Part shown: piece after piece, positions 1 through 64,000 of the stretch
Layout: every line of letters begins with the position of its first letter
How positions within the stretch are numbered: position 1 is the stretch's first letter
NCBI GenBank assembly: GCA_963971425.1
Contig: OZ020518.1
Span: forward strand, 6,241,989-6,305,988
Direction of reading: 5' to 3'
DNA: 64,000 nucleotides
From: Bryoerythrophyllum caledonicum
Lineage: Eukaryota > Streptophyta > Bryopsida > Pottiales > Pottiaceae
Translations under genes and position numbers: made by a program
The notes under the pieces: model-generated
The model's database searches: none
Seen by the model: only the letters and a program-made list of their open reading frames with translations
Told to the model about the DNA's origin: nothing

Positions 1-2
1 AG

Positions 3-353
3 GGGGGATATGACACATCACAAATTGATGCTTTCCAGAAAGGTAAATTGGTCCAACAGAGTAATGATTGTGATGTGTTGGGAGACAATTGTCAGGTTGG
101 GAAAACATCCGTAAATCATGCATCTAGACAACCTCATATCTTGACTACACATGAGAAGCTTATTCAGGAGGCAAGAAAAATCTTGAGTGAGATTGAAAGT
201 ATGGTCATGGAAGACAGTAACATTGCAATGAGTGCTGTAGCCCATCTTGCCGTTGTGCGAGGACAATTGATCGATTGTCAAGCCTTAGCTTCTACAGGTC
301 TTTTACATCCAGCATTACAATCTTCTTTTTCCCTTGGCGAATGTGATAATTGA
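3..353 (+). pseudogene. C-terminal end of a SWIM-type MULE transposase
   Basis: The frame is open from the window edge to a stop at 351-353, so this is the tail of a longer gene to the left. The motif STGLLHPALQSSF near the end closely resembles NAGLLHPASQPLF at the end of the minus-strand MULE transposase at 50940-51608, which is what names it. The preceding stretch (EKLIQEARKILSEIESM...) looks helical. Homology with the other copy seems to pass into another frame near the stop, so this copy is probably decayed. The catalytic part lies outside the window. The family name is inferred from similarity within this window. Confidence 0.6.
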
Positions 354-899
354 ACACGACGCCAAAAGAGCTTTTTGGAGGGATCATCTGACAGAGGGGA
401 TTAAAAACGAGCGCGTATTGAACAATGAATATATTTATAGGTACTAGTATAGGTAGAAGTATTGTTTTTGGATATGCAAGTACCATGTGAAACATGCTTA
501 GAGAGAAGTATGGTGGTTTTAACTACCAAGTGTAATGGTTTGCATATGTTTTGTTTTATAGTGAAATTTGTCTTAGTATTTTTCTTTATTCCAATATCAA
601 ATCTTTTATCATTTTGTAGTATTTTTTAAACATAAAATATTAATTATGATTAACTAAGTTTCTTTCAATCTACCATAGTATACCTTAGTATATGTGTTAA
701 CTTACTTTGTTTTCCATTCTTCTTTAATCTAATAATCTCCAAAGGAAAAAATTCTCTCAATGACTTCTTGAAGGTTAGGTCATATTCCCATGGTATCAAT
801 CAAAAACCTTCCTCTACAAAAAGTTTGTTATAGATCAAGAAAATCTTAGACCTTCAAATTGGAAGTATAATTTCCTCCCAAATTTAATGAAAAATTTAC
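354..899. other. AT-rich spacer, no gene seen
   Basis: No frame longer than about 60 codons carries a recognisable motif. The DNA is AT-rich and follows the transposase tail. The far end of the TTAA element that finishes near 1140 may lie in here, but I could not find it. Confidence 0.5.
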
Positions 900-1144
900 A
901 TTGTTTTTAATTTCAGACGGGGAGAATGGAGCCATTGGAAAGTCCCCATTTATCACTTTGAGTGGTACTAACTTTCAAACCACAAATCCAAAAATAATAA
1001 AAATACCTCCAAATGGCTCTAACTAGAGACAACATAGTATAAAAGTTTCCAAAACCAAGGATTTTTTTTCTTCAAATTTTAGGATCCTATCCAAAATCGA
1101 AAACACCCCCCCCTCAAAAAGAGATTTGGTACTTTAGGAGTTAA
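900..1144 (-). repeat. Partial TTAA-flanked element (family II)
   Basis: Read on the minus strand from 1144, this begins TTAA then CTCCTAAAGTACC and then follows the left part of the complete element at 55543-56467 closely. Shared words include ACCAAATCTCTTT, CCTAAAAT, ATTTGTGGTTTGAAAG and TTAGTACCACT. Only about 240 bp can be aligned by eye and the other terminus was not found, so this is a truncated or diverged copy. Confidence 0.6.
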
Positions 1145-1195
1145 GCTATTCATAAATAAATTACTTTGATCAACATTACAACTAACCTACTATAC

Positions 1196-1400
1196 ATGTT
1201 TCTAAATACTATATATAATACTAAATACTATATATTATATAGTATATATAGTGTCAAATATTGACAAATATGTAGTATTTAAAAAAATAGTATCAAATAT
1301 TGAAAAATTGTATAATAAAAATTTGTAATACATAATATATTTTATATAAATTGTAATATAGTATTTAGAAACGAGTATATATAAATATTTGACACTATAT
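1196..1400. repeat. TA-rich inverted repeat
   Basis: TTTCTAAATACTATATATA near 1199 is mirrored by AATATAGTATTTAGAAAC near 1353. AGTGTCAAATATTGAC near 1250 is mirrored by AAATATTTGACACTA near 1384. The whole block can fold into a long hairpin and is almost pure A+T. It may be a small MITE or simple-sequence palindrome. No flanking duplication was identified. Confidence 0.5.
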
Positions 1401-2130
1401 ATATATTGTATAGATTTGTTATTTGAAGTGCAAACTTTATATGTTAAAATCTTTAAACACAAAATGAAAAATGAAATCACAGGTGACAACCCTGGTACAT
1501 AAATATGTTGTCCATTAAAATTAGACAATGATAACTCTTAAAGATCCAAGAAACCGCATATGGGTTGCAACATGATGTTTTATGTGTATTTGATATACAA
1601 GGTATAAGAATTGGTTTATACAATGGTTTCAATTCTTTTTGTGTTGAGACCGATCCAATGATACATGATAATTTGATTTAGATCATTATTGCACTACTAC
1701 ATGTTTGAGAAGTTGCAAAATGGTCATGTATTACATGCATGGTGCCATATTTGAGCATGATAAGGTTCAAATATAAGGTTAATGGATTGGTGGAAACATT
1801 GCTTATTTGCCCTTGAACAACGTCAATTCTTAGATTGGGCAGCGTGAACGTCAATCTGCAGATCTTACTTTCTCTCTCTTTATATAAGTTCTGCAAGCAA
1901 AGTGAAGGAAGCAATGATGTATCACATATTTCAAATTTCACTTCCAGGACAATTACGAGGCATATGCAAGCATCAATTTCACAACTGATCATCAAAATGT
2001 ATTGAATTGAAAAAGTCACTACAAAAAAATCAAAATGAGACCATCTAAGCATGAAACTCATTGATTTGCTTGCAGCTGCTTACTTCTGTGAGCTAAATAA
2101 TATGATTTTGCAAAGATGAAGAGCAATTGC
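1401..2130. other. Spacer, no supported gene
   Basis: A 127-codon minus-strand frame (1678-2061) is open but has no recognisable motif and no neighbour support. The plus strand is broken throughout until the NB-ARC fragment begins near 2133. Confidence 0.4.
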
Positions 2131-2132
2131 TT

Positions 2133-3262
2133 AGAAATATAGTCGTGCAATTCCACTGACTTTGCTGGCAAGGAAGCAACGATATGGTATGGGTGGGCAT
2201 ATGAAGGATGTGTTGAAGATGCTTGATGGTGTGAGAATCTTAACCCTTTAGCGCCCAGGGATGTTTCTGGAAAAACCAAGATTTCTGTTGATTTTTTTCT
2301 TTGAACCGGAATTGATGGAAATTCAATGACTAATATTAATATCTAACCTTACAAAATTGAACTAAACCCATGATCTCAACTTTGGGAAAATTTTGCACAA
2401 CATCCAACCGTTGATGGAATAGATGATAGTGTTTAAAGTTACCGTATTTTGGTAGTGAAAACTCTGGAATTTGGAGGGTGTACTACTTTAACTATCAATA
2501 GAGTCTTGCAAGAATTTTTTTAATTTTGAATTAGAGCGGTCCACATGTGCATTAGGTTGATAGCTTCGCATTGACATATTATATGTGAAGAAAATATTTA
2601 TACCCAATTATTGGTGATTTTTTTTCTTTTTTCTACTTGGTTGTATACAAAAATGTTCCAACCTTATACGAATCAAAACGGAAGTTTCGTATGTGAGGAG
2701 AGAGATCAAGTTCAATCACAAGTTTTGTGAAGAATGTCTTAGAGACCAAGTTCAATCAAAATTTAAGACCAAAATCAATGTGTATGTGTGAAATACAACA
2801 TAGTATGTGGCATAGTATTCACTATATTCACTGTATTTTAGTGTATTTGGTGTATTTTGTGTTGTATTCCTAGCTTTTCCAAGAGTTCTATAAATCCAAA
2901 TCATGAACTGATTGTTGGAGAGTGTTTGTGTAATGAGTGCGCAAATCTGATACTCGTATCTCAAAGCCTAGTTCCTCATGGATTTCATGCAAATTGAGTT
3001 TGAGCACCTCCGGAGTCCCATTTCGGGCTTCCTGGGCGTTAAAGGGTTAAGCTTGGTGGGCACGGGTGGTATTGGAAAGACTACCTTTGCCATAGAAATG
3101 TACTTGTACAATCACCTTGTTTCACATTGCTTGTTGAAGGATGTGCAGACAAGGTTGAGGATGGATGCATTGTAGTTGCAGCGGGATCTCATGCATGGGA
3201 TGGGTCATGGTGATTGTGATGTGAGGAGCACAAGGAAATATGAACGTATGTTGATGCATTGA
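2133..3262 (+). pseudogene. NB-ARC (NBS-LRR-type) gene fragment split by a TTAA element
   Basis: The pieces at 2133-2243 and 3047-3262 belong together. The left piece ends ...MKDVLKMLDGVRI and the right piece, after one TTAA is removed, continues LSLVGTGGIGKTTFA. That is the P-loop (kinase-1a) of plant NB-ARC ATPases, preceded by the linker usually found there. Further on, LKDVQ and a diverged stretch QRDLMHGMGHG...CDVRSTRKYERM match the region after the P-loop, with an in-frame stop at 3173-3175. No RNBS, GLPL, MHD or LRR part follows, so this is a relic. NB-ARC proteins are intracellular immune receptors. The intact ancestor is inferred. Confidence 0.75.
2244..3046 (+). mobile_element. TTAA-flanked piggyBac-like non-autonomous element (family I)
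   Basis: The element is flanked by TTAA at 2240-2243 and 3047-3050. Its ends are CCCTTTAGCGCCCAGG on the left and, on the complement of the right end, CCCTTTAACGCCCAGG, an imperfect 16-bp terminal inverted repeat. TTAA duplication and ends starting CCC are the hallmarks of piggyBac-type transposition. The 803-bp interior has no transposase. A reverse-oriented relative lies at 43967-44654. The insertion sits a few codons before an NB-ARC P-loop, and the host frame reads through if one TTAA copy is kept. Confidence 0.8.
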
Positions 3263-3305
3263 GGTTGAAATACAGAATACATGATCCACACTTCACACCA
3301 GCTCC

Positions 3306-3506
3306 TCAATTGTTTGATGAAGTGCTTCGTCCTTTCTCCGAAGCTTTTGCGGCAAACTTGGGGTCGTCCACCTTCGCGCGCACGACCATCTCGCCGAGCG
3401 TGCTTTGGTCTAGAGCTTCCATGACCTTGGCGGCATCTGCGCCGTCTTTCATGATCACCCACGATAGCTGCCGGTTGCTGCCCGGCTTCAGCGGGCCCAC
3501 CACCAA
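3306..3506 (-). pseudogene. Possible RRM-like exon fragment, GC-rich
   Basis: The frame contains LSWVIMKDGADAAKVMEALD followed by QSTLGEMVVRAKVDDPKFA. This resembles the second half of an RNA-recognition motif (RNP1-like strand, helix, then 'G..v.V..A'). The block is clearly richer in G+C than its flanks, as expected for a captured exon. There is no first half of the domain, no clear start and no splice context. The call rests on a short pattern and could be chance. Confidence 0.3.
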
Positions 3507-3578
3507 TCATTGGGGCTCCAATGCAGGCTCATCCGCACACATGTGCGTGAGCTTATTGTTGGGTGGACTATGGTCGTA

Positions 3579-3664
3579 GGCACCACGCCGGCATGGGGAC
3601 TTGAACTCATAACCACCTCACCGGTGTGCCATGATCCAAATCACTACACCAAGGGCGTGGTGCC
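3579..3664 (-). repeat. tRNA-like SINE head
   Basis: Read on the minus strand, the 86-nt block begins GGCACCACGCC and ends GGCGTGGTGCC, a perfect 11-bp acceptor-like stem. Inside are an A-box-like TTGGTGTAGTGATTTGG and a B-box-like GAGTTCAAGTCCC (complement of 3596-3608). These are pol III promoter features of tRNAs and tRNA-derived SINEs. The stem is longer than the 7 bp of a true tRNA, so a SINE head or tRNA-like repeat is more likely than a functional tRNA. Confidence 0.55.
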
Positions 3665-3689
3665 TGATCTACCTAAATTCACATGTACA

Positions 3690-4670
3690 TGCTATTTGGG
3701 GTCTAAACTTAAAAAATCAATATTAATCTCTATATGGAAAAAGTCCAGACGTAGGCTTTTCCAAATCTCGGGCACGTTCCCATGGTTCCAATTTATATTT
3801 GCAATTATTGAAATTTCGTACAAAGATGCAAAAAGACCAGAGGTACGTGGGAGTATAATTTATATTCTCATCTGACTCATAGAAAAAAGTTAATATGCCA
3901 CCATAAAGAAAAAATTGTCAAGTGTGGGCATGTCCGACAACTCCAAAAACGTTTGCTAGGACACTCTAGTAAATCTGAGATTTCCAATACTAGCAAGTAA
4001 ATTATTTCCTTTCATGTTGTCAAAAAACATTTCTTGTCTTTAGTGACAAAATGCATTTTATCCTAAGTCAAAGATTTTCTCACGTTGCCGCACATTGTAG
4101 GGCAAGGAATAAAAAAAACTTCTTTTCCACATAAAGCTTTGAGATCTTCATATTTTTCACTTTTAATTATTTCTATTACAAGACGTGGTGTAAACCTTTT
4201 TATTGACCATTCGGATTATCATTCGAAAACATATTTTAATTCCAAAAAATTAAAACGTGAAATTGCACTTTTTGAACCTCCACTCCTTGCACACTTGTTT
4301 TGAATATGCTACACCCCTTTCTTTACCTCTAAAAATTGGTGTACACCAAGTTAATATCATGATCAACATGATGGTGTAAAATTCTGACTATGTGTAGTGC
4401 AAAAGTTTGATATCAAGTGAAGTCAAAGTCTGTTGATCCACTCAACACAGGGATGAAAATGAACCATTTTTTCTATTTCACACACTATTATCTTTCAATC
4501 CATGTGGTCAAAGTTGATGAAATCTTGAAAGTATGTTGTTTATTAAGTTTTAAATGATATCCTATAGTTAAAACTAGAAATAAATTTTTTTATTTCCTTC
4601 CTTACTCATTGCACTAAAATTGGCAGTTCTGAAGTGTTTTTAGTGTGAAACTGTCAAGGATATTTATGGG
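3690..4670 (+). mobile_element. TTAA-flanked element (family II), left end unclear
   Basis: The right end is ATTTATGGG followed by TTAA at 4671-4674. The interior follows the complete element at 55543-56467 over several hundred bases. Shared words include CCTCCACTCCTTGC, TTGTTTTGAATATGCTACAC and CTCTAAAAATTGGTGT. The left terminus is diverged or lost, so the start is approximate. No transposase is present. Confidence 0.65.
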
Positions 4671-4674
4671 TTAA

Positions 4675-5214
4675 CCAGCCTCTCTTATGAGGGGATTCCT
4701 CTCCTGAGCCTCTCATGGACTCGATCTGAACCAAAATCTCTAGAATGTGAGACCCGAATTCGATGTGTAGAATTATTTTATGTAACAGTCTCTAAAATTG
4801 GTAGAGAAAAGCAACCCTACCCACGGTCCCACGCCTTTTAGAAATACAAATTACGACACTTCGGCTCCACGGTTTAGGGAGAATGTGGGCATAACCAGCT
4901 ATTATCCACCACTTGACAGCTTCAACCGGCCATGGCCTGAATTTGACCGGTTTCCATTTGTTGCCCTTAATTTTGACCGGCCAATAAGGCGGCGAATTTC
5001 CTTTTTCATTGCAATGTCAACCGGCCAAAAACTTGATCACTCATATTGAAGCCGGTTTTACTTGTGTACCAAAATGATATCAACAAACAACATACTTTAT
5101 ACAACATACGACAACAATGTTCAAAGAACAAATCAACATACATCAACAATATGTAAATGATATCAACATACAACAGAAATGATCAACAATTTATCACCTA
5201 CAGCAAACAACAAC
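4675..5214. other. Spacer with AC-rich simple repeats
   Basis: There are repeated CCGGC/ACCGG words at 4925-5055 and a CAACA-rich stretch at 5080-5215. The 83-codon frame at 4798-5049 has no recognisable motif, and I do not call it a gene. Confidence 0.4.
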
Positions 5215-5310
5215 AATCTTCAACTATTCATCCACAGCAGGAATTGAACCTGAACTAACCCATCAACCGGTTGATGGCCATGGATTTACTTTTCTACCAT
5301 ACCTAGGTCT
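5215..5310 (-). repeat. tRNA-like sequence, possible SINE head
   Basis: On the minus strand a good B-box-like AGGTTCAATTCC lies about 40 bases downstream of an A-box-like TATGGTAGAAAAG. The spacing fits a tRNA-derived pol III promoter. No flanking duplication or tail was traced. Confidence 0.4.
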
Positions 5311-5984
5311 TAAAATCTCTTGAGGCCACAAGATGATAAAACAAAATAAAAAAACACAAAAACGACCTTCATTCTATATCATACCTCGGACTCTACTCCA
5401 TATCACAAACAGACATGCACACGAAGCTTTCCAAAAATCTTCAGAACCCTAAACCTAAACCTGATCCATACACGAGATGCATGCATCATCACTTAAATCA
5501 CAAACGAGACCACATGAAGAACCTAAAAAACCTCCAACAAACATGAACAACAGACATGCACAATGAGCACACACTGCTGAGATAAAAGACATAACTTACT
5601 TGTAGAATAGAGATCCACTGCTACCGGAGCTGTCATGAAGAAGTATCTTACACACCGATGGCTTGCTGCGAACTCCAAACTTTGAAGGGTGCTGCGAACT
5701 CCAAACTTCGACACGGATCAAGACTGAACTTCAACATTTATTTTACTGAGGTGAACTTGACAATCGAGACTGAACTCAACTGAACTCAAACTTCACTTGA
5801 CAGATCTAATAATGCTTTGAACCAGTGCGATGCGATGTTGTGTAGCGATGCTGCAATGATGCGATGCAATGCGGTGAATAAACTTAGTGGCATATAGAGA
5901 TCATCAAACTTCACACACGACAAAAGTCTTTTAAAAATGGACGAAAACTTCAGAACTGAAGGTCAACGTCCTCACCAAAAGCAG
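5311..5984. other. Spacer, no gene seen
   Basis: There is a microsatellite-like run of GCGATG/GCAATG words at 5826-5875 and a short direct repeat of 'GCTGCGAACTCCAAACTT' (5666 and 5690 areas). No coding signal was recognised. Confidence 0.4.
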
Positions 5985-6640
5985 GAACATGCGCTTTGAC
6001 GTTTGGATACGGATTTTTAATACATGGACGCCGCGGCAGTGCTGCTGCGGCGCATATTCCCCGGCGCCGGAGGTCTTTCGCGCGCGGCCAGAGGCGGGAG
6101 GATCTCGTCTGGAGCGCTCGGGAGCGCTGCGCCCGTTTCCTTCTCGATTCTCGTCTTTAAGTCCTGGAGCACCCGGGTTTGCGCCAGTTTCTGTCGTGAG
6201 AGCTTCTCCTAATAAATATCTGCCACCGACACAGCATGGTGAGGCATGCAGCCTACGGGTGGCTTCTGAAGTTATCAAGTTGGTATGATGGTGCAACAGG
6301 TGCCCAACTCACCTTGAGGTTTGGGAATCTTGGTGTTGGTGTGGATGATTTGCATTGGAGTGCAAATGATATCGACTCGAACGTTGTGAATCAAGAGTTT
6401 CTCCAGTGGAATGCCGTCGACAAGTTGTTGATCGTGCACTGCATCCATGCGTTCATGCACTTTCAAAACATGAATGACAAGTTTCCAACTGAACTTGGCT
6501 TGCCCTTTAAGAAGAAAAATTCAAAAAGAGAAATTCAAAACCCTAGGAGCCGGAGTGTTGATTCAGAGCGGAGGAGGTTGATTGAGAGCGGTGTCTTGAT
6601 GGAAATTCTTCCATCATGTACATACAAGTATTAGTCTTTA
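5985..6640 (+). other. GC-rich block with an unrecognised ORF (6236-6634)
   Basis: G+C rises sharply at 6000-6200, with open frames on both strands. A 132-codon frame follows (6236-6634), containing [16 protein letters not shown] and [21 protein letters not shown] do not recognise a family. The hydrophobic and aromatic composition of the ORF and the absence of stops suggest a captured exon or a small hypothetical gene. No introns or start context could be confirmed. Confidence 0.25.
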
Positions 6641-6734
6641 TATGTATGGATTTTAATAAGTAAGGAGTTGGGGTAAAAGGGGTTGGTCGTGGTAAGAACC
6701 ACGGTTTGAGGATTTGGGCAAGTGTTAGCATATA

Positions 6735-6965
6735 GGTGCTGCACCGCTCTTGTCACTGTTCAGGGGGGTAGGTAGCGGGTTGACTGGTATTTTTCCTGCC
6801 TCACTAACGAGCCAAGCCGTGGGCCGCCGAACCACTCGACGGGCTCGATCGGGTTCGAACCCGGACCGGCGGCGGCCACTGACCACGACATTTCCAGCCA
6901 ACCAAGTCCACGACTTGGCGATCAGGTTGTGCGAATCAACACCTTTATACGTCCGTACCATCAGC
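6735..6965 (-). repeat. tRNA-like sequence, possible SINE
   Basis: On the minus strand TGGTCAGTGGCC (A-box-like) is followed about 20 bases later by GGGTTCGAACCC (perfect B-box core). The B-box is self-complementary, so the strand rests on the A-box only. The block is GC-rich against AT-rich flanks, as expected for a SINE body. No terminal duplication was found. Confidence 0.4.
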
Positions 6966-7309
6966 TATCTTACGATAAATTTTATTTTTATTTTTATTTA
7001 GTTATTTTTATTTTATTTGACTTATCTTGTTGGTTGGAAGGTCTAAGTTTTTAGTCTTCCAATAAATAAAAGACTAGGGGATTTTATGTGGTTGAAAGTG
7101 GAAAGGATAAAAAAGTAATGAAGTACCTTGTGGGGTATTTTGGGTAGGGTGACATGGGCTGGAGTGCCCACGTCTACTTGAGGTGGAAAAGTTGGAAAAG
7201 AGATTCCTTAGTGAGTGAGTGTGTGTGTGTGCGGGTGAGAGAACAAGGGTTTGGGGCAGAACTTTGACTGTATGTAGCTCAACGAATTTTGTTCGCATGG
7301 AATTGAAAA

Positions 7310-7740
7310 TTTGAGGGTTTGTTCTTTGTCTTCAGAGATTTCTATACTCGTTTCAAAAATTGAATTCGGAGTTATGTAGCAAAAGTTATGAAGGTTTGTT
7401 TTTTTTGTGAAAACCCGAGGCCATTCATTGAGAGGCAGAGGTTTGACAAGCGATAACTTTTGCTGTAGTTCTTAATTTTCTTTGAGATTTGGAGGGTGTA
7501 TGCGTCTCTATTTTAGCTTTCTAGAAAGATATTACAATTGAGATTTGGAATTGTGAGCAAGAAGTTATAGAGATCTGAATGAATAGGGGTAGGCAGAACT
7601 CTGATTGTCTATAACTTTTGGACAGTACTTTAGATTGACTTGAAATTTGGAGGAGTGTTAGTTGTCTGAATTAGCTTTCCAGAGAGCTATTACACTTAGT
7701 ATTTGAAATTTTGAGTCATCTGTGTCACTTGTTTGAAGGT
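7310..7740. repeat. Degenerate tandem repeats of about 120-130 bp
   Basis: Three diverged units share 'GCAGAACTCTGATTGTCTAT'-like and 'TTAGCTTTC(T/C)AGA' words together with 'GAGATTTGGA(A/G)'. Such repeats are common in retrotransposon terminal or leader regions, but no reverse transcriptase, gag or paired terminal repeat is visible nearby, so no family is assigned. Confidence 0.45.
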
Positions 7741-8204
7741 CAGAGTCTTGGTGAAAGTTTACCATTGTGTTTTTGAACACTTCTTTTGAGTTTCTTAGTG
7801 TTTTTGAACACTTGAAGACTTTGGAGTTGAAGGATGGAGGAATTGAAGACTTGAGGCTTGACTTGAAGAGAAGAGAAGATGGAGACAAGTGTGTTGTGGC
7901 TTGTGGTCCGATTTCTTTTTTTTGTGATTCCAAGCCAGCTTTGGAGGCTAGTTGTATTTCAATTCTGTTCTTGTAAACTCTGTTGCGGCGAAGTGGGGTT
8001 AATTGCCCACACGGTCGTGTTTATGTCGTTCCCACCGGTGAGACACGTTTGCTGGTCACCGTGGGTATGAATTTTAGGAGCCAATCTTTCGGACGGTTTC
8101 AGCTTGTAGTCTGGCCGTCCCGTTTTACCCGTCCGAGGCCGTGGTTTCTTATCACCCACCTTTACCCTTAACCCTTTAGAGCCACCACAGGATAGGCCAA
8201 CGGG
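7741..8204. other. Spacer with an isolated TTAA-type terminus
   Basis: At 8168 TTAA is followed by CCCTTTAGAGCC, which matches the first bases of the family I TTAA element. No partner end was found within 1 kb to the right. No gene was recognised. Confidence 0.35.
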
Positions 8205-8280
8205 GAGGAGTTTGAAGATTGAAGACTGAAGACTGAAGACTAGAGACTGAAGACCTGAAGATTTGAAGATACGATTGGGT
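8205..8280 (+). repeat. Microsatellite-like GAAGACT/GAAGATT run
   Basis: About eight copies of a 7-bp unit, GAAGACT with variants, run without interruption. This is a simple sequence repeat with no other role visible. Confidence 0.8.
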
Positions 8281-8589
8281 TCTCGAGCAAACAATCTCCA
8301 GTCGCAGCCAGATTCCCTGCGAATTCTCAAGGCGCTCCCCTCTCTACACAACAGCGGAGCTGGATCGGAGCAGGAGCGGAGCAGGCAGCATGAGAGAGAA
8401 TGCAGACCGAGAGAAAATGCCGGAGAATGAGGCTGCTCCGGATAAGGTTTGGGCGGGACGTCCGCGGCTGACCGGGTATCGCCCGGGTATCGGGCACGAC
8501 GTTTTTTTCTCCACGCAGTTGCCCGGGCAGGGACTCGGGAGCTCCGCAACGACCGTGTGGGTGAAATACGGTGCTCCGTGAAATACGGT

Positions 8590-8817
8590 GCTACGGCCCC
8601 TCACCCGAGAACCAGGGTGGCAAATAGTGTTTAAGTGAATCTACCTCCAAAGTCAAGCTCTGGTCCCCTGGCTTTTGTAACTATCTCTGTCACTCTGAAC
8701 TTCTGGGCCCGCATTGATGCCCTTGACACGGCCCTTCACCCGAGAACCAGGCTGGCAAACAGTGTTTAGGCGATTCTATCTCCAAAGTCAAGCTCTGGTC
8801 CCCTGGCTTTTGTGTGT
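8590..8817 (+). repeat. Two tandem copies of a ~110-bp unit before the first exon
   Basis: The two units share the words CACCCGAGAACCAGG, GTGGCAAA or CTGGCAAA, and TCCAAAGTCAAGCTCTGGTC. Related units recur at 58707-58826 and 59190-59310 in the duplicated locus. They sit directly upstream of the first predicted non-coding exon of the ankyrin-PGG gene and so may belong to its promoter. Confidence 0.7.
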
Positions 8818-8819
8818 AG

Positions 8820-9012
8820 GGATGCTTGCCGTTCCGGTTGCGTTTTCGTCGACTTCGTTTCTCATTGTGTGCGTTGCTCCAAGAAACCAACCCCAGACGG
8901 TGATCGGGAGTCTTGTGTGGAAGGCAGGAGCTCGTGGGTGCTGGATCGAGGGTTAACTGTTGGGGTTTGCGGGGCTGTCTTCCCGGTGCTCGTTTGACGA
9001 CTTGACCGAGAG
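8820..9012 (+). other. Predicted non-coding first exon 1a of the ankyrin-PGG gene
   Basis: An acceptor-like GTGTGTAG precedes 8820, and a strong donor GAG|GTGAGTTCAG follows 9012. The block is duplicated at 9572-9782 with the same donor, and both are again present in copy B. Conserved donors with no long frame suggest 5'-UTR exons. A transcription start at or before this block is equally possible. Inference only. Confidence 0.45.
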
Positions 9013-9571
9013 GTGAGTTCAGTCTGCGCTATGTGTGTGCATATTCGATAGTTTTGCCGCTCGTGTCTGTCTGATATGAGTTTGTTGTTATTTGTAATCA
9101 TCTGTAAGACTTCGAAGTATGCAAGCTTTGTGATGTAGATTTGGCCTGTCTAGCCCATGGCTGGACGAGGTTGTTTAGGATAGAAAGGCTGTGCTCCCAC
9201 GTTCAGTCTAGCGCACCTGGTGCTTTGCACAGGAATAGACAGGATCTTTGCTCTTACAGTAGCTTTCTAGCGACAGATCTGGTTAAAAGTAGGCTTCTTC
9301 AATCTGCTAGTCATTGAGTTAGCGTTTTATTGCACTTCTAGGTAGAACCGTAGTGATTTGTTTTGCTAGATGCCATGATAATGGACCAAGTCTGTTTCAG
9401 CTGAAAGTATTTCACCTTTTACAGACTCTGGGAGCTCATCGAGTATATTGATCATCCACTTCCATTCCATGAAATCTTTCAAGTGTTGACAGTTAGTCGC
9501 CCTTTCGGAGGAAAGAGCTGGAAAACAATGTTTAGGCGACTCTATTTCTAAAGTCGAGCATCTGTTGGTAG

Positions 9572-9782
9572 TGATGCTTGCCATTCCGGTTGCGTTTTGG
9601 TAGACTTCGTTCCTCGTTGTGTGCGTTGCTTCCAGAAAACAACCGCAGAAGGTGAAACGAGAGTCTTCTGTGGAAGGCAGGAGCTTGTGGGTGCTGGATC
9701 GAGGATTATCTGTTCAAGGGGTTTACGCCATTTTATGATCGGGGCTCTCTTCGCAGTGCTCGTTGGACGACTTGATCGAGAG
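9572..9782 (+). other. Predicted non-coding first exon 1b (tandem duplicate of 1a)
   Basis: It repeats exon 1a (shared GATGCTTGCC, GTTGCGTTTT, GTGTGCGTTGCT, GGAAGGCAGGAGCT) and ends at the same donor, GAG|GTGAGTTCAG. The intron that follows also repeats the intron after 1a, so the duplicated unit is about 750-830 bp. Two interchangeable leaders could give alternative promoters or UTRs. Confidence 0.45.
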
Positions 9783-10753
9783 GTGAGTTCAGTTTGTGCT
9801 ATTTATGTGCCTAGTCGATAGCTGTGCCTCTTATGTCTGGTTTTTCTAATGTGCTGGTGTAATGTGAACTTGGATATGTTCTCCCTGTAACGTCGCTGAA
9901 TTTTTGTTTTGTAGCCTGGATGGTATCCATGCTTTCCGTAACAAGGGCTGTTCTGAAGCTGTAGTTTCTCTATATAGTAATCGTCGATAAGGCTTAACAA
10001 CATACAAGCTTTGTTATGTAGAAGTGACCTGTCTAGCACATGGCTGGACGAGGTTGTTTTTGATAGCAAGGCTGTGCTTCCACGTTTCAGTCTAGTGCAC
10101 CCGGTGCTTTGCACAGGAGTAGACATGATCTGGGCCCGTAGAATGGGCTCTGCACGAGCTGGGCTTTTTAAGCCACAGATTTGGTTACGAACTCTACTTT
10201 TATATGCTAGAAACTGAGGTAGTGTTTTATTGCACTTCTGGGCAGAACTTAGTGACTTGTTTTGCTAGGTGCCATGATAGTGGACTGACTCTGTTTCATA
10301 TGAGAATATTGCAGACTCTGGGAGGTGATCAAGTTATACGTATATTCATTATCCACTTCCATCATGTGAACTATTTCAAGAGCTGACAGAAATTCGCATT
10401 TTACGTTTGGTCAAGGGAGGTCGAAATTTTGCTCGTCGTTTGTATACATCGGCGTCGTCCTCGTCTGATTGCCATTTAATTGGTAAGTAATGAAGCCTTC
10501 TTTGTTTAGAGAAGAAAATAGTCTGATGCAACTCTTGTGGTTGGTGTTTTAGAGTTCATGAACCGTCAATAAGCGGGTACACCTCATTTGATTTCAGCTG
10601 ATGTTTGAAAATAGTTTATGATGTACCATGTTTTCTGTCTCTTCAGGTGGTGAAGTTGTCTAAAGAAGGATCTGACTTGCAGTTTATTGTCAAACGTGAC
10701 AGCGGGGTTGGTTTGATAAGAACAGGATATTTTTGTTCTGACTACTTGTGAAG

Positions 10754-13700
10754 ATGAGTTATGATTCCAGTGGCGATGAGGATCATGGAGGGCCGCGTGG
10801 TGCTACTCCCGAGCTGATCATTCATAAGGTTCTTCTAGGACATGATCTGCTTCTTGATTGTGCATAAGGGAGTTTGTTTTTGTGTTATTCCTGCCGTTTC
10901 AGCCATTGTCATGTGCCTTCAAACTTCTTTAATTTTCTTGGGGCGTATGTGATGCATATTTACAAATTCACGTATAGGGTTAAGCCCTCGCACGAGGGCG
11001 TAACACGGCGTTAAGCCCTGGTTTTCTTTCCTCGGAGGTTGTCAAATTTTTAAGGACCTTCCAGCTCATTTTTCCGCTTTATTAAATGCATGGATTTTTT
11101 GTAGGAACGAACGAACCAGGGCTTAATGATCAAATTAGTCTTGCTTTTTGCATGCATTCCAATTTGCACTTTGATGATGATGGTGTTACGAGCTGTAAGA
11201 TTTTCCTCTTCTGTCACAGGTGACTTAAGGGCGAGATCCACTCTCTAAGAATCATTTTGTGAATTAAAACATGCGAAAGCATGTCATTTTGATTAGAATT
11301 CCCAAAGTAGTTCCCAAATATCAAACGAATTGATGTAGGTAACATGATACTTGTGTGAATTCCTGCTATATGTATGGGTGCCAATCTTTGAATTTTGTGT
11401 TGCGAAGGGGTTATAATCGAACGTAGTGAAGATCTCGTAACGGAAGGTTTGCACGACAAGGTTAAATAAGTACAAGAATAGTATAAAGTATTTTTGGGAA
11501 TTGCAACTTTGTGAAGTGAATCTGCGGGAATTGTCATGATGTGCACATTGAGCAATATTACTTACTGATGCGTTGGCCGTTTGCTTGTTAAAATTTTAAG
11601 GAATTTCCGAATAAGGCTTGTGACATTCTCACAAATCGGTCGACGAGGGCAGGACATGACCATACACCCCAAGTTGATGCCGGCGGCAGTGCCCGGGTTG
11701 GTCATCGGTCAAAGCAGCAAGCACCATCATCTCTGGAGGAGATTGTACAACTGGAGAAAGTTGAGCAAAGTGAGAAGGGAAAGGGCGTGTATGGGGAGGA
11801 GTCTCCAGGTAAGGCACCTCCATCCCCAATTGAGTCTAGGGGTGCTGAGGTTGGGGATGCTCCTGATGGAGCGTCGAATACGCATCTATCAAGCGTGACA
11901 AATAATGAAGCTAAGAAGTTCCTTGCATCAGAGAACATTGTCATCCCATTGGAGGAATCGTTGCAGACTGTCAGTAATGACTCTGCACAGATGTACATTG
12001 AGGCTAACATCGATGAAGCAATGGAGCAGAGAGATTGGGCCACACTTCTTAATGTAATTTCTAAGCAATCAGTTGAGTCATCTAAAGGAAATGTACCTAT
12101 GTTGCGCGTTGCTATTGAGTACGGTTGCTTCCCGCTCGTTAAGAAGCTCCTCGACAACCTTATCTCTTACTCCGAAAGCCATTACAAAGACTGGGTTTCT
12201 CTTATCAAGTCGGAATTTGACTTCGAAACAAATTTGACGGCGTTGCAAATGGCAGATGGGATTATTGGCAATAGATCCATCAGTGAATATATCAAACTTA
12301 CGGAACAATTTTTGAAGAGCTCTGAAGGAACAATTAGTGAGTTCTTGGCTAATCGGAGTGAAGGACTATTTGAAGCTTATCCCCGCACTGAATGGTACAA
12401 CATATTGGCAGATTATGTTTTTTACCAGAGTTTTCAAGACCGGGTAGCACCATCTCTAGAAGAAAGCTCTCTTTCATTGCTTGAAACTTGTTTTGGCCTT
12501 TCTCCGGACCGGGTACATCAATCTTTAGAAGAAAACTCTCGTTTACTGCTGGAAACTTACCATGGCCTTTCAGCTTTGCACTGGGCCGTGTTTTTTAATG
12601 ACAGGGACTTGCTCGACACAATTGTAGCCCTATTTCATCCCGAAGAAGGAATTGTGTGGGGAGATTCATATTATCCACGAGATCTTACCTTGGAAAAGTT
12701 ATGGAATGCAAAAGGACATGACGGAGTAGAATTCAATCGGGACCAGATTGAATTGATACGCAATGAGTCAATGCACGGGAGAATCCTCGAGGTCCCTTGT
12801 TACAAAGTTTCAGCAAAGGAGATTAGAGCTTTTGTTGTTGGAAGTACGACGTTAAGTAAGGAACTACTTAACGGTATGGGGTCCGGTGAAGGGATATTGC
12901 TGGAGCAGTCTCCGACATTCTCCGCAGTAAACGACTATATCGATCAAGAGTGGAATGCAAATTGGCAAGAAGGATTTGCGGCCGACGTGGAGTTCAATTT
13001 TGAAGTGGAGCCTCGAAGGTCTCTACTCCGAGTGCATTATGCTTGCAAAGACCCTCTCCGCTTTCAGGAATTTCTCAAGTCCGTAAGTCAACATGAACAC
13101 TTCAGGGAGTTCTCGACTCGCATGCATGATGCGCAAGGACGAACATTGCACCACATATTGCTAGACCATCATACTACCGACAAGCTTCCTGGATGGGCTT
13201 TCATTGAGGTTGGACTTTCCCATACTCGATTGATTACACAATATTGTATTAAAGTTGTTATACAGTTTCTAGCAATGCTTACAGTAGGGAATAAATTAAA
13301 TCCAAAATGATTCGGATGAGAAAAGAATGTTTAAATGTACTTACAATAGTTTGTTTAAAATGGTATATTTATAAAAAGAATTATTATGATTATTTTTTAT
13401 GAGGAATTTAGTTGCTTTATGGGTTTCTGATTTTTGTAGGATTGGATTGCTTATTGATGCCAAATTTTTGGTACATGATTATTATTCCCAATCTAAGTTT
13501 GGTATATGTCTGTTTGTAGACCAAACTTAAATTCTGTAAAAAAATTTCATTTTTGTGAAATGTGACTCTAGAATGTGATGATAGTGTCTATCCATTTTCC
13601 ATAATCATTGGTCATTTGCCAACAACATAAACCGTTGCCCAATTATTACAAATTTCATTTTGTTGATGGAATGCAAAGCACTAGTGAGGGGAAAATGAAT

Positions 13701-16118
13701 GTCATTAGGATCGTCCTTATATTCCTATTTTCATGGCAATGCTTTGATTTTGTGAATAGAAATTGACTACTTCAATGGTAGGTTAAACTTAATACATTAA
13801 TTGGACTACATCAAAACTTTGGATACACATGATATTTTGAGTGCATTACAAATTGTGCTAAAAATTCAGATGTAGTTCATTCAGGTTATGAACTTCATGT
13901 GCGATACTAGTTTAACTGTGGATAACTTTATTATAACTATTATTGTGAACCAAATTAAATCTAATATCATAATTGAATAAATGTTCACATTTTAATTACA
14001 CTCTAAAGTAAATAGAAATTATTTGAACATATGGATTTGGAAATATACATTTATGAAAATCAATGAATAAATATTAGCAATGATAGCCTTGCTTTTATTA
14101 AATGGTATTACTCTATCTTATCCACATGGATTGATAGAATTCTCTAAATTTTCTAATATATATCTTTTCAACTTCATTGAAGCTTAAAATCTTTTAGGTG
14201 TTCAAGATAATTTGTTGTTGTTCAAATGTCTTTCTAATTAAGTATTCTTTAAGAACTAAATAGTAGATATAATTTAGTTACTTGTATAGTCATCCAAATT
14301 TCTAACAAATGATATATTTTCAACTTTCAATACTATTGTTCATTTACTTGTTTAGAATGAATGACACATGTTGTAAATTGACTCATAGAAGTGTTTTTCC
14401 TCTTTGATTAAAATATAGATAGTTGTATTTTTCTAATTTTTGCAACCAAGTCATTATTACGAAATGTTAACATTGCTTTATTTTTACAGATTTTTTCTCC
14501 TGAAGTCAGCAAATTTTGTATTGAGAATGCTCGAGACTCAAAAGGAAGGAAATTGATGGAGGTTCTATTTGGAAAAAATTATATTCACCACAACATCATT
14601 CTTAAGCCCTCTTTTTATCATGACATGGAGTGTGAGCAAGATATGGCCATACGGTTTGGGGGGTACCGTAGTCATTCAGTAACTCTTGGAGCTTACATTA
14701 TTGCATGTGGTTTGCAGCAAACAAATATTGCTAGCCAGCCAACATGGGTGGAAGCTCTTCAGGTACATGCTAAATGATTAATTTCTAACCCAACTTCTTT
14801 CATAAATTTTTTTATCCAATTTCTAATCAAATTTATTTGAATGTAGTCTTTGATCAAGCTCAAAGTTCATCAAGTTGAAAGGACTATTTGGTGATTTTTT
14901 ATTTGAAATTTATAGAATTAAACTTAATCCTTCTTTTTATGTTCAATTCCAAATTTTTCTAAATTCCTCTATCAAAATGTGTTTTGATGTAATATTCATA
15001 AGCATGCATTGGTCTGTTAATAATTATTTCTATATCTCTCAATGTAGGAATATCTTGATATGTCTCCACATAAGTTGGGGAAATTGAAGCTACTTCTTTT
15101 TGCTACAGCAACATCATCAAATACAACGATGTTACAAGCATTGTCAAGAATAGAACGTGAAGTTGATTTTATGGTCCAAGACAAGATGGGAAGGACATTA
15201 CTTCATTATGCTGCAGACCCAACTTTATTTACCCTTGAAACTCTATTCGACATGGGGTTTGAATTTGAGCGTTCTATGATACTGGATTACTTTTCCACAG
15301 TTAAAGATTATAGTCAATTTCGAAAAAAACGAGATGCTAAAAATCATATGCAGGTTAATACCAAAGGTCAAAAGCCTTTGGTTGATGACGATAAGGACCA
15401 GATCAAACAATCAAATGCGAGAAGAAGAGCTTTCATATTGATGCTTCTACAAACAGGTCTAGATTTATCTCAGCAAGACAATGATGGAAAAGTACCAAAT
15501 CTTGGACCAACTATAGATGCTGATTATCAAACTTGGTGGTACGACTTGGTGGTGAAGGATGCAATGGACAATAAACAAAGCTTCAATCAAGCAGGCAACG
15601 CCCTCTCTGTAGTTGGAACACTTGTTGCAGCTACCTCATACATTGGTCCATTACAACCACCAATGAACTATGATGGTGGATTGGTACGTCATTCCGAGAA
15701 ACTTGTTGAGGTATTCATGGTGACTAATACACTTGCGTTCTTTCTTGCTATGGCATCTGTGATGTTTGCAGTGGTCCCATCTCTTCCCATGCCACGAGAA
15801 AGCATCATGTCAGAATTGAAACGAGCTCGGAAAATGGTTGTGTTTTCTTTATGTCTCCTCTTGCTTGCAATAGCCACTATCATTATTTCATTCTCAGCTG
15901 CCTCGGTGGTGGTGCGTCAATATGAACATTCATTTCCACGGTCCAACATACTATTTGGTCCACTGCTTATAGGATGGTGTATTTGCTTCATCGCTATTGC
16001 GAGTTTCTTCATACGAATATTGAGACTCTCATTTTATGAGAATGCTGTTGTACGGACAATGTATCAGTTTAGTATTCGGAAATTTTGCACAAGGATCTTG
16101 AAATCGTGCTTTCGTTGA
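10754..16118 (+). CDS. Ankyrin-repeat protein with C-terminal PGG membrane domain
   Basis: Four coding exons join in phase 0: 10754-10828, 11601-13208, 14490-14762 and 15048-16118, giving 1008 codons. Each junction has GT...AG. The ATG is the first in frame after a TGA, and a further acceptor (CTTCAG before 10647) places a leader exon upstream. Residues 1-130 are charged and low in complexity. Ankyrin-like helices appear around 160-200, 340-370 (GLSALHWAVFFNDRDLL), 530 (GRTLHHILLDH) and 696 (GRTLLHYAA). From about 836 a PGG domain begins (NALSVVGTLVAATSYIG) with four membrane segments near 837-855, 874-896, 915-941 and 952-977. Plant proteins of this build (ACD6-like) sit in membranes and are linked to defence and cell death, but the role here is inferred. 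The frame is intact throughout. A partial tandem duplication within exon 2 (12439-12565) adds about 23 residues. Confidence 0.85.
10971..11129 (+). mobile_element. ~159-bp insertion in intron 1, absent from copy B
   Basis: Copy B runs ...CAAATTTACG|AATCAAATTAG without this block, so copy A carries an insertion. It contains TTAAGCCCTGG near 11012 and CCAGGGCTTAA near 11116 in inverted orientation, and a perfect hairpin GCCCTCGC/ACGAGGGC near 10983. This looks like a tiny MITE. The exact ends differ by a few bases depending on alignment, and the target duplication is unclear. Confidence 0.65.
13209..14489 (+). other. AT-rich second coding intron of the ankyrin-PGG gene
   Basis: The donor GAG|GTTGGACT and acceptor TTTTTACAG| bound a 1281-bp intron with no coding signal. 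Its first 550 bp are shared with copy B (63091-64000), apart from the extra ~360 bp there. Confidence 0.75.
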
Positions 16119-16707
16119 TATTTAGGCAACTGAATTAGACCAGTGGTCCCCTTAACCTGCTCAATTCTCATTAGGGTTATGTTTTTGAGTTAATGGTTGA
16201 ACTACAAATCTCAATGTAGAGTCATCATAGTGAGATTAAACACTTTTATAATAGTGGAATTACTCTTGTACAAGAGCCATGGCTCCTTATATGTAAATGA
16301 AACAAACTATATTACATCTTGCAACAAGTGCTCTGTTTCAGTCATGTGTTTGAATTTTTTGTGGATGTGTCTTAGTTGTGCACAATGAGTAGTAGAAAAT
16401 AGCCTTTTATTATACATTTTGGGACATGTTTGGAGTGCTATAATACATTTTGAGTGGAGCATGCTCAAAGAGCAACAACATCATTTAAGGCTCTGACACG
16501 GCCATATTCAGAAATTGGGAGAGAAACCTTGAAGTCTACCATGTTTTGGAGAAGTGCTAGTTGTTTGGTGTAGAATAGTATGTGATATAAGTTACCAAGT
16601 TTATCATAGAAGACCAGATCATTGGAAAACAATTCTCAGCAGCTTCGCGAGCTATTTGATGAAGTAAGAAAAACCCCCATAAGTGACAATGTTAAGGAAT
16701 GTGTGTA

Positions 16708-18404
16708 CAATCCCCTCCACATAATATGGTAACCCCCCATGGACCAGCTCACATGTGTTACACAATTGATTTGATTGAACATCCCAATTAGGAAGCTGAT
16801 TCAACCAAGATAAATTGCAATTACATAATTGTAGTATCTGAGAATGCATTTATGAGCCGTCAGTGGCTTCTAGACTAGCAATTCCGTGTGTTACATCAAA
16901 TTGAGTACCATGTGGTATGTGAAGCTTTTTGAAGCAATGCAAATATTTTTGAGAATAGGGAGCTCTGTGAGTACCTAAAGTGCTCAATTTTCCTTGCAAT
17001 GTCATAAAATTGAGTAGTTGTGATGATGTGTGAGTTGAGAAGGTCACTCATACCTAGAAGGTTTTGCTACAAAATTTGATTTCTTGTGATGCCGTAGTTG
17101 TTGGTTTAGTAGCTCATAGAATTGTTGTGTTTGTCATTTAACAAGTTCATTTTCATTCTCCCTCACTAGTACCATGAGAAGTTACTTCTTATCAGCAGAA
17201 GAGTACAATTTTATTGTAGGAATTAACACAGTTGGAGCATCTTTGAGTGAAATTGCAAACGTAGTTGGAAAATTAAAAAAGAACATTTCATTAGTCTTCA
17301 AGAGATATGGAGAGCGAGGTTCAATACAAATAGCAAAAAGATCTGAACGTCCAAAAAAACTGCAAGAGATTGATCGACGAGTTCTCAAATATGAGATTGT
17401 CAAGAATTGTAGAATACCTCTTGCTAAACTTGCTAGTAGCTTGCCCATTTCTGTTTGTATGAATACCATACAAAAAGATGTGCATGACCTTGGATTTGGC
17501 ATTGATTTGCCAAGAAGAAACCTTTCTTGAATGAGAGACACAAGAAATTGAGGTTAACCTGTGCGAAAGAGCATAAACATTGGACGGTGGAACAATGGAA
17601 GTTGGTTATTTGGAGTGATGAGTTGTCATTTGAAATTGGTGCTTATTCATGTCAAACTCGAGTATGGCGGACTACTTCAAAAAAATTTCATTCACAATGT
17701 TTAGCACCAACATTCAAGTCTGGAAGGATGTCAATCATGATTTGGGGTGCTTTTACTACAACTAGTAAGTGTTTTTTTATTTTAATTCCTTTTAGACAAC
17801 GCACTGCTATGGACTTAGTAGAGATTGTATGTGAGCAAGGATTATTGCCCTACTTCTACCACCATGCTAACCATGAAGAATTAGTATTTATGTTGGATAG
17901 TGCACCAACACATACAGCCAGAGTGACAAAAAATTGCATCAAAGATATTGGTTTAAAAATGCTCAATTGGCCTCCAAATTCTCTTGACTTAAACCCTCTA
18001 GAAAACATGTGGATGATTTGTAAAGATAGGGTCCAAAAGATGAAAAGACCCAAAAAAAATAAAAAATGTGGAATGCAGTGCAAGTAGCTTGGGAGAGCAT
18101 ACCAATGGAGATGTTAGACAAGTTAGTTGCAAGCATGCCAAAACGGATACAAGCTGTTATTGATGCCAGAGGAGGTAGCATATAGTGGTAGTAGTAGTTG
18201 TTGATCAATCCAATTTTCAGGTTAGAAACGATTACAAAAGATTTGTATTTTTTTTAGCAAGAAGCTTCTACATGTATAAATCTAACTATTTACAGAAAAA
18301 AATTCTATATTTGATGTGTACATGAGGTAGCATTAGTTTTCTTGTTGGTCTCTTCCTGTGTGTGAGAAACAACAAGCGGTTACCTTACTTTGTGGAGGGG
18401 ACTG
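16708..18404 (+). mobile_element. Tc1-like (DD34E) DNA transposon, 1.7 kb
   Basis: It is flanked by TA at 16706-16707 and 18405-18406. The left end is CAATCCCCTCCACATAATAT. The complement of the right end starts CAGTCCCCTCCACAAAGTAA, giving an inverted repeat of about 27 bp with mismatches. The length and the single transposase fit Tc1. The related MITE at 58831 provides an empty-site comparison that supports the TA boundaries. Confidence 0.85.
17174..18185 (+). pseudogene. Tc1-type transposase, two frameshifts
   Basis: This is a cut-and-paste transposase. The N-terminal frame (17174-17525) carries paired helix-turn-helix motifs (SLSEIANVVGKLKKNISLV). The catalytic part (17527-18055) shows WSDE, LDSAPTHTA and WPPNSLDLNPLENMW. 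The second Asp and the Glu are separated by 34 residues, the DD34E spacing of Tc1. Reading shifts once near 17525 and again near 18060. The true C-terminus (ESIPMEMLDKLVASMPKRI..) ends at the stop at 18183-18185. All catalytic residues are present, so the decay looks recent. DD34E elements are common in animals and fungi and less usual in plants. Confidence 0.85.
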
Positions 18405-18795
18405 TACATGGAGAGCCCAAATAATAATACATTTATGTTTTAGTGATAGCCAATGAATTATAGCTTCAACCCAAATGATTTCATGTTTTTCAATTGAAAT
18501 GTGAATTAATTATGAATTTTCAAAGTATGTTGCCAACTTTAGCCAATGACTGTCAACAAGTACCCGCAAAAGTAGTGACCAAAAGTAAGGGGTCTTGACT
18601 AATAGCAAATCTTCATTTGGATTTGAATGGGTGATAAAGGGATGGAAATGGGTTGGATATTCCCCAATTTTATTATTGTCAGATTTTCTTGGTTACCCAG
18701 GGGATTATCGTACTTTCACACTCGTGTCAAAAAGTTGGAATTCCAAGCCATTGTGGCTTAGAGTTGAAATACACAAGCTCCAAATTTTACCCTGT

Positions 18796-19240
18796 ATCCC
18801 TCACTAACACATCACCATAGCACAACGAATTAAATTAGTATTGTGGACCCTAAACGCACACAATTTGGTTAAGCCCATGAACTACAATTTCTCTTGCTCG
18901 AGCACAATGTATAACCTACGAATCTAACCTATAATTTTGTGGTGTAAAACGAGGAAAATGAACATCCTTCAATCCAGTTCAAAGGTCCATCAATGTGAAC
19001 TCATCATTAGCAAAGTTTACAAAGAAAAGAGTAGGTCACCTTCACAATTGAGAGCACAGTCATTTAGGGCATCCAGAGCATTGCTTCTTATTACCGCGTC
19101 ATCACTTTGAAGTTGTGAACACACTCGTGAGCGCCACACAGTACACCTCCAATTGCATAAGGCTGCAGGCGCCAAATGCAACAACGATGTTCCACGGTTT
19201 ACCACCAACCATGTTACCGCGAATGTGAAAGCCGCCAACG
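18796..19240 (-). pseudogene. Duplicated fragment of the armadillo-repeat gene
   Basis: It aligns with 46851-47222, exon and intron together. The exon encodes LQSDDAVIRSNALDALNDCA, against LKSDDAVLRCNALDALNDCA in the gene. The donor (GAAG|GTGACC) survives, but the acceptor is altered: ACAA stands where the gene has ACAG. Only one full exon and part of another are present, so this is a non-functional DNA fragment lying next to MITE R. Confidence 0.75.
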
Positions 19241-20238
19241 CACGTTGATGGCATGTTCATCTCTCACATTAGAGCTGACAAATGTTGCTCGTTTCCACTC
19301 ACAACACATATTCATCTCACGCTAAAGAGAACATCACATACAACAACAGTATCTGTAGTGCATGTTTAGAAAAATGTTTGCATGAACAAAGAGAATATCC
19401 AAGTAAACATGGACTCTAGCATGACAAATGTCACTAACAACATGTTGTTGGACGGGTTGTTGACAAGAGCACGAGGCCTCAATGTCAGACATCGTGTTGT
19501 CCAAAGCGCGCCTACATCAAGATTGATGTCATGAAGAACACAAACACGTCATACCAAACGTCAAACGCAACAGTCTTGTGTGGACAAAAATGCGTGGAAA
19601 ACCATGACGTCAGCTGACGTGGACTATCCACATCAAAAATTGAGGTCCACAATAGGAGATTTCAGATTCTACGTCATTGCCTTGTCAGAATCGAGGTGTG
19701 TGAAAAATAGTCATGCGTGGCACTACCCAAAGGAAAAATTTGCTTCTATGGACATGAACACCCCTCCATGTGGCGCCCTTTCCATAGCTTTTCAGACCCC
19801 ATTGTGTTGGATGCCAGGATGTGAACAACCCAAAATCAACCTTGTTTAGAAAAATTTGAAACGTTTTTGGCCCATCAAGGTAGACAGATTTTAGGTGACA
19901 TCAACATTGATGTCACAACATGTTTTTTTGATGTCAGAGCATGTTTTTTTGACATCAAGCATGTTTCAACACGATACAAAAAATGCGAGTTTCTTACGGT
20001 GAATAATGAGTTGCAGCTACTAAAAATCCGCATTCAAAAGATAAACTTATGAGATTGAAGGCACTTTTGGAGGCCACCATTAATACTAAGCAACAAGTGT
20101 ACGAGCCTTATCAAGGGTTTTGGGTACCAATCCCATGAACATCTCGATGGCTATGCAACAGCGTGAAGGCTTGGAATCTAGTGGTTTATCCATTTTCACA
20201 TTGGCGGAGCGGAGAAAACACCTCGGGTTGTCCAATAG
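19241..20238. other. Spacer with short GACATCA-type repeats
   Basis: Near 19895-19970, several GATGTCA/GACATCA words alternate with CATGTTT, giving short hairpins. No gene was recognised. The 89-codon frame at 19580 has no motif. Confidence 0.4.
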
Positions 20239-20240
20239 TA

Positions 20241-20815
20241 CAGTGGGGTATCAGTCAAAATGTCGTTTTTGAATTTGCAGTGAGAAAACTTTTAGTACTG
20301 CCAACTTTGAAAGCCTCCTGAGAGCTCAAAAATTTGCATTTTACCACGAAATTTATACCAAAGAATTATCTCTAAATTAATTACATGTATGCCAAATTTC
20401 AGGGCCAAAAGATCCACAAAAAAAAAGTTATTCAAAATCTACCAACATTGGTAGCCGTGGAAATTTTTTCACTGTTGCCAACTTTGACAGCCTCCCAAAG
20501 ATTGAATTTTTTTTTTGCCATGAAATTCTTGGAAAAAAAACCCCTTTATGTTAAAAACGTATGATAAAAAATTCAAGGCCAAAAAATTAATACAAAAAAA
20601 GAAATCCACAATCTTCCAACATGTGTAGTTGTGGGAAACAATGGGGAAACCATTTCATTGCTACCAACTTTGACACCCTTCCAACGGTTGAGAAATTGTC
20701 TATTTACCATGAAATTTTTGGCACAACATGCTCTTTATGATAAAAACATTCATGCCAAATTTCAAGGTCAGAAAATTTATGCAAAAAAAAACATTTACAA
20801 TCTATCAATGTGTGT
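20241..20815 (+). repeat. Left arm built of three ~180-bp direct repeats
   Basis: The words 'TGCCAACTTTGA(A/C)AGCCTCC' or 'TACCAACTTTGACACCCTTCC', followed by 'CATGAAATT', recur near 20288, 20470 and 20660. The right arm (22303-22885) contains the same three units inverted. Internal direct repeats within long arms recall IR/DR Tc1 elements that bind transposase at several sites. Confidence 0.7.
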
Positions 20816-21469
20816 AGTTGTGAGATACCTTTTATTAAAGACATTGAAATTGTTGAAGTATGTCAGACAAACATGCTTCTAGATTGAAATTCTCCAGATG
20901 ATGCAATCTCTAATCATAAATGCTTCTCAAAAAAATCTAGAATAGCCATATTTAGTTGTGTGCACTTGTCACATCTCAAAGACTGCACTTGTTTAAAAAT
21001 TGGAGACCATATATGCATGAAGAAGCTTTTTCCTCTCAATAAGAATGCTTGCATTTACAATAGAGCATTATAGGAGGTGGGATGTGGGATGATGAGAGAA
21101 GCAAGTGATGAGTGATTATTTTCTAAGCACAGGATTGAAACTTTGTGAACATGAGTGATTGAGTGCATGAAAGATGAGTTAACTGAGTAAGTCTAGGCTA
21201 TGTGATAACTGAGTGGATGAGGCATGGGATGAGTGTCTGAGGATATATGGAGGTATGTGAGATTTTCTTTAAGAGTGAGTGAGGTTATAACTTACATGTG
21301 GTGATTGGTGAGGTCTGGTGAATGAGTGAAGGCTGTGAGGCAGGATGATGGTGAGAGATTGAGGGTATGTGAGATTTTTTTGTGATGACTGAGTGAGGTT
21401 ATATATGTGCTCAGTGAGTGAGGCTGGATCATGGTGATTAAGTGAAGGCTAGATCATGGTCACTGAGTG

Positions 21470-22320
21470 ATGGCTATTTCAGATGAAACTCGTGCTCGCA
21501 TAGTAGGTTTGAGTGAGGCATGGAAGACATGAGTTGATATTGCAGATATTGTTAGAGTCCATGTTAGAACAGTTCAGAGGGTAGTGAAGAAATTTCGAGA
21601 AGATGGAACCTATAAGTACAAACCTTGTGGTGGAAGTCATGCTAAAAAGCTTAGTGATAGAGATGTCCGTGCTAATATACGTGTCTCAAAAACTCATCGT
21701 CGCTCGACACTCTCTGAGATCACTAATATATGTTCCACTCAAGTGTCTAGATCGACTATTCGAAGGGCCTTACATGAGAGTGGCATTTTCAGTCGAATTG
21801 CTGTTAAAAAACCTTTTGAGTTTTCTGACACATCGTCACATGTCTAAACGATTGGCATTTGCTCAAAAGTATTGTGGGTGGACTATAAAAGAATGGGAGA
21901 GAGTTGTTTGGACAGATGAGTCTACCTTTGAAGTTAGAAATAATTCTAAACAAGTTCATGTTTGGAAAAATGCATATGAGCGCTATTCATCAAGCTGTAT
22001 AGTTCCAAATTTTAAGAGTGGGAGAACTTCTTTGATGATTTGGGATGCATTTGCTGGAGGGAAAAAGTCACAACTTGTTTTTATGCCCAAAGATAGACGT
22101 TCTGCTAAGATCGGGAGAATTTGCAGGCCAATATGTCCAAAAATTGAAAGATGTTGTGCAACATGGCCCAATATGTCCAAAAAATTTAGATGACTTGAAG
22201 GTAGTTATTGAAAGAGAGTGGAGGTTGATCAATGGTACAAAGCTCCTTCAACTATGTCATTCTATGTCCTTTAGGTTACAAGCAGTGATTGAGGCAAATG
22301 GAGGACATACACATTGGTAG
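21470..22320 (+). pseudogene. Tc1-type transposase lacking its catalytic end
   Basis: The start MAISDETRARIVGLSEAWKT is typical of Tc1 transposases. After an in-frame TGA the helix-turn-helix continues (DIADIVRVHVRTVQRVVKK). The frame shifts near 21830 to RLAFAQKYCGWTIKEWERVV and WTDESTFE, the first catalytic Asp. Beyond FMPKDRRSA, about 80 codons with the second Asp and the Glu are missing. The C-terminal part (DDLKVVIEREW) resumes in another frame and ends at 22320. It cannot encode an active enzyme. Confidence 0.8.
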
Positions 22321-22885
22321 ATTGTAAATGTTTTTTTTTGCATAAATTTTCTGACCTTGAAATTTGGTATGAATGTTTTTATCATAAAGAGCATGTTGTG
22401 CCAAAAATTTCATGGTAAATAGACAATTTCTCAACCGTTGGAAGGGTGTCAAAGTTGGTAGCAATGAAATGGTTTCCTCCATTGTTTCCCACAACTACAC
22501 ATGTTGGTAGATTGTGGATTTCTTTTTTTGTATCAATATTTTGGCCTTGAATTTTTTATCATATGTTATTAACATAAAGAGGTTTTTTTCCCAAGAATTT
22601 CATGGCAAAAAAAAAAATAATTCAATCTTTGGAAGGCTGTCAAGTTGGCAGCAGTGAAAAAATTTCCACATCTACCAATGTTGGTAGATTTTGAATAACT
22701 TTTTTTTGGTGGATCTTTTGGCCTTGAAATTTGGTATACATGTAATTAATTTAGAGATAATTCTTTGGTAAAAATTTCGTGGTAAAATACCAATTTTTGA
22801 GCTCTCAAGAGGCTTTCAAAGTTGGCAGTACTGAAATTTTTCTCACTGCGAATTCAAAAACGACATTTTGATTGGTACCCATTTG
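22303..22885 (-). repeat. Right arm, inverted copy of 20241-20815
   Basis: Read on the minus strand it matches the left arm over its whole length, with scattered differences and a few small indels. Confidence 0.8.
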
Positions 22886-22887
22886 TA

Positions 22888-23661
22888 CAAGAGAACTTGT
22901 GATTTCGTGGAGGTATTATGGGGCGAGAGTATGTCCTAATAAAAAGGATGTTAGGAGTTAGCGGGTAGGGCCAAAGGTCTATGAGGAGCATGGAACATAG
23001 TTACTCCTTGAAAGTCAAGTATACATCTCTCATGTGTAAATTTATATTCTTATATGGCAACTCAAACTTTTGTCCAATCGTATTAGACATATCTAGCACA
23101 AAGAGATACCCTAGTAGTCCTTGTCACAAACATTGTGGAATCTACCAATATACGTGTTAGCCTAGTATATATGTAATTGTTGTTTATTGTATATTTCCTT
23201 GTCATCTGAGGTCAAATTGGTATAGTCAAAAGCAAACCAATTTGGTATACCATCGTCCTCCACTTAGGTCTTTTACAAACTTAAAAAATCATTGATTAAA
23301 CACTTGCACTGTAATAAAATACATTTTTGGTCGTTGGTCATATATGCGTTATACTTTGACACACCATTAGGTGTGTCCACTATAGGGCACACTTCTGGTA
23401 TGTAAATATATGTGTAGTATATTTAAAGAAGTTTGTGTTCTTCAACACCTCACATGGGTGTGTATATAGATACCATGCAAAGGGTAGTGAGGGTCTAGGA
23501 CAATGACCTCTACATCAAATTTATATACTTAAGACACTTAGACACGAGATCATAGTACTACAGTACTTAGTAGTTGGATATAAAATAACTTTTTGGTATA
23601 CTAATATACTATTTTGGTACCTGATGCAAAATTTGTTGTATCTTCAATTTACTCAAGTACA
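22888..23661. other. Spacer before the giant element, no gene seen
   Basis: Words such as 'GGTGTGTATATAGATACCATG' near 23457 resemble the tandem repeat at 42190-42600. No coding signal was recognised. Confidence 0.4.
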
Positions 23662-23710
23662 TCCAGATTCCAACGACACTATCTTGTGAGCGGTGAGCGG
23701 TGAGCAGTGA
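23662..23710 (+). repeat. Left target duplication and terminal inverted repeat of the giant MULE
   Basis: TCCAGATTCCA (23662-23672) is repeated exactly at 40741-40751. Next comes ACGACACTATCTTGTGAGCG..., with repeated GGTGAGC words. The complement of the right end shares TATCTTGTGAGCGG, then (C/T)GAGCGG(C/T)GAGCA.TGA. The arm is about 36 bp. Confidence 0.85.
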
Positions 23711-24088
23711 GCAGAAAATAGTTTCAGAACACCAAAAATCGCTGTTTTTTAGGCAAAAAAGCAGTTTTTTGAGAAATTAGTGGTACAATAGTGAAGTTTG
23801 GCCTTGAATGTTGCAAAATTTCCTAAAATAAGAAAATACCCTATAGCCGTGGATACATTGACAATTGAATGTTTTTTCCATGTCTTACGCACGTCATGGA
23901 ATTTTAATCATGGATTTTTTTTTTCCCCGAGGATTACATTTGTGGTTTTATTTAGGATGGCAACTTATAAAACAGAAGCTTCTGATGAAATGCTAGAGTA
24001 TTTGATGTGGAGTAAGATATTTTATTTCTTGAAGCAATAACATATCAGGTTTCTATAGATATACCAACGGTTTAGGGAAAACATTAAA

Positions 24089-24165
24089 CTACCAGGTGAT
24101 GGTGAGAGATATCTAACTTCTCCAGCTGGAAAGGGATTAGGGTTCAAATCCCCGTCGTGGACTGC
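24089..24165 (+). repeat. tRNA-like sequence, possible SINE head
   Basis: A-box-like GATGGTGAGAGAT (24098) and B-box-like GGGTTCAAATCCCC (24140-24153) are spaced as in tRNAs. It lies inside the left arm region of the giant MULE. No tail or target duplication was traced. Confidence 0.4.
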
Positions 24166-24339
24166 TCGCTTTATCTAAGAGAACTACCGGAAGTTGCTAA
24201 TAGAACACTTCCAGTGTAAGGAAGGGAAAAAGACAAAAATAATTATCTAATACCTATAGTCACATAGTTGGAATATGGACACCGCATCAACTATCTAGAC
24301 CTCGTCTGAGTATTATAAGTTCAGCCGTGACACACATCA

Positions 24340-27300
24340 TCATGCGACTTCTGCAATATTAGCAAGCTCTAGTATGCGTATAACTTCATTGAAGCTGTAG
24401 CTTGGAGCATGCATGAACAAGTCCTTTTTGTAGTCCAATTTACACAAGTAACGTAAGATGTAGTACACATGCTTACAATATTTCCATTGCCCCTTCTTTC
24501 CCAATGCCTCTGTTGACATCTTCAAGAAATCAGGGCACGTACATGCGGGGTAGTCCGTGATGGTCACGCAATACGACTTCTTCTTCTCCGTTTCCAAAGT
24601 GATAACACATCCAAATCCTGGATAAGGTATGGCAGTGACATTTGAAACGTAGCACTGATTCATGAGAGCAGTGCTTGACCACTTGTTTCTATGCTGAACA
24701 AAAGGCTCGTCATTGGTCCTCCGAATCTTTAAGCCGTTTCGGAAGGTATGATATGAATCAGGATTCTCTAAAATCGGGAAGTCGGAACGCGGACGAGGCA
24801 TGTTCAAAGAAACCTGAAATTGTCTTCGAGGCGATAGTGATCCACGTTGCTCCAACTAAAAACCTGCTTCCTCCAGCAATAAAACCTCTTGCATTGTCAA
24901 ATTAGTGCCCAGCTTAACCCCTAAAGATCCTTGAAAGCCGAAATGGCTTTTCGCTATTTCGGGCAGCCTAGTTCAAGGGGTTAAATTTAATATTTTTGCA
25001 AAAGATTTTTACGGGGTGTTCCCTATACTACAAGGTGTATGTGCAACAATTTGCAAAGTCGAATTCCAATTTTTGAGCTTATTTACTCAAATTTTAGTTT
25101 TCAACCTCTGGGCAGGTAGAAAAAAACTTTTTATTTTCAACATTTTTTTGAAATTTTTTTTGCTAATATGTTCATAACTAAGTTTCTATTCAAATTTCCA
25201 AGTGACCCATGTTGAACCTTTTACCAATTCTGCAAGGGCAGCCTTTAAAAATTACAACAATAAGTTTCAAAGTTTTTCACAATATTACATTTTTTTCTTT
25301 CAAAATTCGTCAAAATTTGAGATTTAATAATTTTTCAAAAATAATTTTTCCCAAAATTCACAAACTTAAAGAGGTACCTACTCACCGTTCATTTTCTTCC
25401 TAAATTAAATACAATAAACGTGATGCATGTTTTTCAAAATCACCATTTTTATACCTTTTGTTGGAAAATAATTTGCATGAAGGTCCAAAAAGCCAAATGA
25501 GTCTCTAAAATTTTGCATAGGAATTCAGAACATGATTCTCCACATGGAAAAAAATATGAGCAAAATGATTGGTGTAGCAATCATCAAGTTTTCCTTTGCA
25601 CAAAGTAGACTGTCTTTTAAACAATGCCCAAAAAAAGTTTTGCATCAACTTTGAACATTATAATCTCACAAATGGTGCACATCCAACGGCTCAAATTTGA
25701 CGTAGGATATTCCATAGTAGCTAGGTTCAAGATCCTACGGTTGAAAGTACTAAAAAACAGTAAATACATTGACCATACCTCAATTCCAACAAGGTGGTAG
25801 AAATTCGCAGTTTTTGGTTTTCGAGCTCCCAAGAACACAAGGATTTTTAGGGGTTAACCGGCCACGTCATTGGAATCATTGGCCAATCAACCACATTGTA
25901 TTTCTTTGATCCCTTCACACACCGACCAAGATCATCAGCGCAGAACCAAAATTCAACGGTGATACTATGTGGTGATCTGAATTCCTTTCTCCTACCGACA
26001 TACGTTGGAGCGGGAGTTCCGTGGATCCCACGGCCTACTTTAGCGCCACACTTCTCAGCAGTTCCGGCCTGTAATGCCTAACATTGTCTTTTAGAGTTCT
26101 TCGGAAGATGGGCAATGTGCCACTTTGACGGATCACACTGATTCTAACACTGATGTTGTGTGTCGAACTCCGGAATCTTGTCCACTTAACGCCTCCTTGA
26201 TCCATGTACGAGTCACCCTTGTGCCATCCCGTGGAATAGAGTAGTTTACTATATCGGACCGGTGAGAGTCGTTATTGGATCCAGGTGGCATGTCAAGCTT
26301 ACGCTTAGTTGATCTGAAGATCTCAGCTCCTTAAAGACCGCCGGTTCCTGTCAATAAGTCTTCCGCCCCCAGAAAACTCTTGACAACTTCTGCTATGAGT
26401 CTAGGATCACCAGAACGTTGAGCAGTTCGCAATCGAAGCGTACCTTTGTCTGGTCCTTTACCTGATGTGCCTCCCTTTAACCATGCTCGATAAGTTGTGA
26501 TTTGCATAAAAGCGCGGATGAGGTCATCCACTGTAGCCGCGTATAAACACGTCATCGTGTTCCCGGATTGTTGAAGCCAACGATTGTGGACAGTCTCTGC
26601 AAGGTTGCACGATGGCATGTCAGCTCTCTCGTCAAGCGTGAGGTCCTAACAAGGCAAACAGAGGGGGAGTTTAGGAGATTAATCGAGAATATGCTAATTA
26701 ATAAGATAATCCAAATGGTGAAGGAAAGAAAACTTACAAGCTGCATAGCGCCACCCTATTGTCTATAACGAAAGTGCCAGAATGCCATCCAGTCTTCAAG
26801 GGCACGACGCCCGCTGTCAGTAGTGGCGCCAGGTGAAATCCACCACCCTCGAATCACGTTGTATTGAGCTTCAGCCTCTTCCTGTGATTTGGCATTCTTC
26901 CATATCTTGCACAGTGCAATGTATTGATCTTGAAAGGCAGGGAGAATATTCTTGGTTGTGGCTCGGTGAAGGCACTTTGTCCAATGAAATAAACACGCCC
27001 GCTCTCTATTTTCCATCCTTACGTCTTTATCGCCAGAGCCATACACCCTCCATACATCATGCCAATTTGCGCCTGCACTATCAGCCATGAACCCTTTGAA
27101 GTTCGTGTCTTCTACTCCGTGCTTCTTCATTGTATCGTTCAGGTTCTCCCAGAAAAGTTGTTGTGCTTTGGCATCCTCCGATTGCATAACATACATGGCT
27201 ATTGTCATGACTCGACAGTATTTGCTGTCGTACACATGGCATGCCATTGTTGTCCAGTCTTTGACCCGCTTGACATGATCAAACATCAACCAACAATCTT

Positions 27301-28842
27301 GAAGGTCTCCACCAGGTTGCATCCGTCTTACAAGGTCAACACCACTACTAGGCCGATCAACAGACATTTTAAAAACAAATACCTTACCTTTAGATTGGCC
27401 AGGGAACTTGTTTTTGTGGATGAAGACAAACTTTGACGACTCTTTCAAATCCATGATGTTGTCCATAACTCCCTTCCCTCCACTATAGAAGCGTTTGCAC
27501 GATGATACTAGATTCCGGATGTTTGGAGATGATAGTGTCTCGAATCGGTCAAGGACAACATCCATAGATGCTCTTCAAGGTTTGAAGATCCGGATGCAAG
27601 ACGGATCAAGTAATCGGAAAGATAAGTCTTACTCGCAGCCATGATGATTGCAGAATTAGTAGCCTTCGGTGTGCGCTATACCTCCTTCACGACACACTCA
27701 TGCATCAAGTCCATCGCAGTTTGGTCAACACCATTTGAGATCGGATGATGATGATGTCCAAGATGAATGGCGAGTCGGGTGCGCTCCGAGTCGGGTGAGG
27801 TCACATAATATATACGTGCATCACAAAGCGCTAAACAAATAGGAGGGGTTTGGCACACTTTACAAGTTAAAGTTGATTTCCTCGATGGTGCGCCATTTAT
27901 TGGGAACGGCGAGATCGCAAGTCCGGCCCACTCAGTTTGATTTGTGCAACCCTCGTTTGTGCATCTATAGTCGCAATTGACGTTGGGGCATTGAAGATGT
28001 CCAGTACATGTTGATTTTCGGTAAGTAAGACCGAAGTCGTTCATGATGTTGGTCGTCGTTGTCCTGCACCACATATGACCATCGTACTATTTGCTCATTC
28101 CGTCGAGGCCCCCCCCGAATTGAGTTGGCATACCTTCTGGAAGAGAAGGTAGTTCAAAAATCATGTCTCCATTGTACTGCGGAGGTAGATACTTAACACG
28201 AGATACCTCAAAATTATCAAAATCAGTGCGTGACAACTCAGAACGAGACCCCTTTCTAGAACAAGTCTGGCGGACGTAAGGAATGATACTTCTGATGCCC
28301 TTGGACAAAGGATGAATAGGAGGCTTCCTAGACAAAATAGAGGGAGACATCATGGATCTACTTGCAATTGGATTTGATACAGGCTGATGGTCCGTGTCTT
28401 GTGACTTGGAGGGAAACGATGACTCTCCCAAGTTTTCATTAGAGTCATCGTCATCGTCAGTGTCACTAAGAAATTGTATGCTTGGGTTACACTGTCTGCT
28501 TAAACCGGACAAGAGTACTGTATCACCTGATTGAGATGGAGGAGTCGTGACACCACAAGAGGCATGTGTAGACATTTGAGCATTTGACACACCATATACC
28601 TTGAATGAACCACGTCCTAGATTCCACGCAAATCCATTATCATTGCAAAATTTCACATGGTATACAGAATGCTGCAATGTACCCGAACTATCAAAAATCT
28701 CTTGTTCGACATGAACTAACCCCATCCTAAGACCAAATCGAATACAAAGCACTGCCTCAGGGACATTAACAGTTCCATCATCACCAAGGGACATGACAAG
28801 CGGAACACCGCCGTAGTGAGAAGTGAAGGACGCCATTAGCAC
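24340..28842 (-). pseudogene. SWIM-type MULE transposase of the giant element
   Basis: The pieces read right to left. 28842-28087 is an N-terminal part starting MLMASFTSHYGGVPLVMSLG. 28074-27676 carries a Cys/His cluster (CPNVNCDYRCTNEGC). 27565-26756 is the transposase core, with CWLMFDHVKR, GFMADSAGANW and ACLFHWTKCLHRAT. 26618-25860 is the region after it. 24855-24340 carries the SWIM zinc finger CTCPDF...YCKH. Between 25860 and 24900 a TTAA element is inserted. The enzyme would bind the element ends and move them. A few frame changes and stops between pieces indicate decay, although some may be introns, such as one near 26640-26740. The core is well preserved. Confidence 0.8.
24918..25853 (+). 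mobile_element. TTAA-flanked element inside the MULE transposase
   Basis: It is flanked by TTAA at 24914-24917 and 25854-25857. The ends are CCCCTAAAGATCCTTG and, on the complement of the right end, CCCCTAAAAATCCTTG, a 16-bp inverted repeat with one mismatch. The first 64 bases form a near-palindrome that itself ends GGGG-TTAA at 24978-24985. The interior has no transposase. Confidence 0.8.
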
Positions 28843-29440
28843 ACAGTCTCAACAACAACAAAGTTAGAACGACTCTAAAAGATGAGAGGTGCTAAATTGA
28901 AAGAAAGTTATATATCATGCGTACTTGAAATGCTGAATTATGCATTCGTAGTCTGCCAGAACGGAATAATACATTCCTAGTCTGCCAGTACGACTAGCAC
29001 ACAATCTGACACATCTTTCTCGAACACGACAAAGTAGAGACCAATCTAGAGGTCATAATATGAGTCAGCAATGAACAAATAGGTTAGTACTAGTTGTATC
29101 ATTTTAGCCACCATGGTGGCTTATAGTTATTTTTCCCCGGTGTTGTCGTGATTCAGTAAATACAATAGATAAATCCAGATAAGTGCAATGCTTGTGACTG
29201 CATTAGCAAATAATAGAGATTTGGAAGACTCCATTAGCTTCCATTTTGAAATTCAAATTAAGGCTGACAACATATGCAAAAATAGATAGAGATCTTGAGA
29301 CATCCTGTAGGCAACAACTTGGAATAGTAAAATTGCTTCAAGTAGGCGTAGATGTGGTGCAACCACTTCTTACCATATTATAGGAGCCAAACTCGTCTGA
29401 AAATGTTCAATGTGACCCAACCAGGTCGTCTTGCAGAGGA
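28843..29440. promoter_or_regulatory. Divergent spacer between transposase and accessory gene
   Basis: The region lies between the transposase start on the minus strand and the first exon-like sequence of the plus-strand gene, so both promoters must be here if the two-gene reading is right. 'ATTC(G/C)TAGTCTGCCAG' recurs twice near 28945 and 28975. No TATA box was fixed with confidence. Confidence 0.35.
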
Positions 29441-30960
29441 TGACAAGCAGGGGTGGTCGGAAAAGAAGAACAACTCACTATTCAAATGCTAAGCACAAGA
29501 GGTCACGGACGCAGCGACAATAGCTCAACGCCTTGATTTCTGAGGAGAGTCGTGACGAACTATCATCTGATGGGCCCGTGCGATTGAGGAAATTGTCAAG
29601 TATACTGCAAGCGGAGGAGGCGAAGCACTATCCTGACGAAGTAAGTATTTCAAGTTTATAAGTCTATTTATTGTCAATATTGCAATATTGTGTAGGTCAT
29701 ACTTACACTCGTAATGTGAAGTCGAACAACTACATTATGCAACTGCGCAGAGAAAGGGGGAAGAAGAGTCTATACAAGTTATAAGGACAAGTGATTTCAC
29801 GGGACCTAATGCGTCAGGTAGCTCGATGCATGGGGGTAAGGGTGCCAATGTTGTTGTTGACGACAATGAGTGTCAAAGCATGGACTCAAGTATGGATCCA
29901 AAGAGCCGAGCAATTTCATCTCGATCCACAAGGAATAGGAATAGGTCCTCGTCGAGGCAACCAATAATCGATCAAGGCCTGATCGAGTAAGCGCGGGGGA
30001 TAGTGGGCCGATTCTATTGGGTGCGGAACGAGCCCAACCGACACAAGTACGATATCTTCTAAATATTAAATAGTTTATAGCGTAACCATGGTTCAATATA
30101 GATCATTCTTTAACTAAAACAATATATGTTTAAGTTTTTTTGTAATTGGTATTCAAAAGCAAGAATTGTTTCTAACTGGAGAATTACCGATTCTCTATGC
30201 GCTTGGTTAAGGGCATAAAGGATCATCTTCATAATTTTCCAAAGCTCAACTTCCGAGGCGGGGTTAGAAGATCTTCCTTTTACCTACTAGTGTTTGAGCC
30301 TTTCCGTCCTTCAAGGGTCACTATACGCACTTGCTTGTCATGTAACTCGGCGTTTTCCAGTTTTGTGACCATTCTAGTCGCTGCCGATGTTCAGTTCTAG
30401 TAAGGATAAAACTTAAGCTTCTAATTCTTCTATATCATTTGAGTAACGAGTTGTCCTCCGTTATTCGGTTGCCTTTATGAGTTTCTTCTTTCAACTTCAA
30501 GGAGCAGGTGGTGTGAGCGGAGAAGGCAGTGGACAGAGTAACGACGCCGAGGTGTTGCAGACGCGAGTAAGACTGGTGAGTACACGAAAAAATCAACTCA
30601 GTCGTGTTTTTTCATTTCCGCGTTTGATAAACCCTAGTCTACGTTCTAATTGAGTGAACCCATAATTGTTGAAAACCAAGAAGGAAACCGGAAATCCTTG
30701 TGCACTTGAATAGCTCTAAAATTTATAGCAATCGTGTAAACCCTGATATTCGAGCGCCTCAAAACCCTAACTCTTTGAAAATTGTAAACTCTGAAATGTT
30801 CGGTGCTCACATTATCGTAGAGTAATCCCTGATTCTAAGTTGCACCTGCGACAGGTTGGCGGCGCAAAGGGGCTTAACGAAGTCGGGTTCACGAGCATTT
30901 TATCAGGCGGAATGGAGGAGGACCAAAACCGACCAACACATTTGGTTAGTTTCTGTTTAT
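29440..30960 (+). pseudogene. Upstream exons of the accessory gene (unrecognised)
   Basis: Three coding-like blocks are bounded by splice-like sites. 29465-29640 is basic at first (KRSRTQRQ) and then ESRDELSSDGPVRLRKLSSI, ending GAA|GTAAGT. 29727-29990 reads VEQLHYATAQRKGEEES and ends (ATCGA|GTAAGC) or at a stop. 30490-30575 plus 30855-30944 join in phase as ...EVLQTRVRL|VGGAKGLNEVGF. Serine/arginine-rich stretches suggest a disordered, perhaps nuclear region. Phases of the first junctions do not all agree, so the model is incomplete. Whether these exons join the ParB-like exon or form a separate gene is unknown. Confidence 0.35.
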
Positions 30961-31194
30961 CTTGAACATGAAACTTCACGAACAATATGCCAGTATTGTT
31001 GCGATCGCGTTCGATTAAGATTGAATCTACAATATCAAGATCACGTTTTGATCTTGTTTTTTATTGTTCAGTCTCTGTGCCTACTACTTGAACGTTTGCT
31101 GTGTCGGCACTTTAGTTAAGCTTTCTAGTTTTCTGAGCACTATCGTTACCTGAACATGCATGTTTATTGAGTCTGTGGCACATCATGACGTGTT

Positions 31195-31800
31195 GATCCT
31201 GAAATGAGCTAGGATCCCTCGGATCCGAGGCCCAGCTTGAGCCTTCCATTTTTGTTTTGTTTTGCTGAATTTTGGTTATAGTTCATGTTCATTTATTCTC
31301 ATGATTAGTGTGTGTGCATGTTAGGTGATTGCTTTCTTTATGCTAGGTGTGTGCTTGTGAAGTATATTAGTTACTAATCATGAGATCAGCTAGAGTCCCT
31401 CGGATCCGAGGCCCGGCTTGAGCCTTCCATTTCTGTTTTGTATTTTTGAATTTTGGTTATAGTTCATGTTCATTTATTCTCATAATTAATGTGTGTGCAT
31501 GTTAGGTGATTGCTTTCTTTATGCTAGGTGTCTGCTTGTGAAGCTTATGAGTTTCTGATCATGAGATCAGCTAGGATCCCTCGGATCCGAGGCTCGGCTT
31601 GAGCCTTCCATTTCTGTTTTGTTTTTTTGAATTTTGGTTATAGTTCATGTTCGTTTATTCTCATGATTAATGTGTGTGCATGTTAGGTGATTGCTTTCTT
31701 TATACTAGGTGTGTGCTTGTGAAGCTTATTAGTTTTTGATCATGAGATCAGCTAGGGTCCCTCGGATCCAAGGCCCGGCTTCAGCCTGTACTTCGTGTTC
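31195..31800 (+). repeat. Four tandem ~180-bp repeats, each with a 14-bp palindrome
   Basis: Each unit has 'CAGCTAG', then CCTCGGATCCGAGG (31217-31230, 31397-31410, 31579-31592; one mismatch at 31760-31773), then 'CTTGAGCCTTCCATTT', 'TTTGAATTTTGGTTATAGTTC' split over the unit, and 'GTTAGGTGATTGCTTTC'. Spacing is 180-182 bp. The array lies about 260 bp before the ATG of the ParB-like exon. It may be a bank of binding sites or an intronic satellite. Confidence 0.85.
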
Positions 31801-32057
31801 TTTGTTTTTGTGTATGCTTTATTCCATTTTCGTGTTACCTCATCAACAGTCATCATTCAAGTTTGTTGATATCTTGTATCATGCTAGTCGACAGCTCCGT
31901 GAATTGCTCGATTTTGTTTATATCCATTTCAGCTTGATCCCCATGCCGGCTAGAGCGCTTACCTTCGTGATATATTTTTCAATTTCAATTACTTTCATTG
32001 TTTTATAATTGTTATGAGTTCTAGTCATTTATTATTTTTTTTTGTGGATGTTCATAG

Positions 32058-34360
32058 ATGGCGTCACTGCAAGGAGAAGAGGTAACTCGAAGTTTGGACT
32101 TGGCGGATCCGAATGTGGAGGCGGAGACAGTCTCTGAAGCTCTGGGCTCCCCAAATGAGGCTACAAATTTAATTCTCCAAGTGGTGCATCAAGTGGTACC
32201 GGCGATTGGAGTTGATCTAGGTTTGGACACTACAGAGCTTTCTTTGAGGAAGTCTATTCGTGGTACTTCTTATGATGTACTGCAGAAGTCACATTTTCCA
32301 TCTATTGGGGAGTTACACATCCCACTCTGCCGAATGTTGCCAATGATGGAGGTACATATTCCAGTCAAGCCGGACATAGAGAAGCTCATGAGCGAGTTTG
32401 TCAAAGGATACCGCCCAGGATCTGCATGTTTTTATGTTGCATTGAAGAACTTTTCGATGGGAGAACGGGAAGTTCTGCCTTAGGAACGTGCGGGGTGGTC
32501 AGACCTTTGGAGGGAGAGGACCAAAAATTCGAAGCTATGATTGCGAGTAGGCCAGAGTTACAGAGCCTTTCTGATCGCTATTTCTTTGTGTGGGATGGCA
32601 ACCACCACCACCTTGCATGGATGGATGTTATATGCACAATGCATCGAAACGATTGTGCTTTTCATACTCCAATTTGGGCAGTTTTATTGGAGCCCACTTT
32701 GGTGAACCGCCATATACTACTAAATGCCATGACAGACTGGAACAAGTGAGTTCACCATTATGATTTCTCTTGTTTGTTTGTTTTTATTCCATTTGTTTTA
32801 ATTTTCATGCTTTATTCCTATTTTTTATTATGTTCATGTATATTGTGGCTCACGCAAAAAGACTCGGACCATGTGACACAGCAACTGTCACATGATGTGA
32901 AGAGAGTTCAGCATTTTGGTTTGCTAGACTTCGATCAGCTCAAGGGTCTGATTAGTGAGGAGGATCACGAGGCTAGTGTGGTGGAGTGGGCTAGGAAAGG
33001 GACCAAAAAGTGGTACCATATGACCTTCGATTCATTCTTGAAGTTATTCTATGAGGTATGTCAGGATTCATTTCGGGCTAAGTTTGTTTTCTATGCATTT
33101 ATGTTAGTCCCAGAGTATGGTTTGGATTTGATATTGTATGTTTCATGGCAATTTTACTAAATTATATTCTTTTCACTGATTTCTTTGTGTAGCGGGAGCT
33201 CATTGCTGCTCAAGAAGACTGTATTTGAACTTACCGTGACAGAGTTGTGACCGGTGTTGGGGCTGATCGTATTGGGAGCTCGGCAGAGTTGGTCACTCTT
33301 TGCTCGGAAGCGGTTCAGAAGAAGAAGACTCAATGTGGCACCTTACTCACCCAACTCCTTGCCATTGCTGACCCGCGTAATGGTGAAGAGTTTTTCAAAG
33401 AGGTATTCGAATGAGCATTTCATTGAATTTGTTCATTCATCATCTTTGAATTGTTTGAAAAAATTTCATTGACCCTATACTTGTTATCCTCTGATTTAGG
33501 TTCTACATCATTACGATGTATACCAAAACAAGCCCGAGATTACCACAGAGAAGTTGCAGCTGCTTTGCACGTCGAAGGTTTCAACAAGGTTCAAAGGCAG
33601 ATGGATGCGTTGGTGGAATTTGTCGAAAGAGGGTAGGGATGAATACAATTTCCCAAAAGCACCATGTTCGGAGATCAATCTTAAACCCTAGCTCGACGTT
33701 GCTTCATTTTGGGCCGGGGTAAGTTCAATGTTCTTAAACTATTTAATATATTGTTTTCTACTATATTTTTAGTGATGTTTTGTAAGAATCTAATCTTGAA
33801 TGTGCAGCTTGAGGAGGAGGTAGAGAAATTATTTTCCAAGGTCGTGAAGGAAGACAATATCACCATTCGGAAGGAGGGCCTCCCGAAACTGGCACTGGAC
33901 ATTGGCTCGTGGATTGAGGCCAACTCTCTCACGTTCTGGAAGAAGGCGTTCAAGAATCATTTCAGTGCGACGAAGCCGTTTGTGAAGTCTAATGAGTTTC
34001 TCAAGCAGCCAGAGACACCTCAAACTATCAAGAGAGTGGTGCTTTGATACTTCTGGCGAGAGCTCGTTGCCAACGGAGCGTTGCAGCCTCGGGAGTTGCC
34101 AATCCGGCTGAGGAAGTGGTGTGATACCACTGTCAAGGCTGAGTGCATTTTCATAGTCTCAGTTGCGCCGTTTCACTCGTCACCACTTGGCTCAGTGTCC
34201 TTGGTACTTAGAGCTCCGTGGATCAGTTCCAACTCTAGGTGACGAGGTGGAGCTCCGGGAGTCGTGTGATGCCTTGGCAACACATTCTAGAGCGGGTTCA
34301 GCTTTGCAAGCTTCAGCTCCATTCCTGGTTGAGCCTGACCTTGAACTAGGTGGTGTGGTT
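32058..34360 (+). pseudogene. ParB/sulfiredoxin-like N-terminal part of the accessory gene
   Basis: It starts MASLQGEEVTRSLDLADP in frame from 32058. MEVHIPVKPDIEKLMSEFV resembles the first strand and helix of ParB-like domains. After a frameshift near 32460-32490, SDRYFFVWDGNHHHLAWMDV resembles the 'DGxHRxxA' signature of the ParB/Srx fold, with His where Arg is usual. Later exons (about 32862-33055, 33192-33400, 33500-33690, 33805-34150) are helical and charged (LEEEVEKLFSKVVKED, RELIAAQEDCI, NEFLKQPETPQTIK), with several GT-AG boundaries. In bacteria and phages such domains are often fused to DNA methylases, and a methylase-like part follows at 38207. The gene is broken by stops, at least one frameshift and a 3.8-kb insertion. 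The family call is from motif reading only. Confidence 0.5.
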
Positions 34361-35015
34361 TTTCACCACTCTAGGAAAACACCCAAGTGTACCCACACCT
34401 CATAGGATTCGTTATGGGGATGATCATACGCCTAGTTTTAAGTAATTGAAGATTAATTGTGTCGTTAAAGCTATCTTTTTGGTTAATTCTTAAGGTTATC
34501 TATCTATTTTAAGGAAATTAGGGCTTTAGCATCACTCTTAAGGGATCCACAAACAAATTCTAAACCCTAAGGATCTCTCCTGCCTTAAGGAGGTACATTA
34601 AACATGCAATTAAGCAATTATGCACTTAGCCAAGTGCATTGATTGGTGGTCGAAAATAGCAAGTTTATGCTCAATTTTTTTAAAAAATTAAAAATTAGCA
34701 AGATTATAGTATCTTTTTTGTAGTGAATTTACATGTCTCTTGCATTCAACATTGGCCTCTTCAAGTGCACGTAATTGACATATTTTCTCGATTTTAGTAT
34801 GAAAAAGACACTTTGAATGTCGTCATACATGATTGTGCAAGTGAGTTTGTTATACATAACTTGCTCAGTTTTATTTGAGATGAATGTTAAGGCCATATGT
34901 ACAGTTGACAATGTCCTTTCTTGTTTAACGAGTCAATTATGGATTTGTCCATTGCAATTTGAACCATATAATTGGAAGGATTTTAAAAAGTTCTTTACCG
35001 TTCGCCGAGTATAGC

Positions 35016-36605
35016 GTGGACTAGAGTAGTTTGAGCTTCTACACTAATTGTAAATTTTACATGCAATCATCACTTGCTTGAAGACAAATATGCAATCAGA
35101 ATTTGACATGCATGTGCTTGATGTAAATTAGGTTAGGTGATCTGCATCAATAATGAACCCACACTATACACACAATCTCGAATGTACAGTATGTTTGAAT
35201 GATGGATGACTTTCATCGACTCTGGGATTTGGGAGGTATGCGCCCGCACACCCCTGGAGCAAGCTGACTGCCATGAAATGGCGAGCTGGAAATCTGCCAT
35301 GGGGTCAAACCACAGGTATGTGCGTTGCTCCCAATTGTCTTGCCCATTGTTTATTAACCATTCCTCTCCCTACCTGAGCACGAGCCCACAAACCTCCATG
35401 CTGAAATTTCCTGTGACTAGGTTTCTCTATATAAAAAAAACCTGCTCTCTTAACCAAATGCAACTCGACATGAGCTTTTGTACTGGTATTGAAAACGAGA
35501 GCACGAGGTTTTGAAAACAAGAGTGCAAGGTTGGACTTTGCTATCACAGTGAACACTCGGCGAAGCCTAGGAAGAGAGCGAGTGCTGCGCATGAGAGCAA
35601 GGGCAACGAAAATGATGAAGATGGCGAGCAGGCTCGTGCAAAGAGGGGCAACTGTTGCGGCAAATCAGAAGTGAATCGAATCATTTTATTAGCGACGCTC
35701 CCGGATATTCGCTAGACATTGGCCACGTATTGGCCAGGCATCCGCCCATCCAATCGCCCACATGCTGCAAATCCAATCGCAATCATCCAATTTTGTCGCC
35801 CCTCGTCTCCCTACCATCACCTAAATTCCAATGTTGTTGTAACCGGAGATGTCAGCAATAGATACAAGTGATGGCGACACCGAGAGAGCGCGAGAAGCAC
35901 GATGACGATGATGATTTTGCACCTTGAACACCTGAACGAGGAAGAAGAAGAGTTTGAATGATGGTGCAGAGGCGGCGCGTGTTGCGCCAGGCAAGGTTGC
36001 TGCGCGAAGAGGGTTGCTACGCTACGGCCGTGGCTGCGAGAGGAGGGCAAAGAGGTCCCGCGTGTTGCGCGAGGAGGGTTGCTACGCTACGGACGTGGCT
36101 ACGAGAGGAGGGCAAAGAGGCGGCGCGTGTTGCGCGAGGAGGGTTGCTGTGCTACGGCGCTGGGTGCAAGAAGACGGCGGAGAGGGTTTCTGCTGCGGCG
36201 TGGCTGCGTGACGAGGGTCGGCGAGGAGGGCGGAGACGAGGATGACAACGACGTTTAGGGTTTCGCGGGTACGGAAGGGAGGGTATCAATGGCGGGTATC
36301 GCCCATGGGCAATCCTTCAAAAAGCAGCTGCCCAAAATATTGTGCTTCCAAACAGCTCGCTCTAGGGGTGTGCGGGCCCCCCCCCCCCAAATCCCAGAGT
36401 CGATGAAAGTCATCCATCATTCAAACATATTGTACATCCGAGGTAGTGTGTATAGTGTGGATTCATTATTGATGCGGATCACTTGCACTAATTTACTTCA
36501 AACACATGCATGTCAAATTCTGATTGCATATTTGTCTTCACACAAGTGACGGTTGCATGTAAAATTTACAATTATTGTAGAAGCTCAAACTACTGTGGTC
36601 CACAC
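35016..36605. mobile_element. Long-TIR (Mutator-like) element nested in the CACTA-like element, with GC-rich cargo
   Basis: About 243 bp at 35016-35258 is inverted at 36362-36605. Shared words are AGTAGTTTGAGCTTCTAC, TTGTAAATTTTACATGCAA, GATGACTTTCATCGACTCT and GCCCGCACACCCCT. Long arms and a GC-rich non-transposase interior recall Pack-MULEs that carry gene pieces. The cargo (35262-36360) has open but unrecognised frames and a tandem repeat. No target duplication was confirmed. Confidence 0.65.
35975..36200 (+). repeat. GC-rich tandem repeat, ~65-bp unit, about three copies
   Basis: Units share GCGTGTTGCGC, GAGGGTTGCTACGCTACGG and GAGAGGAGGGCAAAGAG, the last at 36038 and again 65 bp on. Reading frames through it are Arg/Gly/Cys-rich and unlikely to be real protein. 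Confidence 0.75.
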
Positions 36606-36959
36606 CACAACAAATGGTAAAGCAATCTTTGTCTCTTCCAAACAATGAATTTTCAATCATTAAGTTAGTTGAGATTTATGATATCAAAGTAGACAAAGGA
36701 GACTATATTGATTACTTGCCCAAAAAAAATGAAAGTACAAATAAATGGCCAAATGTGTCAAATGTTTCTTTAAAATTAGAAGAAAATAAATTCAACAATC
36801 TCTAGTATTTAATGGCAAATCAAATGTATTCTAGCATTTGCAAGGTGCAAAGCTCCAAATCTTCATATTATTATTTTTTGAAAACGAACTTTTGAAAAAT
36901 GTGTAGATTTGGCAGTTTTGTGTGTAATCGCGGCCACCAAAGACAAGTGCACTTTTTGA

Positions 36960-37960
36960 ACTACAAGGGCAAAATTGCTTAATTGCATGTTATTAGTCCT
37001 TTTAAGATTGTGCTTATGCCACTAATTCTTAAGTACTTGCCACACTGGGCTAATGGAAGTTTCCATTAAGTCTCATTGCATTGGTTCTATAATTACACTC
37101 TTTAAGAATTCAAATTCTTACCTCATGCAAAATTGCTCCACTTTTCACGTCCGTTCACTAAATCCACGTAATCACGTTCTTAAGACAAGGGTTAGTCAAA
37201 AATCACATACACAAGTTAACTTAAGTCTTAGGGAGTTTCAGCTCTTAAGTCTCCAGTTAAGTTCACTTATCCACACTTAATTCTTAAAGACTACGGTGTT
37301 CTACACTTACTTCTACCATTTAGTCTTTAAGATCTCTGACTGGTTCTTAAGACTTCATTCTCGGTCGTCTCCATATTCTTAAGAACACAGTCTCTACCCT
37401 TTAGTTCTTAAGCACTCGTTTGCTCACTCAGGCCTGATTCTTAAGAACATGCACTGTCTAGACCAATTCAACCCTACAGTGTTCTTAAGTTTTTGTCTTT
37501 AAGACTTCCAGAACCCGGAGTGCATCTCACTGAATGCAAATATTGTCTCGTATTCTCACTTATACAAACCTTTAAGTCCAAGCCCTTAAACTTAAGGATC
37601 TCTTGGTACTTAAGGTCTCAACCTTCATAAGATTATATATCCAAACTTGGACTTAAGATTCTTAAGTTTCTATGTTTTCTTCTTAAACCTTTCATTGGGA
37701 TTTGTTCTTTATTTTCTCTCTTATGATAGTTTCTTAAATACTCACAACTTAGCCTACCTTAGAGAATCCCTTCTATTAAGGTTAGACTTAATGCTAATTT
37801 TTTGTATGCATAATATGACACTCTTGCCATGCATCAAGGTATGCCACTCTTGATGTTTATTGCATAAATTGCAATAACACGAATAAGATTTCCACTCTTA
37901 TTCTTATGATACTCAAGTTATGCTCACTCACACTTGAGATCTTCTTAAGTACTTATGCAC
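36960..37960. repeat. TTAAG-rich right subterminal region
   Basis: TTAAG or CTTAA occurs dozens of times in about 1 kb, in both orientations (for example 37030, 37180, 37225, 37345, 37405, 37475, 37590). Dense short motifs next to element ends are typical transposase-binding arrays of CACTA elements. Not coding. Confidence 0.6.
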
Positions 37961-38206
37961 CACACACCTCATGCACTAAGTCACTTAATTTCACATTATC
38001 TCCATTAATCTTCACACTCATGATTAATGCTCCAACACACATACACATGGTCGGGACCCGAGAAACTGCTGTCAGCCCTGGGTCTTGGATCGTTCTCACA
38101 GCCGGCTCCAGTATTGACAACATTAGGCGCTTCTCCATCCGCCAACAGCCAATCAGGAGCTTTCGTTGCTAAACCAGCGTAGACCATCTATTCAATTCTT
38201 GTAGTG

Positions 38207-39684
38207 GAGCAGCCAGAGTCCACTGTAGTTGTTGAGGTAATGAATACTAGTGTCTACTCTATCTTTACTGATTATGATTCAGTTACAACTGAGGATGACG
38301 TTCCGCCAGTCTCGAGGGATATAACTCAATGGTTGATGGCCAATGGCGGATCCAGGGCGTGGTACATGAAGGGGGAGTTGACTGAGGATGGTTTAGCGGA
38401 TATGTTTATATTTGATGTCCCGGAGGACTTACCAGTTCCAGGCATTCAGGGTGGTACTGTGATTCCACCTTGGAATACACTACCTACAGTGCCGACACCC
38501 AAGGGTTGGAAAGAATCATTGTCGATTCGATTTAACTTCGAGTTGGCAGAATCGTTTCTTCGTGATGGAGGAGCTATCATCGTGTTCTATCCAGATTCCA
38601 GCTTCATTTCAAATGAACTGGTTTCCTGGGCTCAGTGGTCGGGATTTGACAAAAAGGCAAAGTGGTTCGCAATCAATGGACTTCCCCTCTTCTCTGATGG
38701 TCGCCCTTGCCGCGTACACAAGACTTTCATGGTCGAGTGCTTCGTTTGGAAGAGGGATCCTCCAATTCCATTCGTCTTCAATGACAGAGTCGAGCTTTTG
38801 GCGGATGGGATTGAGATTTCCTCAGACGGTCATCTGACCAATTTCATTACCTAGGAGTCACTGATGGTGAGGGCCTCCACCGGGATGCCATAGCGAGGAG
38901 CGAGAGAGAAGTCGCAGAATCTATTGGAGGCTCTCATTGATCTGTGCACCGAGGAGGATGAGATCGTCATGGACCTCACCGCTTCTACAAGTATATTCAT
39001 TTCACTCTTCCGAAATGCATGTTTTATTATTCAACCATCATTTGAATTTCTTACTATCTATATTCCTCCTTTTTTGCAGGTGCATCTATCAAGCCTTGCA
39101 AAGTCCTCAAGCGTCATATTCTTGCCTTGGAGGCAGACAAGGACTTGGTAGAAGAGGTGCTTCGATCCATGATTCCACAGACGGTAGACATTAATTCTGC
39201 GATTGCTGAACCCATGGAGCAGACTTCTCTCAAGCGCCCTTTGGAGCTTGGTGATGATGAACCAGAGATTAAGACTGCGCCTAAGAGAACTTGTAAGTAA
39301 GTTCTCTTCTTTTATTTGTTTTTTTTGTTATCTTTTTCAATCATTGGTATTTTACTAATGAAAATTTGTTGCAGATGGTTCTCGACGTCGTTGATAGCTT
39401 CTCTGTCAACACCTCCCGCTGGAGTGCTGGCTCGCTTGGCAGGGAAGGTTGTGAGTCTGGAGCAGCAGCATATTTTGTCTGAATATGCTGAAGCTGCTGC
39501 CATTGCATCCGTAGCGCAGCCGTCGCCTCCACAACGTCCACCGACTGCTCGATCCGGCTCTGGAGCGAAGGATTTTGTGGATGACGAGGCTGAGGAGGCT
39601 AGTACTGATTCCGATAGTGGTTCTGATAGCAGTATGCCGTTTATCCATGAGGGCAGTGACGATGAGTGCTATAGTGAAGAGTAG
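38207..39684 (+). pseudogene. Degenerate beta-class amino-DNA-methyltransferase-like part of the accessory gene
   Basis: 38207-38854 gives 215 codons, with DMFIFDVPEDLPVP where motif IV (DPPY/W) is expected, then GGAIIVFYPDSSFIS and VHKTFMVECFVWKRDPP. After a broken stretch, LLEALIDLCTEEDEIVMDLT continues over an intron (38988-39079) into GASIKPCKVLKRHILALEAD, matching motif I (DxFxGSGTT...R..I.IE). Motif IV before motif I is the beta-class order of N4/N6 enzymes. The last exon (about 39375-39684) ends in an acidic tail rich in Asp/Ser/Glu. Both catalytic motifs are altered (DVPE; LTASTGAS), so activity is doubtful even in the ancestor. Similarity is by eye; a non-enzymatic Rossmann protein is the alternative. 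Confidence 0.5.
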
Positions 39685-39689
39685 TGATT

Positions 39690-40700
39690 CTTCTATTTTG
39701 TATGCCGTATTGACATGATATGAGGCTTTGGATCTATGGATATATATATGTCTTATTTGATTATTCGTTTCAATCACATAAATGTTTGTACTCTAGTTAG
39801 ATAATCTAATAGATAAAAAATGATACTTCACTGATGGATTTTAATCAATTGTTATAATGTATTTTTGAAATTAGAACTATATCTTTATCACACCATGAAT
39901 AGTTTACGAAGTTTCGAATATATTTAGATGGTCCATCACTATCATTATCTCCATTCGGCATCTCAAGTCGCAATGATACTGCCGTGGCAGCCTTTGGGTG
40001 CTAGTGCTGGGTATACAAGGACCTTGAAAGACCAGCCCCATTCCGCTTGATGTAGGGTAGACACAGGGTAGATGAGGTTGTAGCACAACAAGTTTTTAGT
40101 TTTTGTTTTGTTGTTTTTCTTTATTTGTCTTTTATATCCATATAACATATTCACTTCATACATTTCGCTTCATGCACCTTGATATTTATTAGAATAGTAC
40201 TACATATTTGACTCAATTAGAATAGTAATACACATCCGAGAGAATTCTTCTATTGCAATTCGCAGAGTTATTCAAGCGATGTTTATCCATGGACTTATGA
40301 TATTTGTAGTAAAACAATATAGATAGTTGAATAGATGTACTTCATCTCCATAGTTTTAATTCTATTGTATAAGAAAATAAGGGGATTATAGATGTACTTC
40401 TCCCCCATTAATGAAATATAAAATCGTTATTATTTGGAATACAAGTTTGCATTGTAATATATGTTACATTATCTCTTATTGAATTACTTTTAGTTGTAAT
40501 TTTCTGCCAAAATTCTAATAATAGTGCCATGGCTATAGGTGCCTCTATTCAATAAACTATAAATTAAACCGATTGTAGGTCAATAATTTCTCTGACGTTT
40601 TTTGTTTTTGTTTTTTTTTAAGCACAATCCACCTACACTCACGGCAATAGGTGTTCTTTTTAATTTCACAACAAAAACAATGGTAAAAATTGTCATGAAT
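39690..40700. other. AT-rich right arm of the giant MULE
   Basis: This is the 3' flank of the accessory gene. No gene was seen. The short frames on the minus strand have no motif. Confidence 0.4.
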
Positions 40701-40702
40701 TC

Positions 40703-40751
40703 AGTGCTCGCCGCTCGCCGCTCACAAGATAACATTCCTGTCCAGATTCCA
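40703..40751 (-). repeat. Right terminal inverted repeat and target duplication of the giant MULE
   Basis: The complement reads CAGGAATGTTATCTTGTGAG then CGGCGAGCGGCGAGCACTGA. The duplication TCCAGATTCCA lies at 40741-40751. A lone GTGCTCGCCGCTCGG at 57488-57502 looks like a fragment of the same terminus. Confidence 0.85.
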
Positions 40752-41006
40752 GAGGCCTCTTTGCGTATGTGAGCATTTGAGGCATTATGGCCATATTTTG
40801 TGAAGAATGCAAGGAGAGAAATATTTCTTGTTGTAAGTACCACGTTGAGTTGGACATGCTGCGTCAAGCTTTTTTTTTGTTAAGGATGGGGCACAGGGCA
40901 TACACTTGTATAATTCTTGCACCTGCCTCTGCATGGTGTGACATTCTAATTGCGATGATGCATGTGCGGTGCATTTGAAAACCTTTGATGGTGTGACCAA
41001 GCTTTA

Positions 41007-41511
41007 GGACCGCTTCACACCAAATCCAAGGTCAAAAGTCCGTCGGTTTCCACCAATGAGATTGCTTGAATGGCCAAAGTCGTGCCTTTCGGCCTTCAGA
41101 CCAAAGGCCAAAGTCCAAAGGCCGTCGTCTTCCAATGTGCCTACATGGCAATACTTTTGGAGAGTTTTGGTGCCAAGGCGACAGACTTTTGAGCAAAATT
41201 TGGATTGCCGTTTTTAGTCAATCCAAACTTCCTTCAAGAGTCCGTCAATTTTTTCAATAAAATAATCAAAATCTCACAAGATCTGGTCCGTAAGATGAAA
41301 GAGGCCAAATTTTTTGGCTGATTTTTTTGGGGTTAATGATATGGGGTTTGGACTTTGGACTTGGGCTATGGGGCTTCACACCACAACCGCCCAAAGGCTT
41401 CAATACATATATTTTAATGTTTTTTTTAATCCAAAAGTTTGGACTCTCGCCATAGTTTGGGCAAATTTTTTGATGGACGGACTCTCGACTCGGCCCTGTG
41501 TGAAGCGGCCC
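41007..41511 (+). mobile_element. Tourist-like (PIF/Harbinger-type) MITE
   Basis: It is flanked by TTA at 41004-41006 and 41512-41514. The ends are GGACCGCTTCACACC and, on the complement, GGGCCGCTTCACAC. A 3-bp TTA duplication and GGSCCNNNTC-like ends fit Tourist elements. A related copy in opposite orientation lies at 57895-58435. It interrupts the uncharacterised gene. Confidence 0.75.
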
Positions 41512-42139
41512 TTAGAAAGAAGTCGTATGTCCCAAGGGAGATTCCAACAAATTCCATCCCTTGGAGCGTCTAATGGAAGATGCCGCAATTGTAAGGGGCA
41601 TATACTCCCTATTTCTCATTTTCAGAGTTCATCCTTGGTGTTTTGAATGAAGTGGCATCGCTTTGACTTTGACATGGTGGGCTTTGATGACGATGGAAGA
41701 CCCAGAAAGCGAATCGAGGAAGTGCATATGGAGAGTTTTCGTCTTGATTTCTTTGAGTATTTATTGCCCAGACTGCATAAGTTTATTACTCGTAATTTTG
41801 TAGCAAGTTGGTAAGACGTGCAGTGCAAAGTCAGCATCAAGGAGTTACCGCGAGATGTTAAACTATCACATGTTGATTTTGTAGAGAACTACACGTTTGA
41901 GATACATAATGAAATTCAAAGCATGCATTGGCACTTGACACAAATCACTATATCGGTGGATATTTTGTATTGATATGTGCTTGGGTCTGAGAGTATGGTG
42001 AAAGAGTCTCACTTCTATATTTTGGATGATAGGACGCACGACACACTTTTAGTTGAGCATTGTTTCATCAAACATTGGGCGTGGCTTTCATCGCAGGGAG
42101 CTAAAGTTTAGTGCCACTAGTTGTGGAGTGACGGATGCG

Positions 42140-42620
42140 CAGGTTATTATATCTTGTTCCACTCTGTAACTTGGTGTAGTTGTCTAGCATACCAAAGAGG
42201 GACAATGACGTATTCTACATAAGTCAATGTGTATATACGTATAAAGTCACGGGCTATTCACCTACACCGTGTTGACATCCCATTCAGGTGTGTTAATATT
42301 AGTCACCATTTGTAGGCTTCAATCATATTTTTGAGGTCTTATTGCATATACTTGTCAAGTCCTAGGCTATGCACCTACACTCTGTTGACATGCCACTCAT
42401 GAGTGTGTATAGATACTATGTGTAGGCTTTCACATATTGATCAGGTCCTACTATATATACAGTTTATAAAATCATAGGCTATTCACATGTAGTGTATTGG
42501 CCTGGTAATCGAGTGTGCTTATAGATACCATGTGTAGGCTATTGCATCATATTGAGGTCATAAAATATATACCTCTATAGTCAATTGGCATACTTGGTGT
42601 GGAGTCATGGTTGAGCAGGA
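42140..42620. repeat. Diverged tandem repeat of ~110 bp in a gene interval
   Basis: Three to four units share 'GGCTATTCACCTACAC' or variants, then 'GTGTGTATAGATAC(C/T)ATGTGTAGGCT' in split form and 'GAGGTC(T/A)TA'. The block separates SDGCAG from the expected next coding residues (FKEARS). It begins GTTATT and ends GACAG, so it may be an intron invaded by a satellite. Confidence 0.6.
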
Positions 42621-43966
42621 CAGTTCAAGGAGGCACGGTCCATGTACTTCATATGCAAATATCTCGGTTTATCACATGGGTGTGAGATGGAATGGAACTT
42701 CTTCGACACCGGACATGGAAATGAGAGTGGGATGGGGCAAGCGCAGTGGTGAAGAGGACTCTACGGACTGAGCAACTGCATAATCCTACGCGTAAGCTCC
42801 AGGATGTAAATGATGTGATTGACTTCTTGGAAGAGAAGTTGGCGGGTTTAGTACAGAGCTCGATCTACACTGGCAAAAGAATATCTCATCAATACTTTCA
42901 CCACATTGCAGTCGACGTGGTCGACCATTGACATACGCATGAGTATCACACCATTTCATGGTCGATGAAGCTACACTCCATGTGGGAGTGTCCTCCAATG
43001 ATCCGACGTCGCTACTAGTACATAAACTTTCTTGTTATTGTTCAAAGTGTCTTGATAGTCAATAGGCAACGTGTGAGAGGGTTTCACATGTGAAACCTTG
43101 GAGGCTTCTGAAACTCTGACCATCAGTAGTGACCTTTGCTTGAGAGAGGATGCATGATGCACAAAGGGAGGTAGAGGAGGAAGACACATGGGACTTTGCG
43201 TTCGAAGTGCGCCTTGGAGAGTTGGTGGATGAGGGTGACAATTTTGCGATTCTAGGGGACGAGGGTAACAAGGAGGGCGTTGTCTTTTACATTCTATAAT
43301 GCCAACGCCGTGAAGAAGTTGTCAATGAAAAAATTACTTGCGCATGGGGAGGTGAGTTTGATGTTGGTCAGCACTTCATTGTTGGAACATACTATCAGAA
43401 GTGGGGCACAAGTCCAAATTCATATGTTTTCTTGAGAAATTCTAGAGTTGCTCATGTAGACGCATTTTTAGTAGTGGCGTGTAAATTTCTAACGGTACCG
43501 GCGGTACATCGGGCAAAAGGCAGGGAGCATGTGTACCAAGTAGAGACGAGTCCATTAAGACACCTTAGAGAGTTTACAATCACCACATGTTGGGCCAAAA
43601 TTTGCTAGTGAAGGTGGAGTTGGCGACCTATAAGGAAACTTGATCTAGAGCAAGAAGGCTTTTGACATTGGAGCAGAGTAGCATTGCAATAGATCACCCT
43701 TCATGGTGATGTGGATGAAGCGTCATTGTAGATGTGGCTTAACAAGGAGTAACAATCTGGTTGCACATCGTTGAGATAGAACATGAATCTATAGTTGCAA
43801 TGGCAACGGACTTTTTTTGTGTTTAGGATATAAATTTTATTTTCTATAAGGGTGGCGTTGTGGGGAGGGGGGTGTCAACGGAGGAGAGTGGCCTACAATG
43901 TGGTTTGCTTTTAAATAGGCAAAAGCTCCAAAGATCTTCTACATCATAGGCTATAATTCAAGTTAA

Positions 43967-44654
43967 CCTTTGAAAGAATAGATATGCGCACACATCACAT
44001 GTACACTCTGCAAAAATCATATCACAATTCGGAGTTATAGAATAATAAATCCAATACTCAAAATAAATCCAGTACGCCAAACTCTACAAATATCATGCAA
44101 CATACTATGTTGTGTTTTGTACAAATGCAAAATGATTTTGGTCTTCAACTTTGATTGGCATTTCTCTCTAAGAGACTCTTGATTGTTTTGTGATTCTTGA
44201 TCTCTTTCATTGTGCACAAAACTCATGTTTTGACTTGTATAAGTTTCGGAACATTTTTGTATTTAATCAAGTAGACAAGAGTAAAAAGTCATTAAAAAAT
44301 ATTTTTAAGCGCTTACTTCACATATGATATGTCAATGCAAAGCTATCAACCTAATGCACATCTAAACCTCCTTCATTTAAAGTATGAGTTTTCTTACAAG
44401 ATTCATTTAATAGATAAAGTAGTGTACCCTCAAAAATCCATAATTTTCTCCCAATAATCGGCAATAAACACTAAAATCTATTCCATTGACCATTGGATGT
44501 TGTACGAAATTCCCCCAAAGTTACGTAATGGGTTGATCTTAATTTTGTAAGGTTAGATACTAAAATTATACATTATATTTCCATCAAAGTAAGTTCAAAG
44601 AAAAAAACAACACAAATCTTGGTTTTGCAAAAACATGCTCCAAGCACTAAAGGG
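43967..44654 (-). mobile_element. TTAA-flanked element (family I), inverted relative of 2244-3046
   Basis: On the minus strand it starts TTAA (44655-44658) and CCCTTTAGTGCTTGGAGCAT. It then follows the element at 2244 (CCAAGATTT, TCTAACCTTACAAAATT, TGGAATAGAT). The far end is near TTAA at 43963-43966, with CCTTTGAAAG. It is more diverged than the copy in the NB-ARC gene. Confidence 0.7.
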
Positions 44655-44658
44655 TTAA

Positions 44659-45344
44659 AGGATCCTATGCTATGGTTTTATTTTTGAAGAGTGATAAAGA
44701 AGTTTGGAGAGAATATCATAGTTGAATTTTTAAGATTCATTTCAGCTCTAAAATGTAATCATGGAGTTACAACGCTCGGGGTATCTTTAGCTTTATTTTC
44801 AAAGTACTCTATTAGTTAATTAGATAATTAAAACTAACTAGTTATGGCTTTATGCTCATATCAATGATAAAAATGCCATGATATTACAAACATGCTAGTT
44901 TACAAGTTCTCTTGCATGTAGGACTTTGACTTCTTTGTAACTTTACGAGTAACAAGATTTTGAAGTATAGATTACCACACCCGTTCTTTCTTCCAATCAA
45001 TGTGTAGAGATAAACATAAAGCTCATAACTCTTAACTCATTTGGCATATCAAAATCTTCAGCACTAATTTCTAGCTTCAAACACTATCGAATGACGTGAA
45101 TCATTTCAGTCTAATTTGGCAAAACTGAACATGGTGAAAATTCTCAAAAATGTGATGGAAATGTTTAATCTTCTTAAAGCAAATATATTTTAATTCCTTA
45201 AATTTATAAAATCCTTGTTTTTGAACAGCTTCAACTACTCTTTGAAAACTACATGATTCAAAGAGTCTTTACTTCAAATCAATCTTTTGGAATGTGAATA
45301 TGATATTCAACCCTGACTTATGGTATTAGTCACCTCACATCCAA
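44659..45344. other. AT-rich spacer, no gene seen
   Basis: No coding or repeat signal was recognised before the armadillo gene's last region. Confidence 0.4.
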
Positions 45345-48159
45345 TCTAGCATTTTTGCATTTCCGATTATGAGAGCAACATTATGAAGAGCAAATTCCTT
45401 GGAGTCACAGTCTAGCATTTTTGCACTTCCGATTATGAGAGCGACATTATGAAGAGCAAATACCTTGAAGCCACGGTCTTGTAATGCACGTCCTGGCATT
45501 GAAGCGCTTATGGATGTCGACGGCCTGCTCTTCGTTACAGCTTACTTGGTTTTTTCCAACCACTAATTAGCAAACCGGTTGTGAGATATTTGAGGCAGGC
45601 TTCCAATTTTCTGTTGGAAACAATTACTGCAAGGCTTGGTGAGTCAAAAAGCAATGATTCCTCTCAGCAACATCCAAGCATATCGAAAACAATTGGAGCC
45701 AGTTGTGATGGGATCTCCCGAATGTCTTCGAATGGTCGCGATGTGAATTGGAGTTGTTGAATGGTCTGGCAAGCAGCTCTCTTCATCGTTCCATTAAAGG
45801 TCTGTAGGAACAACTCGCGGCAGATCTCAACACCCTTTTGCAACTTCGCCCTCGCCGCTGGATCTTCCGTCACGTTGGTTATCAGCTGCATCATGAGCCA
45901 GAAGCAGTAAGGCTTAGAAGAAGACTACTAAAACACCTTTCTGGAAATGTACTACATATCTGATACTGCTCAGCGCATTAAACTTGACGGTTTCCCTTGC
46001 AATGAAAAAAAAACTGCTGCATATCTATCACCGTTTGGAATATCTGTCTAAATTGGATATGTAGCAGTAGTTTGCATCACACAAGAAGGGGACATGTACG
46101 TTAGCGGGATAAGGTCATACATTCATAGCAACAAGGGTGAGCTCGCCATCTGAAAGGTGGAGCATGTGCGTCATCAAGGGTACACCGTTGGCCATGATGA
46201 AGTCTTTCTTGCCTCGTATCTCAAGCGTTAGGCTGCACAAGAACAGGAAGGGTTGTTTCCGCTCTCTTGATTCATGAAGAGAATGTTCATTATGCAGTTG
46301 ATGCACACTTGGGGGAAGATTGGTACCTTAGAAGAGCTGCAGTGCCATAAGCCATAATTCTTGCTTCATGATGATTCAAAAAGGGAACAAAAACTGCCAC
46401 AGCCCCGAGTGCCACTGCTTGTTTTCTCCCTTTCTCATACAATCTGCCCTCACCGCACATCCAATTAAAAGAATTTCTTTCTGAATCCCTGAGGGTGTCG
46501 GATAGAAGGTTTAGTACCCAATGAGGCAGATGAAGCGGCCAGCTGAAACCATCATGGCTTCGTTCGTGATAGTGGCGAGTTTCACCACGATTGGCCCACC
46601 ATCCGCCTTCATACAATGTACACATGTTCAATCATGTACTCAATGTACAAGTTTCAAGAATGTGAATGAAAGACTTGAAGAGTTTGTGCTTTCACACCTC
46701 AAGGACCTAATCAATGGCCTTCTGACAATAGTTCAGGCTTCGCATGCAACGGGAGCACAGGTCCATGGCGTGGCATAGGTTGTTGCCCCTGTCTTTGTCT
46801 TTTACAAGGCCCTTCACGATACTTGCTAGCGTAACGCAGTCATTGACAAGTATATCCCTCACTAATTCATCGCCATAGCACAACGAAGTTTAGTATCCTG
46901 TACCCCAAACGCACACAATTCGATCAAGTCCATGAAATTTACAACTTCTCATTGCTCGAGCACAATGTGTAACCTACGGTGATAATTCTGTGGTCTAAAA
47001 CGAGGGAAATGAACAGCAGCGTTCTATCCAGTTCGAAGGTCCATAAATGTGACCTCATCAATAGCAAAGTTGACAGAGAAAAGAGTAGAAGGTCACCTTC
47101 ACAATTGAGAGCGCAGTCATTCAGGGCATCCAGAGCATTGCACCTCAATACCGCGTCGTCACTTTTAAGCTGTAAACACACTCTTGAGCGTCACACAATA
47201 CACCTCCATTTGCGTAAGTATTGACAATGCATGGAAGTCAGCAATGGTCACTAACCATTCTGAGGAGGCCCTCGATGCATCCCAGTTCAATGAGATCATT
47301 CCATTGCGTAATTGAAGCTGTTGACAAGAAAGAAAAAAAACACCTCAATAATCTTACTCGAGCTCATAGAATAATTCCTTCCTACTGCTAGAATGATGGC
47401 TCAAAGATTCAGTCATAAGACGAGATCGTCGGTTGCTTGTCCAGAAAGTGATTGTGGTGCATCACCTGAAGCATACTTGAAGCAGAGGGCAAGATGCTGG
47501 CGTATGCATAGGTCTGTCTCCACCAGCATGTCAGCAAGCAAAGGAAGAATGCCTGCACCTCACCACGTTTAATCAATATCTTCGTCATTGAAATGTAACG
47601 ATGGATTCCACCTGGGTCATCACCTGATGCTGGTTTTGAGATTCAGGTTGTGTCAACGATTCGACCTATCGTATACACACACAAATGTCTGCCATCCTCT
47701 AAAACTAAACCTTGAATATAACTCTTCTAGACTGGTGAAGGTCATACCAGCTGCAATGCAGCGCGCGCGATTCTCAGGACTACGCAGGAGCTCAACACAC
47801 CAAGCAACCGATTTTTGTCTCACAATGAGGTCACTTTGTAGCGTGCGCACCTGCGGAGAACATGTCGGCTACCATTAATTTTCAGGGCAAAAGAGACTTC
47901 ACGGATTGTGCAAGAGAGTTGCGAGGTCACACTTACCATCCTCGATGGGATTGTCGTGCATGAAATTCGCCACCACCTCGTCCTCCACCCAGCGAGGCTG
48001 CTCCGACCGCACAATGTTTCTGTCATCGGAAGGTTTCGGCTTCTTCTTCGCATCCAGAAGAGCTTTCTTGGCTGCCTCTTCCGCATTGATCCGCTTGTTT
48101 CCGCCTAGGAGCGCATCGAACATGCGCTGGCCTTGCTTGCTGTAAGGTTATTTCGACAT
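45345..48159 (-). CDS. Armadillo-repeat protein gene, possibly a pseudogene
   Basis: Read leftward. An N-terminal exon (48159/48123 to 47937) gives MFDALLGGNKRINAEEAAKK and ends at donor GGTAAGT. Exons 47850-47748, 47552-47466, 47317-47256 and 47169-47096 have AG/GT borders, and most join in phase (RCIAAG|ILPLLADMLVE, KYAS|ITQWNDLIELGCIEGLL). Helical repeats such as LIVRQKSVAWCVELL and NALDALNDCALNC are armadillo-like. More exon-like blocks lie at 46905-46725, 46631-46290, 46240-46115 and 45894-45664, and a last block (45475-45345) has a 63-bp tandem duplication. Armadillo proteins act as binding scaffolds. A radial-spoke or flagellar role is a guess. ATG-TCG-AAA-TAA at 48159 and stops in the last third suggest decay, or exon borders I have missed. 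Confidence 0.6.
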
Positions 48160-48627
48160 GTTTACACCTTCACAGCACCAAGTCGAATGGAGAAATTTCT
48201 TTCGCCACGTTTAGAGCAAATGCTTCGGCAGCTACACTTCCAATTCTGCCAGAGTAGATCGCTACTTCAGCAGCTAGAAGCCTCACCGCTCTCAACTGCG
48301 TGAATGAATTTGCACTTTCGCGTCACTCACTTAGTTTCGAACAGTCTCCAAACTCACTTAGTCGAAACACTTACGAGTCTCCAATCTCAGCAATTCCACA
48401 AATTCTCTCAGCACTTTCTTAACTCTGACACCTCCACTCACCGGTTACAAGCGCCATCGCACTCACTCCAGCAGCTCAAGCATGAGACGGGATGCCACCA
48501 AGAGAAAAGAATCACCAAACTGAACGTCTAAATTTCTCACAAATAATATTGTACTTTTCAGTAGTAGGTAAGTTCGACCGCAATTCGCTATGCAACTCTT
48601 GAGAGCGCCAAGAAGTGAGCTGAGAGA
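48160..48627. promoter_or_regulatory. Divergent promoter region between two genes
   Basis: It separates the minus-strand armadillo gene from the plus-strand coding region at 48628. A direct repeat with 'AGTCTCCAA(A/T)CTCA' occurs at 48350 and 48375. No TATA box could be fixed. The role is inferred from gene orientation only. Confidence 0.3.
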
Positions 48628-49472
48628 GTGAAACGCTTCAATGCCCGTTGTGATCCAGGTCGGCCTCGTCAAAATCACGCTTCCACTGTCTCGCAGCTGC
48701 TCCTTGAGCTTCCAGTGGACGCAACAAAGCTACTCCTCGAGACAGTTTCCTGCGAGAAATCATCAGGCGTTGGGCGTTTCGATATCACAGAGGTTATTGA
48801 CATGTCCTGGATATCAGTCTCCAGGTTATAACCAGGGCCTGCATCGGAAAAGATCCGCCTGAAGCCGGTGCGATTCCCTTTCTTGAAGTGCACCGCAGTC
48901 GTGAAGCTTGAGAGTGTACAAGGGATGGTTCCGCAACAGCTCATGTTTGGGATCGAAACTTGTACACAATCAATGGATTGGCTGACGTCCGCTCTTTCTT
49001 TCCTCATCGTTGCATCCGCCTCCATTCTCGTACAACACTACAGCAACCAATGCTGTTGTGATTTGAACAACTCCATGGAGATCCAGATTATGCCGAAGAT
49101 ATGCCGGACAGCCCAGCGCCGGAGAGTCCGTTGTTCGGAGGACCTGCCCCGGACAATCCCCATTGTGGCCACACAGTGGATAGCTTTCTGCCCGACCTTC
49201 CACCTCGGCGGGCAAGCGGTGCTAGGGCCCGGGAGCTTGCGAAGATCATTGGAGATGCAAAGCAGAGGTTTCCAGATGTGAATCCAGATTTAGAGCCCGA
49301 TGCCCTGCCTACGGCTCCTGGCTTAGATTTGCTTGTTAAGTTGACAGGGGTTGTTATTCCCTTGGAGGAGTTGAATGATTTAGAGAGGCAAATAGGCACG
49401 CTCCAGACGTTACACGGTGAAGAACTTTGGATGATGCACTTGAAAAAGACATGGACTCCGACTAGATCTTAG
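48628..49472 (+). CDS. Unrecognised plus-strand gene region
   Basis: Two coding-like parts are visible. 48628-49060 reads VGRFDITEVIDMSWISVSRL, a stop, then CTAVVKLESVQGMVPQQLMF and a hydrophobic run, SALSFLIVASASILV, which could span a membrane. 49101-49472 (123 codons, another frame) reads RARELAKIIGDAKQRFPDV and LTGVVIPLEELNDLERQIGT and ends in a stop, like a soluble helical C-terminus. The G+C content is higher than the surroundings and the last frame is clean, which argues for a real gene with an intron or frameshift near 49060-49100. I do not recognise the family. Confidence 0.4.
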
Positions 49473-50939
49473 TAATCTTGTAAATCCTTTTTGTTTATAT
49501 TTTTAAACTTCACCTTTAATTTCTTCTTGAAAAAACCCTCTAATGGATTTCTCATTTATCTGCATAATACTTTGAATAAAGTTGGTTTATACAAAACTTG
49601 AAATTCTACAAGTAAATGAATTTATGTAGTAATAATTACGCAATATACATGATTTTCTATATAAGGTTGATTATTTATTCTATTTTTTTATTACGTACAA
49701 CATGCATCTCCAAAGGATGTGTTCAGGGTAAAAGTGCATTAAGGTACCCCGCTTTTGATGTCAGAATGTCCCATATTCTGGAAATATTTATTTGAAGGGT
49801 ACATATTTGAGAAAAATTGCATTATTAAATTAGTGTAGTGATTGGCATTACTAATGGATCATAGGGTTGAAGGAAGTTTGCCATTTGTAATCAATATTTT
49901 CTTTTATGCACTGAAATTGCTAAGAACCAAAAATTCATTTCAAGTCTGAAAATGATTTCTATTACACTTCTATTGGTTGGTAGAGGAAGCTCAGAAGATT
50001 CTACAGGTTGGCCTAATGCTCAATAAATAATTTTGTCTTTGAAATAACTTTGAACTCAAAATGAGAAATTTGTTGTGTCACAACGTACCTCCTCTCAAGT
50101 TTAGCATTTCAAAACAAATCCTTCAAAAAGGAATAAAACTACAAAAAATTAGGCATGCATGTAGAATGAAGTAAATCTTTTTACCAATTGACCAAAATGA
50201 AAAAAATATTTCTTATTCAAATGTTATTGAATTCTCCGATTTTGCCCAAAAGTGCATAAGCTTAGCGTAGTATGACCGTTCAAGGCATATGCATTATTTA
50301 AAATTTTATTTAAAATTTTATTCAATGACAATAGAGATTTGAAGGATCCAACGGAGGAGCCCAATTTGGCCCTAGATGGAATTTTAGGCCATGCAAAATC
50401 TTTCTCCGAATGCTCCCTTGGGGCCGGAAGGTTTGGTGCCAAACCATGCCACCTAAGGCGACACGAACGATGAAATGTAGTTCTGGACAGCCCCAAGTAT
50501 AAAGCTCTCGGGTTGGATTTTGGAAAATTAAGAGACACTATTGGGTGAAACTGTGAGAGTTCTGGTCGGCCCTCAATTTGGCCCCAAGTATAAACTGGCC
50601 CTAAGTGCAATGGGAATACAAATTTTACTCCCATACACCTCTTTCATCTTCCATGTTCGTACAAAGGATGAAGAAATTTGAATAAAATAACCAAGTAGAA
50701 TTCAACTTTTGTGACATTTGCAAAAGCAAATAATAGGGCTTATCCCATTTGGGGGTTAAGTCCAATTTGACACTAGTTTAACGAACATAATAGTTCCATA
50801 GACATAAATAACCAACATACACGACGTAAATGGAAAGCAAAAGAAATCCTAAAGGCTAAAAACAATGCAAGTATAGTCCTCAATGACTCTGTGACATAGT
50901 TCAAGAAGTAATGTATAGTTCTGTTAAACCGAGAACCGC
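49473..50939. other. AT-rich spacer with a possible MITE, no gene seen
   Basis: Around 50350-50620 the sequence becomes GC-richer with repeated TTTGGCCC and GGGGCC words that resemble the Tourist-like elements at 56476 and 57895. Ends could not be defined. The 136-codon minus frame at 50224 has no motif. Confidence 0.35.
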
Positions 50940-53240
50940 CTATGACCCACTTGTTCGCCGCCTACCTGGCCTAATGGACGACCCAGACTTAGGCCCACCT
51001 AATTCACTACAAGCTTTGAATCGCCTTTTGCTACTACTCCCCTCATTAAAGTGAAACAATGGTTGAGATGCTGGATGTAGGAGGCCCGCATTAGCTCTTA
51101 TCTTCAAGCTTGAGACCTTGCCCTTCAATTCATTGAGGCCAGCCAACAAATGTCCCCGCAAGTCTTTGTTCTGAATAGAAAAGTGTTGAATATCAGTCCA
51201 AGCAGAGGTGATATCCGCCATTTGTTTTTGCGGATTCGATGTGTCCATTTCTCTTGCATATTTACATTGGGTCTGTGTTGTGCTGTGCAGTTCGGCCCCC
51301 TTTGGAGGATCCAAGCCAACAAGAATTCCTCCCACGGCAATGGTATCCCGTAGAGTTTCAGCGTACCGTACAATGGACGCGTCCTGCACACCGACATTGA
51401 TGACCTTAAACACCTTCACAACGTATTTGCAAATGTTCCCCCGCATCCCTAGATGACACGTACAACAAGCCCAGTCTGTGTTAGGGCTTGCTACCATCCA
51501 AATCGTTGGGAAGTTCATTTGATTGGCCACGTACACAATGTCTTGGTCCAAGTCGAGGAAGACATGCTCGTTCGTAATCTCCCTAGCCCGGATGACGGCG
51601 TTGGCCACATACCTTCACCCTTTCCGTTCTTGATAAAATCGAAGAGCTTGCACTGAACTGCGTACTAGTAGTGAGTGAGGACATCCTTGATCAGGTGGTG
51701 TATCAACAAGTCCACGCGACGGCCGTTAAACTTTTGCCTTGAAGTAGACAATATGGACTTCAGATTAGCATGATAGCTCTCCACAACGGCATTTGTATAT
51801 TGATTTGCATGTGGAACACTTCTAAACCATGTAACCCACATATCAAGTTTTGAAATCTAAGTCTTTTCGAAATAGTTGAAAAAAGTCTTAGACCCGTCTC
51901 AATACTTATTCCGCAACCGGTGGAACCTGGCCTTGGAATTTTGCACTGCATAATTGCCCTTGAGAGTTCCATTCCCGTACATTAAATCGGCACAATCCTT
52001 CAAAATGTCAGTATGTAGGTAGTTGGCCTTGATTTTCTGCATAGCATCTTTAAGCCACGCCTTGCGCACATGCCATATGCAAAGAAAGACCTTAACCCCA
52101 TCAATGCCATCACATTCAAGCCACACCTCTCTACACAGAAATGGAGGAAATTTTCATTGTTTGGCCAGGTATAAATCGTTTCGGAAGCAATGTTTAAGCC
52201 ATGTCACGAAGGGCAACATCAAACGTGATGGCATTCAATTCAGCTTGATCATTGTCGGTGACGACAACATTAGGCTCCCAACCTGGTAGTACCGAGATAC
52301 ATCGATCTCTAAGCTTCTTGAGCCAAACAACAATGTCCTCTTGACGGCTCTTTCCGTGAATTGTGAATGCCACTGGAATACTTTATTCCCACTCATCAAA
52401 AACCATAACTGTGTACAGAGGATACTAAAGGCCAGGCAAAATCCAATAGTTAGAAGACAAATAAAAAATGCAATTGGAACATCATGCAAGCCAGGTTTAG
52501 ATGGTTGGGTACCTTAGGGAGGTTTGTACCGGAGGTGGCATCAATTCCAAGTGCACGTCGATTTTTGTGTCTTACCATCATCTGGAGTTGCCAATCAGTT
52601 TGGATGGCAATGGAGAAGGGATCGTCATTTTGTGGAGGCTCATTCTAATCGATGTTCCTATATTCGTTGTAATCGTAGAATGACTTTGGATTCTCCTCTT
52701 TCCACATGTGAACACTAAGGGCATCTCGGGGGTGCTTCTCCCAAAGTTCTTTAGCGAGGATTTTTGCGATGTTGTAGACATCCCTAGGCATGACAAAGGT
52801 ATCCCTGATGGTTGGTAAGTTTAATGTAGCACAATGTAGTACCTCCGCTTTGTGGTCAGCCATCACTTGAGCTAGAGACTTTCTACTTTGCAGGGAGCTC
52901 TAAATCCAGTTCTTCGTGGCCTTTGAAAGTTGACCGCATAAGCCTGCCCTTTGGCCACCAAAATCTAGACCATGACAAAGGTTCCCCTCCTTGTTGACAT
53001 GGTCAATACAATGAAAGTGTATGGTGCATAAGGTTTGATTGAGCAGAAGTTGTTTTGCAACAAAGCAACATTGACAACCTTGTTTGATTGACATACGTGC
53101 TTGTATTATGCCAACTCGGATCTTGCCCCTAGGTGTGGTGGCTTTGTCAATAGTTTTTTGTGCCTATAGAAGCTTGGCATGGGCCTCCTAGATCGAGGCC
53201 TGGACTTCATCATCCTCATCGATGACTGTTAAAGGGAGAT
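50940..53240 (-). pseudogene. Second SWIM-type MULE transposase, heavily decayed
   Basis: Right to left: Cys/His-rich N-terminal pieces (53094-52900), NPKSFYDYNEYRNID (52690), ALGIDATSGT near 52540, PLYTVMVFDEW near 52420, and VVVTDNDQAELNAITF near 52240, which holds the second acidic residue. Next come VKVFLCIWHVRKAWL (52100) and the SWIM part ACCTCHLGMRGNICKYV (51450), where the last His is Tyr. The end NAGLLHPASQPLF is shared with the remnant at the window start. Several frames are needed to follow it. It differs from the transposase in the giant element, so it is another MULE lineage. Confidence 0.75.
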
Positions 53241-53464
53241 TGACCTACAAACTCACTTTCACATAAACCCTAAAAAACCCTAGAAACCCTAAGAAACCCT
53301 GATTTGCTCGAAACACCTTCTAAAACCTCAAATCACGTCGGATTTTATTGGCTAGGTCATAGTTTGTACATGGCAAAGTCTTTCTCACTCAATGTGACCT
53401 CAAAAACCTCTAGACTCTTTCAAACCCTAATTGTGTCTAAGCTCTAGCTCTAAGTTGCAAGTGT

Positions 53465-53486
53465 GAGAGAGAGAGAGAGAGAGAGC
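53465..53486 (+). repeat. GA microsatellite
   Basis: About eleven GA units run without interruption. Confidence 0.95.
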
Positions 53487-53518
53487 CCCAAGCTCGCCCT
53501 CCATGTGCATCAAACCCT

Positions 53519-53715
53519 AACTGAAGTCATCCGGCGGATGAACACTGGGCTGGATGGAAGTCATCCAGCTCCCTAGGTTCATCCAACTGGCGGATGAAAC
53601 TGGTCAGGACAGAAATCATCCGCCTGACCAGGTTTCATCCAGCCAGCCCAATGGATGAAAATCTGTCCAGGAAGGAAATCATCCGTCTGGTCAGGTTCAT
53701 CCACTAGAGAGCCCA
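53519..53715. repeat. Hairpin-rich minisatellite of GGATGAA/TTCATCC words
   Basis: At least nine GGATGAA, TTCATCC or ATCATCC words alternate in both orientations with CTGGTCAGG/CCTGACCAG spacers, so several nested hairpins can form. It sits between the MULE remnant and another minus-strand coding trace. It could be a terminal structure of that MULE. Confidence 0.65.
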
Positions 53716-53746
53716 AAAACTCAACTGCAGTCAAAAATGAAAATTA

Positions 53747-54420
53747 CTACCCTGGTCCTCCAATCCTGGTTCTCCGCTTAACAATTACCTCAATGTTCAA
53801 GTCTATTTCCTGCTCGGTTGTGCTCTCTAGTTGTACTGTAGTGCACTTCGTACCCTTGCCTTTCCCGGTTGCAGCCATCACGGACTGTTGAAGGAACTTC
53901 TTTGCCCTCTCGATAGTTTTATTTCGATTGGTAGACTTCCGCCGGTCAGTCAAAGTGTGGGCAAATACTCTTTGAACTTCTGCTTTATACTAGCTTGAGC
54001 GGTCCTTCAGGCCAAATTGGCAAGTAAACCTAAAAAACACAATATGGAAATGTGAGCAATGTGCCACACTAAGGAGACATGTCATGAAATTCAGAATTTT
54101 TTGGCAAAGGATACTTATTTGATTTCTTGTATGGCTGAATTAGACCGGATTTGTGTCCTCTTAATGTCTTTTCTACTGCTCTTGAAATTGTGATTGTTGT
54201 CCTCAAAAATGGTACAAGGGTATTGCCTAGTGCTCATCTCCCCCTCAAGAAAATCCTTGAGTCTGTCCCATAACATTTTGGCCATCTTAATGGTTTTTTT
54301 TACATCTCCCCTAGTTCACTTTATCGCTCCATTGAAGATCTGTTCTATCAAACGGTTCGGGTGGTGGCCTTTGTACACTGTCACGAACCTTCTCCAAAAC
54401 ATTCCTCGACTAGGGCTTTT
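53747..54420 (-). pseudogene. Unrecognised minus-strand coding trace
   Basis: Two coherent stretches are visible. At 54420-54120 it reads HHPNRLIEQIFNGAIK, a stop, then TRGDVKKTIKMAKMLWDRLK and EDNNHNFKSSRKDIKRTQIR. At 53990-53747 it reads TDRRKSTNRNKTIERAKKF and TTEQEIDLNIEVIVKRR. They lie upstream of the MULE transposase on the same strand and may be its N-terminal exons or a separate transposon protein. Lys/Arg-rich composition suits DNA or RNA binding. No family was recognised. Confidence 0.35.
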
Positions 54421-54544
54421 TGTAAGATTGTGGAGGTATGTCATTGGCAGCCAGACTAGGGCCTTCAAAGTTAGATGGACAGGGCACACGATGAGGGTAA
54501 TGTTTTGGAGGAGGACCATCCAAAGGAGAGTATGGAAAAAATAG

Positions 54545-55345
54545 ACGGCAATCAGCAGGTTGATGACTGCCCAGGCTAAGGTAGGGAAGAGAGGGCCAGG
54601 CCAGGGTAGGGAGGGCAGTGATGAGGTTCACGGCTGTGCGGGCCAGGTCCTACGCCGATATAAAGAAATTGGCAGGAATCGTACACACCGTAGTAGTCGT
54701 GATCACAGCAGAGAGGTTGGTTTGAGTCGTCGAAGACAGTTCCAACGGTGCTGTTGGGACCGACCACTTCCTTTGACCACGAATGATTTTCCATTCTTTT
54801 GTCTATGTCTATGTAAGAAAAATTTGTGTAGTCTTGGCCTGCAAGGTCGGCCGTAAGTTCTAGAACTACATTTGATTCCATTGAAAGATCCTACCGCACA
54901 GTGTATAGATTTCATTCGAACGAAGGCACACTGCATCAATGGCCCACATTCTACCTAGCCTGCAAGAAGCATACCCCAAACTCCAAACCCTATATGGCAT
55001 CAATGTCTACGGCGGCTCTGGCAGCGGACGTCAAGGTGTCAAGATCCAAAAAAGGCTGCTACATTACTCGGGATCGCAAGACAAAGGGTGGGTTATTTGG
55101 CGCAGGGAAGGACGGGCTGGCGTAGAAAAAAGACCGGGCCTGGGCAGGGAAGGTCGGGCTGCTGGGTGGGCGCTGGAAAGACCGGGCTTGGACAGGGAAA
55201 GCTGGGCTGTCGGACGGGCACCACGGTGGCGGGCGGGGGCCAAGATGGCGAGATACGCTAGTTGGGCGGGTCACAAAGGAGGGTCGGAGCCGAGGCAGCT
55301 ACCCTCGCGAGGCTGCGGCTTGGGCCAACGCTCGTTAGGGTGAAT
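54545..55345 (+). repeat. GC-rich block with short tandem repeats
   Basis: GGGAAAG/ACCGGGC(C/T)TGG and GGGCTG(G/C)... words repeat with a ~45-bp period at 55105-55225. AGGGCCAGGCCAGGG-type repeats occur at 54590-54620. The frames are open on both strands because of composition. One frame (54939-55110) reads AHILPSLQEAYPKLQTLYG, which might be a captured exon, but I do not recognise it. Confidence 0.5.
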
Positions 55346-55542
55346 TAGCTAGGTCCGTCTTGAGATGAACAATGCGCTTTGGGCGATGGAAGTGCACCGT
55401 CTTTGTAGAATGTTGTTCTATATTTGTCTCATGACTTTGAAGTGGGCACCGAGATTACCGATTAGCATGTGCTAGCTGACCATGCACAGCACGTGGGGTG
55501 AGTCCAAGACAATCTGTTGACTTTAGCTCCGGGAGCGCTTAA

Positions 55543-56467
55543 CCCCTTAAGGACCAAATCTCTTTCGGGGGAATTTTTGACTTTGGGCAGGTTCCTAAAA
55601 TTAGAAAAAAAATCCTTTTTAATTGGAAATTTTATACAAGATAGCCTCTGATTAGAGCTTTGTGGAGATATTTTTATTTTATTTTTTGTATTTGTGGTTT
55701 GAAAGTTAGTACCACTTAAAACCAAAAGTAGGGACTTCGGGCACCTCCAAAAATTTTGACAAAAGTTTCTATTGACATTGAGATTTTTCACACATATAAA
55801 GAATATTTCCTTCTTTAGAATTTTTAAAAAAAAATTCTTGTCTTCAGTGTGAAAAGGCATTTTATTTGAAGTCAAACATTTTTACACATTGTTGGGCAAC
55901 AGGGGGAAAAAAAATCATCTTTTCTACATAAAACCTAGAGATCTTCATATTTTTCATTTTTCATTTTTTCAACAACAATATGTGGTGAAAACCTTCTTAT
56001 TGACCGTTTGGATTATCATTTGAATACATACGTAGTTCACAAAAAAATAAAACGTGAAATGACAATTTTTGAACCTCCACTCCTTGCATACTTGTTTTGA
56101 ATATGCTACACCCCTTTTTTACCTCTAAAAATTGGTGTGTTGGGAAATGACATCATGCTTAAGACAATGGTAAGAGATTTAGACCTTGTGCAATGCAAAA
56201 ATTTGATACAAAGTGAAGTCAAAATCTGCTGATCTACTCAACGCAGGGAAGAAAATGAACTATTGTTTTGACTTTAAACACTAAAATCTATCAATCTGTG
56301 CGGTGGATTGCAACCAAAATTGTATGGCATGTTTATATGAAAGTTTTTTTTAAGATCTTACGGCTGAAAATCTGAAATTCACTTTAAAATGTGATTTTCA
56401 TGTCTCTTTTTGGCAGTGGCAGTTTTGGACTGGTTTTAGAGCAAAAGTGGTTGTGGTCTTCTAGGGG
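55543..56467 (+). mobile_element. TTAA-flanked element (family II), complete
   Basis: It is flanked by TTAA at 55539-55542 and 56468-56471. The ends are CCCCTTAAGGACC and, on the complement of the right end, CCCCTAGAAGACC. It is the 925-bp reference for the partial copies at 900-1144 and 3690-4670. No transposase was found. Confidence 0.75.
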
Positions 56468-56475
56468 TTAACTTA

Positions 56476-57440
56476 GGGACGCTTTACATGGGGAGTCGAG
56501 GCCAAAAAATCTCCAAGCCAATTCACTCACATTTTGAGCCGAATTGGCTCAATGGGCCGCTTGGAGAACACATTAGAAAATTAATAAAGTGGGGGCCAAT
56601 TCTCTCATGTGTAAAGCCCTTGGGGCCGTTTCTAGAGGCCATAAGAGGATTTTTTGACAAATTCAACCCATCTTGATCTTTCTTCTTTATCTCTGATAAA
56701 GCTGGATGAGAGGAGGCATAAGGTGTTGGTTGCCCTTGTTTCCTCCGTGGCCATTTGGCATGTTTTCTCGGTTGTTGCAATTTTGCAACAATTGGCCTTG
56801 GCTCAACATTATAGTGCCATGACTATAATGTATGCCATCATGGTGGAAGGGGATGTCGATTTCTTTCTGTATCCGACGTATCTCTATGGAGAAAAAGGAT
56901 TGACGGGCTGAAATGCGTGCGATTCTAAATTATATGCCCTATGCGAGTCATCGTACTCCTGACAACTCCATCCGAGGATTTGAGAAGATGAATCCTCCAT
57001 CTTGTTTCAAAAATTTCAGAAAAAACCAGACAATGCAAAAAAACGCTCTAGCAAGAAGAGAGAGAAAAAAATGAACAAGTGGAAGAGGATGATGAGGATG
57101 AAAGGAAAGGAGAGGAATTTTGACCATCCAGATTCTGCCACCATCCAACGGTGCTGATTTCCTGAAAAATGATATTTTACCAAAAAAATATTTTTTTAAG
57201 GGTTTTGGGAAACGGCCCCGAGGCCAAGAAACGGCCTGCCATTCTTGTAGCGCTTGATTTTTTGCGCGTAGGCCGTGTCAGATCTTGTCCCCCAAACATT
57301 AAAAAATTGTTTCAAAAAATTGGCCCTGACTCCCCATGTAAGGCCCCTCGGGCCAATTTCAAAATTAGGACCAATCACAAGGCTAGATTTTGCCTTCCAT
57401 TGGCCCCATGGTTGGCTTGGCCTCTCGTGTAAAGCGGCCC
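56476..57440 (+). mobile_element. Tourist-like MITE, 965 bp
   Basis: It is flanked by TTA at 56473-56475 and 57441-57443. The ends are GGGACGCTTTACATGGGGAG and, on the complement of the right end, GGGCCGCTTTACACGAGAGG. Its left end lies only 1 bp past the TTAA duplication of the neighbouring element. No transposase was recognised. Confidence 0.7.
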
Positions 57441-57894
57441 TTATAACAGAGAGTAAGAACAATATAAAGATTTGAAGCACTATAGATTGGTGCTCGCCGC
57501 TCGGTGTCTCAAATGTTTATTGTTCTGGGGCACCGTGGACGGTGTACTCCATGCTTTTGTGCAGTCAAGGAAACGTGAAACATTAACGATTGGAATCCGA
57601 ACTACGGTAGAGGCACCCAATTCCGATCACTTAAGCCAGCTGGGGACTCAAATGACATTGTATGTCAAAAACATTTATGTAGAAAGATGTGGAATTATGT
57701 ATGAAATTCAACAAATATTTTTTCAAATTTAATCTCAAAGATTTGCAATTGATATTGAATTTAGAAGCCCGAAAACCCTCGGAGCCCATAATCAATCTAC
57801 AGAGTACTAGGTGAGATTTGGTGCCCTCTTTTGCTCAATGCCATTAAGTGAGAGAGTAAAAACAGAGAAGACATGCCATGGAGAACCAACTCAA
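57441..57894. other. Spacer with a stray giant-MULE terminus
   Basis: GGTGCTCGCCGCTCGG at 57487-57502 matches the right terminus of the giant MULE (40706 region) in the same orientation. No second end or duplication is visible. No gene was seen. Confidence 0.4.
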
Positions 57895-58435
57895 GGCGGC
57901 TTCACACCAGGCCGAGTCGAGAGTCCGTCTGTCAAAATTTCTGCCCAAACTATGGCGAGAGTCCAAACTTTTGGATTAAAGAAAACAATAAAATATATGT
58001 ATTGAAGCCTTTGGACGGATGTAGTGTGAAGCCCCAAAGCCCAAGTTCAAAGTCCAAACCCCATATCATTCCGCCAAAAAACCAGCCAAAAAAAATCAGC
58101 CAAAAAAAATCAGCCGAAAGGATCAACCAAATAATTCGACCTCTTTCATCTAATGGTCCAAATCTTGTCAAATTTTGATTATTTTATTGAAAAAATTGAC
58201 GGACTCTCGAAGGAAGTTTGGGTCAACTAAAAACGGCGACCCAAGTTTTGCATGAGAGTTTGTCGCCTTGGCGCCAAAACTCTCTAAAAGTACTGCCATG
58301 TAGGCACATTGGAAGACAATGGCCTTTGGACTTTGGCCTTTGGTGTGAAGGCCGAGAAGCTGGACTTTGGCCATTTAAGCAATCTCATTGGTGGAAGCCG
58401 ACGGACTCTTGACTCGGGCGTTAGGTGTGAAGCGG
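57895..58435 (-). mobile_element. Tourist-like MITE, inverted copy of 41007-41511
   Basis: The whole element matches the complement of 41007-41511. Shared words are GCGAGAGTCCAAACTTTTGG, CCCCAAAGCCCAAGT, ACGGACTCTCGA and TGTAGGCACATTGGAAGAC. The ends are GGCGGCTTCACACC and GGTGTGAAGCGGCC. The flanking 3-bp duplication is not clear here. Confidence 0.7.
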
Positions 58436-58706
58436 CCATTATGGATGATACCCAATGCCGATCGGCCTTGTTTGACTTTCGAGGTAATGCCACCAATGAG
58501 ATGGAGCAATTGAAGTGGAGCAACTCAAAATTGCACACTTCGTGACCCAATGCTAATAGTGACTGGTGTTTTCAAATTTTGAGTTATCGGTTTTGGGTCA
58601 CTTCATGCACCATTTCATGCATTTGCCATTTTCATGCACCATGCCATGCATACTGTACTGATCGAAATTGGGTGGCCCGTCGAAATTGGATGCCTCTACC
58701 TTGTTT

Positions 58707-58826
58707 CTGAAACTTCTGGGCCCGCATTGACGCCCTTGACACGGCCCTAACCCGAGAACCACGCTGGCAAACAATGTTTAGGCGATTCTATCTCCAAAGT
58801 CAAGCTCTGGTCCCCTAGCTTTTGTA
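58707..58826 (+). repeat. ~110-bp promoter repeat, copy near locus B
   Basis: It matches the unit at 8695-8817 (AACTTCTGGGCCCGCATTGA, TCCAAAGTCAAGCTCTGGTC). A second copy follows at 59186-59310. The two were adjacent before MITE R was inserted between them. Confidence 0.75.
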
Positions 58827-58830
58827 ATTA

Positions 58831-59182
58831 AGGTAAGCCCCCCTAAAACCGACAAGTTAAGGAATGTGCATTTACGGAGAGAGGAGATAATTATGCTATT
58901 ATATTTCAGTGATAGCCAATAGAATTACAATTCCAAGCCAAGTAATTTCATTTTTTTTCGATGAAAACTGAATTAGTTATGAATTTTCAAACTGCGCAAC
59001 CATGTTTAGTGGTTGGCCAGCAATAGGGACCCCATAACCAGCGACCAAAAGTAAGGGTCTTGACTAATAGCAAACCTCCATTTAGAGCTGAGTTGGTGGT
59101 AATGGGATGGAAGAGGGTTGGATGTACCCCAATTTTATAGGCGTTGGCTATGGGTTTTGGTTGGTCATGGGGAGGCATACCT
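58831..59182 (+). mobile_element. MITE R, uninterrupted copy, TA target duplication
   Basis: The ends are AGGTAAGCCCCCC and, on the complement of the right end, AGGTATGCCTCCCC. TA flanks both sides (58829-58830, 59183-59184). In locus A the two promoter repeats are separated by only about 14 bp, so this is an insertion. The TA duplication suggests a Tc1/mariner-mobilised MITE. Confidence 0.7.
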
Positions 59183-59312
59183 TATCCCTGAACTTCTGGG
59201 CCCGCATTAATGTCCTTGATACGGACCGTCACCCGAAAACCAGGCTGGCAAACAGTGTTTAGGCGATTCTACCTCCAAAGTCAAGCTCTGGTCCCCTGGC
59301 TTTTGTGTGTAG

Positions 59313-59505
59313 CGATGTTTGCCATTCCGGTTGCGTTTTCGTAGACTTCATTTCTCATTGTGTGCGTTGCTGCAAGAAACCAACCCCAGCAGGTGATCGG
59401 GAGTCTTGTGTGGAAGGTAGGAGCTCGTGGGTGCTGGATCGAGGATTAACTGTTGGGGTTTGCGGGGCTGTCTTCCCGGTGCTCGTTTGACGACTTGACC
59501 GAGAG
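59313..59505 (+). other. Predicted non-coding first exon 1a, copy B
   Basis: It is the counterpart of 8820-9012 with the same acceptor-like GTGTGTAG and the donor GAG|GTGAGTTCAG. Confidence 0.4.
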
Positions 59506-60064
59506 GTGAGTTCAGTCTGCGCTATGTATGTGCATATTCGATAGCTGTGCCGCTCGTGTCTGTCTGATATAAGTATTTTATTATTTGTAATCATCTGTAA
59601 GACTTCGAAGTATGCAAGCTTTGTGATGTAGATTTGGCCTGTCTAGCCCATGGCTGGACGAGGTTGTTTTGGATAGAAAGGCTCTGCTCCCACGTTCAGT
59701 CTAGCGCACCTGGTGCTTTGCACAGGAATAGACAGGATCTTTGCTCTTACAGTAGCTTTCTAGCGACAGATCTAGTTAAAAGTAGACTTCTTCCATCTGC
59801 TAGTCACTGAGTTAGCGTTTTATTGCACTTCTAGGTAGAACCGTAGTGATTTGTTTTGCTAGATGCCATGATAATGAACCAAGTCTGTTTCAGCTGAAAA
59901 TATTTTATCTTTTACAGACTCTGGGAGCTCATCGAGTATATAGATCATCTACTTCCATTCCATGAAATCTTTCAAGTGCTGACAGTTAGTCGCCCTTTCG
60001 GAGGAAAGAGCTGGAAAACAATGTTTAGGCGATTCGATTTCTAAAGTCGAGCATCTGTTGGTAG

Positions 60065-60260
60065 TGATGCTTGCCATTCCGGTTGCGTTTCGGTAGACTT
60101 CATTCCTCATTGTGTGCGTTGCTTGCAGAAATCAACCCCAGAAGGTGAATCGGGAGTCTTGTGTGGAAGGCAGGAGCTTGTGGGTGCTGGATCCAGGAGT
60201 TTATGCCATTGTGTGATCGGGGCTCTCTTCGCAGTGCTCGTTGGACGACTTGATCGAGAG
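60065..60260 (+). other. Predicted non-coding first exon 1b, copy B
   Basis: It is the counterpart of 9572-9782. The donor GAG|GTGAGTTCAG is conserved. Confidence 0.4.
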
Positions 60261-61230
60261 GTGAGTTCAGTTTGTGCTATGATGTGCCAAGTCGATAGCT
60301 GTGCCTCTTATGTCTGGTTTTTCTAATGTGCTGGTGTAATGTGAACTTGGATATGTTCTCCCTGTAACGTCGCTGAATTTTGTTTTGTAGCATGGATGGT
60401 ATCCATGCTTTCCGTAACAAGGGCTGTAACTCTGAAGCTGTAGTTTCTCTATATAGTAATCGTCGATAAGGCTTAACAACATACAAGCTTTGTTATGTAG
60501 AAGTGACCTGTCTAGCACATGGCTGGACGAGGTTGTTTTTGATAGCAAGGCTGTGCTTCCACGTTTCAGTCTAGTGCACCCGGTGCTTTGCACAGGAGTA
60601 GACATGATCTGGGCCCGTAGAATGGGCTCTGCACGAGCTGGGCTTTTTAAGCCACAGATTTGGTTACGAACTCTACTTTTATATGCTAGAAACTGAGGTA
60701 GTGTTTTATTGCACTTCTGGGCAGAACTTAGTGACTTGTTTTGCTAGGTGCCATGATAGTGGACTGACTCTGTTTCATATGAGAATATTGCAGACTCTGG
60801 GAGGTGATCAAGTTATACGTATATTCATTATCCACTTCCATCATGTGAACTATTTCAAGAGCTGACAGAATTCGCAGTTTACGTTTGGTCAAGGGAGGTC
60901 GAAATTTTGCTCGTCGTTTGTATACATCGGCGTCGTCCTCGTCTGATTGCCATTTAATTGGTAAGTAATGAAGCCTTCTTTGTTTAGAGAAGAAAATAGT
61001 CTGATGCAACTCTTGTGGTTGGTGTTTTAGAGTTCATGAATCGTCAATAAGCGGGTGCACCTCATTTGATTTCAGCTGATTTTTGAACATTGTTTCTGAT
61101 GTACCATGTTTTCTGTATCTTCAGGTGGTGGAGTTGTCTAAAGAAGGACCTGGCTTGCAGCTTATTGTCAAACGTGACAGCGGGGTTGGTTTGATAAGAA
61201 CAGGATATTTTGTTCTGACTACTTGTGAAG

Positions 61231-63177
61231 ATGAGTTATGAGTCCAGTGGCGATGAGGATCATGGAGGGCCGCGTGGTGCTACTCCCGAGCTGATCATTC
61301 ATAAGGTTCTTCTAGGACATGATCTGCTTCTTGATTGTGCATAAGGGAGTTTGTTTCTGTGTTATTCCTGCCGTTTCAGCCATTGTCATGTGCCTTCAAA
61401 CTTCTTTAATTTTCTTGGGGCGTATGTGATGCATATTTACAAATTTACGAATCAAATTAGTCTTGCTTTTTGCATGCATTCCAATTTGCACTTTGATGAT
61501 GATGGTGTTTCGAGCTGTAAGATGTTCCTCTTCTGTCATTGGTGACTTAAGGGCGAGATCCACTCTCTAAGGATCATTTTGTGAATTAAAACATGCGAAT
61601 GAATGTCATTCTGATTAGAATTCCCAAAGTAGTTCCCAAATATCAAACGAATTGATGTAGGTAACATGATACATGTGTGAATTCCTGCTATATGTATGGG
61701 TGCCAGTCTTTGAATTTTTTGTTGCTAAGGGGTTATAATCGAACGTAGTGATGCGCTCGTAACGGAAGGTTTGCAGGACAAGGTTAAATTAGTACAAGAA
61801 TAGTATTTTTTGGAATTGCAACTTTGTAAAGTGAATCTGTGGGAATTGCCATGATGTGCACACTGAGCAATATTACTTACTGATGCGTTGGCCGTTTGCT
61901 TGTTAAAATTGCAAGGAATTTCCGAACAAGGCTTGTGACATTCTCACAAATCGGACGACGAGGGCAGAACACGACCATACACCCCAAGCTGATGCAGGCG
62001 GCAGTGCCCGGGTTGGTCATCGGTCAGAGCAGCAAGCACCCTCGTCTCCGGAGGAGACCGTACAACCGGAGAAAGTTAAGCAGAGTGAGAAGGGAAAGGG
62101 CGCGTCTGGGGAGGAGTCTCCAGGTAAGGCACCTCCATCCCCAATTGAGTCTAGGGGTGCTGAGGTTGGGGATGCTCGAGATGAAGCGTCGAATACGCAT
62201 GTATCAAGCGTGACTACTAATGAAGCTGAGAAGTTCCTCGCACCGGAGAACATTGTCATCCAATTGGAGGAATCGTCGCAGATTGTCAGTAATGACCCTA
62301 CACGGATGTACAGTAAGGCTGACATTGATGAAGCAATGGAGCAGAGAGATTGGGCCACACTCCTAAATGTATTTTCGAAGCAAATTCCAGAACGTGGGCA
62401 AATTCCAGAACGTGGACTAATATCTGTGTTGCGCGTTGCTATTGAGTACGGTTGCTTCCCGCTCGTTAAAGAGCTCCTCGACAACCTTATCTCTTACTCC
62501 GAAAGCCATGGCAAAGAGTATGTTTTATATCTCATCACGACGGGATTTGACCCCAAAACAGATTTGACGGCGTTGCAAATGGCAGATGGGATTATTGGCA
62601 ACAGATCCATCAGTGAATATATCAAACTCACGGTACGATTTTTTGAGAGCTCCGATGAAACAATTAGTGAGTTCTTGGCTAATCGGAGTGAAGGACTATT
62701 TGAAGCTTATCCCCGCACAATATGGTACAACTTGTTGGGAAACTATGTTTCGACCCAGAGCTCTAAAGTTGAAGTACAAGTATCTCTAAATGAAAACTCT
62801 CGTTTACTGCTAGAAACTTACCATGGCCTTTCAGCTTTGCAAATTGGCAGGATGGATTTGTGGCCGACGTGGAGTTCAATTCTGAAGTGGAGCCTCGAAG
62901 GTCTCTACTCCGATTGCACCATGCCTGCAAAGACCCTCTCCGCTTTCAGGAATTTCTCAAGTCTGTAAGTCGACATGAACACTTCGAGTACTTCTCGACC
63001 CGGATGCATGATGCGCAAGGACGAACATTGCACCACATATTGCTAGACCATCATACTACCGACAAGCTTCCTGGATGGGCTTTCACTGAGGTAGTACTTT
63101 TCCAAACTGGATTGATTTCACGATATTGTATCAAAATTGTTGTACATTTTTTTGGCAATGCTTACATTAGGGAGTAA
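61231..63177 (+). pseudogene. Ankyrin-PGG gene copy B, frame lost in exon 2
   Basis: The exon 61231-61305 starts MSYESSGDEDHGGPRGATPE and ends at the same donor as copy A. Exon 2 runs 61916-63090. Compared with copy A, 379 bp are missing at the junction CTTTGC|AAATTGG near 62840, which shifts the frame, and translation stops at 62968. That would leave about 375 residues with ankyrin-like N-terminal helices but no PGG membrane domain. The sequence after the deletion is still close to copy A in the original frame (VEFNSEVEPRRSLLRLHHAC), so the event is recent. Exons 3 and 4 would lie beyond the window. A truncated soluble product is possible but unproven. Confidence 0.75.
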
Positions 63178-63344
63178 ATTAAAGCCAAAATGATTAGGTT
63201 GAGAAGAGAGTGTTAAAATGAAGTACTTATAATAGTTTGTTTAAGATGGTATATTTATGAAAAGAATTATTATGTTTTTTTTTATGAGTAATGTAGTTGT
63301 TTCATGAGTTTCTGATTTTTGTAGGAATGGACTGCTTAATGATG

Positions 63345-63702
63345 CCAACCTCTAAGAAACGCCATTGTTTCATGGATCTTTGAAATTTATAAAAGTAAAA
63401 AATTGTAGGAATGGGTTGAATATTTTTTACTTTACAACAAGTTATTATTACGTATATCAATGTGTTGAAAATTTTCCATTTTTTGGATTTGCTAGTACCC
63501 GAAAGTTGAAAGGGTATTTGAATATCTTCCAAGTCATGGTAGATCTAGTAGGTACAACCCACATCTCATATGTCTATTGGAATGTATGACCTTCTAGTAC
63601 ACTATATTTTCTCTTGGAAGTAAAGTAAATTTAGAGTAATTCCACATTGTTTACATAGTTTATTCATAATCAATAATAATATGTACTTGAAAAACACAAG
63701 TC
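63345..63702. mobile_element. ~360-bp insertion in intron 2 of copy B
   Basis: Copy A reads GATGCCAAATTTTTGGTACATG without it. Here the sequence splits after GATGCCAA and resumes at CCAAATTTTTGTTACATG, so CCAA may be a short target duplication or microhomology. The block is AT-rich and has no gene. Family unknown. Confidence 0.55.
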
Positions 63703-64000
63703 CAAATTTTTGTTACATGATTATTATTCCCAATCTAAGTTTGGTATATGTCTATTTGAAATCGTGAAGGATTATAAAATATCATTTTTATGAAATGTGA
63801 CTCTAGAATGTGATGATAGCGTCTATCCATTTTCCATAGTCATTGGTCATTTGTCAACAACATAGACCGTTGCCTAATTATTACAAATTTAATTTTGTTG
63901 ATGGAATGCTAAGTACTAGTGAGGGGAAAATGAATGTCATTAGGATCGTCCTTATATTCATATTTTTATTGCAATGCTTTGATTTTGAGAATATGAATTT

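Follow-up and report, generated by a model that had tools for sequence, protein, structure and literature searches.

A methyltransferase-like gene and its upstream palindromes in a probable Mutator-like transposon family of Bryoerythrophyllum caledonicum

Why does a plant DNA transposon carry, beside its transposase, a gene resembling a bacterial DNA methyltransferase, and could the product of this gene recognise the element that encodes it? The locus raising the question lies within a 64,000-nucleotide stretch of the B. caledonicum genome (the window), in which an initial annotation had placed a 17-kb transposon between inverted ends of about 36 bp. Comparison with other copies sets the limits of the element at 23671–40740, outside both genes, with CAG...CTG termini 9 bp outward of TATCTTG. 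The ends are indeed inverted, as 31-bp arms (23680–23710 and 40701–40731) of 90% complementarity, but the true termini lie 9 bp farther out than had been read. The left terminal inverted repeat (23671–23710, forward strand) starts with the outer 9 bp CAACGACAC, followed by TATCTTGTGAGCGG and TGAGCRG repeats, and the right one (40701–40740, reverse strand) starts, read inward, with CAGGAATGT; in other copies the outer terminus is CAGCGACGC on the transposase side and CAGGATTGC or CAGGAATGC on the side of the second gene (gene 2). The 14-mer TATCTTGTGAGCGG occurs 864 times in the 437-Mb source assembly, its reversed control not once. TGAGCRG repeats, another conceivable target of gene 2, were set aside as such: they are found mostly at element ends, including those of a copy (E10) that is without gene 2.

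The window copy is flanked by a 9-bp target-site duplication, TCCAGATTC (23662–23670 and 40741–40749). The 11-bp direct repeat TCCAGATTCCA noted earlier is exact at both 23662 and 40741, but it is not flush with TATCTTG and has a third copy at 38590; we reject it as the exact duplication and read it as the 9 bp plus CA, the latter being element sequence plus chance. Among 20 further pairs of transposase and gene 2, a 10-bp direct repeat abuts CAG...CTG in 18 (17 exact, one with a single mismatch) and no repeat flush with the ends is present in two. The 13 copies fetched first comprise ten large (E series) and three short ones (M series). Here a 10-bp repeat flanks E2, E3, E5, E7, E8, E9 and E10, one with a single mismatch, read by eye, flanks E1, and M3 has an 11-bp match overlapping the element end by one base; no flanking repeat was found for E4, E6, M1 or M2.

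The joined flanks of the window copy match an element-free, paralogous empty site at 91% (G000:C6:6324740-6325032) and a second element-free sequence at 77% (C4:14369634-14369910), both lacking 7 bp that the window site has. Given the empty site, which the initial annotation had proposed to look for, and the many other copies, an assembly join within the interval is very unlikely and was rejected. The two genes also travel together, a point that the initial annotation had proposed to check: of the 63 transposase copies scored, 46 lie within 40 kb of a likewise scored gene 2 in divergent orientation and none shows another geometry; among the best 30 copies the linkage holds for 29. Ends close to the transposase that leave gene 2 outside, named beforehand as evidence against a single transposon, were not found. 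E2 and E3, which occupy different genomic sites, share 99.6% identity across 14.97 kb, and 21/30 of the best transposase exons and 25/30 of the best gene-2 exons are stop-free. The locus is best read as a member of a cut-and-paste DNA transposon family with two co-mobile, divergently transcribed genes, common ends and 10-bp duplications. With two near-identical copies and many open ones, the family is recently active, the window copy itself being broken by frameshifts and nested insertions.

Both genes are under purifying selection (dN/dS for E3 against E1 and E5, 0.13–0.18 for gene 2 and 0.20–0.26 for the transposase). Mutator-like elements are described as prone to acquiring host gene fragments (PMC6446971), and gene 2 might thus be a captured passenger with no role for the element. 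In neither comparison, however, is its dN/dS above that of the transposase, so no relaxed selection is seen there, and it is found in fixed divergent orientation across lineages that differ by 40–46% in the methyltransferase exon. We reject such a passenger without a role, which would be scarcely credible, on both selection and linkage.

The family is most likely a divergent lineage of Mutator-like elements (MULEs), Mutator-like being also the initial reading, although the profile matches fall short of proof. In the window the transposase gene (24340–28848, reverse strand) survives as two large exon remnants with a broken frame, open in other copies, and it contains a nested insertion of about 0.94 kb (24914–25857) that sits at a TTAA site and has the ends TTAACCCC...GGGGTTAA. 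MULEs make duplications of 8–11 bp flush with their ends (PMC6446971), and many groups of them have terminal inverted repeats; the 31-bp arms with their 9 outer bp, and duplications of 10 bp in 18/20 copies and 9 bp in the window, fit this description. MULE-Mucorales, as tabulated in the same source, combines a 10-bp duplication, a 40-bp inverted repeat and a SWIM domain. A SWIM-like CxC...CxH pattern (CTCPDFL...KYCKH) is visible by eye near the C terminus of the transposase, although Pfam returned neither a SWIM zinc finger nor the MULE domain PF10551. Of 56 homologues, two matched Transposase_mut, weakly but at the correct position (best E 0.034), and alignment by hhalign to the few MULE frames taken from the same genome was weak (E 0.054, probability 1) but brought the D...D...CxxH landmarks into register. 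A PDB profile search with the transposase alignment gave unrelated weak matches only.

Gene 2 encodes a product of about 1120 amino acids once spliced. Introns do exist, as the initial annotation had it, but part of what was then read as gene structure is a nested insertion in a broken copy. On the forward strand of the window, the N-terminal ParB-like exon (32058–32748) shifts frame near 32480, and it is followed by the middle exons and the first part of the methyltransferase exon (32858–34346, approximate limits from comparison with E3). Some 3.7 kb (about 34347–38053), absent from E7 and containing 251-bp inverted repeats (35016–35266 and 36353–36603), then interrupts what is a single exon in intact copies. 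The second part of this exon (38054–38990; open frame 38183–38854, broken by stops) carries DVPE at the catalytic-motif position (38414–38425) and motif I, DLTAST, near 38972–38989; the last exons (39080–39684) continue motif I (ASIK...EADKDLVEEV) and end in an acidic tail.

At the C terminus, PF01555 scores 30.7 bits in E3, above its cut-off of 26.7, and 26.1, just under it, in a second locus, L089, the match covering the cofactor-binding half only. PHROG DNA-methyltransferase profiles also match, and hhalign aligns gene 2 with YhdJ, CcrM, RsrI and MboIIA over 197 columns (E 4.1e-6). The order of motif IV before motif I, the spacing and the cofactor motif are those of YhdJ, CcrM and RsrI, and motif I is retained together with the acidic residue that follows. 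By these sequence marks of fold and cofactor binding, gene 2 bears a beta-class DNA amino-methyltransferase domain. Unlike these enzymes, it has DxPE where hhalign aligns the catalytic DPPY, in 9 of 9 sequences (D372, P374 and E375 invariant), so the (D/N/S)PP(Y/F/W) signature is lacking.

The ParB half of the earlier designation is suggestive only. A ParB-like box, DGNHRHMAW, was recognised by eye, with DGNHR in E3 and L089 and DGNHH in the window. A ParB-like PHROG fell on this box weakly (E 0.43) in L089, one of three sequences scanned, and matched neither the E3 exon nor P0141. No ParBc (PF02195) match came from Pfam, either for E3 and L089 (limit E 10) or for 15 homologues (limit E 1). 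A tblastn comparison of the exon with phages returned nothing, and a profile search of viral contigs with the ParB alignment yielded 201 pattern hits, none confirmed. Searched against PDB profiles, the alignments of the ParB-like exon and of the methyltransferase part found weak unrelated matches only, and AlphaFold2 modelled both regions too poorly for use (pLDDT 41 and 43, respectively).

Upstream of gene 2 we find palindromes centred on TCGGATCCGA; of the 15 gene-2 loci inspected, 14 hold this core without mismatch. They usually stand in tandem arrays whose units are mostly unalignable between lineages, and their forms include CCTCGGATCCGAGG, TTTCGGATCCGAAA, GCTTTCGGATCCGAAAGC and CCTTCGGATCCGAAGG. 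In the window an array of 181-bp units (31185–31810) holds CCTCGGATCCGAGG at 31217–31230, 31398–31411 and 31579–31592 and, with one mismatch, at 31760–31773; the nearest exact site is 466 bp before the candidate gene-2 start at 32058. In L089, L090, L091, E7 and E4 the nearest exact site precedes the stretch matching the ParB-like exon by about 150–480 bp. Palindromes of at least 14 bp with any centre exceed expectation in each of seven intergenic stretches (observed/expected 5/0.18, 13/0.52, 5/0.27, 7/0.32, 4/0.18, 9/0.30 and 7/0.40), two of the window's five having a centre other than TCGGATCCGA. Among six loci fetched after the palindromes had been noticed, five have exact cores (four in L085, nine in L089 and one each in L087, L090 and L091, those of L087 and L090 being single sites without an array); the sixth, L086, has four one-mismatch sites and no exact one. 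Genome-wide the core occurs 2527 times against 179 for the reversed word, CCTCGGATCCGAGG 1068 times and TTTCGGATCCGAAA 476 times, with reversed controls of 0.

Since the lineages of the two genes run in parallel, the user of these sites could also be the transposase, or else a host factor. That they are strand-transfer or assembly sites for the transposase would agree with their lying inside the element in 14 of the 15 gene-2 loci, but we regard it as very unlikely: the palindromes are internal, away from the ends, and the core is missing both from E10, where a transposase lies between intact ends flanked by an exact 10-bp duplication but gene 2 is unmatched, and from the three short copies. 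Alternatively, the palindromes might be operator or bidirectional-promoter sites of a host transcription factor, with gene 2 acting elsewhere, and their distance from the ParB-like exon is indeed that of a promoter element. A host factor, however, would be expected to own many sites outside the family, and the clustering of sites near element ends therefore counts against this reading, which we hold to be improbable. The two tested arm types account for 1544 of the 2527 core copies, and on contig C1 86 of the 97 listed sites (the first 50 of the 1068 and 47 of the 476) have an exact end word no more than 20 kb away, where about 3% would be expected; placement covers listed sites of these two types, the remaining 983 core copies falling outside both. 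All eight gene-2 copies listed on C1 have a TTTCGGATCCGAAA site 2.0–2.8 kb 5' of the methyltransferase exon.

The palindromes make sequence-specific self-targeting by gene 2 considerably more likely; the anti-silencing, targeting or partition-like role proposed for it in the initial annotation is a putative one. Gene 2 might instead encode an active N6-adenine or N4-cytosine methyltransferase acting on its own element, for instance on the GATC or GGATCC in the middle of the palindromes, sequences commonly modified by enzymes of this kind. The PF01555, PHROG and hhalign matches and the retained motif I and acidic residue are consistent with activity, and such a role is suggested for an algal transposon protein of the same architecture in passages of PMC12477816. 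Nevertheless, DxPE stands in place of DPPY/F/W in 9/9 sequences and the Pfam match extends over the cofactor-binding half alone, and an active enzyme appears unlikely. Methylation of the core is in doubt, since all nine aligned sequences have glutamate in place of the aromatic residue of DPPY, and a catalytically dead methyltransferase that only binds would be the simpler reading.

On balance we favour the view that the gene-2 protein binds the parS-like palindromes of its own element and so marks or derepresses it. The protein, with its ParB-like head, charged middle and methyltransferase-like tail, would sit as a dimer on the palindromes and cluster there, marking its own family's DNA. The likeliest outcome, by analogy with VANC at its motif arrays, would be that the two divergent promoters are kept open against host silencing, together with autoregulation. 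More tentatively, we suggest a transposon-encoded system resembling parS–ParB, in which a ParB-headed, catalytically retired methyltransferase may recognise TCGGATCCGA palindromes amplified next to its own promoter, spread or cluster, and mark all family copies for de-silencing or for the choice of mobile copies, protein and site being locked together while the intervening DNA turns over.

In the ParB–parS systems of bacterial plasmids and chromosomes, palindromic sites cluster near their own gene. Gene 2 has candidate sites of this sort and a DGNHR-type box resembling that of ParB/Srx proteins, but it belongs to a nuclear transposon rather than a replicon, with homology established by no profile. 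VANC proteins are of the DUF1985 type; gene 2 is of a different type, this domain being absent among its Pfam matches up to E 10. The VANDAL elements of Arabidopsis, with VANC as their accessory anti-silencing gene (PMC5735166), resemble the present family in having motif arrays in non-coding parts, although L087 and L090 hold single sites and L086 no exact one. The VANC21 motif, YAGTATTAY, is non-palindromic and arrayed in one orientation (PMC5735166), whereas here a palindromic core is kept across lineages. Sola1-1_Ec32 of Ectocarpus combines a Sola-1 transposase with a ParB-like and amino-methyltransferase accessory protein, and green and red algal cases are cited in the same source (passages of PMC12477816). 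Compared by description only, gene 2 agrees with the algal proteins in its orientation opposite the transposase, its size and its methyltransferase part, the ParB part being suggestive; it differs in accompanying a Mutator-like transposase with 10-bp duplications. Viral mariner elements likewise carry a methyltransferase gene, but of other types (Methyltransf_26 and C5-cytosine), with an endonuclease and no ParB-like part in the passages concerned (PMC3627910). ParB-methyltransferase genes on algal transposons are thus already published, and what is new here is the palindromes upstream of gene 2. The passages of PMC12477816 mention no palindrome array for Sola1-1_Ec32 and name no target for the algal proteins, and titles and abstract openings in the open-licence literature describe no array of this kind. 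If the palindromes are the target, own-element recognition by such proteins becomes directly testable, and would provide a second case, beside VANC, of transposon-encoded sequence-specific self-recognition, assembled from components familiar chiefly from bacteria.

In the young array of E7 the palindrome columns show no higher conservation than the other columns of the unit (0.977 vs 0.976). Between groups, unit flanks score slightly above shuffles (19 against a maximum of 18 for the window and E6; 14–18 against maxima of 13–16 for E1, E3 and E8 versus L085 and L087), and the array units may therefore not be wholly independent. Two of the three short copies contain TTTAGGG runs, and the window has open frames judged by eye to be ankyrin-like and Tc1-like.

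The initial annotation described a 17-kb Mutator-like transposon at 23662..40751, bounded by inverted ends and an 11-bp direct repeat. The window sequence (G000:C6:6241989-6305988, within a 437-Mb assembly) has both the inverted ends and the repeat at these places, although as a target duplication the repeat of the window copy measures 9 bp and not 11. Across the assembly, 864 instances of the end word TATCTTGTGAGCGG were counted, against 0 of its reversed control. In 10 large and three short copies fetched for comparison of the ends, the conserved sequence reaches 9 bp outward beyond TATCTTG, and we therefore place the window element at 23671-40740. The outer termini of the copies are CAGCGACGC at one end and CAGGATTGC or CAGGAATGC at the other. 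Two of the short copies (L026 and L028) are ~200 bp long with an identical type of end on both sides, and two of the three have TTTAGGG runs, a plant telomere-type repeat, beside one end. We also inspected 20 further two-gene copies, taken from the first 27 ranked transposase copies of the genome scan by omitting four fetched before, one whose gene 2 had no score, and a further two. A 10-bp repeat lies flush against CAG...CTG in 18 of them (17 exact, one with one mismatch); in the fetched ends of the other two, no direct repeat abuts CAG...CTG. An empty counterpart of the insertion was found on the same contig: the joined window flanks are 91% alike to G000:C6:6324740, ~42 kb past the right end of the element, and 77% alike to a second empty site elsewhere in the genome. 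Both empty paralogues lack 7 bp present at the window insertion site (23662-23668 and 40741-40747), perhaps the footprint of an older excision.

The two genes of the element occur together, as had been supposed. Genome scans with the 713-aa transposase exon (best 63 of 3232 candidates scored; the second of two rows for one split copy was removed from an initial 64) and with the 564-aa gene-2 exon (best 77 of 3755 scored) allowed pairs to be counted among the best-scoring copies of both genes. A scored gene 2 lies on the opposite strand, pointing away and within 40 kb (median 7.2 kb), for 46 of the 63 transposase copies, including 29 of the best 30, and no pair in any other geometry was found between the 63 and the 77. 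Of the 77 gene-2 copies, 31 lack a scored transposase partner. At least one transposase copy among the 17 left unpaired, C2:10378776, adjoins a gene 2 that fell outside the 77 because it is only 56–69% identical by exon. The family has moved in recent times, copies E2 and E3 being 99.6% identical across 14.97 kb at different sites. Selection maintains both genes, with dN/dS for E3 versus E1 and E5 of 0.17–0.18 in the ParB-like exon, 0.13–0.14 in the methyltransferase exon and 0.20–0.26 in the transposase exons; the E2–E3 pair has too few changes for an informative ratio, and dS is saturated in most distant pairs. The window transposase gene also carries a nested insertion of ~0.94 kb (24914-25857) at a TTAA site, with 20-bp inverted ends beginning TTAACCCCTAAAGATCC, which is missing from the matching place in E3 and E7.

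The transposase has 139 database homologues and no Pfam match above cut-off. Transposase_mut (Mutator-type) is weakly matched by two of 56 homologues (best E 0.034), and in homologue P0009 the match (E 0.18) falls on the catalytic core (residues 552-694). When the transposase was compared as a profile with a few MULE frames from the same genome, the match was weak (E 0.054, probability 1) but superposed the two aspartates and CxxH. The combination of a 10-bp duplication with 40-bp ends is listed for one MULE group in PMC6446971. Taken together, the weak matches, the duplication and the ends make Mutator-like the best name, short of proof.

In the intact copy E3, gene 2 has seven exons with AG/GT borders and encodes about 1124 aa, counted from an uncertain start codon and with the final exon taken to its stop. 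Databases hold seven homologues of its methyltransferase exon and 15 of its ParB-like exon, and contigs sized 104370 and 312168 appear in both the gene-2 and the transposase lists, a hint that the two genes may be linked elsewhere too. The methyltransferase-like description is supported. Once the intron within motif I was removed, the C-terminal part matched PF01555 (cut-off 26.7 bits) with 30.7 bits in E3 and 26.1 bits in the further locus L089, a phage DNA-methyltransferase family with E 2.4e-6, and the NCBI CcrM model with E 8.8e-5, far under that model's own cut-off. A single comparison with five beta-class enzymes (197 columns, E 4.1e-6, probability 87) sets the gene-2 DVPE at the catalytic DPPY and DLTASTG at DPFAGSF of YhdJ. 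The D, P and E at the catalytic position are invariant in 9/9 aligned sequences, and the motif looks retired. In the window, the sequence that splits the methyltransferase exon contains 251-bp inverted repeats (35016-36603; 90% complementary, 1086 nt between them), which look like another nested transposon. As for the ParB-like claim, the N-terminal exon does carry WDGNHRHMAW, which resembles ParB/Srx boxes, but significant profile support did not follow: Pfam gave no match up to E 10 for two copies or up to E 1 for the 15 homologues, and against 38,880 phage families one of three sequences, that of L089, gave a match (E 0.43, residues 130-164), to a ParB-like partition protein. Structure models of gene 2 were too poor for use.

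A tandem array lies between the two genes in the window, E1, E3, E5, E7 and E4, that is, in every two-gene copy put through the tandem-repeat finder, with units of 181 bp in the window, 274 bp in E7, 234 and 273 bp in E4 and about 520 bp in E1, E3 and E5. These arrays contain perfect palindromes centred on a core, TCGGATCCGA. Exact cores number three in the window (plus a fourth site with one mismatch), 14 in E7 (among 20 sites that match CCTCGGATCCGAGG with up to two mismatches), three in E4, seven each in E1, E2 and E3, six in E5, two each in E8 and E9, and seven in E6, which holds a gene-2 fragment. Among six further gene-2 loci, fetched after the palindrome lead had been noted, L085 has four, L089 nine (arms different again), L087 and L090 one each (single sites, no array) and L091 one, beside two sites with one mismatch, whereas L086 has four one-mismatch sites and no exact core; gene 2 of L085 and L087 lies just outside the fetched stretch and was placed by the genome scan. 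At least one exact core is present in 14 of 15 gene-2 loci examined (window, E1-E5, E7-E9, L085, L087 and L089-L091; the exception is L086), and none was found in E10, which has no gene-2 match, or in the three short copies. Palindromes of at least 14 bp with any centre number 4 to 13 in each of seven intergenic stretches, where shuffles give an expectation of 0.18–0.52. The seven perfect palindromes of the E3 array (L013/L014) have half-lengths of 17-71 bp, the longest spanning 142 bp; perfect palindromes of such length are usually unstable, and their persistence is odd.

Array units were compared with the central 40 bp masked, each locus contributing a single unit and each pair being set against 30 shuffles; L089-L091 were left out. 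Between the groups {window, E7}, {E4}, {E6}, {E1, E3, E8}, {E9} and {L085, L087}, units align no better than shuffles or slightly better (window–E6, score 19 versus at most 18; E1/E3/E8 versus L085/L087, 14–18 versus at most 13–16), so that the palindrome is the most clearly persisting part. In the young E7 array, palindrome conservation is no greater than that of the surroundings, which counts against reading the palindromes as binding sites, as does the finding of a single site instead of an array in L087 and L090. Genome-wide, the core occurs 2527 times versus 179 for the reversed word; of these core copies the two tested arm types account for 1068 and 476, versus 0 for their own reversed words. 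Among the matches listed on contig C1, 86 of 97 sites (the first 50 of the 1068 and 47 of the 476, three listed C2 sites being dropped) have an exact end word no more than 20 kb away, where about 3% are expected; counted by cluster, this holds for 22 of 29. All eight scored gene-2 copies listed on C1 have a TTTCGGATCCGAAA site 2.0–2.8 kb 5' of the methyltransferase exon.

Together, these data describe a two-gene transposon whose conserved second protein is of the methyltransferase type in sequence, with its catalytic motif altered, and whose gene 2 has conserved palindromes upstream of it. Solely from position and co-occurrence, we infer a link between protein and palindromes: the gene-2 protein may bind the palindromes upstream of its own gene, binding at many sites would single out members of its own transposon family, and this could open the divergent promoters or balance their output. 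Counting against this reading, the lineages of the transposase and those of gene 2 cannot be told fully apart. Copy E10 has a clean 10-bp duplication, yet lacks gene 2 and the palindromes; since it moved without them, the palindromes are probably dispensable in cis for transposition. The closest functional analogue of the proposed binding is VANC at its tandem motif arrays (PMC5735166). In architecture, the nearest counterpart is the accessory gene of Ectocarpus Sola1-1, a ParB-methyltransferase that, its authors suggest, may both bind the sequence of its own transposon and modify it (PMC12477816). Beyond these, the element described here brings a Mutator-like carrier, a retired-looking catalytic motif and a concrete candidate target.

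Other features of the window were named by eye. Two Tc1/mariner-like transposase remnants (17506-18087 and 21588-22193) lie near the element, and duplicated parts ~50 kb apart (9803-13310 and 60267-62968) carry similar ankyrin-like open frames. A minus-strand open frame at 50940-51614 with a SWIM-like CxC...CxxV is perhaps another Mutator-like transposase.
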